From: Alphaproteobacteria bacterium | Lineage (GTDB): Bacteria > Pseudomonadota > Alphaproteobacteria > UBA9219 > RFNS01 | Assembly (NCBI GenBank): GCA_009927055.1 | Contig: RFNS01000256.1 | Span: 1-38,954 of the forward strand | Direction: 5' to 3' | Length of the DNA stretch: 38,954 nt | Program-made: the position numbers and the translations under genes | Shown here: positions 1 through 38,954 of the stretch, piece by piece | Numbering within the stretch: the first letter of the stretch is position 1 | How the letters are laid out: the number at the start of each line of letters is the position of its first letter | The notes under the pieces: model-generated | Told to the model about the DNA's origin: nothing | The model's database searches: none | The model's input: only the letters and a program-made list of their open reading frames with translations

Positions 1-164
1 ACGCCGATACCTTGCGTCTGATCAACCCGCCCAAACAGAAGTAGCGCCAGCAGCATGGTTAAAATAAAAATCAACCCAAAGGTCAGCAAAAGCTGGGCCT
101 GCTGCGCACGCCTGATTTTCAGCGCCAGTGTTTCTTCTTTGCTCAGCGTGGCGGCATGGGTCAT
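1..164 (-). CDS. N-terminus of a single-pass membrane protein (partial)
   Basis: Only the first 54 or so codons are present; the gene runs off the left edge. The reading starts MTHAATLSKEETLALKIRR and continues into a hydrophobic segment at about residues 23-44, so this is a cytoplasmic N-terminus followed by one transmembrane helix. A purine-rich ribosome-binding site (GGGGAGAG) lies just before the ATG and overlaps the ctpA stop, which is 12 bases upstream. It therefore reads as the next gene of the nadD-to-ctpA operon. In many alphaproteobacteria the gene after ctpA encodes a divergent polysaccharide deacetylase with an N-terminal anchor. That identity is inferred from position only and cannot be tested with this fragment. 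Confidence 0.6.
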   Translation of the reverse strand, partial: MTHAATLSKEETLALKIRRAQQAQLLLTFGLIFILTMLLALLLFGRVDQTQGIG

Positions 165-176
165 TGCCGCTCTCCC

Positions 177-1553
177 CTAGTTGGCTTTTTGCTGATACAG
201 ATTCAGGCCACGCAGCAAATCAACCGCGCGCGCGAGTTGATAATCAAACTCCTTCTCTGGCTTGCTGGCGTCTTTGTCGTCTTTGGGGGTTGCTTCTGGC
301 TTCACCGGCTGAGGCGGAGCGGCTTTGGGTTTCGCATCCTCCTTGCTCTTTCCGTCCTGAGATTTATTGGGGTTGGGCAAGGCGCCTTTCAAATCGGCCT
401 CACGAATTCCCATGCCTTGGGCAATTTCTTCCAAACGTGCGGGCTGAACCTCAATATCTGGCACAATGCCTTCGGCCTGAATTGAGCGACCATTGGGCGT
501 GTAATAGCGCGCAGTGGTCAGGCGCATGGCCCCACCCGATCCGCCAAGCGGAATGATGGTTTGCACCGATCCTTTGCCAAAACTTTTGGTGCCCAGCACA
601 ATGCCGCGCTTATGATCTTGCAGCGCACCCGCCACAATTTCTGATGCCGAGGCCGAACCGCCGTTGATCAGCACCACAATGGGCTTGCCTTCGGCCAAAT
701 CGCTGCTGCGCGAGGTGAAGTTCTGGTTGTCGTCGGCCTGGCGTCCGCGCGTTTCAACCACCGTGGTGCCAAGGGGCAGGAACGACCCCGCCACCGACAC
801 CGCCTGATCAAGCAAGCCACCCGGATTATTTCGTAGATCGATCACATAACCAATCAGCTTTTTCTTTTCATCCTTGTTTAATTCGGCAATTGCGTTTTCC
901 AACCCCTGCTGCGTTTGCTCGTTAAAGGTGGTGATGCGGATATACCCCACATCATTCCCCTCAATTTTACTGCGCACCGATTGAATGCGGATGACCGCGC
1001 GCGTCAGAGTCACCTCAAACGGCTGCCCCGAGATACCACCGCGGCGAATGGTCAGTGTCACATCGGTGCCTGGTTTGCCGCGCATCAAATCGACCGCGTC
1101 GTTCAACGTTAAATCGGCCACGGGTTTGTTATCGATATGGGTGATCAGATCAAGCGGTTGAATGCCCGCGCGCGCGGCGGGTGTATCATCAATCGGCGAG
1201 ACAACCTTGACCAGATTATTTTCCATGGTCACTTCAATGCCAAGTCCGCCAAATTCGCCGCGTGTTTGCGTCTGCATATCGCCAAACGCTTTTTTATTCA
1301 GATAGGCCGAGTGCGGATCAAGGTTGGTCAGCATGCCGTTGATGGCGCTTTCAATCAGCTTCTCGTCGGTTACGCTGTCCACATAATCGACCCGCACGCG
1401 TTCAATCACATCGGCAAACAAGCTCAGTTGCTTAAACGTATCATTCTCGGCCGCGTTTGCCTCAGGCGGTGGGGTTGTCACTTCCTGCTGCTGCGCGAAG
1501 GCAGGGATGGACAAAAGAGCAAGAGCAAGCAGAGCGTGGCGCAAAAAGAGCAT
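177..1553 (-). CDS. ctpA: C-terminal processing peptidase (S41 family, CtpA/Prc type)
   Basis: A periplasmic serine protease that processes or degrades envelope proteins from their C-termini. The order is a signal peptide (MLFLRHALLALALLSIPAFA), a PDZ domain at about residues 100-175, then the S41 domain with the nucleophile motif GGSASASE (about 298-305) and the general-base lysine in FGKGSVQ (about 325-331). S41 enzymes use this Ser-Lys dyad, and both parts are intact. A Lys/Asp/Pro-rich low-complexity tail follows. The frame extends upstream to 1598, but the internal ATG at 1553 puts the positively charged n-region at the very start of the signal peptide and has AAAGG upstream. The longer start lacks a ribosome-binding site. 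It sits downstream of the EnvC-like gene, a common alphaproteobacterial order linking it to septal wall remodelling. Confidence 0.93.
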   Translation of the reverse strand: MLFLRHALLALALLSIPAFAQQQEVTTPPPEANAAENDTFKQLSLFADVIERVRVDYVDSVTDEKLIESAINGMLTNLDPHSAYLNKKAFGDMQTQTRGEFGGLGIEVTMENNLVKVVSPIDDTPAARAGIQPLDLITHIDNKPVADLTLNDAVDLMRGKPGTDVTLTIRRGGISGQPFEVTLTRAVIRIQSVRSKIEGNDVGYIRITTFNEQTQQGLENAIAELNKDEKKKLIGYVIDLRNNPGGLLDQAVSVAGSFLPLGTTVVETRGRQADDNQNFTSRSSDLAEGKPIVVLINGGSASASEIVAGALQDHKRGIVLGTKSFGKGSVQTIIPLGGSGGAMRLTTARYYTPNGRSIQAEGIVPDIEVQPARLEEIAQGMGIREADLKGALPNPNKSQDGKSKEDAKPKAAPPQPVKPEATPKDDKDASKPEKEFDYQLARAVDLLRGLNLYQQKAN

Positions 1554-1628
1554 GGGAACCTTTGGGTGTGAATCGCCGTAGGATGAGATATCTTCCATTA
1601 AGCCATGGTGAATTTTTTTTGCAATCGC

Positions 1629-2231
1629 TTAAAGAACAGGCAGCGGCGGAATGGTTTTGCCGCTTTGACGACGCTCGACATAAAATTTGGCGGTATTGGG
1701 TCCATCCAGCGCTGGCACAAACCCCAGCCTTTCGCCCTGTGCGATGGACTGCCCCACTAAAAGATCAGTCTGACCAAGGCCCGCCAGCAACAAATGCTGC
1801 CCGTTCATCAGGTTAAGAATCAAGGCTAAACCATAACCTTTAATCTCGCCCACATAGGCTACTTTTCCGGCCATGGGGGCCACCACCACCCTGCCTGGCC
1901 GCACATTCAACCACACGCCTTCCAGTGTCTGGCCCATGCGATCGATCGAGCCAAAGGCCTGCGCCACGTTACCAACCACAGGCCAGCCAGCGGGAGGCGC
2001 GGCATAGAGTTCAGCCAGGGCCGCTTCCTGCGCGGCGCGGCGTTTTTCTTCGGCGGCATAGTCATCGCGCCATTTTTCAATATTCAGCCACAGCGCCGCT
2101 TGCGCCGCAGGCTGGGGGCTTTGCCACAAGGCACCGAGCAGATGGTGATAATCTCTCTCCACCCATTCCTCGGCCACCGCAACGCCACACGCCAGCCACA
2201 CCGCCAAAAAGGTGCGCCCAAAAACCTTCAT
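1629..2231 (-). CDS. short EnvC-like LytM (M23) domain protein
   Basis: A 200-residue protein with a signal peptide (MKVFGRTFLAVWLACGVAVA), a short charged helical stretch at about residues 45-75, and a LytM/M23 fold at about 85-195. Recognisable M23 features are the FGS and GVW turns, VVAPMAGKVAYVG, GYGLALIL and the closing YVERRQSGKTIPPLPVL. The zinc-binding histidines of active M23 peptidases are absent (LNLMNG where an active enzyme has HG; LLLAGLGQ where HxH is expected). It is therefore predicted to activate an amidase, as EnvC does, rather than cut peptidoglycan. It is about half the usual EnvC length and lacks most of the coiled coil. The ATG overlaps the gpmI stop (ATGA), showing translational coupling. 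Confidence 0.85.
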   Translation of the reverse strand: MKVFGRTFLAVWLACGVAVAEEWVERDYHHLLGALWQSPQPAAQAALWLNIEKWRDDYAAEEKRRAAQEAALAELYAAPPAGWPVVGNVAQAFGSIDRMGQTLEGVWLNVRPGRVVVAPMAGKVAYVGEIKGYGLALILNLMNGQHLLLAGLGQTDLLVGQSIAQGERLGFVPALDGPNTAKFYVERRQSGKTIPPLPVL

Positions 2232-3760
2232 GCCGTTTCCTGCAGCAAACTTTTTCCTGTCATGACGGCGGGCTGGGCGATTTTCATGAGCGCCAAAATG
2301 GTAGGGGCCACATCGGCCAGCACGCCTTCGCGCAGGCTTTTAACATCTGCCGGGCCATTAAACAAAAAGGCCGGCACTTTGTTGAGTGTATGCGCCGTGT
2401 GCGGGCCGCCCGTTGCCGGGTCAACCATCATTTCACAGTTGCCATGATCAGCCGTGACAAAGGCCGTGCCGCCCACTGTGCTTAGGGCCTCCAGCATGCG
2501 GCCCAACCCGGCATCAACCGCCTCGCACGCCTTGATGGCGGCTGGCAAACTGCCGGTGTGGCCCACCATATCGGGGTTGGCGAAGTTGATCATGATAAAA
2601 TCATACTGTTGGCTTTCAATCGCCACCACCACTTTTTGCGTCACCTCGGCTGCCGACATCTCTGGCTGCAAATCATACGTAGCCACCTTGGGTGATGGCA
2701 CCATCACCCGATCTTCGCCCGCAAAAACCGTTTCCTCGCCGCCGTTAAAAAAGAACGTGACGTGCGGATATTTTTCTGTTTCGGCCAGACGCAGCTGTTT
2801 TTTTCCGGCATGGGCCACCACTTCGCCCAAACTTTGGGTGATGCGCTTTGGCGGAAAAAGTGTTTTAAGGAACTGTTTCAGGTGGTCGCTGTAATCATAC
2901 ATGCCCACGGCATCGGCGAACTGAATAACTTTTTTTCTCTCAAAACCGTCAAACTGCGGATCAAGCAACGCCGCCAATATTTCGCGCACGCGGTCGCTGC
3001 GGAAATTGGCGCACACAATCGCATCGCCATCCTTCATGCCTTCATATTCGCTCAGTACCAGGGGTTTGATAAATTCATCGGTCACATTGTGGGCATAACT
3101 TTCTTCCATCGCGCGCTGCCAATCATGCGTACGCTGACCCGCGCCATCGACCATCACATCATAGGCCAGCGCCACGCGCTCCCACCGCTGATCACGATCC
3201 ATGGCATAATAACGGCCACAAAGTGTGCCCAGCGTTGCGCTTAACTCGTCAATTTTTTTCTTAAAATTGCCCAGTGTTTCCATCGCCTGCCTTGGCGGCA
3301 CATCGCGACCATCCAGCCAGGCATGCACAACAACCTTCACGCCAAGATGATGCAAAATTTTTGCAATCCCTATGATGTGATCTTCGTGCGAATGCACACC
3401 ACCTGGCGATGCCAACCCCAAAAGATGCGCCACACCCCCCGTTTTTTGCAGCGTGACCGCCAGCCCCCGCAAGACATCATGCTGGGCCAGGGCGCCCGTT
3501 TTCAGGGCATCATCAATGCGCGGCAAATCTTGCAGCACAATGCGCCCGGCGCCAAGGTTCATGTGCCCCACTTCTGAATTGCCAATTTGCCCTTTGGGCA
3601 GGCCTACCTGCTCCTCGCATGCCCATAAAAACCCACGCGGACACGTGGCCCAACCCCGATCGAAATGAGGGGTGTGGGCCAGGGCAGGCGCATTATTCTC
3701 GCGCTCATCGCGCCAGCCCCAGCCATCGAGAATGCATAAAACAACAGGTTTTTTCATCAT
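2228..3760 (-). CDS. gpmI: 2,3-bisphosphoglycerate-independent phosphoglycerate mutase
   Basis: Interconverts 3- and 2-phosphoglycerate in glycolysis and gluconeogenesis using two manganese ions and a phosphoserine intermediate. At 510 aa it has the standard length. The N-terminus MKKPVVLCILDGWGWR carries the first metal-binding Asp, and GNSEVGHMNLGAGR places the nucleophile at Ser62. The C-terminal phosphatase half shows NFANPDMVGHTG and FVTADHGNCE, the other metal ligands. Two tandem ATG codons are possible starts, and neither has a strong ribosome-binding site. It is the fourth gene of the nadD operon, 45 bases downstream of rlmH, and its stop overlaps the start of the EnvC-like gene. Confidence 0.97.
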   Translation of the reverse strand: MMKKPVVLCILDGWGWRDERENNAPALAHTPHFDRGWATCPRGFLWACEEQVGLPKGQIGNSEVGHMNLGAGRIVLQDLPRIDDALKTGALAQHDVLRGLAVTLQKTGGVAHLLGLASPGGVHSHEDHIIGIAKILHHLGVKVVVHAWLDGRDVPPRQAMETLGNFKKKIDELSATLGTLCGRYYAMDRDQRWERVALAYDVMVDGAGQRTHDWQRAMEESYAHNVTDEFIKPLVLSEYEGMKDGDAIVCANFRSDRVREILAALLDPQFDGFERKKVIQFADAVGMYDYSDHLKQFLKTLFPPKRITQSLGEVVAHAGKKQLRLAETEKYPHVTFFFNGGEETVFAGEDRVMVPSPKVATYDLQPEMSAAEVTQKVVVAIESQQYDFIMINFANPDMVGHTGSLPAAIKACEAVDAGLGRMLEALSTVGGTAFVTADHGNCEMMVDPATGGPHTAHTLNKVPAFLFNGPADVKSLREGVLADVAPTILALMKIAQPAVMTGKSLLQETA

Positions 3761-3805
3761 TCTATGTAAGCAGAATCCGGCGGCGTATCAACCCATCCTG
3801 CGGCT

Positions 3806-4255
3806 CTACTTATGATACGGATGCCCCAGCGCAATGCATTGCGCCCTGTAAATCTGCTCGATCAGCATAATACGACACAGCCTGTGCGGCCACGTGGCCT
3901 GCCCAAAGGCGATCAGCGCGCTGGCTTTTTTCTTGATCGCCGCATCAAGCCCATGCGAGCCACCCACCACAAAACACACGTTTTGCTGCTGCCAGGCCGA
4001 TAATTTTTCGGCAAAAATATCGCTGCTCACCTCTTTGCCAGAACGATCAAGCGCCACGATAAAACTTTTCTGAGGAATGTTGTCAGCCAGCCATTTATTT
4101 TCCCAGATGTTCTGCTCTTTCTCGCTTAAACCGTTGGGAGATTCAGCGTCCAGCAATACGGGCGCAGGTTTGATGCGCTTGGCATAATCATCATAAATTG
4201 TTTTCCATTCGCCACGCAGCTTGCCAATGGCCACAAGGGTTGTTTTGCCTGCCAC
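3806..4255 (-). CDS. rlmH: 23S rRNA (pseudouridine-1915-N3)-methyltransferase RlmH
   Basis: A SPOUT-class methyltransferase that N3-methylates pseudouridine 1915 in helix 69 of 23S rRNA on the assembled 70S ribosome. The 149-aa length matches the family. Diagnostic segments are the N-terminal beta strand TLVAIGKLR, FIVALDRSGKEVSS, the cofactor-binding knot VVGGSHGLD, and the C-terminal LIEQIYRAQCIALGHPYHK. It begins 2 bases after the rsfS stop, so rsfS-rlmH are almost certainly co-translated, the usual arrangement for these two ribosome-associated genes. Confidence 0.97.
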   Translation of the reverse strand: MAGKTTLVAIGKLRGEWKTIYDDYAKRIKPAPVLLDAESPNGLSEKEQNIWENKWLADNIPQKSFIVALDRSGKEVSSDIFAEKLSAWQQQNVCFVVGGSHGLDAAIKKKASALIAFGQATWPHRLCRIMLIEQIYRAQCIALGHPYHK

Positions 4256-4257
4256 GC

Positions 4258-4761
4258 TTATTTGCGCGATTTTGTTTCGGCGTAAATCTGATCGAGGTTG
4301 TAAAACTCCCTCACCTCGGGGCGGAACAAATGCACAATCACATCGCCCGCATCGACCAGAACCCAGTTTCCTTCGGCGACGCCTTCAATCTTCACCTGCT
4401 TGCTGCCGACCGATGGCAACATTTTGTGCATCTCGGCCGCTATGGCCTGCAGCTGACGCGGGTTGCCCGACGCAATGACCATATAATCATAAAGGGCTGA
4501 GCGTTGGCGCAAATCAACCTTCACCAGGTCATCGGCCTGTTTATCATCCAATATCTTTAACACTGCCGCATAAATTTTTTCTGGCACGCCGGCAGCTTTG
4601 GGCAATTTGGCCCGCGCGACTGGCTTATTTTTCTTTTTCGCAATAACTGGCCTGATCAGTTTTTTAGAGGCCTTCGGGGCTGCCACTTTTTTGGTTTTAT
4701 CGGCTTTCTTGCCGACCTTTTTGGGTGCGGCTTTTTTCTTCGAAACGGCTTTTTTTACCAC
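4258..4761 (-). CDS. rsfS: ribosome silencing factor RsfS with a Lys-rich N-terminal extension
   Basis: RsfS binds uL14 on the large subunit and blocks joining of the 30S subunit when nutrients are short. The family domain occupies roughly residues 60-165 (KILDDKQADDLVKVDLR, YDYMVIASGNPRQLQAIA, VLVDAGDVIVHLFRPEVREFY). The first 55 residues form an unusual Lys/Ala-rich tail with repeated KKK and PKK blocks, absent from typical 110-130 aa homologues. The tail may add RNA affinity, which is an inference. The start codon overlaps the end of nadD by 7 bases. Confidence 0.95.
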   Translation of the reverse strand: MVKKAVSKKKAAPKKVGKKADKTKKVAAPKASKKLIRPVIAKKKNKPVARAKLPKAAGVPEKIYAAVLKILDDKQADDLVKVDLRQRSALYDYMVIASGNPRQLQAIAAEMHKMLPSVGSKQVKIEGVAEGNWVLVDAGDVIVHLFRPEVREFYNLDQIYAETKSRK

Positions 4762-5375
4762 GCTTGCTTGCTCCCTTCACGCACTTCGGTTGAGGACAAA
4801 TCAATCTCGACATTATCAGCCAAAGTCCATGCGGGCAAATAGCCGGTAAAAAGCTTTTCAGGCTCGGTGGGCAGCACCTCGGCCCCGCAGAACAGCTGAT
4901 AGGCGGGACTTTGCCTGATCATGCCGGTGTATGGCGGCCGGCGGAACACGGCCATGGGCACCTGCCTGAAAATTTCCTCCCACTCCTTCCAATAATGAAA
5001 ATGCACCATGTTATCGGCGCCCATCAGCCACAGCCACTGGATTTTGGGATAATTTTTCCGCAAATGGCGCAAAAGATCGATGCTGTAAATCAGGCCCAGC
5101 CTGGCTTCCATATCGGTGGCCACCAGCCCTTGCACATTCTGGGCAGCGGTCAAGGCGTTCTGATACCGCTCGGCATAGGGTTTCAACTGCCCCGGCAGTT
5201 TAAGCGGATTTTGGGGGCTGACCAGCCACCAGATCGCATCCAACCCAAACTTTTGCATGGCGTAATCGCTCATGGCCCTGTGCGCCTTGTGGGCGGGGTT
5301 GAACGATCCGCCCAAAAGCCCAATGCGGGCGTGGGTCTCGGCCGAGATATTTTGAGGATCAAGATGAGACTTCAT
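4755..5375 (-). CDS. nadD: nicotinate-nucleotide adenylyltransferase NadD
   Basis: Adenylates nicotinate mononucleotide to deamido-NAD in NAD biosynthesis. The nucleotidyltransferase signature GLLGGSFNPAHKAHR lies near the N-terminus, LWLMGADNMVHFHYWKEW is mid-protein, and the second signature LSSTEVR is close to the end. The protein stops seven residues after that motif, giving 206 aa, a short C-terminus. The open frame reaches 5453, but the ATG at 5375 is preferred: GGAAG lies upstream, and a longer start would overlap the divergent clpS gene. It is the first gene of the minus-strand housekeeping operon. Confidence 0.94.
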   Translation of the reverse strand: MKSHLDPQNISAETHARIGLLGGSFNPAHKAHRAMSDYAMQKFGLDAIWWLVSPQNPLKLPGQLKPYAERYQNALTAAQNVQGLVATDMEARLGLIYSIDLLRHLRKNYPKIQWLWLMGADNMVHFHYWKEWEEIFRQVPMAVFRRPPYTGMIRQSPAYQLFCGAEVLPTEPEKLFTGYLPAWTLADNVEIDLSSTEVREGSKQAW

Positions 5376-5408
5376 TAACTTTTCTTCCGCTAACACTATA
5401 TCATTGGT

Positions 5409-5741
5409 ATGACGCGGCCTCAAACACCCCACGCCCCCTCTGATGCGCCCCAAACAGGCGTGACGGTTAAAACCCGTCTCAAAACGCAGCGCCCCGCCAT
5501 GTACAAGGTGCTGCTGCTGAATGATGATTTTACCCCCATGGAATTTGTGGTGGATATTTTGATGGGCATTTTTGGCAAATCAGAACCTGAGGCGACCGAT
5601 GTGATGCTGCACGTTCACCGCAAGGGTGTTGGCCTGTGCGGCGTTTTTTCTTTTGAAGTGGCCGAGACGAAAATGACCCAAGTGTTGCAAGCTGCCAAGG
5701 TGGCCCAGCATCCCCTGAAATGTGTGATGGAGAAGGAGTAG
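5409..5741 (+). CDS. clpS: ATP-dependent Clp protease adaptor ClpS
   Basis: ClpS is the N-recognin that binds destabilising N-terminal residues and hands substrates to ClpA. The conserved core begins at about residue 31 ([17 protein letters not shown]) and includes [23 protein letters not shown] and the C-terminal [10 protein letters not shown]. The NDDFTPMEF and HVH elements form the substrate pocket in characterised ClpS proteins. A disordered Pro/Thr-rich N-terminal tail of about 30 residues precedes the core, as in other alphaproteobacterial ClpS proteins; ClpS tails engage the ClpA ring. Its ATG is only 33 bases from the divergent nadD start, so the two promoters must overlap. clpA follows after 2 bases. 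Confidence 0.96.
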
Positions 5742-5743
5742 CC

Positions 5744-8065
5744 ATGCTAAGCAAAACCCTGGAACAAACATTGCAGCGCACGTTGCAATATGCGCGTGAT
5801 CGTCAGCACGAATATGCCACGCTGGAGCATTTGCTGCTGGCCATGTGCGATGATACCGATGTGGCGCCTATTTTGTCATCGTGCGGGGTTGATTTGCAAA
5901 AATTGCGCGATGATTTGGTCAGCCATCTCAACCACGAATTGATGGATTTGATCAACCCCGACGCCAAAGATGCGCGCCCCACCAACGCCTTGCAGCGTGT
6001 TATTCAACGTGCGGCTATTCATGTGCAATCTAGTGGCCGGCCCCAAGAAGTGACAGGCGCGCATGTGTTGGTGGCCTTGTTCAGCGAGCGCGAAAGCTAT
6101 GCCGTTTATTTTTTACAGGCGCAAGAACTCTCGCGCTATGATGTGGTCAATTTTATCAGCCACGGCGTGGGCCGCGCGGCAAATGGCAATGATACCCCGC
6201 CCCCCACAGGCACCGATGCCGACACCGACAAGGTGAGCAAAAAAGGCATGGAAGCGCTGAACAGCTATTGCATCAACCTGAATGATAAGGCGCTGCTGGG
6301 GAAAATTGACCCCCTGATTGGGCGCGAGAATGAAGTTCAGCGCACCATTCAAATTCTCTGCCGCCGGCAAAAAAATAATCCGCTTATGGTGGGCGATCCG
6401 GGCGTTGGCAAAACCGCCATCGCCGAAGGTTTGGCGCGCAAAATTGTGCTGGGCGAGGTACCCGATGTGCTGATGGGTTCTGTCATCTATGCCCTCGATA
6501 TGGGTGCGCTGATGGCGGGCACGCGATATAGGGGCGATTTTGAAGAACGGCTGAAAAATATCATCAACGCCATTCAAAATATTGAGAAAAGCATTTTGTT
6601 TATCGATGAAATCCATACCATCATTGGCGCTGGCGCTACCTCAGGCGGCGCACTCGATGCCAGTAACATTTTGAAGCCCGCGCTGGCCGCCGGCACGCTG
6701 CGCTGCATTGGCAGCACCACTTACAAAGAATATCGCAACCATTTTGAAAAAGATCGCGCGCTGGTGCGCCGCTTCCAAAAAATTGATGTGGCTGAACCCA
6801 GCGCCGACGACGCCACAAAAATTCTGCTGGGTCTGAAAAGCATTTATGAAGAACATCATGGCATTAAATTTACGGGCGATGCCATTCGCGCGGCGGTTGA
6901 TTTATCGGCGCGTTATATTGGCGATCGCAAACTGCCCGATAAAGCGATTGATGTGCTGGATGAAGCGGGTGCCGCGCAAAAACTTCTGCCCGAGGCGCGT
7001 CGCAAAAAAACGCTGGGCGTGCGCGATATTGAAAACATCGTAGCCAAAATTGCGCGCATTCCGCCCAAGGCCATCAGCCAGGATGATAAAGAGATGCTGC
7101 GGCATCTTGCCACCAATCTTAAGCGCATGGTTTATGGCCAGGAAGAAGCGATTGATGCGCTGACAGACTCCATCAAGCTTGCGCGCGCGGGCCTGCGCGA
7201 GCCTGAAAAACCCATTGGCTGCTATCTGTTCAGCGGCCCCACGGGCGTGGGCAAAACAGAAATTGCGCGCCAGCTGGCCATGGCCATGGGCATTGAACTG
7301 AAACGCTTTGACATGAGCGAATATATGGAGCGCCACGCCGTGGCCCGCCTGATTGGCGCACCGCCCGGCTATGTGGGGTTTGATCAGGGCGGATTGCTGA
7401 CCGATGCCGTTGACCAGCACCCGCACATTGTGTTGCTGCTGGATGAAATTGAAAAAGCGCACGCCGATGTGTTCAACATTCTTTTGCAGGTCATGGATTA
7501 TGGCAAGCTGACCGACAACAACGGCAAAACGGTTGATTTTCGCAATGCCATCCTCATCATGACCAGCAACGCTGGCGCGGCTGATTTGGCCAAGGCGCCG
7601 CTGGGCTTTGCGCGTCATGGGCGCGAGGGCGAGGATAAAGACGCCATCAACAAAATTTTCACGCCTGAATTTAGAAACAGGCTAGATGCCATTATCGCTT
7701 TCAAACCGCTCACGCAGCACATCATGGCCAAGGTGGTGGATAAATTTATTTTACAGCTGGAAGCCCAGTTGCAAGAGCGCGGCGTGACCTTGACCCTGAC
7801 CGACGATGCGCGGCATTATCTGGCCGAAAAAGGATATGATGCCGCCATGGGTGCGCGGCCGCTTGCACGCCTGATCCAAGATCAAATTAAAAAACCGCTG
7901 GCTGATAAAATTCTGTTCGGCGATCTGACCAAGGGGGGGAGTATTGTGCTGGGGGTTGAAGAACCCGCCAACAACCCAAACGCGTCAACCTCCAACACCC
8001 CCCAAAAAGAAAGGCGCCTGGTTTTCCAGACGCCCCAAGAAAAGAAAAAAATGGAGAGGGTTTAG
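5744..8065 (+). CDS. clpA: ATP-dependent Clp protease ATP-binding subunit ClpA
   Basis: A hexameric AAA+ unfoldase that feeds proteins to ClpP. It has an N-terminal Clp repeat domain (about residues 1-150), a D1 ATPase with Walker A GDPGVGKT (217-224) and Walker B LFIDEIH, then a D2 ATPase with Walker A GPTGVGKT (498-505), Walker [11 protein letters not shown] and the sensor element MTSNAG. The segment LGFARHG after D2 is at the position of the ClpP-binding loop. There is no ClpB-type long coiled-coil insertion. The ATG at 5744 is chosen over an in-frame ATG 24 bases upstream because GGAGAAGGAG sits just before it and it follows the clpS stop. The C-terminus is polar and Asn/Lys-rich, and its DNA also encodes a terminator for the opposite strand. 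Confidence 0.96.
8004..8034 (-). terminator. rho-independent terminator of the 8082-8498 gene, inside clpA
   Basis: Read on the minus strand, GGCGTCTGG, an AAAA loop and CCAGGCGCC form a 9-bp stem with one mismatch, followed directly by TTTCTTTTT. It lies about 50 bases past the stop codon of the minus-strand gene ending at 8082. On the plus strand the same hairpin is followed by purines, so it should not terminate clpA. The location within the last codons of clpA is unusual. Confidence 0.6.
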
Positions 8066-8081
8066 CTGCCGAACCCAGGAT

Positions 8082-8498
8082 TCAGGGACAACGGTTAGGA
8101 CCATTCTGGAAACAAGATCGATGCGTGCCCTGACCACTAGGGTTAAACCTATTAGGGTTTGCATCAATAAAATATTTGCTGAATCCATTACCAATCATGT
8201 ATTCACACAGTTTTTTCAGATTCTCCGCAATAGGTTGACCTGTCTTAAGGTCAACAATTGGTAGCCACGGAGAGACCTTACCATTGACATGAACTTGGGC
8301 CACACCTTTACCACCTTGAATTTTCCTCCTAATTCCAGAATTAGGTTGATGTTCGCCTTGACCATCAGAGCAATGCCCAGCTGTAGAAGAGGCCAAATGC
8401 ACAATCCCAGGCGTGGATGGCGCTTGCGGCACACCACCATGACCTGGACTTGTTACGGCAATTGCCGATACCGCCAACGCGGCTAATGGGGAAGCCAT
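8082..8498 (-). CDS. small hypothetical protein, possibly exported, AT-rich gene
   Basis: A 138-residue protein I do not recognise. It opens with a hydrophobic stretch (MASPLAALAVSAIAVTS) that could be a signal segment, although no positive charge precedes it, then a Gly/Pro/Ser/His-rich linker. The C-terminal half is more structured: VHVNGKVSPWLPIVDLKTG, LKKLCEYMIGNGFSKYFID, and a tail with two further Cys. A clear AGGAGA ribosome-binding site precedes the ATG at 8498; the frame continues to 8528 without one. It has its own terminator within clpA. Its DNA is AT-richer than its neighbours (18 G/C in 60 bases at 8161-8220), which suggests a lineage-specific or acquired gene. Confidence 0.6.
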   Translation of the reverse strand: MASPLAALAVSAIAVTSPGHGGVPQAPSTPGIVHLASSTAGHCSDGQGEHQPNSGIRRKIQGGKGVAQVHVNGKVSPWLPIVDLKTGQPIAENLKKLCEYMIGNGFSKYFIDANPNRFNPSGQGTHRSCFQNGPNRCP

Positions 8499-8608
8499 GC
8501 CTTGTTCTCCTGTTAATTTGTTACGCATACTGTAGCACCATCAGATTGAAAGCAATGCCATTAACCATTATTTTTTTATTATCTTTGAATATCAATCTTC
8601 TTTCTTCC

Positions 8609-9148
8609 ATGTCGCCGCCGCTCACCTGCACTTTTTGGCTTTATGGTCTGCAATCGGCCATTAATGTGGGGCAGTGTTTGCGCGCGGCCGAGGTGTTTAA
8701 GCAGCGCATCGCCATTTATGATGCCGGAAAAATTTTGGTTGACCATGAAAAGATTCGCACCATCAGCGATTTTGCGTGCGGCGCCCTTCAGCGCGTGCCG
8801 CCCATAGATACAGGCCCCACCCCATGTTTTATGCCGCACCAACGCCTTGTGGCCACGTGCCTGGATGATGACGCCGTGCGCTTGCCCGATTTTGTTTTTC
8901 AGCCCGATGATGTGATTGTGATCGGCAATGAATATGATGGCGTACCGCCACATATTATTCAGCAATCGCACGCCAAACTTTATATTCCGCTGCCCGCGCA
9001 AATTTTACCAAAACCACTTTCACATTCACCCATTGATATACAACGCACAGAGCATGTTCAGCACCACGGCATGCCCAGCCTGAATGCCGCCATGGTGGTT
9101 AATATCATCAGCTATTGTCTTTATGCGCAGCCCATGCGTGCTACTTAA
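8609..9148 (+). CDS. SpoU/TrmH-family RNA 2'-O-methyltransferase-like protein
   Basis: A short (179 aa) SPOUT-fold protein. The three SpoU motifs are visible: motif 1 at SAINVGQCLRAAEVF (Asn19, Arg25), motif 2 at VIVIGNEYDGVP, and motif 3 at SLNAAMVVNIISY. These form the cofactor-binding knot in TrmH-type enzymes that methylate ribose in tRNA or rRNA. No N-terminal substrate-binding domain is present, so the target cannot be named. The ATG at 8609 is chosen because homology begins there; the upstream in-frame extension is hydrophobic and unlike the family. Its stop codon overlaps that of the convergent EAL gene (shared TTAA at 9145-9148). Confidence 0.82.
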   Translation: MSPPLTCTFWLYGLQSAINVGQCLRAAEVFKQRIAIYDAGKILVDHEKIRTISDFACGALQRVPPIDTGPTPCFMPHQRLVATCLDDDAVRLPDFVFQPDDVIVIGNEYDGVPPHIIQQSHAKLYIPLPAQILPKPLSHSPIDIQRTEHVQHHGMPSLNAAMVVNIISYCLYAQPMRAT

Positions 9149-10584
9149 TTAAACTTCTGCAAATACTCTGGCACTTGTGCGGCAAACATGGGTTTGCAGA
9201 AAAAATATCCTTGCGCATGATCACACCCCATGGCGCGCAGTGCGGTCAAATCTTCGGCCGTCTCCACCCCTTCGGCCACAACTTTTTTGTGCAGCAGGTG
9301 GCCCATATCGATAATAGCGCGCACCAGTTCGCGGTTGATGGGCGTGTCGTGCATCACCTTAATAAAACTGCGATCGACCTTGATATCGTTCACCGGCAGA
9401 CGCAACAGATAAGACAGCGACGAGTAACCTGTTCCAAAATCATCAATCGAGATGCTGCACCCCAGCGTGCGAATTTTTTCAAGCAATGGGCCTGTCACGT
9501 CATAATCCAGCATCAGGCCGCTTTCTGTAATTTCAATTTTCAGCAAATCTGGGGGCAGGCCCGTAATTTCCAGCGCGTTTTCAAGCGAGCGATAAAGCCC
9601 TGGCGAATTCAGCTGCGTGGCCGAGAGGTTGACCGCAATGGTGGGCCGCAGGCCATCGGGCATGAAGGGCAACCAGCCAGCCAGCTGGCGACAACTCTCG
9701 GTTAAAATAAAATTCCACAACGGCACAATCATGCCGGTTTCTTCGGCGACGTGAATAAATTTGTCGGGGGGGATAAATCCCTTACTGGGGTGTTGCCAGC
9801 GGGCCAACGCCTCGAATCCTACCAGTTTTTCATCCTTAATGCTCACAATGGGCTGAAAAGCCACCTTCATCTGTCCTGTTTCAAAATAAAGCGCACGGCG
9901 CAAATCGGTTTCCAGCTCATAGCGCATTTCAAGCTGCGCGCGCATGCTAGATTCAAAAACAGAAATCGCATCAATATGTTTGTGCTGAACATTCTGCATG
10001 GCAATTTCGGCATCGCGCAAAACGTTCATCGCATCGCCGCCGCCATTGGTGTGCCGCACGCCGATGGCCGAAATCATCTGAATTTCTTGACCACTGAGCA
10101 TATAAGGTTTGGCCAGTACGCGTTGTATCTGTTGCGCTTTGTCCATGGCCATATCTGGGTTATCGGCGGGATAAAGAATGGCAAACGAACTGGCCGAAAG
10201 GCGGGCCAAAAAATGCTGTGCATCCATCACTTCTTTTAATCGGCGCACAATCGCAATCGTCAATTCATCACTGATATCATGGCCAAGGCTGCTGCGCACC
10301 TCGGCCGCGCGCGGAAATTTTATATAAAGAAACGCAAACGGATTAGATTCTTTTAATCGCAGCGGCAATACATCCAGCAAAAATTTTCTGTTGGGCAGGC
10401 CTGTCAGTTGATCATGATGTGAATGTTGAAGCATTTCCTGCTTCAAATCTAAAACCTGTTTTTCATTTCTCATACGCTGGCGTCGTTCATACCACAAACC
10501 GGTCGCCATCGCCGCAAGGGCCGCCGACATGGCCACAAAAACCACAAGCTGCACATTGTTGAGAAATGATGAGATTTCAGGCAT
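9145..10584 (-). CDS. membrane-anchored GGDEF/EAL protein, probable c-di-GMP phosphodiesterase
   Basis: A 479-aa protein with an N-terminal transmembrane helix (about residues 10-30), a short linker, a GGDEF-fold domain (about 55-215) and an EAL domain (about 225-475). The GGDEF signature is lost: LARLSASSFAIL occupies the place of the GG(D/E)EF loop, so cyclase activity is not expected. The EAL domain looks intact, with GFEALARWQHP, IEITES, IDDFGTGYSSL, KVDRSFI, VAEGVET and QGYFFCKP supplying the usual metal ligands and catalytic base. The likely function is hydrolysis of cyclic di-GMP at the membrane. It lies 61 bases downstream of the UbiH-like gene on the same strand as motA-motB, which suggests a link with motility. 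Confidence 0.92.
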   Translation of the reverse strand: MPEISSFLNNVQLVVFVAMSAALAAMATGLWYERRQRMRNEKQVLDLKQEMLQHSHHDQLTGLPNRKFLLDVLPLRLKESNPFAFLYIKFPRAAEVRSSLGHDISDELTIAIVRRLKEVMDAQHFLARLSASSFAILYPADNPDMAMDKAQQIQRVLAKPYMLSGQEIQMISAIGVRHTNGGGDAMNVLRDAEIAMQNVQHKHIDAISVFESSMRAQLEMRYELETDLRRALYFETGQMKVAFQPIVSIKDEKLVGFEALARWQHPSKGFIPPDKFIHVAEETGMIVPLWNFILTESCRQLAGWLPFMPDGLRPTIAVNLSATQLNSPGLYRSLENALEITGLPPDLLKIEITESGLMLDYDVTGPLLEKIRTLGCSISIDDFGTGYSSLSYLLRLPVNDIKVDRSFIKVMHDTPINRELVRAIIDMGHLLHKKVVAEGVETAEDLTALRAMGCDHAQGYFFCKPMFAAQVPEYLQKFN

Positions 10585-10645
10585 AGCGAGATGCCTTATC
10601 TTAGGGGTGTCAACCTAAAACTCGGTTAAACATTCGCCATAAGCG

Positions 10646-11848
10646 TTACACAATTTTTATACTTTTGCGCGAAGAAGCTGATATTTCAGTCCCCATGGCC
10701 TGATTTGCAAATTTTTCCTTAAGACTTGGCGATAAATCAACAACACTCAGCCCCAATTGCCTGAGGAGAGAAAAACCTGGCAGATTGTTTGAAAAACCTT
10801 TTACCAAACCATCCATCGCCGTCATCATGCGCCACGTATCAAATTGGCGTGCGCGATGATAACCCGCCAGCGCACAATGCGCCCCAACATCGCCGCCCGT
10901 GTGCTTGATGTCGCGCCATATTTTTTTCAACGCACCCAAATTGCGCATGGTTAAATTATATCCCTGCCCTGCGATGGGGTGCATGGCATGCGCGGCCTCG
11001 CCCAGCAGCACCAATCGCGCTTTAAAACTTTTTTCTGCTTTCAATTCATTCAGCGGCCAAGCCTGTCGCGCGCTGGCAAGAGTGATATCACCCAGCCACT
11101 CGCCCACATATTTTTTAAGCCAGGCGCAAAATGTCTGCTCGGTCATTATCATCAAATCGGCGGCGGCGTCTGGCGTCGTGCTCCACACCAGCGCGCTGTG
11201 ATGTTTATTTTTTTCAGAAACAAACGGCAACACCGCCAGCGGCCCTGTGGGCATAAAATATTCTAACGCCATCTGATGATGTGGGTGTGTGTGCGAAAGC
11301 ATGGCCACAATCGCCGTTTGTTTGTAAAGCTGTTGATGAGCGGCAATGCCGGCCTGCTGCCTGAGTTTTGATTGTCGGCCATCGGCGGCGGCCAGCACCT
11401 TGGCCTTCAGCGTGCCGTGGCGTTGCGTGGCGATGGAAGAAAAATGCGCATCGGCTTCAACGCGCGTCACAACATCATCAATCATGCTTATGTTTTTCGC
11501 TTCTCGCACTCTCTCCTTCAGCGCGCCAAGCAAATCGGCATTATCGATAATCCACCCAAAAGGGGCGTGATGATGGGCATAAAAATTCAGCGGTTGGGGG
11601 CGGCCGATATCTAAAACACGAATATGCCGAATAGGCTCGGCGTGATTGATTTTTTTCCAAACACCACACGCATTCAGCAATGTTTGCGGGCCGGCGGCAA
11701 CGGCCGTGGTGCGCCTATCGCGCACAGGCGGGGCCGATGGCGCAACCAGCGCAACATTCACATTTGTATCCGCCAAGAGAGCAGCCATAGAAAGGCCGGT
11801 GAGGGCGCCGCCTGCAATCACCACATCATAGGCACAATTTTTCTTCAT
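10646..11848 (-). CDS. UbiH/Coq6-family FAD-dependent monooxygenase
   Basis: A 400-aa flavoprotein of the class that hydroxylates the ubiquinone ring. The FAD-binding N-terminus is DVVIAGGALTGLSMAALLA, the mid-protein DG motif is AADGRQSKLRQQAG, and the C-terminal motif is LLGEAAHAMHPIAGQGYNL. Two positions depart from consensus: the third Gly of GGGxxG is Ala, and the usual GDAAH is GEAAH. The family is clear, but which ring position it hydroxylates, and how efficiently, is not. It begins 9 bases after the bpt stop on the same strand, so they are probably co-transcribed. Confidence 0.87.
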   Translation of the reverse strand: MKKNCAYDVVIAGGALTGLSMAALLADTNVNVALVAPSAPPVRDRRTTAVAAGPQTLLNACGVWKKINHAEPIRHIRVLDIGRPQPLNFYAHHHAPFGWIIDNADLLGALKERVREAKNISMIDDVVTRVEADAHFSSIATQRHGTLKAKVLAAADGRQSKLRQQAGIAAHQQLYKQTAIVAMLSHTHPHHQMALEYFMPTGPLAVLPFVSEKNKHHSALVWSTTPDAAADLMIMTEQTFCAWLKKYVGEWLGDITLASARQAWPLNELKAEKSFKARLVLLGEAAHAMHPIAGQGYNLTMRNLGALKKIWRDIKHTGGDVGAHCALAGYHRARQFDTWRMMTAMDGLVKGFSNNLPGFSLLRQLGLSVVDLSPSLKEKFANQAMGTEISASSRKSIKIV

Positions 11849-11857
11849 CGCGCCATT

Positions 11858-12592
11858 CTAAACTTTATCAAGATTTTGCCAACCACTGCCTGTGAGATGT
11901 TGAAGCGGCCTGAACGATGATTTATACGCCATTTTTTTGCTCTCTTTAATCCAGTACCCAAGATAGATAAAATCTTTCCCTGCATCGGCCGCACAACGAA
12001 TAAGCTGCACAATCAACGCTGTGCCCAGCCCCTTGCCTGCATCATGTGGTTGATAATAACTGTAAACAGCCGAAAGGCCGTCATCCACCACATCGACAAT
12101 CATCGCGGCCAGCAGGTTTTTGTCGTCATCCCTTAAACACAGTATGCGGGTGTGGATGCCATAACTTCCCGCTAACTGAGAAAATTCATGCCGCGTCATG
12201 GCGGCCATATCGCCTTCGGCATGGCGCGCGCGCTGATAGCGCATAAACAGGGCATAATGCTCGTCTTCGTTTATTTTATCCTCCCACCGCGCGGGCGGGA
12301 ATTTTTTTAACAGTCTGCGTTGAGTTTTTGTGGGGGAAAAATCCCCCACCACCACGCGCACGGGCACACACGCCGCGCAAGCATCGCACGCGGGCCTGTA
12401 AACCTGATCATGGCTGCGCCTGAAACCTGCCGCCGTAAGGTCTGAAAACAACTTTAGCCTGTCATCATCGCGCGCGTCGCCCAAGCGGGTAACAATCTGC
12501 TTCATCGCCAGTCCTTCAAGGTATGGGCATTTTTGTGGGTGCGAAAGATAAAACGGCTGCCTGCTCAGTACATCAAGGCGTTGCAGGGTCAT
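11858..12592 (-). CDS. bpt: aspartate/glutamate leucyltransferase (Bpt)
   Basis: Transfers Leu from Leu-tRNA to proteins with N-terminal Asp or Glu, creating an N-degron read by ClpS. The 244-aa protein has the ATE-type N-terminal domain with FYLSHPQKCPYLEG (Cys22) and the Cys cluster YRPACDACAACVPVRV (Cys69, 72, 75), followed by the GNAT-like transferase domain (VYSYYQPHDAGKGLGTALI, YIKESKKMAYK-like segment near the end). The ATG at 12592 starts the conserved domain and overlaps the stop of the upstream orphan (ATGA), so translation is coupled. The frame is open to 12688, but that extension is unrelated to the family. ClpS and ClpA are encoded about 4 kb away. Confidence 0.94.
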   Translation of the reverse strand: MTLQRLDVLSRQPFYLSHPQKCPYLEGLAMKQIVTRLGDARDDDRLKLFSDLTAAGFRRSHDQVYRPACDACAACVPVRVVVGDFSPTKTQRRLLKKFPPARWEDKINEDEHYALFMRYQRARHAEGDMAAMTRHEFSQLAGSYGIHTRILCLRDDDKNLLAAMIVDVVDDGLSAVYSYYQPHDAGKGLGTALIVQLIRCAADAGKDFIYLGYWIKESKKMAYKSSFRPLQHLTGSGWQNLDKV

Positions 12593-13077
12593 CGCGTCAG
12601 GCGATTGGCCATGGCTGCTTCGGCATCGAGTCTCTTGCCGACAACCACAAGCATCTGTGGCAATACGGCGATGGGCAACCGCAAGCATGCCGCGTTCTTC
12701 GCGGCATTCATTGATGGTGGATATTTTTGGGCAACTTTATCTTGGCGAAGTTGAAGTTTAACTTGAAAAAGAATAGCACTCAAAACGTCAAATTGGTGCG
12801 CTATTTGTCTTTCTTCTACCACTCTATCTTCTTCATTGGCTTGTTTCTTGTTATCCGGAAAAGTAATACATACCAACACTGTTGGTGTCATGAGATCAGA
12901 CCCTGGGCCAGCTTCGTTGATGGCATAGTCAATTCTGACGCCTCTTTGTTTGATGCAGGCTAAATTCAGCAACCCTTTTACAACAGGCTTTGCAAGCTTA
13001 ATCGCGCAGTCACGATAAAAACGCAGTATGTCATCTGGCGGCCCCTCTGCCACTATCCTTAAGTGGGCATTACCCAT
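12589..13077 (-). CDS. hypothetical protein coupled to bpt, AT-rich gene
   Basis: A 162-residue protein I do not recognise. The N-terminus (LRIVAEGPPDDILRFYRDC) has a strand-loop-helix pattern like ferredoxin-fold domains, but this is only a resemblance. The middle contains VLVCITFPDNKKQANEEDR and a charged helical region. Support for a real gene is a GGAG ribosome-binding site before the ATG, its fit into the 16-base gap after motB, and its TGA overlapping the bpt ATG. Base composition differs from its neighbours (19 G/C in 60 bases at 12721-12780). It has no signal peptide or transmembrane helix. It is probably lineage-specific and transferred into the mot-bpt unit. Confidence 0.6.
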   Translation of the reverse strand: MGNAHLRIVAEGPPDDILRFYRDCAIKLAKPVVKGLLNLACIKQRGVRIDYAINEAGPGSDLMTPTVLVCITFPDNKKQANEEDRVVEERQIAHQFDVLSAILFQVKLQLRQDKVAQKYPPSMNAAKNAACLRLPIAVLPQMLVVVGKRLDAEAAMANRLTR

Positions 13078-13093
13078 AACCTACTCCATCATT

Positions 13094-14236
13094 TTATTGA
13101 GACGGATCATTATCAGGCACCGTGGTGCGGATTGTCAACGGCATGGTGGTGCCGGCACCGCGCGGGGCAACAGGTTCGGGGGGTGTGGTCACGGCACTTT
13201 CTGGCATTTTATTCATCGCACCCGCCGGGTTGGCGGCTGTATATTGCCGCACCAGCACAATTGAAATGCGGCGGTTCCGCGATGAAAGCGGATCAGCTTT
13301 ATCAAGCGGATCACGATCAGCACGGCCCACCACACGTGCGATGCGATCGTTGGGCACACCAGCTTCCATCATAATCTGTCGGCTGACATTCGCGCGCTCG
13401 GTTGAAAGCGACCAGTTATCGCGCCGGCTGCCGGCCGGAAACGGTTTGCTGTCGGTATGACCGCTGATGGCCAGCTCATTGGGCAACCGCGCAATCACAC
13501 GCCCCACCAGCAACAGCAGCGCGCGGCTTTTTTCAAACAAAATGGCGCTGCCTGAAGGAAACATCGAATAATTATCTTTATCGACAATTTGAATGCGCAA
13601 CCCCTCGGCCGTGCTATCGACCTGAATTTGCTGGGCCAGATCACGCAGCTCAGGGCTGCTGGCAATGGCCTGGCGCAGCGCATCCTCGGCCATTTTGAAT
13701 CGTTCTTCTTCGGCTTTTTCATATTCTTTCACCAGCGCCGCAATTTTTTTCTGTGTTTCTGCGTCCACCACCTCACCCGATTTGCTGGCCAGCGCTGTTT
13801 TGGCCCCCTGCCCCGTTTCATCGGTCTTTTTGGCGCTTGTGCCTTCGCCCACGCCACCATCATCGGTGCTGCCGCTGCTTGCTTTGCCGGGGGTATCTTG
13901 CTGGCCTTCTTCGCCCAAACCCGCCGTGGCAATAGTTCTTTCTTCAACCGTTGGCGGACTTTCATAGCCCATGGCGCCGCCTTCAACCGTCACCGATTGT
14001 CCGCCCAACGCGCCCCCGGCCCCTGATTCTGATTTCGACAAACTGGCCGGTGCGAAATAATCGGCAATCCCTTTGCGCTCAATATCGGTGGTCACGTTCA
14101 GCAGCCATAACAGCAGAAAGAACGCCATCATCGCCGTCACAAAGTCGGCATAGGCCACCTTCCATGCCCCGCCATGATGCCCAGCCTCAACCTTCTTAAT
14201 GCGGCGGATCATAATAATGGGTTGGTTATCGGCCAT
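13094..14236 (-). CDS. motB: flagellar motor stator protein MotB
   Basis: MotB anchors the stator to peptidoglycan and provides the proton-carrying Asp. After a short cytoplasmic N-terminus, WKVAYADFVTAMMAFFLLLWLL forms the single transmembrane helix, with Asp31 at the proton site. A long Gly/Ser/Lys-rich linker of about 150 residues follows, then the OmpA-like peptidoglycan-binding domain (AISGHTDSKP, NWSLSTERANVSRQIM, VGRADRDPLDKADPLSSRNRR). At 380 aa it is longer than E. coli MotB because of the linker, which is common in alphaproteobacteria. It begins 6 bases after motA. Confidence 0.96.
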   Translation of the reverse strand: MADNQPIIMIRRIKKVEAGHHGGAWKVAYADFVTAMMAFFLLLWLLNVTTDIERKGIADYFAPASLSKSESGAGGALGGQSVTVEGGAMGYESPPTVEERTIATAGLGEEGQQDTPGKASSGSTDDGGVGEGTSAKKTDETGQGAKTALASKSGEVVDAETQKKIAALVKEYEKAEEERFKMAEDALRQAIASSPELRDLAQQIQVDSTAEGLRIQIVDKDNYSMFPSGSAILFEKSRALLLLVGRVIARLPNELAISGHTDSKPFPAGSRRDNWSLSTERANVSRQIMMEAGVPNDRIARVVGRADRDPLDKADPLSSRNRRISIVLVRQYTAANPAGAMNKMPESAVTTPPEPVAPRGAGTTMPLTIRTTVPDNDPSQ

Positions 14237-14242
14237 GGGTCA

Positions 14243-15112
14243 TCAATCGGGTTTGGGAAGCTGCGCGGTGGCTTCTTCCACTTCAGTAAAACTGGGGCGC
14301 ACTTCGCTGTTCAGTGTTTTGCGCGCATATTCTACCGACACAGAAGGCGCATAGCCGTGCAAATGCCCAATCAAGCCAACTTTCAACGCCTGATAATATT
14401 TCCCGTCTGTCTCAAACCGCGCCTTGATCGAGCTGGCCATGGGCGCAATAAAACCATAGGCGAACCACACGCCCAAAAACGTTCCTGTCAAGGCGCCACC
14501 AATCATGCGGCCCAGCACTTCGGGCGGCTCGGTAATCGCGCCCATGGTTTTAATAATCCCCAGCACGGCGGCCACAATGCCAATGGCGGGCATGCCGTCG
14601 GCCAAACTCTGCACCGCATGCACAATTTCATGTTCTTCTTGGTGGTGCACGTCCAGTTCCTGATCCATCAGCGCTTCCAGCTCATAGGGTTTATCAGCCC
14701 CCAGCGTGATCAGGCGCAGATAATCGCAAAAAAATTCGGTCGCGTGATGATCGGCCAGAAAAATGGGGAACTGGGCAAAAATTTTGCTTTCTTCTGGTTT
14801 TTCCAAATGGCTTTCCAGCGCCAGCAACCCTTTGGTTTTGGCCAGCCTGAAAATTTGATACATCATGCACAAAAGCTCAATATAGGCGGCTTTATTCAGC
14901 TTTGATGTGCCAAAAATCCCCCCCATCGCCTTCCCCACGCGCCCCATGGTGACAGGCCGTGTAGCAATCACAAAGGCGCCAGCCGCCGTGCCGCCAATAA
15001 TAATCATTTCAAACGGGGCGGCGCGCGCAATCACCTCTAGGTGGCCGCCCATAATGACGAACCCACCAAAGGTGCCTGCAATCACCACAATGATGCCGAT
15101 AATGGAAAACAT
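14243..15112 (-). CDS. motA: flagellar motor stator protein MotA
   Basis: MotA forms the ring of the proton-driven stator and pushes on the rotor protein FliG. The 289-aa sequence shows four membrane helices: two near the N-terminus (MFSIIGIIVVIAGTFGGFVI and FEMIIIGGTAAGAFVI) and two after the cytoplasmic loop (MPAIGIVAAVLGIIKTMG and IGGALTGTFLGVWFAYGFI). The cytoplasmic loop is charged and contains the FliG-facing region. motA heads the minus-strand unit running through motB to the EAL gene. A perfect CtrA box lies 49-63 bases upstream of its ATG. Confidence 0.96.
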   Translation of the reverse strand: MFSIIGIIVVIAGTFGGFVIMGGHLEVIARAAPFEMIIIGGTAAGAFVIATRPVTMGRVGKAMGGIFGTSKLNKAAYIELLCMMYQIFRLAKTKGLLALESHLEKPEESKIFAQFPIFLADHHATEFFCDYLRLITLGADKPYELEALMDQELDVHHQEEHEIVHAVQSLADGMPAIGIVAAVLGIIKTMGAITEPPEVLGRMIGGALTGTFLGVWFAYGFIAPMASSIKARFETDGKYYQALKVGLIGHLHGYAPSVSVEYARKTLNSEVRPSFTEVEEATAQLPKPD

Positions 15113-15160
15113 GACAGGGGTACCCTACGCTCTTACCTTTCCAACATGCCCAAAACGTGG

Positions 15161-15175
15161 TTAAAGAGGCTTTAA
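15161..15175. promoter_or_regulatory. CtrA box (TTAA-N7-TTAA) between motA and flavin reductase
   Basis: GTTAAAGAGGCTTTAAC at 15160-15176 is a perfect inverted repeat with 7-bp arms and contains TTAA, seven bases, then TTAAC, the full consensus for the response regulator CtrA. It lies in the 97-base divergent region, 49 bases from the motA ATG and 35 bases from the flavin reductase ATG. CtrA is known to control flagellar and motility genes in alphaproteobacteria. Binding here is inferred. Confidence 0.65.
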
Positions 15176-15209
15176 CAATGACGATCTCCCTCCAAACCGG
15201 CAGCCCTTC

Positions 15210-15722
15210 ATGATCAGGGTCGATGACGCCAAATTCAAACAGGTGGTGGGGTGCTTTCCCACCGGCGTGGCCGTGGTGGCGTGGCGCGATATGGAAAGCC
15301 GCCTGACAGGCATCACCATCAGTTCGTTCACATCGCTGTCACTCGATCCGCCGCTTATTCTGTTCTGCCTTAACAAAAATTCGCGCCGGTGGGGCAGCTT
15401 GCGGCAGGCTGAATACTTTAGTGTGACGATCCTCGATCATGATCAAGGCGATATCTGCCGCCATTTCGCCCGCCATGCCCAGCAAACCCAGTGGGATGAG
15501 ATTGATTATGACACAGGCCCCCTGGGCTGCCCCATTCCGAACGATGCCGTGGCGTGGATGGAATGCCGCCGCACGCGCTATTATTTGGGGGGCGATCACT
15601 ATATTATTCTGGGACAGGTCATGACACTGGATGTGGAAAAAAAATCAGATGCCACGCGCCCGCTGCTTTATTATCGCAGCAAAATTTTTCCTGAAAACAA
15701 AAGCGCAAAGAAGAAACTTTAG
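15210..15722 (+). CDS. flavin reductase-like domain protein (FMN-binding split barrel)
   Basis: A 170-aa protein of the HpaC/RutF type that reduces free FMN or FAD with NAD(P)H, usually to supply a partner monooxygenase. Family features are FKQVVGCFPTGVAVVAWRD at the N-terminus, TGITISSFTSLSLDPPLILFCL, the FSVTIL strand, and GDHYIILGQV near the end. No oxygenase partner is adjacent on this strand; the nearest flavoenzyme is the UbiH-like protein about 3.4 kb away. It is divergent from motA and shares its upstream region, including the CtrA box. Confidence 0.88.
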   Translation: MIRVDDAKFKQVVGCFPTGVAVVAWRDMESRLTGITISSFTSLSLDPPLILFCLNKNSRRWGSLRQAEYFSVTILDHDQGDICRHFARHAQQTQWDEIDYDTGPLGCPIPNDAVAWMECRRTRYYLGGDHYIILGQVMTLDVEKKSDATRPLLYYRSKIFPENKSAKKKL

Positions 15723-15770
15723 GGGGATTGGTCGCGATGTTCATACGACGAAATGTTGCAACCATAAATA

Positions 15771-15870
15771 AATACTGTAGCCCATGCGAAGGCAGGGGCC
15801 CATCACACATACGTTGTTTTGGCATTTCATTCAGGTGGTGGGTTCCTGCTTTCGCAGACACAGCAGTATT
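15771..15870. repeat. 100-bp imperfect palindromic interspersed element, copy 1
   Basis: The ends are inverted copies (AATACTG and CAGTATT). The arms, including TGCGAAGGCAGG and CCTGCTTTCGCA, pair over about 35 bases on each side of a central 30-base loop. A second copy in reverse orientation lies at 32446-32541 and matches in both arms and loop. The element occupies the gap between the flavin reductase and the convergent membrane protein gene. It resembles REP or MITE-like elements. Confidence 0.7.
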
Positions 15871-15887
15871 GTGTCACTGTTAAGATA

Positions 15888-16394
15888 TCACTCACTCTCC
15901 CCCGCCACCGCATTGCCCCATGTTTTACGCAGATGCCCCTGCTGATCGGCAATTTCTTTGATGCGGGATTCGGCGCTGGCCTGCATTAAACTGACCACCA
16001 GCGGCGGAATAAAAAACACCAAAAGCCAGCCCATGCCGGCAGCACCATACATCATCATCCAGCTGGCGGGGTTGCCCAAAATGGTGAAAGCGGCATCAAA
16101 ATCGTGCCCCTTTTTCACCAAATCGACCACCAGCGGCAGCACGCCCGCGCTGTTCAGCGCAAAGACCGTAATGGCGGCGGCTTTTTCTCTATCCCTATCC
16201 ACCACAAAGGCCACCATGGCCGGCAGCAGGCCCGGCAGAACAATGCACGCTGTGGGCAGAAAAATGGCCAGCAAAATACCCCCAAACATAATCAGCACCG
16301 TGAGGGGATTGCTTTGTTTTTTTTGTTTGCCGCCCCCCTTGCCTGCGGCGGCTTTGGGGTCTTTTCCTTTGGCGGGAGCTTTTTTGTCGGCCAT
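15888..16394 (-). CDS. polytopic membrane protein of unknown function, partner of the pseudokinase
   Basis: A 168-aa protein I cannot assign. It begins with a cytoplasmic Lys/Ala/Gly-rich tail (about 28 residues), followed by three or four hydrophobic helices: LTVLIMFGGILLAIFLPTAC continuing to about residue 65, AAAITVFALNSAGVLPLVV, and SWMMMYGAAGMGWLLVFFIP with an adjoining segment. The C-terminus (ESRIKEIADQQGHLRKTWG) is charged and probably cytoplasmic. It begins 2 bases after the stop of the pseudokinase gene, so the two are co-translated and probably act together at the inner membrane. Confidence 0.82.
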   Translation of the reverse strand: MADKKAPAKGKDPKAAAGKGGGKQKKQSNPLTVLIMFGGILLAIFLPTACIVLPGLLPAMVAFVVDRDREKAAAITVFALNSAGVLPLVVDLVKKGHDFDAAFTILGNPASWMMMYGAAGMGWLLVFFIPPLVVSLMQASAESRIKEIADQQGHLRKTWGNAVAGESE

Positions 16395-16396
16395 GT

Positions 16397-18451
16397 CTAT
16401 CCTCCAAACAATCCACGCAAAATTGTCATCATGCCAATGGCGGCGGCGATAATGCTGCCCACATAGGTGGCGGTGGGCCGACCATATTTAATGGCTACCG
16501 CATCAGGATTTTTGATTTGCGCTTCCAGCACCTGCGTTTCTTTTCTGAGGGCCGAAAAATATTTTCGGGCGGCATCAAATTCTCGCGTATCTTTCTCAAT
16601 GAGCCGACTATCGCCCACCATTTTACTCATCAAGGCCAGGTTTCCTTTTTCGGCCACTTCGCGCAGGGCTTTTCGCAACTCCTCGCGCATCACGCGATTA
16701 TGAAAACGCTGAATGGTTGGCTCCATCAGCGGCAGCAGCCAGCTACAAAGGCCCGGCACCTTCTCTGGCCCATGCTTGGCCTGAATATCGCCATAAACCG
16801 ATAACATCGTCATCAGCTGGCCCAGCACATCGTTCTGCGTAAAGGGCAAAAACAGGCGTTCTGGTTTTCTATCACGCGCGCACAGCCATGCGGCAATATG
16901 CCTGTCCATCGGCTCGCGCGGTTTGCCGCTTTGCTTGGCCATACTCTCTAATACGCCCAAAAAATCTTTCACGCTGTTCACATAATGTCCGCCCATCAGC
17001 GGGCTTTGACACGGCATGCCCGGACATAACTCATAAATCACGCGCTCTGGCCCGTAACCATGAATCGATTTCTCGATCATGTTTTTCATCTTCTCCATGC
17101 TTTGAATAAGCGGAACAAGATGGGGCTTATCATCCCCCTGCAACTCGGCCCACACCGGAATGGCCTTGCCTGTTAAAAGTTCGGCAATGGGTTGCACCGA
17201 AATATTGGCGCGCAGCGCCTCGGCCATGGCAAAGCCCACACCGCCCGGCATCACGCGCATGCCCTTCATCACAAACGGCGCCAGCGGATCCAGCGCCATG
17301 CACACATAGGTGGTCATCATATCATCGCGCCGCTGGCCGCCCGCGTTTTCCTGATAAGCTGTTAAACACTCGGTTAAAAAATTGGCGCGCTGATCATCCA
17401 TCAGCGATCGCCTGATCCAGCGATCAAGCTCGCCACTCTCGACCAACTCAACCGTCTTGGCCACATTGTCGGCCAGAGCCTGCGCCAGGGGCCGCGGCTG
17501 GATATAATCCTGCCCGGCAATGTTCAGCTGCCTGTTGGCGCGGCGACCAATTTCAGCAGGCAATGCGGTTTGCCGCTGTCCGCCCAGCCACTGATCAATC
17601 GTGGTTGGCTTCCACCGCATGTGGGGATCATCAATCAACAGCGCGCGCAGCAATTCCAGCATCCCGCTCGACATGCGCTGATTGGCTAGTAGCAGGTTAA
17701 ACGAACCCTTTTCAATTTTCATGCGTGTCAACGTTTTATCATCAATGCCGCGCAGGGGGTTTTGCCCCAAAAGCAGAAACGCCACGCAGATGCCCAGCGC
17801 ATAAGTATCATCCAAAATGGTCGGGTAACCGCGCGCGGCGGGCGAACACAACCCGCGCTCGACCGTTTCATAAACAACAGGCTGACCAACGCCCGATGGC
17901 ACCGCAATACATTCGCCCATTTCGGCGGGCACGGGCATATTATCTTTCCAAAACATATTGGACAGGCGAATTTGACCATGCCCGACGCCGGCCATTTCTA
18001 ACTCAATCAGCGCGGCCGTAATGGGCGTTAAAAAATTCTTCACAATAAAATCTTCCGCCAAAGGCTGCCGCACAAACTGATCATCCTTCACATAGCGTTT
18101 GTGGTGCGGCCGCTCGATGATAAAAACGAAATTATTTTTATCATCAGCCGGATTTTTTAACATACCGCTTTCAACCACGCGCGCAAAGCTGGTGTGGTTC
18201 ACATTTTTAAGTGTCGGCACAATATCCGATCGCGGGGGCAATCCGCTGTTGCAGAAATAAGCCAGCAAATCAATACGGCCATTCCCCTTAAACCGCGCGG
18301 CATAGGCTTTGGCCCCCACGCTGTCGAATTCAGGTTGCGGGTGGGCCAGCAGCACTTCGGTTTTTGGGCCAAGTGCTTTCAGGTCGCCAATATCGGTAAT
18401 CTGCGGCAAATTGCCGTCGTCTGCCTCTGCCATCGCCCGTCTCGATGCCAT
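16397..18451 (-). CDS. membrane-anchored protein-kinase-like protein (predicted pseudokinase)
   Basis: A 684-aa protein with a degenerate protein-kinase fold at about residues 30-290, a long helical region, a predicted coiled coil at about 610-650, and a C-terminal membrane helix (ATYVGSIIAAAIGMMTILRG). HGQIRLSN (158-165) aligns with the kinase catalytic loop HRDxKxxN but has Gln where the catalytic Asp belongs; the Asn is kept. DDTYALGICVAFLLLG (214-229) matches the following kinase helix. I see no DFG motif, so catalysis is unlikely. Possible starts are 18451 and 18433; if the CtrA box marks the -35 region, 18433 fits better. The partner membrane protein follows after 2 bases. Confidence 0.85.
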   Translation of the reverse strand: MASRRAMAEADDGNLPQITDIGDLKALGPKTEVLLAHPQPEFDSVGAKAYAARFKGNGRIDLLAYFCNSGLPPRSDIVPTLKNVNHTSFARVVESGMLKNPADDKNNFVFIIERPHHKRYVKDDQFVRQPLAEDFIVKNFLTPITAALIELEMAGVGHGQIRLSNMFWKDNMPVPAEMGECIAVPSGVGQPVVYETVERGLCSPAARGYPTILDDTYALGICVAFLLLGQNPLRGIDDKTLTRMKIEKGSFNLLLANQRMSSGMLELLRALLIDDPHMRWKPTTIDQWLGGQRQTALPAEIGRRANRQLNIAGQDYIQPRPLAQALADNVAKTVELVESGELDRWIRRSLMDDQRANFLTECLTAYQENAGGQRRDDMMTTYVCMALDPLAPFVMKGMRVMPGGVGFAMAEALRANISVQPIAELLTGKAIPVWAELQGDDKPHLVPLIQSMEKMKNMIEKSIHGYGPERVIYELCPGMPCQSPLMGGHYVNSVKDFLGVLESMAKQSGKPREPMDRHIAAWLCARDRKPERLFLPFTQNDVLGQLMTMLSVYGDIQAKHGPEKVPGLCSWLLPLMEPTIQRFHNRVMREELRKALREVAEKGNLALMSKMVGDSRLIEKDTREFDAARKYFSALRKETQVLEAQIKNPDAVAIKYGRPTATYVGSIIAAAIGMMTILRGLFGG

Positions 18452-18470
18452 GAGAATAAAAAATCAGGGG

Positions 18471-18485
18471 TTAAGGTGTTGTTAA
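18471..18485. promoter_or_regulatory. CtrA box (TTAA-N7-TTAA) upstream of the pseudokinase gene
   Basis: TTAAGGTGTTGTTAA is a perfect match to the CtrA consensus. It lies 20 bases upstream of the longest pseudokinase start, or 38 bases upstream of the alternative ATG at 18433. It is also 11 bases from the -35 box of the divergent higBA promoter, so it could influence either unit. Confidence 0.55.
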
Positions 18486-18495
18486 ACAAAACGGC

Positions 18496-18535
18496 TTGAC
18501 AATAACATCATCACATGATAGTATCACGCTGTGAT
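18496..18535 (+). promoter_or_regulatory. higBA promoter and operator
   Basis: TTGACA (18496-18501), 17 bases, then TAGTAT (18519-18524) is a near-consensus sigma-70 promoter. The -10 region is covered by the inverted repeats TGATA-G-TATCA (18516-18526) and ATCAC-GCT-GTGAT (18523-18535), a suitable site for autorepression by the HigA antitoxin. The expected transcription start falls at or next to the HigB start codon. Confidence 0.7.
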
Positions 18536-18815
18536 CATAAACTTCAAAAAGCGCAACATCGCGTCTGAAATTTTTGAAGGCTTTTGGGTCAAGGGCATGG
18601 ATAAATCGTTGCAGATCAAGGCTTACCGTAATCTGATGGCGCTGCATTATGCCCACAGGCTGGATGATTTGCGCATTCCTGCCGGCAACAGGCTGGAGGG
18701 CCTGAAGGGCGATCGGCGGGGACAATACAGCATACGCATCAATGATCAATGGCGCATCTGTTTTGCGTGGGGCAAAAACGGCGCCGAGGATGTAGAGATT
18801 GTCGATTATCACTGA
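18531..18815 (+). CDS. higB: HigB-type toxin (RelE superfamily mRNA interferase)
   Basis: A 94-aa RelE/HigB-family toxin that in characterised members cleaves mRNA on the ribosome. Family features are the N-terminal IINFKKRNIASEIFEG, RIPAGNRLEGLKGDRRGQYSIRI, WRICFAW and the terminal VEIVDYH. The start is GTG at 18531. No ribosome-binding site precedes it, and the promoter -10 box ends only 6 bases upstream, so the mRNA may be leaderless. The toxin gene precedes the antitoxin, the usual HigBA order, with a 15-base gap. Confidence 0.92.
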   Translation: MIINFKKRNIASEIFEGFWVKGMDKSLQIKAYRNLMALHYAHRLDDLRIPAGNRLEGLKGDRRGQYSIRINDQWRICFAWGKNGAEDVEIVDYH

Positions 18816-18830
18816 TAGAAAGGGGCTACC

Positions 18831-19154
18831 ATGTCACGCAAACGCGATATTCCGCCGCTTCACCCAGGCAAACTGCTGCTGGAAGAATTTATGCACCCCA
18901 TGGGACTGACCCAGTATAGGCTGGCGAAGGGAACAGGGCTGCCGTCCATCCATATCAGCAGCATTGTGCGTGGCAGGCGCTCCATTACGGCTGAAACGGC
19001 GCTGCGTCTTGGACGATTTTTTGGCATGTCGGCTGAATTTTGGATCAATGCGCAGGCCCACTATGACCTGCAGGTGGCTGAAAGCAAAATCGCCGATACG
19101 GTGCGCCGCGAAGTCACGCCATTTGCAGAAATGGCCATCGCCACTCAGGCCTAG
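18831..19154 (+). CDS. higA: HigA-type antitoxin (XRE family)
   Basis: A 107-aa HigA/VapI-family antitoxin. It has PPLHPGKLLLEEFMHPMGLTQYRLAKGTGLP leading into a helix-turn-helix, with ISSIVRGRRSITAETALRLG as the recognition half, then the family signature FFGMSAEFWINAQAHYDL. It should neutralise HigB and repress the shared promoter. AAAGGGG before the ATG is a strong ribosome-binding site, in contrast to the toxin. Different translation strengths from one mRNA would favour excess antitoxin. Confidence 0.94.
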   Translation: MSRKRDIPPLHPGKLLLEEFMHPMGLTQYRLAKGTGLPSIHISSIVRGRRSITAETALRLGRFFGMSAEFWINAQAHYDLQVAESKIADTVRREVTPFAEMAIATQA

Positions 19155-19205
19155 CCCTCTGCCTCATCGCTTGGCATTCGCCCACAAATCAGCTTATTTG
19201 CAGCC

Positions 19206-21467
19206 ATGGCCAAGGCTTTGAAGAAAAACAGCGCTCCCCCTTCCCCGCCGCCCGAGATTGGCGAGCAAACGCTGCGCAGCGCGTTATCTGAGCGTTATCT
19301 GGCCTATGCCATTTCTACCATTACCAGCCGCGCCTTGCCCGATGTGCGCGATGGCTTAAAACCTGTTCAGCGCCGCCTGCTTTACGCCATGCGCGAACTG
19401 AATTTGAAGCCAGATCTGGCGCCCAAAAAATCGGCCCGCGTGGTGGGCGATGTGATTGGCCAATATCACCCGCACGGCGATACCGCGGTGTATGATGCCA
19501 TGGTGCGCCTGGCGCAAGATTTTGCGCAGCGTTACCCGCTGGTTGATGGTCAGGGCAATTTTGGCAACATCGATGGCGATAATGCGGCCGCCATGCGTTA
19601 TACCGAAGCGCGTTTGACCGAGATTGCGGCCCTGCTTCTGAAGGGGTTGAACAACAACACGGTCGATTTTCGCGCAACCTATGATGGCAGCGGGCAAGAA
19701 CCCGTTGTGCTTCCCGCCGCCTTCCCCAACCTGCTGGCCAATGGGGCCAGCGGCATTGCGGTGGGCATGGCCACCAGCATCCCCCCCCACAATGTGGTCG
19801 AGTTGTGCGATGCCCTGCGCCACCTCATCAAACACCCCAACGCCCGCACCGATAAACTGGTCTCATTCATTCAGGGGCCCGATTTCCCCACAGGCGGCAT
19901 ACTGGTTGAAGCGCCAGAGAATATTTTATCGGCCTATGAAACAGGTCGTGGCAGTTTTCGTGTTCGCGCGCGCTGGCAGGTTGATGAAGGTGCCCGCGGC
20001 ATGTGGCAGGTGGTGGTGACTGACATTCCTTATCAGGTCACCAAAAGCCGTTTGATTGAAAAAATCGCGGCCTTGATTGAAGAAAAAAAACTGCCCCTGC
20101 TGGATGATGTGCGCGATGAAAGCGCCGATGATGTGCGCCTTGTTCTGGTGCCTAAGAGCCGGAATGTAGAGGCCAGCGTGTTGATGGAAAGTCTTTTCCG
20201 CAACACCGAACTTGAAAACAGAATAAGCCTGAACATGAACGTGCTGGATGCACAGGGTGTGCCGCAGGTGATGAATTTGCGTGCGTGTTTGCAGGCTTTT
20301 CTTGATCATCGGCATGTTGTGCTGGTGCGCGCCAGCCAACACAGACTGGCCCAGATTGATGCGCGGCTGGAAATTTTGGAAGCGCTGCTGATTGCCTATT
20401 TGAACGTTGATGAGGTGATCAAAATTATTCGGCGCGAGGATGAACCCAAACCCGTGATGATGAAACGTTTTTCATTATCCGAAACGCAGGCCGAAGCGAT
20501 TTTGAACATGCGCCTGCGCCAGCTTCGCAAGCTGGAGGAAATGGAGATTAAAGGCGAAGAAAAAGAATTAAAGGCCGAACGCAAAACGTTGAAAGATTTA
20601 TTGGGCGATGAATCTCTACGCTGGGAGAAAATTGACCAAGAACTGGTGGAATTGAAAAAAATGTTCGGCCCCGCCTCTACGCTGGGCAAACGCCGCACAG
20701 ATATTGGCACGCCGCCGGCCGATATCACCATCCCCATTGAAAGCGTGATCGAACGCGAACCCATCACCATCATCTGCTCGGCCAAGGGGTGGATCCGCGT
20801 GCACAAAGGCCACGTGAGTGATGATACAGCCCGTAGTGCCATTAAATATAAAGAAGGCGACAGCGAAGGCTTTGTGCTGCCGGCTGAGACGACCGATAAA
20901 ATCTTGCTGTGGGGCAGCAACGGCCGCTGCTATACACTGATGCCCGATAAACTGCCAGGCGGCCGCGGCTTTGGCGAGCCTGTGCGCCTACTCATCGATC
21001 TGCCGCCCGCCAGCGATATTATCGCCCTGCATATTTATCGTGATGATTTGAAAATGATTGTGGCCAGCAAAGAAGGCCACGGCTTTGTGGTGAACGCGCC
21101 CGACGCGCTGGCGCAAACAAAACAAGGCAAACAAATTTTGAATGTTGAAAACCCGCAAGATGGTTTGTGCGTCGTGCCTGTTGCCGGCAACCATGTGGCC
21201 ACCATTGGCACAAACCGCAAAATGCTTGTCTTCCCGCTGGCCGAATTGCCCGAAATGTCGCGCGGCAAAGGCGTGCTGCTGCAACGTTATCAAGATGGGC
21301 ATTTATCAGACATCACCACCCTTACGTTAAAGCAGGGCTTGAGCTGGATATCGGGCAGCCGCACCAAAACAGAGGCCGACATGCGACCCTGGCTTGGCAA
21401 ACGCGCCCAGGCCGGCCGCCTGGCCCCGCATGGGTTTAACAGGAATAATAAGTTTGTATCTTGCTGA
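19206..21467 (+). CDS. parC: DNA topoisomerase IV subunit A
   Basis: The cleaving subunit of topoisomerase IV, which unlinks replicated chromosomes. The 753-aa protein has the breakage-reunion domain with [37 protein letters not shown] and the catalytic Tyr132 in AAMRYTEAR, followed by a beta-propeller C-terminal domain. The QRRGGKG-type GyrA box is absent, favouring ParC over GyrA. At the quinolone-contact positions it has Thr93 and Asp97, where E. coli ParC has Ser80 and Glu84. The start has no strong ribosome-binding site. It lies 51 bases downstream of higA and upstream of dnaN on the same strand. Confidence 0.95.
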
Positions 21468-21532
21468 ACTGACTTGCCTTGATCGCACGAGTCATGCACT
21501 AAATCACTGATATCCTTAACCAAGGTATGTTG

Positions 21533-22657
21533 ATGAAGATCACGCTTGAGCGTCCGGCGCTACTTAAAACTCTGGGCCACGTGCAAAATGTGGTAGAGAA
21601 ACGCAACACCATTCCCATTCTGGCCAATGTCCTTATTCGCACGGGCGGCCAGTCGGTCAGTTTTGCCGCCACCGATATGGATTTGGAGATTACCGAAAGC
21701 CTGCCCAACGAAGGCAGCCAGCGCACGCATGGTGCTGTCACCGCCCCTGCCCACACGCTGTTTGAAATTGTGCGCAAATTGCCCGAAGGCAGCCATGTTG
21801 AATTGCACGCCGCGCAGCCTAATCAACTCACGCTGTCGGCGGGCCGCGCCCACTTTAAGCTGGGGTGCCTGCCGGTTGAGGATTTCCCGCAGATTTCAGA
21901 AGGGCATTACGCGCACAAATTTTCGCTCTCCGCCTCTGATCTCAAGGTACTGATCGACCGCACAAAATTTGCCATTTCTAACGAAGAAACACGTTATTAT
22001 CTGAATGGCATCTATCTGCACTCGACCAAATCAAAAGGCGGGCCAGAGGTTTTGCGCGCGGTGGCCACCGATGGTCACAGGCTGGCACGTGTTGAAATGC
22101 CGGCACCCACAGGTGTCAAAAATCTTGAAGGGGTTATTCTGCCGCGCAAAGTGGTGACCGAGTTGCGCAAACTGCTGGATGAAACCAACAGCGATATTGA
22201 AGTGGCCCTGTCTGAGAACAAAGTGCGCTTCAGCTTTGGCGATATTGTGCTGACCAGCAAGCTGATTGATGGCACCTTCCCTGATTATGAGCGCGTGATC
22301 CCCGCCGGTAACGATAAAATGATGCAGGTGGATGCGCGGTTGATGGCCGCCGCGGTCGATCGCGTGGCCACCATTACATCAGAAAAAACGCGGGCGATTA
22401 AACTCAGCCTTGGTCAAGGCCACCTGACCCTGTTTGCCAACAGCCCCGAAGCCGGCAGCGCCAGCGAAGAACTGGAAGTGAAGTACGATGGCCCCGTGCT
22501 GGAAATTGGCTTTAACGCCCGTTATTTGCTGGATATTCTGCAACAGGTTGAAAGCGAAGGTGCCAAATTTAATTTTGCCGACGGCGCAAGCCCCGTGATT
22601 GTGCAAGATGTGGCCGACCACAGCAGCCTGTTTGTCATTATGCCGATGAGGGTGTAG
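21533..22657 (+). CDS. dnaN: DNA polymerase III beta sliding clamp
   Basis: The ring-shaped processivity clamp of the replicative polymerase, 374 aa in three repeated domains. Recognisable segments are VEKRNTIPILANVLI near the N-terminus, EETRYYLNGIYLH and VATDGHRLARVEMP in the middle domain, and the C-terminal SPVIVQDVADHSSLFVIMPMRV, whose MPMR motif is part of the partner-binding pocket. An ATG at 21527 is also in frame, but AAGG is at the correct spacing only for 21533. dnaA is not adjacent, so this is not the classic origin cluster. Confidence 0.96.
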   Translation: MKITLERPALLKTLGHVQNVVEKRNTIPILANVLIRTGGQSVSFAATDMDLEITESLPNEGSQRTHGAVTAPAHTLFEIVRKLPEGSHVELHAAQPNQLTLSAGRAHFKLGCLPVEDFPQISEGHYAHKFSLSASDLKVLIDRTKFAISNEETRYYLNGIYLHSTKSKGGPEVLRAVATDGHRLARVEMPAPTGVKNLEGVILPRKVVTELRKLLDETNSDIEVALSENKVRFSFGDIVLTSKLIDGTFPDYERVIPAGNDKMMQVDARLMAAAVDRVATITSEKTRAIKLSLGQGHLTLFANSPEAGSASEELEVKYDGPVLEIGFNARYLLDILQQVESEGAKFNFADGASPVIVQDVADHSSLFVIMPMRV

Positions 22658-22666
22658 GGCCAGCCC

Positions 22667-23065
22667 TCAGATCCCCATCAGGGCGTACAAATAAAGGCAC
22701 GCAAACGATGCGATAAGCAGCACAAGATAAGTCAGCTGTGCGCCAATGGCCCGCATTGGGTTGGACAATGAAAAATCGTGCATGGCCACAGCATGCATGA
22801 TGCGCCCCACCAAAAGCGTGCTGCCCAGAATGTGCAAAATCTCCTGTGGCGCGCCCCGCATCTCAATCATCACCAGCAACGCCAGCGTCAGGGGCACAAA
22901 TTCAATAAAACTGCTTAAAATATTTTCGGCGCGCTTCAAATATTCGGGCTCCTTATCGCGGGTGACGACAACCCGCACCCAGTGATACGTCACATTCATG
23001 CCCAGCAGAGCCAGCAAAACACCGGCCAGCCCAGCATACAATGGGGTGATGTGCAGCAGAGTCAT
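22667..23065 (-). CDS. MAPEG-family membrane protein
   Basis: A 132-aa four-helix membrane protein. The family pattern is clear: an N-terminal helix (PLYAGLAGVLLALLGMNVTYHWVR), then RAENILSSFIEFVPLTLALLVMIE, containing the conserved Arg/Asn and Glu-Phe-Val-Pro elements, then LLVGRIMHAVAM and a last hydrophobic helix. MAPEG proteins include glutathione-dependent transferases, but many bacterial members have no known substrate. It lies 37 bases after the thioredoxin gene on the same strand and converges on dnaN with a 9-base gap. Confidence 0.87.
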   Translation of the reverse strand: MTLLHITPLYAGLAGVLLALLGMNVTYHWVRVVVTRDKEPEYLKRAENILSSFIEFVPLTLALLVMIEMRGAPQEILHILGSTLLVGRIMHAVAMHDFSLSNPMRAIGAQLTYLVLLIASFACLYLYALMGI

Positions 23066-23102
23066 GCCTGAAGGCTAGCTGAATCTGTGGCAAAGGCAAA
23101 GG

Positions 23103-24047
23103 TTATGAGAAAAGAATGGTCGATAGTTTTTTGCGCCCGTCCACTGTCAGCGGATCAGACGGGCCAAAAGCTTCAAAACACTTTAACAGCTGGCGGCGCG
23201 CGGCCTCATCATTCCACTTGCGGTCGCGCCGAACAATCTCCAGCAAATGGTCGATGGCCTGGCCATTTTTCTTTTCAGATAGCAGCGCGCACGCCAAGTT
23301 ATAGCGCGCCTGATGATCGGCCCCGTTGGCCTCCACCCGCGCCTGCAAATCGGCCACGCTGCCGGCCTTCATCGCCTCGGCCGCCAACTCCAGCGCGGCC
23401 TTCACGGCGGTCATGGCGCCGTGCAAACGTATGGCTTCAGGCGCATGATCATAAAGCTGCTGGGCTTTCGCCACATCGCCCAGCGACAGATAACATTTGG
23501 CCAATCCGGCATAGGCGCCGGGGTGATCGCGCTGCTGCATCAGCACCTGCGCATAAATATTCTGCGCCATGGCAAAATCTTCTGCGGCCAGGGCTTGATC
23601 AGCCTCGCTCACAATATCATCGACAGAGGGTGCATCCTGTGACGCCCCTCTCATGCCGTTGGCTGCCGCAAGCTTCAACAGCTGATCACACCACAGCTTA
23701 AGCTGCGCTTCGGGTTGGACGCCTGTAAAACCATCCACCGGCTGGCCGCCCAAAAATGCAAACACCGTGGGCACCGATTGCACCCCCAGCTGCTGCGCCA
23801 CCATGGCGTTGTCATCGATATTCACTTTCACCAAACGCATGGCGCCTTTGTGGCTGTTGATGAGTTTTTCCAGCACGGGCATCAGCTGCTTGCAGGGGCC
23901 ACACCACGGGGCCCAAAACTCTACCACCACCGGCATCTGAAGCGATGCCTTCAGCACGTCATCGGCAAATTTGGGGGTGCTGGTCTCCACAATCCAGCCC
24001 TGGGGGGCCGTTGCGGCTTGCTGTTTTTGGGCGCTGCCAATAATCAT
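23103..24047 (-). CDS. cnoX: thioredoxin domain plus tetratricopeptide repeats (CnoX/YbbN type)
   Basis: A 314-aa protein with an N-terminal thioredoxin fold (about residues 20-125) and a C-terminal TPR-like helical region (about 145-310). The redox motif WAPWCGPCK (WCGPC at 48-52) is intact, whereas the E. coli protein CnoX has lost the first Cys. CnoX acts as a holdase that protects proteins from oxidative stress and transfers them to chaperonins; the intact CGPC suggests this one may also exchange disulfides. AAGGAG upstream of the ATG is a strong ribosome-binding site. There is no signal peptide, so it is cytoplasmic. Confidence 0.9.
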   Translation of the reverse strand: MIIGSAQKQQAATAPQGWIVETSTPKFADDVLKASLQMPVVVEFWAPWCGPCKQLMPVLEKLINSHKGAMRLVKVNIDDNAMVAQQLGVQSVPTVFAFLGGQPVDGFTGVQPEAQLKLWCDQLLKLAAANGMRGASQDAPSVDDIVSEADQALAAEDFAMAQNIYAQVLMQQRDHPGAYAGLAKCYLSLGDVAKAQQLYDHAPEAIRLHGAMTAVKAALELAAEAMKAGSVADLQARVEANGADHQARYNLACALLSEKKNGQAIDHLLEIVRRDRKWNDEAARRQLLKCFEAFGPSDPLTVDGRKKLSTILFS

Positions 24048-24151
24048 TGTGTGCCTTTCTCCTTACATATAAGGTTTGCGGGCCGCAGAGACAAGAAAAA
24101 GCTTCCCCCTTGACGAAAGTTTGGCTTCAGGGCATTGATGGGGCACGTCGA

Positions 24152-24226
24152 GCGGGCGTAGCTCAGGGGTAGAGCATAACCTTGCCAAGGTTAGGGCCGA
24201 GGGTTCGATTCCCTTCGCCCGCTCCA
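24152..24226 (+). tRNA. tRNA-Gly (anticodon GCC)
   Basis: A full cloverleaf is visible: acceptor stem GCGGGCG (24152-24158) with CGCCCGC (24216-24222), D-arm GCTC/GAGC, anticodon stem TAACC/GGTTA with loop TTGCCAA and anticodon GCC at 24184-24186, and T-arm GAGGG/CCCTT with loop TTCGATT. The discriminator is T and the CCA end is encoded. It stands alone between cnoX and the glutamate dehydrogenase gene. Confidence 0.97.
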
Positions 24227-24320
24227 TTCTCAAAAACCTTATGCAAGCGCGAAACGCCCCCATTTTCAGGGAAGTTTTTTGTGTTATTGTATGAACGACG
24301 ATTCAGCCCCGTTTCACTGA

Positions 24321-24332
24321 TGACTTAAGTCA
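24321..24332. promoter_or_regulatory. perfect 12-bp palindrome upstream of glutamate dehydrogenase
   Basis: TGACTTAAGTCA is a perfect palindrome 21 bases before the ATG of the glutamate dehydrogenase gene, in a 127-base intergenic region. Its position suits an operator. The regulator is unknown, and a chance palindrome cannot be excluded. Confidence 0.3.
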
Positions 24333-24353
24333 CCCCAACAACCTGTTGATCTC

Positions 24354-27300
24354 ATGCCAAAAACTGCAAAAAAACGCGCTTCCCCCTCCTCTATGTTTCA
24401 CACCTTCTACAACAAGCTTTTTGCGCTCATGCTTCCAGAAGATCAACAAATCATTGGTCTGAGCGAGCGGCATGAGATTGCATCCCATTTATGGAAAAAT
24501 CTTCAGCAACGCAAACGCGGTGATGTGAAGGTGAACGTGTATTGCCCATCACTGAAAACACACGGATGGCAAAGCGCACACAGCATTCTGGAAGTTATTA
24601 ATGATGATATGCCGTTTCTGGTCGATAGTTTAACGGGCTTACTCAACCGCAGCGGTTTTTCTGTTCAACAAGTTTTTCACCCCATCGTGCATGTCAAACG
24701 CACGCGCGCGGGTAAAATTCAAACATTCTCAGCCGAACCTGAGCAAGACACTCAACCTGAGTCTGTCATCCATTTTCAGTTTGATTATTGCGATGATGCG
24801 GCGCGCCTTAAAAAACTTTCAGAAGATGCCCTAGGCATTCTGGACGATGTGCGCTGCGCTGTCAGTGATTGGAGTTTGATGAAACAAAAAACGGCCGAAA
24901 CCGTGGCCGAGCTGGCCGCCATGCCGCAGGCTCTTTTCCCCCAAGAAGATGTGGCCGAGACCCAGGCCTTTATGAACTGGCTGGCCGATAATAATTTTAC
25001 ATTTCTTGGCTATCGCGAAATTTATTTCCCCAACAATGCGCGCGATAGTTTTGAAATCGTCTCCAAATCAGGGCTTGGCATTTTGCGCGACCCGCAGCGC
25101 ATTCTGTTTAATCAGATGCGTAAACTCTCGGCCCAGCCGCCCGAAGTTCAGCGCTTCTTCAATCGCAAACGCCTTATTCTGGTGTTGAAAACCAACATGA
25201 TCTCCAGCGTCCATCGCAGCGTGCCGATGGATGCCATTTTTGTGAAACGATATGACAAACAAGGGCGCGAAATCTCAGAACGCATTTATGTGGGCCTGTT
25301 TACCAGCAGCGGCTATATGCGTATTCCGCGCGAGGTGCCCATTTTGCGCCTTAAAATCCGCAATGTCATGGCACGATCGGGGTTTGATCCTGTCAGTCAT
25401 GACGGCAAAACGTTGACTCACATTCTCGATAATTATCCGCGCGATGAATTGTTTCAAATCAACCATGAAGACTTGTATCGCAACAGCATGGGCATTTTGC
25501 ATTTGCAGGAACGGCAACATCTGGCCCTTTTTATGCGGCAAGATTCTTTTGGCCGTTTTGTCACATGCCTTATTTATGTCCCGCGTGATAATTACGATAC
25601 AAGTCTGCGTGAAAAATTTAGGCACATCATTGAATCTGAGCTGAATGGCACACAAACAACTTTTACCACGCGCATTGATGATCAGCGGCTGGCACGCGTT
25701 TTTGCAGTTATTCACCTTAAAAACGGCATGCCAAAAGGCTTTAGCCAAGAAAGACTTGAAAAAAAACTGCGTGAAGCTGCCCGCGCCTGGCCCGATCGGT
25801 TACGCGAATGTTTGATTGAAAAACAGGGCATTACAATCGGCAGCGCGCTACATCAAAAATATGCACATTCGTTCCCTTCTGCTTACACAGCCCACTTCAG
25901 GCCAGAACATGCTGTGAATGACATTTTGCAAATTTCTAAAATGCCACGGGGACAAAATCTGATTGCCGATTTGATCGCCGATGATGACAACAAACAAGCC
26001 GTGCATTTGCGCGTTTACCACAGGGGCAAGCCACTTGAACTATCATCGGTCATGCCGATTATTGAAAATATGGGGCTGATGGCTGAAAGCGAAACGGGCC
26101 CTTTTGCTGTGATAGACAAAGATGAAAAAATATTTGTTCACAGCTTTAAGGCAAAATTGCAAGGTGACTCCACCATAGACCTTACCGCAATCCACGATGA
26201 GTTTTTGAAAACTTTTGTATCAGTGTGGCAAGGGCATCAGGATAACGATACCTTCAATCAACTCATTCTGCTGGCGGGCATGACAGGGCGACAGGTTGTG
26301 CTGGTGCGCGCACTCTCGCGCTATCTCAAGCAAATTCGCGCCCCGCACAGCCTTATCAGCATCACGCACACACTGGTCAAACATGCCCAGCTTTCACAAT
26401 TGCTGCTTAAATTGTTTGAGCTGCGACACTCACCAGCCATCACATCTCAAGCCCGCAAGCAGTTTAGTAAAATACGGGCAGAATTTATGGCTGGGCTGGC
26501 CAAGGTTCCCACGCTTGATGAAGATCGCATTCTGCGCCGACTGTTGAACTTGATCGAAGCGGCGATGCGCACCAATTTTTATCAAGACAATGCGCCCGCA
26601 CTCGCCATCAAGTTTGATTGCGCAGCAGTAGAAAACATGCCCCTGCCCCGCATGAAGTATGAAATTTTTGTCCATTCCAGCCTGGTGGAAGGCATTCACC
26701 TGCGCGGCGGCAAAGTGGCGCGTGGCGGCATTCGCTGGTCAGACCGCGAGGATTTCCGCACCGAAATTCTTGGCCTTGTGAAAGCGCAGATGGTGAAAAA
26801 TGCCGTGATTGTGCCTGTGGGGTCAAAGGGTGGTTTTGTGGTGCGCCAAAAACTGTCGGCCGATCATTATCAAGATGGCATCACCTGTTATCAAATCTAT
26901 ATCCGGTCACTTCTTTCGCTTACCGATAATCTGGTGAAAGGAAAAATTATTCCACCCAAGCAGGTGCTGCGTCACGATGGCGATGACCCCTATCTGGTTG
27001 TCGCGGCCGATAAAGGCACAGCCAAATTTTCAGACATCGCCAACACCATCAGCCAAGAACACGGCTTCTGGCTGGATGATGCTTTTGCCTCCGGTGGCTC
27101 GGTGGGGTACGACCACAAAGAAATGGGCATCACAGCCCGCGGCGCGTGGGAGTCGGTCAAGCGTCACTTCCGCGAAATGGGCCACGACACGCAATCGCAA
27201 AATTTTACGGTCATGGGCGTGGGCGATATGTCGGGCGATGTGTTTGGCAACGGCATGCTGCTATCAAAACATATTCGTTTGCTGGGTGCGTTCGATCACA

Positions 27301-29084
27301 GGCACATTTTTTGTGATCCGAACCCCGATGCCGCCAAAAGTTTTAAGGAGCGCGAGCGCATGTTCCACCTGCCTAAAAGCAGCTGGGCCAATTATCATGC
27401 TAAACTCATCAGCAAGGGTGGCGGCATTTTCAGCCGGCAGGAAAAATCTATTCGCATCACCCCAGAAATGAAGGCCGCTTATGATATTGGGGCCGAAACA
27501 CTTTCACCCCAAGATCTGATCAACGCCATGTTAAAAGCGCCGGTCGATCTGTTGTATCTGGGCGGCATTGGCACTTATGTTAAAGCAAGCACCGAAACTC
27601 ATGAGCAGGTCGATGACCGCGCGAATGACAGCCTGCGCGTGAACGCCAAAGAACTGCGCGCCAAAGTGGTGGCCGAGGGCGCAAACCTTGGCTGCACACA
27701 GCGCGCGCGCATTGAATTTGCCAAACTGGGCGGCCGCATCAATACCGATGCCATCGATAATTCGGCGGGTGTTGATACCTCTGATCACGAAGTGAATATC
27801 AAAATTGCTTTTGCCCCCTCGTTGATCAGCGCTAAATTAAAGCGCCCTGCGCGCAATAAACTGCTGCGCGACATGACCGATGATGTGGCCAAACTTGTGC
27901 TGCGCGATAATTATTTGCAAACGCAGGCGCTGACGGTGGCGCAACTGCGCGGCAATGAACTGGTTCACCTGCATGCGCGCACCATCGCCGCGCTTGAAAA
28001 AACGGGCCTGCTCAACCGTCAGGTAGAATTTTTGCCAGACGAGGAAGAACTTTCGGCCCGCATGCGCGATGGACAAACCCTCACGCGGCCTGAGTTGGCG
28101 GTGCTGCTGGCCTATGCCAAAATCTGGCTGTTCGATCAGCTTCTCGCCTCTAATCTTCCTGATGATCCGTGGCTGAAAGGCGATTTGCTGCGCTATTTTC
28201 CTAAGAAAATGTCTGATAAATTTTCGCGCGATATTGCTCAGCACCAACTGGCGCGCGAGATTATTGCCACTTCCATCACCAACAGTTTCATCAATCGCGC
28301 CGGAAGCCAGTTTGTGTTTCGCGCGATGGAGAAAACAGGGCAAAACGCCGTTGCGGTCACACGCGCCTATGTCATCGCGCGTGATAGTTATCAGCTGGTC
28401 AGCTATTGGCGGGCGATTGAATCTTTGGATAATGTGGCGCCCGCTGCCGTTCAGGCCGAGTTGTTTTTATACACTGAACGGTTGCTGAGTTACGTTGTGC
28501 CGTGGATTCTGCGCGAAACAAAAGTGACCCAGCCGTTTGAAAAACAAATCGATGATCTGGGCAGTGCCTGCCAAAAAATGCGCACCTGGCTGGATGAGAA
28601 CACGCCCGTATCGGCCAAGGTGAATGCCAGCCAACTGATCGCGCAAAAGGTGCCAGAGCCGCTGGCGAAAACCGCTGCGCTCATCCCCTTGCTTAGCGCG
28701 GCGCCCGATGTGCACTGGCTTTCACAAAAATATAACGTCAGCATCGCCCAAGGTTCGGCCCTGTTCTTCAGTGTGGGCGATAGGTTTAATTTCAGCTGGC
28801 TGCGCGAGAAATGCCGCGCATCGGCCCAGAACACCCAATGGCAGCGCGACGCCATTTCGGGCCTGATTGAAGATTTATTTATCACCCAGCGCATGCTGTG
28901 CGGCAAAATTTTATCCAGCCATCGCAAACAATGGCATGATCCTGCGGCATGGTTTGCGGGCAGCACGCGCCTTCAGGCCATTGATCACACGATGAACGAG
29001 CTGCGCCACTCAACCGCGATTGATTTTGCGGGCCTCGCCCTTATGGCGCGGCAACTGGGGCTGCTGGCCAAACAAGGCGATTAG
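24354..29084 (+). CDS. NAD-specific glutamate dehydrogenase, 180-kDa class (GDH2)
   Basis: A 1576-aa enzyme oxidising glutamate to 2-oxoglutarate and ammonia with NAD, a catabolic role. The large N-terminal part carries ACT-like regulatory regions (FLVDSLTGLLNRSGFSVQQV near residue 90). The catalytic domain begins around residue 780 (LRGGKVARGGIRWSDREDFR), continues with KNAVIVPVGSKGGFVV and SGGSVGYDHKEMGIT, and reaches the nucleotide-binding domain with FTVMGVGDMSGDVFGNGML. The C-terminal helical region is also complete. Length is normal for the class. No ribosome-binding site is evident. Its stop codon overlaps that of the convergent lysK. Confidence 0.96.
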   Translation: MPKTAKKRASPSSMFHTFYNKLFALMLPEDQQIIGLSERHEIASHLWKNLQQRKRGDVKVNVYCPSLKTHGWQSAHSILEVINDDMPFLVDSLTGLLNRSGFSVQQVFHPIVHVKRTRAGKIQTFSAEPEQDTQPESVIHFQFDYCDDAARLKKLSEDALGILDDVRCAVSDWSLMKQKTAETVAELAAMPQALFPQEDVAETQAFMNWLADNNFTFLGYREIYFPNNARDSFEIVSKSGLGILRDPQRILFNQMRKLSAQPPEVQRFFNRKRLILVLKTNMISSVHRSVPMDAIFVKRYDKQGREISERIYVGLFTSSGYMRIPREVPILRLKIRNVMARSGFDPVSHDGKTLTHILDNYPRDELFQINHEDLYRNSMGILHLQERQHLALFMRQDSFGRFVTCLIYVPRDNYDTSLREKFRHIIESELNGTQTTFTTRIDDQRLARVFAVIHLKNGMPKGFSQERLEKKLREAARAWPDRLRECLIEKQGITIGSALHQKYAHSFPSAYTAHFRPEHAVNDILQISKMPRGQNLIADLIADDDNKQAVHLRVYHRGKPLELSSVMPIIENMGLMAESETGPFAVIDKDEKIFVHSFKAKLQGDSTIDLTAIHDEFLKTFVSVWQGHQDNDTFNQLILLAGMTGRQVVLVRALSRYLKQIRAPHSLISITHTLVKHAQLSQLLLKLFELRHSPAITSQARKQFSKIRAEFMAGLAKVPTLDEDRILRRLLNLIEAAMRTNFYQDNAPALAIKFDCAAVENMPLPRMKYEIFVHSSLVEGIHLRGGKVARGGIRWSDREDFRTEILGLVKAQMVKNAVIVPVGSKGGFVVRQKLSADHYQDGITCYQIYIRSLLSLTDNLVKGKIIPPKQVLRHDGDDPYLVVAADKGTAKFSDIANTISQEHGFWLDDAFASGGSVGYDHKEMGITARGAWESVKRHFREMGHDTQSQNFTVMGVGDMSGDVFGNGMLLSKHIRLLGAFDHRHIFCDPNPDAAKSFKERERMFHLPKSSWANYHAKLISKGGGIFSRQEKSIRITPEMKAAYDIGAETLSPQDLINAMLKAPVDLLYLGGIGTYVKASTETHEQVDDRANDSLRVNAKELRAKVVAEGANLGCTQRARIEFAKLGGRINTDAIDNSAGVDTSDHEVNIKIAFAPSLISAKLKRPARNKLLRDMTDDVAKLVLRDNYLQTQALTVAQLRGNELVHLHARTIAALEKTGLLNRQVEFLPDEEELSARMRDGQTLTRPELAVLLAYAKIWLFDQLLASNLPDDPWLKGDLLRYFPKKMSDKFSRDIAQHQLAREIIATSITNSFINRAGSQFVFRAMEKTGQNAVAVTRAYVIARDSYQLVSYWRAIESLDNVAPAAVQAELFLYTERLLSYVVPWILRETKVTQPFEKQIDDLGSACQKMRTWLDENTPVSAKVNASQLIAQKVPEPLAKTAALIPLLSAAPDVHWLSQKYNVSIAQGSALFFSVGDRFNFSWLREKCRASAQNTQWQRDAISGLIEDLFITQRMLCGKILSSHRKQWHDPAAWFAGSTRLQAIDHTMNELRHSTAIDFAGLALMARQLGLLAKQGD

Positions 29085-30643
29085 GCCAGTTTTTCAGCCA
29101 TGAGTTTTAAGGTGTTGTCAACGCCATACAGCGCAATAAAACCGCCCATGCGCGGGCCGGTAGCTTGGCCCAACAGCACCTCATACATCGCCTGAAACCA
29201 CTGCCGCAACTCGGCAAAGCCATGACGTTTTCCCACATCATAAACAATGGTTTGAATATCTTCGGCGCTCGCATTGTGGGGCATGTTTTTTAATGACGCC
29301 TGCAAATCTTCCAGCGCTTTACGCTCAACATCAGTCGGTGCGCGATAATTTTTGGTTGGCTTGATATGATCTTGATAATATCTGATGGCATACCCCACCA
29401 GCTGATCAAGATAAGGCGTGGCGGCGGGCGATGCGTTGGGCGCATATTTGCTGATAAAACCCCACATGACATTTTTATCTTCCGTGTTGGCCACACCCGC
29501 CAAATTAAGAAGCATGGTGAAGCTGAGCGGCGAAAGATTGTTGGGAATTTTCCCACCATGAATGTGATACGCCGCGTTTTCATATAACTGCTCTGGCGCT
29601 TCATTCAATGTTTTTTCAGCGAAGGTTAAATATTCATCCACCGCGCGCGGGAGCACATCAAAATAAAGTTTTTTGGCCGTGCGCGGTTTCTGAAACATAT
29701 ACAACGCCAAACTTTCGGGTGGGGCATAGGCCAGCCATTCTTCAATGGACAGCCCATTTCCTTTCGATTTGCTGATTTTCTGCCCGTGCTGATCCAGAAA
29801 CATTTCATAGCGCAAGCGCTCAGGGGTCTGGCCGCCTAAAATCTCACAAATTTTTCCACCCGCTTCGAACGAGCTGTCCAAATCCTTGCCCGACATTTCA
29901 TAATCAACGCCCAGCGCTGTCCATCGCATGGCCCAATCGGGCTTCCACTGCAGTTTGCAATAACCGCCTGTTACCGGCACTTCGGTTTTTGTGTCGTCTT
30001 CATCTTCAAAAATAATTGTGCCCGTTTTCAAATTTCTCTCCAACACCGGCACCTGCAGCACGCGCCCCGTTTTGGGTGAAATGGGCAAGAAAGGCGAATA
30101 GGTTTGCTGTCTTTCTTCGCCCAGCGTGGCCAACATCACCTCCATCATCTCATCATACTTTTCCAAAACTTTCAGCAGGGTCGCATCAAACTCGCCCCCT
30201 TGATAGGCCGCGGTTGATGATTTGAATTCATACTCAAAACCAAACTGATCTAAAAAACTCCGCAGTCGCGCGTTGTTGTGCGCGCCAAAACTATCATGCG
30301 TGCCAAAGGGGTCGGGCACTTGCGTCAACGGCTTGCCCAAACAATCGCGCAACATGTCTTTGTTCGGAACATTCTCAGGCACCTTGCGCAGGCCATCCAT
30401 ATCGTCTGAAAAACAAATCAGCCGCGTCGGAATATCAGACATAAGAGTAAAAGCATGACGCACCATGGTGGTGCGCACCACTTCGCCAAAGGTGCCAATG
30501 TGCGGCAGGCCTGAGGGGCCATAACCCGTTTCAAACAGCACATAGCCCTTGGCGGGTGGCTTGTGCGCATAGCGCGCCACCAGTTTGCGGGCTTCTTCAA
30601 ACGGCCAGGCTTTTGCCTGCATGGCAATGGTTTTGTCGGTCAT
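29081..30643 (-). CDS. lysK: lysyl-tRNA synthetase, class I
   Basis: Charges tRNA-Lys. It is the archaeal-type class I enzyme, found in most alphaproteobacteria in place of the class II form. The class I signatures are PSGLPHIGT (43-51, the HIGH motif) and KISKSKG (289-295, the KMSKS motif). The 520-aa length and the C-terminal helical anticodon-binding region are normal. It lies 42 bases after the methyltransferase gene on the same strand. Its stop is inside the end of the convergent glutamate dehydrogenase gene. Confidence 0.96.
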   Translation of the reverse strand: MTDKTIAMQAKAWPFEEARKLVARYAHKPPAKGYVLFETGYGPSGLPHIGTFGEVVRTTMVRHAFTLMSDIPTRLICFSDDMDGLRKVPENVPNKDMLRDCLGKPLTQVPDPFGTHDSFGAHNNARLRSFLDQFGFEYEFKSSTAAYQGGEFDATLLKVLEKYDEMMEVMLATLGEERQQTYSPFLPISPKTGRVLQVPVLERNLKTGTIIFEDEDDTKTEVPVTGGYCKLQWKPDWAMRWTALGVDYEMSGKDLDSSFEAGGKICEILGGQTPERLRYEMFLDQHGQKISKSKGNGLSIEEWLAYAPPESLALYMFQKPRTAKKLYFDVLPRAVDEYLTFAEKTLNEAPEQLYENAAYHIHGGKIPNNLSPLSFTMLLNLAGVANTEDKNVMWGFISKYAPNASPAATPYLDQLVGYAIRYYQDHIKPTKNYRAPTDVERKALEDLQASLKNMPHNASAEDIQTIVYDVGKRHGFAELRQWFQAMYEVLLGQATGPRMGGFIALYGVDNTLKLMAEKLA

Positions 30644-30685
30644 ACTGCATTATTGGCGCAACAGCCCCGTCACCGCAAGGCGTGG

Positions 30686-31387
30686 CTACGGCCTCTCGTT
30701 CACGCGGTGCCTGAAAAGCAGGGCATAGGTTTGGCGATTGTACATTTTTCCGTGTTGAACATCGGGCCCATCCTTGATGCGCTCGGCCACCAAATCAAAC
30801 GCGTTGTGGAAATATTGCACCACACGATCACGCGTATAAAGCACGCTTTCAATGCCGTTGGCGGGGTCAACAATCACCCCCTCTGGGGCCGAGGCATCGG
30901 GCAAATACTGCCCATAATATCCATCGCCAATGCTGGCAAATGAAATCAGGTACCACCCGCGCACCGCGAGCGCGCGAATAAGATTATCGCGGTATGAATC
31001 GCGCGCATCATTCCCCACAATGTGTTTGAAGCAAAAAGTATCGATGGCAAAATCGATGCTGTGTTCGGCCACGGGCCAGCCTTCGGTCACATCATATACC
31101 AGCGCACGAATGCGCGGCGATAATCCTTCAACCTCGGCCGCGTGTTGAAGCGCGGCAATGGCATTCGGCGTAAAATCCATCGCGGTCACGTGCATGCCCT
31201 GGCGCGCCAAAAAAAGGCTGTTGCGGCCTTTGCCGCACCCAATATCTACCGCCTGTTTCATGGCGGCCTGCTGCGTGCCAATTTTCTCCCACGCCCACAC
31301 AACGGCGCCCGAAGGCGTATGGCGATGAGAGGATGGCAACCCACCCTGCCCATACTCGGCTGCCCAGCGTTGCGGATTTGATTTCAT
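30686..31387 (-). CDS. class I SAM-dependent methyltransferase, substrate unknown
   Basis: A 233-aa protein with a single Rossmann methyltransferase domain. Motif I is AVDIGCGKGRNSLFLARQG, the acidic residue after strand 2 is in VTAMDFTPNAI, and IRALVYDVTEGWP supplies motif II. The order resembles TehB/UbiE-like small-molecule methyltransferases, but nothing in the sequence names the substrate. It is divergent from heme A synthase with only 18 bases between start codons, so each promoter must extend into the other gene. It is probably co-transcribed with lysK downstream. Confidence 0.88.
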   Translation of the reverse strand: MKSNPQRWAAEYGQGGLPSSHRHTPSGAVVWAWEKIGTQQAAMKQAVDIGCGKGRNSLFLARQGMHVTAMDFTPNAIAALQHAAEVEGLSPRIRALVYDVTEGWPVAEHSIDFAIDTFCFKHIVGNDARDSYRDNLIRALAVRGWYLISFASIGDGYYGQYLPDASAPEGVIVDPANGIESVLYTRDRVVQYFHNAFDLVAERIKDGPDVQHGKMYNRQTYALLFRHRVNERP

Positions 31388-31405
31388 GGTGGCATTTTAG
31401 GCCCA

Positions 31406-32443
31406 ATGAAAAGCCCAACGCAACCGCCGCGCACTGTCGTGCAATGGCTCTATGCCACCGCCATCATGATTGGCGCGATGGCCATCATCGGCGCCATCAC
31501 GCGCCTGACAGAAAGCGGATTATCGATCACCGAATGGGCGCCCATCACGGGCGTCATCCCTCCCCTGAGTGCCGATGATTGGCAAAAAGCCTTCGATCTG
31601 TACCGTGCCACACCGCAATATCAGCTGGTCATGAAGGGCATGAGCATGGATGAGTTTAAGAATATTTTTTTCTGGGAATGGGTGCACCGGTTGTGGGGGC
31701 GGCTCATCGGGTTGGTCTATGCCCTGCCCCTGATTTATTTTACCCTTACCAAAAAAATTCCGCGACCGTTTTTACTGCGCTGCTGGCTGATTTTGCTGCT
31801 GGGTGCCGCCCAGGGTTTTGTGGGCTGGTTCATGGTTCAAAGCGGGTTGGTGGATGCCACCACCGTCAGCCCCTATCGGCTTGCGCTGCATTTATCGCTG
31901 GCGCTTGTGTTGCTGGGGGCTGTGCTGTGGACAGCGTGGGATATTTCCCACAATGCCGCCGCGCATGAAAAATTATCATTCTGCATGAAGCGTCATGGCG
32001 TGGTGGCGCTGGCATTTTTGGCCATCACCATTGTGTGGGGCGCCTTTGTGGCGGGCATGGATGCCGGAAAAATGTATAACACCTGGCCCCTGATGGAGGG
32101 CGAATTTTTGCCGGCCGTCGCCATCTCGGCCAACCCATGGTGGAAAAACTTTTTCGCCAACGCGGTGGCCATTCAGTTTGCGCACCGCTGGCTGGGCATT
32201 CTCACCGGCGTGATGATTTTAAGTTGGGCCGTGCGGCTTTACGCTCAAGCGCCACGTGGGCGCAACAAAAAATACGCCATCAATCTGGCTTTGCTGGCCA
32301 TCATCCAGCCGCTTTTGGGCATCCTCACACTGCTGCACGCGGTGCCTGTGTGGCTGGGCACGTTGCATCAGGGCGTGGCGGCTGTGCTGCTTTCTTATCT
32401 GCTGTTTCAGCTGCATCCTGTTTCTCGTATGCATAAAATATAA
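31406..32443 (+). CDS. ctaA: heme A synthase (CtaA/Cox15)
   Basis: Oxidises the C8 methyl of heme O to give heme A for aa3-type cytochrome oxidase. The 345-aa protein has eight predicted membrane helices in two similar halves. The conserved heme-ligand histidines appear in FFWEWVHRLWGRLIGL and FAHRWLGILTG, with others in LALHLSLAL and LGTLHQGVAA. The early LTESGLSITEWAPITGVIPP is a family signature. Its presence implies aerobic respiration with a heme A oxidase. No clear ribosome-binding site is present. Confidence 0.95.
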   Translation: MKSPTQPPRTVVQWLYATAIMIGAMAIIGAITRLTESGLSITEWAPITGVIPPLSADDWQKAFDLYRATPQYQLVMKGMSMDEFKNIFFWEWVHRLWGRLIGLVYALPLIYFTLTKKIPRPFLLRCWLILLLGAAQGFVGWFMVQSGLVDATTVSPYRLALHLSLALVLLGAVLWTAWDISHNAAAHEKLSFCMKRHGVVALAFLAITIVWGAFVAGMDAGKMYNTWPLMEGEFLPAVAISANPWWKNFFANAVAIQFAHRWLGILTGVMILSWAVRLYAQAPRGRNKKYAINLALLAIIQPLLGILTLLHAVPVWLGTLHQGVAAVLLSYLLFQLHPVSRMHKI

Positions 32444-32445
32444 GC

Positions 32446-32541
32446 ACTGTTGTGCCTGCGAAGGCAGGCACCCATCACCCGAATGAAATGCTCAAAACAA
32501 CCGTATGCGTGATGGGCCTTTGCCTTCGCAGGGGCTTCAGT
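32446..32541. repeat. 96-bp imperfect palindromic interspersed element, copy 2
   Basis: This is the reverse-oriented copy of the element at 15771-15870. The ends are ACTG and CAGT. The left arm contains a 7-bp stem, TGCCTGC with GCAGGCA around a GAAG loop, and the right arm has TGCCTTCGCAGG. The central loop (GAATGAAATGC and CCGTATGCG) is also conserved with copy 1. It lies directly after ctaA. Confidence 0.7.
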
Positions 32542-32651
32542 CTTTTTGATGAGTTCTGTCCATAAGAAAGAGAGGGCACAATGCCCCTTGTATCGCGGCT
32601 GCGAATTCTACGGGCAATCCAGCTTTTCTCTATCGTCACATTCTGTCTACA

Positions 32652-32677
32652 GATTTCGGCATGTGCCGGAATGACAA
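32652..32677. repeat. isolated half of a second palindromic repeat family
   Basis: On the reverse strand the sequence reads TGTCATTCCGGCACATGCCG, nearly identical to the left arm of the element at 34830-34934. Only one arm is found here, so it appears to be a degraded or solo copy. It lies between ctaA and the 3' end of purA and could form a small stem (CGGCA/TGCCG). Confidence 0.5.
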
Positions 32678-32692
32678 CACCCAGGTTTTACC

Positions 32693-33985
32693 CTACCCCC
32701 CAAACGGGTCTTGGACCAAAATAGTATCTTCGCGCTCGGGGCTGGTTGAAAGCAAGGTCACTTGCACGCCCACCAATTCCTCAATGCGTTTAATATATTT
32801 GATGGCCAGGGGCGGCAGTTCGCTCCAACTGCGGGCGCCGCGCGTGCTGCTCTGCCAGCCTTTGTGCGTTTCATAAATGGGTTTCACGGCCGCCTGCATG
32901 GCTTGCGAGGCTGGCAAATAATCAAGCTGCTGGCCCGCACATTCATACCCCACGCAAATTTTCAGCTCGGGCAGCTCGTCCAAAACATCCAGCTTTGTCA
33001 GAGCCACGCCATTCACGCCCGAAATTTGCAGGGCCTGGCGCACCAGCACCGCATCAAACCACCCGCAGCGACGCTTGCGACCCGTGACCGTGCCAAACTC
33101 GCGCCCGCGCTGGCCAATATGTTCGCCCACCTCGGTGGTCTCTTCAGTAGGAAACGGCCCCATGCCCACGCGCGTGGTGTATGCCTTGCACAGGCCCAGC
33201 ACATAACTGCGCGCGGCGGCGCCCATGCCGCTTCCGGCCGCCGCCTGCCCCGCCACGGTTTGACTGGCCGTGACAAACGGATAAGTGCCGTGGTCAACAT
33301 CCAGCAAAACACCCTGCGCCCCTTCAAACAAAATCTTTTTACCCGCCTGCTGGGCCTGATGCAGCACACGCCACACCGGCGCCACAAAGGGCAGAATTTT
33401 GGGGGCCAAGGCCTGCATGTGCGCCATTAAGCCATCGACCGTAAAGGTGGGCGCGCCCAAAGCCTGAAGCAGCAGATTATGATGCGATACCAAATCATCC
33501 AGCTTTTTCTTCAGCACATCCGCATCGGCTAAATCGGCCACGCGCACGGCGCGGCGCGCCACTTTATCTTCATAGGCAGGGCCAATGCCCCGACCGGTGG
33601 TGCCAATTTTCTCGCCACTCTTGGCGGCTTCGCGGGCCTGATCCAGCGCGGGATGCAGGGGCAGAATCAGCGGGGCATTGTCGGCGATTTTCAAATTCTC
33701 AGGGCTGATGGCCACGCCCTGCCCCCTTAACTTGTCCATTTCTTTCAGCAATGCTTCAGGATCAATCACCACCCCGTTGCCGATTAACGATAATTTCCCA
33801 GGCCGAATAACCCCCGATGGCAAAAGGCTCAGCTTATATTCTGTGCCGCCAATCACCAGCGTGTGGCCGGCGTTGTGCCCACCCTGAAAGCGCACCACCA
33901 CATCGGCGCGTTCGCTCAGCCAATCCACAATTTTGCCTTTTCCTTCATCGCCCCACTGGGCGCCAATGACAATGACGTTGCTCAT
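32693..33985 (-). CDS. purA: adenylosuccinate synthetase
   Basis: Joins IMP and aspartate with GTP hydrolysis, the first committed step to AMP. The 430-aa length is standard. The N-terminal nucleotide loop is [16 protein letters not shown] (GDEGKGK at 12-18), followed by [13 protein letters not shown] and [15 protein letters not shown]. The C-terminal segment contains the GTP-binding [10 protein letters not shown]. It is divergent from carD, and no related purine gene is adjacent. Confidence 0.97.
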
Positions 33986-34077
33986 GCCGTTAACCTAGGC
34001 AAAGGCACGGGTAAAAGCAAAATTCACCAATTATCCAGTATTTTCAACATGGTTTATTACCGCTTTTGAATAAGCGA

Positions 34078-34106
34078 TTGATTTTTTTTGCTTTCAATGG
34101 TATACA
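34078..34106 (+). promoter_or_regulatory. putative carD promoter
   Basis: TTGATT (34078-34083), 17 bases, TATACA (34101-34106) fits a sigma-70 promoter. The palindrome TAACGTTA overlaps the expected transcription start, and ACGTTAA recurs 26 bases further on, flanking a perfect hairpin CCAGCA-C-TGCTGG (34120-34132). The implied leader before the carD ATG is about 110 bases. Confidence 0.55.
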
Positions 34107-34221
34107 TAACGTTAACAATCCAGCACTGCTGGCGACGTTAAACGCACAATCGACATCATCTGCAGCCATCATTGCGCTGCAATGGGGACGGTTTAGCAAC
34201 TTTGGATCACAAGGGGGGCCA

Positions 34222-34794
34222 ATGCCAAGTCCGAAAGTCAATGTCCAGGTCAGTAAAATTTCTGACAAGGTGACCAAGCTTGAGTTTAAGAAGGGCGATT
34301 ATGTCGTCTATCCCGCGCACGGTGTTGGCCGTGTTGAGGGGGTTGAGCAGTTCGCCGTGGCCGGCAGCGAAGTTCAGCTGTACAGCATTATGTTCGAACA
34401 AGATAAAATGCGCCTGAAAGTGCCGGTGACCAAAGCCAAAAATGCGGGGCTGCGCCGCCTTTCCAGCAAAGATCGCATCAAAGATGCCATGACAACCCTG
34501 CAGGGCAAGGTGCGCATTCGCCGCGTGATGTGGAGCCGACGTGCGCAGGAATATGAAGCCAAAATCAATTCGGGCGATCCTGTGCAAATCGCCGAGGTGG
34601 TGCGCGATCTTTATCGCGGTCACGATGCGCCCGAACAAAGCTACAGCGAACGCCAAATTTATCAGGCCGCGCTGGAACGTTTAGCGCGTGAGTTGGCCGT
34701 GGTTGAAAAAATCGACCAAGGCAAAGCCGCCGAAAAAATTGAAGACGTGATGGATAAAGAACGCGGCTATACATCGGCGCGCGACGCGGCTTAG
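34222..34794 (+). CDS. carD: CarD-family transcriptional regulator
   Basis: CarD binds the RNA polymerase beta subunit and promoter DNA and alters open-complex stability, notably at rRNA promoters. The N-terminal RNA polymerase-interaction domain is FKKGDYVVYPAHGVGRVEGVEQ, followed by the helical C-terminal DNA-binding domain (RRLSSKDRIKDAM, RRVMWSRRAQEYEAKI, EVVRDLY). The ATG at 34222 is chosen because AAGGGGGG precedes it at good spacing; the frame opens earlier at 34066, which would bury the promoter. The protein is then 190 aa, a typical length. Confidence 0.94.
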   Translation: MPSPKVNVQVSKISDKVTKLEFKKGDYVVYPAHGVGRVEGVEQFAVAGSEVQLYSIMFEQDKMRLKVPVTKAKNAGLRRLSSKDRIKDAMTTLQGKVRIRRVMWSRRAQEYEAKINSGDPVQIAEVVRDLYRGHDAPEQSYSERQIYQAALERLARELAVVEKIDQGKAAEKIEDVMDKERGYTSARDAA

Positions 34795-34829
34795 CCAGTC
34801 GTTATTCATTCGCGTTAGCTTGTCAATCT

Positions 34830-34934
34830 GTCATTCCGGCGCACGCCGGAATCCGTGGGGCTTATTGTCCATAATAACGGGTGCCGGTTTTGTGTATCGG
34901 CACCTCCATGGATCCCGACTTTCGTCGGGATGAC
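34830..34934. repeat. 105-bp compound palindromic element
   Basis: Bounded by GTCATTCC and GGGATGAC. It contains nested perfect hairpins: TTCCGGCG/CGCCGGAA, TTATT/AATAA, GGTGCCG/CGGCACC and ATCCCGAC/GTCGGGAT. This layout resembles palindromic elements scattered between genes in other proteobacteria. It occupies the gap downstream of carD. Neither strand has a T-run after the last hairpin, so it is not a simple terminator. Confidence 0.7.
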
Positions 34935-35050
34935 GGTTTGCTTTTGAAAATTTTTGATTTGTAAAAGTAAAAAATTGTCGGCTGTTTTTTTATGGAAATT
35001 TCTTGCCGAAAAGCTTGCTGGCTCTCTCTGAATCAGCCAACACTGCTGTC

Positions 35051-36007
35051 ATGTCCTCCGACATTGAGAAAGACGATACCATCGCCAATCTTGGCTGGCC
35101 GCAGCGTTTGTGGGTGGTGGGGCCGTGTTCGGGGCGTCTTGGCGCGCTTGAAACCATTCATGACCAGTTGCTGGATTGTGTGCAGCCCGGCGAGAAAATT
35201 ATTTACACGGGCGGCTACGCCAGCGCCTCGGGCCGTTATGTGGCTGTCGATGAAATTTTGCTTTTCCGCCGCCTACTTTTAGCGCGCGATGGTTTTCAGG
35301 CGCATGATTTTGTGTGGCTTCGCGGACAGGAAGAAGAAGCTTTCCACAGGCTTTTCCGCCTGCCCTACACCTATAACCCCACGCAAGAGCTTGCCGCACT
35401 TCTGGCCCAGGGGGCGGGCCGATACCTTAATTACTATGGCTATAATCTGCCCGATGTTCATGGGGTCATTCGCAGCGGGCTTGCGTCGCTTACGCGGTGG
35501 ATTGCGCAATTACGCCATCAAATGCGCGCCATCTCCGCGCACGAAAATTTTTGGCTGGCGGCCCGGCGCGCCGCCCTTGTCTCGCGCCACGGCAAGGAAG
35601 GCCCCGTGCTGTGCGTGCCAAGGGGTTTTGCGCCCGAAAAATCGCTGACCGAGCAAGGCGACAGCTGGTGGAGCGATGGCAAGCTCCTTAGCCTCATTCA
35701 AAAACCTGTCCGCAATTTTTCGCGCATCATTCGCGGGCGTGATCCGGCCGCGCTGGGTATGGATGTGGGCCCCATTGTGCTGACACTGGATGATGCTGAT
35801 GGCACAACGCCTGTTCTGGCCGCCTGCGTGCACCCCAACGGCCTGATTGAGGAAATTATCAGCGCGGCCCCCTCGGCTGATGAGCAATGGGTGGCCGATG
35901 ATTCGGAAAGCGCCACAACGCCCCTGCCCCTGGCCAGCCAGTTCGCCGCGCGCCTGACAGGTCAAACGGTGGCTGCGCCTTTTCGTTTTTCATCGCACGC
36001 GGCTTAA
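35051..36007 (+). CDS. metallophosphoesterase-like protein without metal-binding motifs
   Basis: A 318-aa protein whose N-terminal third reads like a calcineurin-type phosphoesterase. The usual GDxHG is GPCSG (24-28), GDxVDRG is replaced by GGYASASG (54-61), and GNHE is GQEEE (92-96). Spacing, hydrophobic strands and the DEILLFRRLLLARD helix match the family, but nearly all metal ligands are gone, so catalysis is unlikely. The rest contains GRYLNYYGYNLPDVHGVI and a later strand-rich segment with no recognisable fold. The frame also allows a TTG start at 35003. The domain assignment is by pattern, not database search. Confidence 0.75.
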   Translation: MSSDIEKDDTIANLGWPQRLWVVGPCSGRLGALETIHDQLLDCVQPGEKIIYTGGYASASGRYVAVDEILLFRRLLLARDGFQAHDFVWLRGQEEEAFHRLFRLPYTYNPTQELAALLAQGAGRYLNYYGYNLPDVHGVIRSGLASLTRWIAQLRHQMRAISAHENFWLAARRAALVSRHGKEGPVLCVPRGFAPEKSLTEQGDSWWSDGKLLSLIQKPVRNFSRIIRGRDPAALGMDVGPIVLTLDDADGTTPVLAACVHPNGLIEEIISAAPSADEQWVADDSESATTPLPLASQFAARLTGQTVAAPFRFSSHAA

Positions 36008-36081
36008 TTTTTCTGGGGCTGTGCCACAAAAGCCTCGGCTGTGCCTTATCTTCAACTTATTTTAACTTTAAGCTCGGAAAT

Positions 36082-36366
36082 ATGAAGTGTATGAGTGTTG
36101 AGAATCAATCCCCGTCTATGCAGGGCTCCCATCATCAAAAAATCATCAATGCCCACATGCTGGAGCGCTGCAGCGCCAGCATGCATGGTCATTTTGTGGC
36201 GCTGGCGCGTTTTGCCTCGCCGCATTACAAACCCACCTATGCCACGCTGGTGGGCACCCCGAACCATGAGTATCAGCGGGTGGCCATCACGCTGAAGGCC
36301 ATTCGTGAAGCGCTGCAAGATCAGCAGCTGCTCTCGCTTGAACTGCGCGAGTTTGCGAGTAATTAG
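36082..36366 (+). CDS. small hypothetical protein (94 aa)
   Basis: I do not recognise this protein. Codon choice matches neighbouring genes (many GCC, CTG, CGC and GTG codons), which supports it over the overlapping minus-strand frame. It is soluble, with His/Met/Gln-rich N-terminal sequence (MLERCSASMHGHFVALARF) and a C-terminal helix (VAITLKAIREALQDQQLLSLELREF). The ribosome-binding site (GGAAA) is weak. It lies 74 bases after the metallophosphoesterase-like gene and converges with the next gene at a 3-base gap. Confidence 0.6.
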   Translation: MKCMSVENQSPSMQGSHHQKIINAHMLERCSASMHGHFVALARFASPHYKPTYATLVGTPNHEYQRVAITLKAIREALQDQQLLSLELREFASN

Positions 36367-36369
36367 GGC

Positions 36370-36702
36370 CTATCTCACCTCTGGTGCGCACACGCTGCCA
36401 GAACCACAATCGCCACCCCCTGCACCCACTGGATAAAAAGGAATCGGATCAACAACAATCGGGGCGGTATAAGATGAATTTTGTACCCCAACAGCAGGTG
36501 AAGCGCTGTGCGCCGTTGCTGAAGGTGTGCTTGATGAAACCTTCGGCTTTTTTTCACCATTCATTGACGGCGGTTGGTCGGCGCTTCCCTTCTCATCACT
36601 TCCAAAACCGCCATAAATATCCACTTCTTCCATGCGCCCCTCCACACACCATCGTAAAAATTCTTGAAGTTCAGTCAATGCCGTTTGAGTGCGGCGCAGC
36701 AT
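36370..36702 (-). CDS. small Ser/Pro/Gly-rich hypothetical protein coupled to the coq10-like gene
   Basis: A 110-aa protein I do not recognise. A short predicted helix (TALTELQEFLRWCVEGRMEEV) is followed by a low-complexity Ser/Thr/Pro/Gly region and a Cys-containing end (GDCGSGSVCAPEVR). It has no signal peptide. Its ATG shares a base with the TGA of the upstream gene (TGATG), so translation is probably coupled. That position argues for a real gene although composition alone would not. Confidence 0.5.
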   Translation of the reverse strand: MLRRTQTALTELQEFLRWCVEGRMEEVDIYGGFGSDEKGSADQPPSMNGEKKPKVSSSTPSATAHSASPAVGVQNSSYTAPIVVDPIPFYPVGAGGGDCGSGSVCAPEVR

Positions 36703-37133
36703 CAGGCATAAATTGCCGCGGCCCGCTGCTCAAATGCGCTGACCATGCGTATGAAGGCGCGATCGAAGAACATGTTCATGATGCTTGAAAGAATTTTTGA
36801 TTGAAAATCGACATCGACATCAAACGTCAGTTCGCACGCACCGCTGCCCACCGCATGAAACACCCACGCATTTGAAAGATGCGAGAGCGGCCCGCCCCCA
36901 TATCGCACATCAATTTTTTCTGGCCGCACAAAAGTAACATGAGAGCGATACGTCTCGCGCAGGGCCTTATACCCAATGGTCATGTCGGCGGTCAGCGTTT
37001 TCTTCTGCTTCTCAATAATTTTGGCTGATAAACACCACGGCAAAAATTCGGGATATTTCTCAACATCCATCACCAGATCAAAAAGTTGCGCGGGCGTATA
37101 GGGCAGAATGCGTGTTTCAGAATGCGATGGCAT
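36702..37133 (-). CDS. Coq10/RatA-family START-domain protein
   Basis: A 143-aa START-like domain protein. The family pattern is MPSHSETRILPYTPAQLFDLVMDVEKYPEFLPWC, then FVRPEKIDVRYGGGPL and ELTFDVDVDFQSKIL, ending in a long amphipathic helix. Coq10 binds ubiquinone and aids respiration; RatA, of the same family, has been reported to block 70S ribosome assembly. The two roles cannot be separated here. It begins 6 bases after lipA. Confidence 0.92.
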   Translation of the reverse strand: MPSHSETRILPYTPAQLFDLVMDVEKYPEFLPWCLSAKIIEKQKKTLTADMTIGYKALRETYRSHVTFVRPEKIDVRYGGGPLSHLSNAWVFHAVGSGACELTFDVDVDFQSKILSSIMNMFFDRAFIRMVSAFEQRAAAIYA

Positions 37134-37139
37134 GGCAGT

Positions 37140-38096
37140 TCAGGCCCCTTTGGCCAGTCGTGCCGCTTTCAGCTTTGTAAAATCGTCGCCCGCGTGGTGC
37201 GATGACCGTGTGAGCGGCGAGCTGGAGACCATGAGAAACCCCTTGCCGCGCGCCATTTGCGCATACCCTGAAAACGCATCAGGTGTCGCAAAACGCTGCA
37301 CCGCCGCGTGTTTGGGCGTGGGCTGCAGATATTGGCCGAGCGTGATAAAATCAACCTCGGCCATGCGCAAATCATCCATGACTTGATAAATCTCGCTGTC
37401 TTCTTCGCCCAACCCCACCATCAGCCCCGATTTTGTAAAAATTGTTTTGTCCAGTTCCTTCACGCGAGACAGCAGCTGCAGCGATGTAAAATATCGCGCG
37501 CCAGGCCGAATGGTGGGATACAACCGCGGCACCGTTTCCAGGTTGTGGTTAAACACATCAGGCCGCGCGTCCACCACCACCTCCATCGCACCTTTTTTGC
37601 GCATAAAATCGGGCGTCAGCACTTCGATGGTGCAATTTGGCAGGCGCGCACGCAGGGCACGAATGGTGCGGGCAAAATGTTCTGCCCCGCCATCATCCAA
37701 ATCATCCCGATCAACCGACGTGACAACGACATGATGCAACCCCAAACGCGCCGCCGCCTCGGCCACATTGTCTGGCTCATGCGGATCAAGTTTTTGGGGG
37801 AGTCCTGTCGCCACATTGCAAAAAGCGCACGCGCGCGTGCACACCGAACCCAAAATCATAAACGTGGCGTGTTTTTGCTTCCAGCATTCGCCAATATTGG
37901 GGCACGCCGCTTCTTCGCACACGGTGTGCAATTTCAAATCGCGCAACAGCGCCTGCGTTTCGGCCACCTGGTTGCCCACGGGCGCCCGCACGCGCAACCA
38001 ATCGGGCTTCTGGCGTTGCACGGGCTGATCGGGCCTGTGCGCCTTTTCGGGGTGGCGTGCAGCAGCTTGGTTCTGTGCCGTGTCGGTCTGGGGCAT
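37140..38096 (-). CDS. lipA: lipoyl synthase
   Basis: A radical-SAM enzyme that inserts two sulfurs into the octanoyl group on 2-oxoacid dehydrogenases. The auxiliary cluster Cys are 60, 65 and 71 ([15 protein letters not shown]), and the radical-SAM Cys are 86, 90 and 93 (CTRACAFC). The C-terminal motif [11 protein letters not shown] corresponds to the family RSSYxA, with His in place of Tyr. The length of 318 aa is normal, with a 30-residue polar N-terminal tail. It precedes the coq10-like gene by 6 bases. Confidence 0.96.
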
Positions 38097-38136
38097 ACCC
38101 TTTTATTTAGGGTTTCAGCCGGCAAATAGCAAAGGC

Positions 38137-38337
38137 CTAAGCAACCTTGCGGCGTTGTTCGGCCATGTCCTGCAGTTGATTCAGGGCGCGGGTCAGGCGC
38201 TCGGGCTCGTCGGTTTCTTCCATAAAGTCGAAATCGATGCCCGCCATACGTTCAATGGTTAAAAGAATCTGGTTGGCCACCTGACGGCCCAATACGCCGG
38301 CAATTTGGTTATAATCCATTAACTGTGTGTCGCTCAT
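38137..38337 (-). CDS. small hypothetical protein (66 aa)
   Basis: A small acidic and helical protein I do not recognise (MSDTQLMDYNQIAGVLGRQV, then IDFDFMEETDEPERLTRALNQLQDMAEQ). The ATG at 38337 has AAGGA 8-9 bases upstream; the in-frame ATG three codons earlier abuts that site and is unlikely. It lies 40 bases upstream of lipA on the same strand, so it may share its transcript. It has no signal peptide or membrane helix. Confidence 0.65.
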   Translation of the reverse strand: MSDTQLMDYNQIAGVLGRQVANQILLTIERMAGIDFDFMEETDEPERLTRALNQLQDMAEQRRKVA

Positions 38338-38515
38338 TGTCTGCATCCTTGTTGATTAAATTCACGGCAACTTCTTACCATTAAAGGCTAGGATGCAATC
38401 AAGCTTTATTATTTACTTTCAACAAAAAAGACATATTTTTTCGTTAACTATAATCATTACTTTATTTGCAATGCCACCTCATGTATAAAGATTTGACGGA
38501 ACTAAAGGAAAGCCC

Positions 38516-38954
38516 ATGCTTCGCACTCTTGCTGTTTTTGCCATTGCCCTTCTCATCGCTGTGCCCGCTCAGGCGCAAATTGGCCAGCAGGTGCTGGAAG
38601 CCCTTCAAAAAGGCGATCGCGCCGCCATCAAACAGCTGATTGATAGCAACCCCACCGAAGCTGGCGCCATTGCCCGCAGCATTGTCAGCTTTGTACGCGA
38701 GAGTGTGCCCAATAATCCTGATTTTCTGGGCGAGCAGATGGAAACCGTCAGCACCCTGTGCGGTGGCGATGTGAAAGCCGATGATGCTACAGGCTTGGCG
38801 CAAGAACTGCGTGGCTTGGTCTCGGCCCTGAAAGAAAGCGCCCAACAAACAGGCGAGCAAAATTCGGCCATGCTGGCCTCGGCCCTTGGTTGCGCGGGCT
38901 CCCCCGCCATTGTAGCTGTCGATCCTGAACTTTATTCGCTGTTGCTGGTTGATG
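38516..38954 (+). CDS. N-terminus of an exported protein of unknown function (partial)
   Basis: The frame is open to the right edge, giving 146 codons. It starts with a clear Sec signal peptide (MLRTLAVFAIALLIAVPAQA, cleaved after AQA), preceded by AAAGGAAAG as ribosome-binding site. The mature part is helical and Ala/Gln-rich (QQVLEALQKGDRAAIKQLI, IARSIVSFVRESVPNNPDFL), with one Cys pair in LCGGDV and LGCAGS. I do not recognise a family. TATAAT at 38449-38454 is a possible -10 element without a good -35. Confidence 0.8.
   Translation, partial: MLRTLAVFAIALLIAVPAQAQIGQQVLEALQKGDRAAIKQLIDSNPTEAGAIARSIVSFVRESVPNNPDFLGEQMETVSTLCGGDVKADDATGLAQELRGLVSALKESAQQTGEQNSAMLASALGCAGSPAIVAVDPELYSLLLVD

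Follow-up and report, generated by a model that had tools for sequence, protein, structure and literature searches.

A tail-anchored pseudokinase and its co-inherited membrane partner in Alphaproteobacteria: a candidate scaffold of the inner membrane

Functions are known for only a few bacterial pseudokinases. EssB/YukC provides a precedent for a membrane pseudokinase acting as a scaffold (PMC12599244), being a single-pass membrane protein with a cytoplasmic dead kinase domain that works with membrane partners. In the DLHK pseudokinases, the catalytic-loop Arg has been proposed to aid ATP binding in the absence of the beta-3 Lys (PMC12599244), ActPs3 and DYD are placed outside Proteobacteria, and CP1 has no transmembrane (TM) segment (PMC12599244). 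The family described here is not named in the text of this 2025 review of bacterial pseudokinase families (PMC12599244). The first-pass annotation of the locus called it undescribed, and our search of the literature found no description of the family either; it may still figure as an unlabelled entry in a family atlas of bacterial kinases that the review cites. The gene pair studied here thus seems to be unstudied.

The pair, which we call psk and mem, lies in the window (the whole stretch of 38,954 nucleotides that was analyzed), with mem downstream of psk after a gap of 2 nt (Table 1). The positions of both open reading frames (ORFs), their lengths and the gap are exactly as first annotated. 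Our preferred reading, to which we give a probability of about 0.6, is that the two products are subunits of a single inner-membrane complex, in which psk would act as a non-catalytic, ligand-dependent scaffold for cytoplasmic proteins.

Table 1. Features of the psk-mem locus and its surroundings in the window
Feature	Position	Strand	Basis or remark
Flavin-reductase-like gene, between motA and mem	15210-15722	+	strand opposite to mem
mem, 168-aa polytopic protein	15888..16394	-	ORF; profile; adjacency to psk
psk, 684-aa tail-anchored pseudokinase	16397..18451	-	ORF; Pkinase match; AlphaFold2 (AF2) model
psk C-terminal transmembrane helix, residues ~660-682 (tail anchor)	16406..16474	-	hydrophobicity and AF2 helix
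psk long helix, residues 615-647 (possible coiled coil)	16511..16609	-	AF2 secondary structure
psk helical module, residues ~300-612	16616..17554	-	AF2; profile match to L161-L163 extends beyond kinase domain
psk pseudokinase domain, residues 24-293	17573..18382	-	AF2 model and VIA-align
DDTYALG, residues 214-220, start of helix F	17792..17812	-	homologue table
E180, position of the DFG Asp	17912..17914	-	homologue table; alignment to active relatives
Degenerate catalytic loop HGQIRLSN, residues 158-165	17957..17980	-	107-homologue table; aligned to HRDIKPGN of active relatives
Segment between psk and purA, ~14 kb	18452-32692		higBA, topoisomerase subunit A gene, dnaN, 1576-aa glutamate-dehydrogenase-like ORF, lysS-like ORF, others
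TTAA-N7-TTAA, CtrA-like box, psk/higB intergenic region	18471-18485	+	unconserved, probably outside the system
higBA type II module, HigB-like toxin and HTH antitoxin	18531-19154	+	divergent from psk

As modeled, psk is a bilobal member of the protein kinase superfamily by its fold. The AlphaFold2 model, built with 28 homologues in the alignment, reached a pLDDT of 87.6 and a pTM of 0.82, and residues 21-291 superposed on WNK3 in VIA-align (Z 23.6, 252 residues, rmsd 2.8). ULK1 was a further structural match, as were TYK2 JH2 and KSR1, two pseudokinases that came close behind WNK3. The Pfam Pkinase match of psk itself (E 6.7e-5) falls below the curated threshold; the same family was matched independently by 28 of the 28 psk members of the order, and PDB kinase chains were matched at E 1e-7 by the psk family profile. 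Hence, the structure prediction and the kinase-family profile search, both proposed as checks in the first-pass annotation, returned a kinase. At E 0.01 the ABC1 profile (PF03109) matched none of these 28 members, and an identity as a UbiB/ABC1 atypical kinase was rejected. Behind the kinase domain, the helical module is partly common to active kinases of other Pseudomonadota, as judged by the profile match to L161-L163. The coiled coil that had been predicted ahead of the membrane segment appears in the model as a long helix, for which coiled-coil character is possible, and the C-terminal TM helix is borne out both by the model and by the hydrophobicity averaged across 108 homologues, which peaks at 667-675.

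The catalytic residues have been lost family-wide, as seen in an alignment of about 107 homologues (107-108). The Asp of the HRD motif corresponds to position 160, where the window protein has Gln and the homologues have mainly other residues (A57, S18, G13, N7, Q3), Asp being found in 2/107, so the initial identification of HGQIRLSN, DDTYALG and a Gln in place of the catalytic Asp was correct. Residues 158-160 read mostly HRA, HGS, HNA or HGG. No homologue (0/107) has a Lys at positions 62-67, where the beta-3 Lys would be expected, a loss that the first-pass annotation had not noted, and the careful alignment turned up no intact catalytic triad. What has been kept is equally consistent: His158 (104/107), Arg162 (97/107), Asn165 (105/107), an acid at position 180 (105/107; E57/D48) and an invariant D215. 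Three active relatives from outside Alphaproteobacteria (L161-L163), in which ILK, HRDIKPGN and DFG are intact, match psk over some 300 residues, from the kinase C-lobe into the first part of the helical module, and differ from it in their C-terminal parts. Since all three motifs are intact in these relatives, whose helical module matches, psk is a decayed kinase. Aligned to them, Arg162 of psk occupies the position of the catalytic-loop Lys and E180 sits on the DFG Asp. The absence of DFG noted earlier therefore holds for the string and not for the metal-binding acid, which remains as E180, so that the motif has been lost only in part and, by sequence, the metal-binding pair of Asn and acid is retained.

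Active Ser/Thr kinases have the beta-3 Lys, the HRD Asp and the DFG Asp together, a combination that the psk family does not show; it shows instead a kinase fold in which the loss of catalytic residues is conserved among homologues, as is typical of pseudokinases and as the first reading had it. Given that the ATP-anchoring lysine and the catalytic Asp are absent, psk would have no phosphorylation activity. Two homologues, from Skermanella aerolata and one other genome (L049 and L116), have the sequence HGDIRPTN with Asp at position 160, and in them too the beta-3 lysine is absent; because of this HGD, residual chemistry in some homologues is conceivable. It is unlikely, in our opinion, that psk retains a non-canonical catalytic activity toward a membrane-bound target, for example AMPylation as in SelO or the chemistry of a ligase: the strong conservation of Arg162, Asn165 and the acid at 180, the likeness of HGxIRxxN to HGVMNTDN of SelO (PMC12599244, Table 1) and the Asp that directly precedes Asn165 in 22/107 homologues would agree with it, but the beta-3 lysine that is retained in SelO and SidJ (PMC12599244) is missing from every psk homologue, Thr directly precedes the Asn in 61/107, and the activation segment is shorter than in the active relatives.

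By analogy, EssB/YukC offers the nearest mode of action for psk, which shares with it the single membrane pass and the cytoplasmic dead kinase domain. However, EssB lacks all three motifs, whereas psk retains the Asn and the acid; psk also has a large helical module, and it belongs to Alphaproteobacteria while EssB belongs to Firmicutes. EssB/YukC is a component of type VII secretion loci (T7SSb), and no T7SS genes were found among the recurrent neighbors of psk as read (purA, hisZ, serA, rpoH, rluD). DLHK pseudokinases resemble psk in the catalytic-loop Arg (HRDLRPxS in DLHK, HxxIRPTN in psk) and in the absence of the beta-3 Lys, but they keep the HRD Asp, have no TM segment and are linked to helicases, and psk contrasts with them in each of these respects (Asp in 2/107; TM helix at 660-682). 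GLW pseudokinases are, like psk, proteobacterial, with a C-terminal TM segment and a lost beta-3 Lys, but in them the GLW motif replaces HRD (PMC12599244), whereas psk keeps the His in 104/107 homologues and has no GLW. Membership of psk in EssB, GLW or DLHK is unsupported. The pseudokinase domain of MviN (ActPs3 family) is another bacterial case linked to a membrane protein, although it is actinobacterial, lies inside MviN itself and has lost the His and Asn of the catalytic loop (PMC12599244, Table 1). The psk profile also reached a protein (L160, 2830-6462) in which a kinase-like C-lobe and a helical module are fused to a DUF4011/AAA helicase, encoded near a radical-SAM activating-enzyme-like gene; it resembles DLHK and anti-phage helicase proteins. 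We rejected an anti-phage defense role for the pair, since the matches were weak and came via the kinase C-lobe alone (mad6, E 2e-4; PD-T4-6, E 0.02) and mem had no match. A search for viral relatives found none.

The second protein is polytopic, as first annotated and as supported by its hydrophobicity and its model. It has a Lys-rich N-terminus, a long hydrophobic segment (30-65) that is kinked or forms a hairpin, two more hydrophobic helices and a polar tail; by the positive-inside rule, both ends would be cytoplasmic. Conserved residues include N81 and G122, and in the C-terminal tail Trp159 is invariant and Gly160 nearly so. The model was of only moderate quality (pLDDT 77, pTM 0.51). We found no Pfam family for mem, and a fold search of it against the PDB gave no match below E 1. 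In Azospirillum records, the products of psk and mem are labeled "serine/threonine protein kinase" and "hypothetical protein," respectively.

The pair is real and old. Of 108 distinct psk loci, 105 could be read on the downstream side, and in 89 of them mem follows directly, mostly with a gap of less than 60 nt. A profile search of the 33 genomes in the order of the window genome found psk in 31 genomes and mem in 30: neither gene is present in G004 and G029, and the remaining genome without mem is 69% complete and has a psk truncated by the end of the contig. Every good genome of the order (21/21) has psk, and most of these genomes measure ~1.5 to 2.5 Mb. Most of the loci without an adjacent mem belong to genus g10 or to Magnetospirillum-type genomes, and there the two genes are unlinked (10 and five genomes, respectively) with exactly one mem in each genome, situated away from psk in all eight of these genomes that were tested and in the other g10 genomes; in one of the Magnetospirillum-type genomes (L169), mem remains next to rpoH after the unlinking. 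Where psk is duplicated in tandem (L146, L147), the arrangement is psk-mem-psk-mem, and a third copy in the genome of L147 (L148) has its own mem and is located behind purA. We regard these paired duplications and at least two separate unlinkings as strong evidence for a joint function of the two products, beyond mere proximity in an operon. The membrane partner proposed at the outset is a genuine one and is co-inherited with psk.

About a third of the alphaproteobacterial genomes sampled carry psk (~131/385, i.e., a raw count of 135 minus four weak matches resembling other kinases), and across the phylum, sampled with 398 genomes, full-length members were confined to Alphaproteobacteria. A contig search for relatives yielded 170 with an alignment as the query and none with a single sequence. 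Carriers include Magnetospirillum, Azospirillum, Skermanella, Thalassobaculum, Terasakiella, SAR116 and Micavibrio. Since Magnetospirillum, Azospirillum, Skermanella and Thalassobaculum are cultivable, the role of psk is directly testable. In most genomes psk is single copy, it is kept in small ones, and it is tied to one dedicated membrane protein, mem, which gives an immediate handle on its function.

The commonest neighbor of psk is purA, which in 70 loci directly precedes it in the same orientation, and rpoH lies convergently downstream of the pair in 46; hisZ, serA and rluD are outer neighbors. The names tilS, ftsH, rluD and serA in unannotated genomes are homology readings of the sequence, while hisZ, purA and rpoH were confirmed by the annotation of Azospirillum thermophilum. 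No conserved client gene was found near the psk-mem loci. The nearest relative of the window genome (G003) has the order serA-purA-psk-mem-rpoH-rluD. In the window, purA (33985-32693, same strand as psk) is 14 kb upstream, and since it is adjacent to psk in G003 and most relatives, the psk locus of the window must have been rearranged locally. The position of purA could be taken to mean that psk, co-expressed with it, senses purine nucleotides (adenylate or guanylate levels), for which a nucleotide-like site partly retained in psk would be suitable. We consider this quite improbable, as the purA/rpoH surroundings may be merely conserved chromosome and psk has been kept after parting from purA in g10, the window genome and Azospirillum ramasamyi.

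In genus g10 (L141, L142, L144, L164-L166), mem is directly behind a putative ftsH, and psk is on another contig behind a putative tilS, the usual neighbor of ftsH. These positions, with the heat-shock sigma factor gene rpoH beside so many of the loci, would suit a pair that aids the insertion, assembly or turnover of membrane proteins, mem being the membrane adaptor of a chaperone or protease. Such a role is unlikely: the argument is one of position, and the commonest neighbor, purA, has no role of this kind. FtsH and RpoH are also present in many alphaproteobacteria without psk-mem.

The first-pass annotation had also linked the pair to motility or cell-cycle control, from the CtrA box and the proximity of motA. 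The box is indeed present in the window, 20 bp upstream of psk in the intergenic region common to the divergent higBA, but it was found in only 1/29 readable loci of the order and 3/108 overall. The window has two TTAA-N7-TTAA sites against 0.34 expected (6/100 shuffles do as well), and the strict TTAAC-N6-TTAAC occurs four times in the genome versus six for the reversed control. The members of a regulon would have a conserved upstream box; since the box is not conserved here, CtrA control of psk-mem was rejected as unsupported. As for motA, it is on the rpoH side of the pair in the window, next to motB, and adjoins psk in no other locus; the pair has been conserved in relatives, as the annotation proposed to check, and its proximity to mot genes has not. 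The ancestral context was purA-psk-mem-rpoH, G003 included, and the adjacency in the window genome is a local accident.

FliG was detected in 119/131 genomes with psk versus 105/254 without it (Fisher P 8e-23, phylogeny ignored), an association that is confounded because psk lies in one broad, mostly flagellate clade. Among the 12 psk genomes without FliG, four have FlhA and eight have neither, these eight being 95 to 100% complete and belonging to five families (f62, f63, f84, f107, f116). Five of them were inspected (three of f84, one each of f116 and f63), and mem was beside psk in all. The pair is independent of flagella. Hence, a CtrA-controlled motility or cell-cycle device acting on the flagellar stator is very unlikely, in spite of the motA/motB adjacency, the box and the co-occurrence with FliG, since eight genomes without FliG and FlhA keep psk and 105 flagellate genomes lack it; and motility as a general function was rejected on the cross-tabulation of FliG and FlhA together with the neighborhoods. 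One of the duplicated pairs also speaks for motility by its position: in L147 (3500-10892), the two tandem psk-mem pairs are beside an ORF that reads as flhA.

Returning to the inner-membrane complex favored above, the kinase-fold domain and the helical module of psk would be cytoplasmic, with the last 25 residues across the membrane and mem as the dedicated membrane partner. That the genes are co-retained even when unlinked predicts a physical complex between their products. The conserved set of Arg162, Asn165 and the acid at 180 suggests that psk probably binds a nucleotide or another anionic ligand as a switch, or else that the cleft docks a protein; the Glu found at the DFG position would be a weak metal ligand, which counts against this reading. 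Depending on the ligand bound by psk, the complex would tether at least one cytoplasmic protein to the membrane. The physical complex, its topology, the ligand binding and the scaffolding are what we infer from these data, and the client process would probably be housekeeping or a general function of the envelope, and not motility. More tentatively, the pair may represent an unnamed alphaproteobacterial signaling or scaffold complex of the membrane, made of a nucleotide-switched pseudokinase and an obligate polytopic partner, that would be part of the core in lineages such as the Micavibrio-like order and the relatives of Magnetospirillum and Azospirillum and would serve a process of which no other component has been described so far.

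One of the active relatives (L161) has a comparable arrangement. Its kinase (1488-4211, minus strand) looks active, with ILK, HRD and DFG, has a helical module that matches that of psk and is hydrophobic over a stretch at the C-terminus; a 455-aa hydrophobic ORF (120-1487, minus strand) comes immediately after it. The two may be a cousin of psk-mem that is still capable of catalysis.
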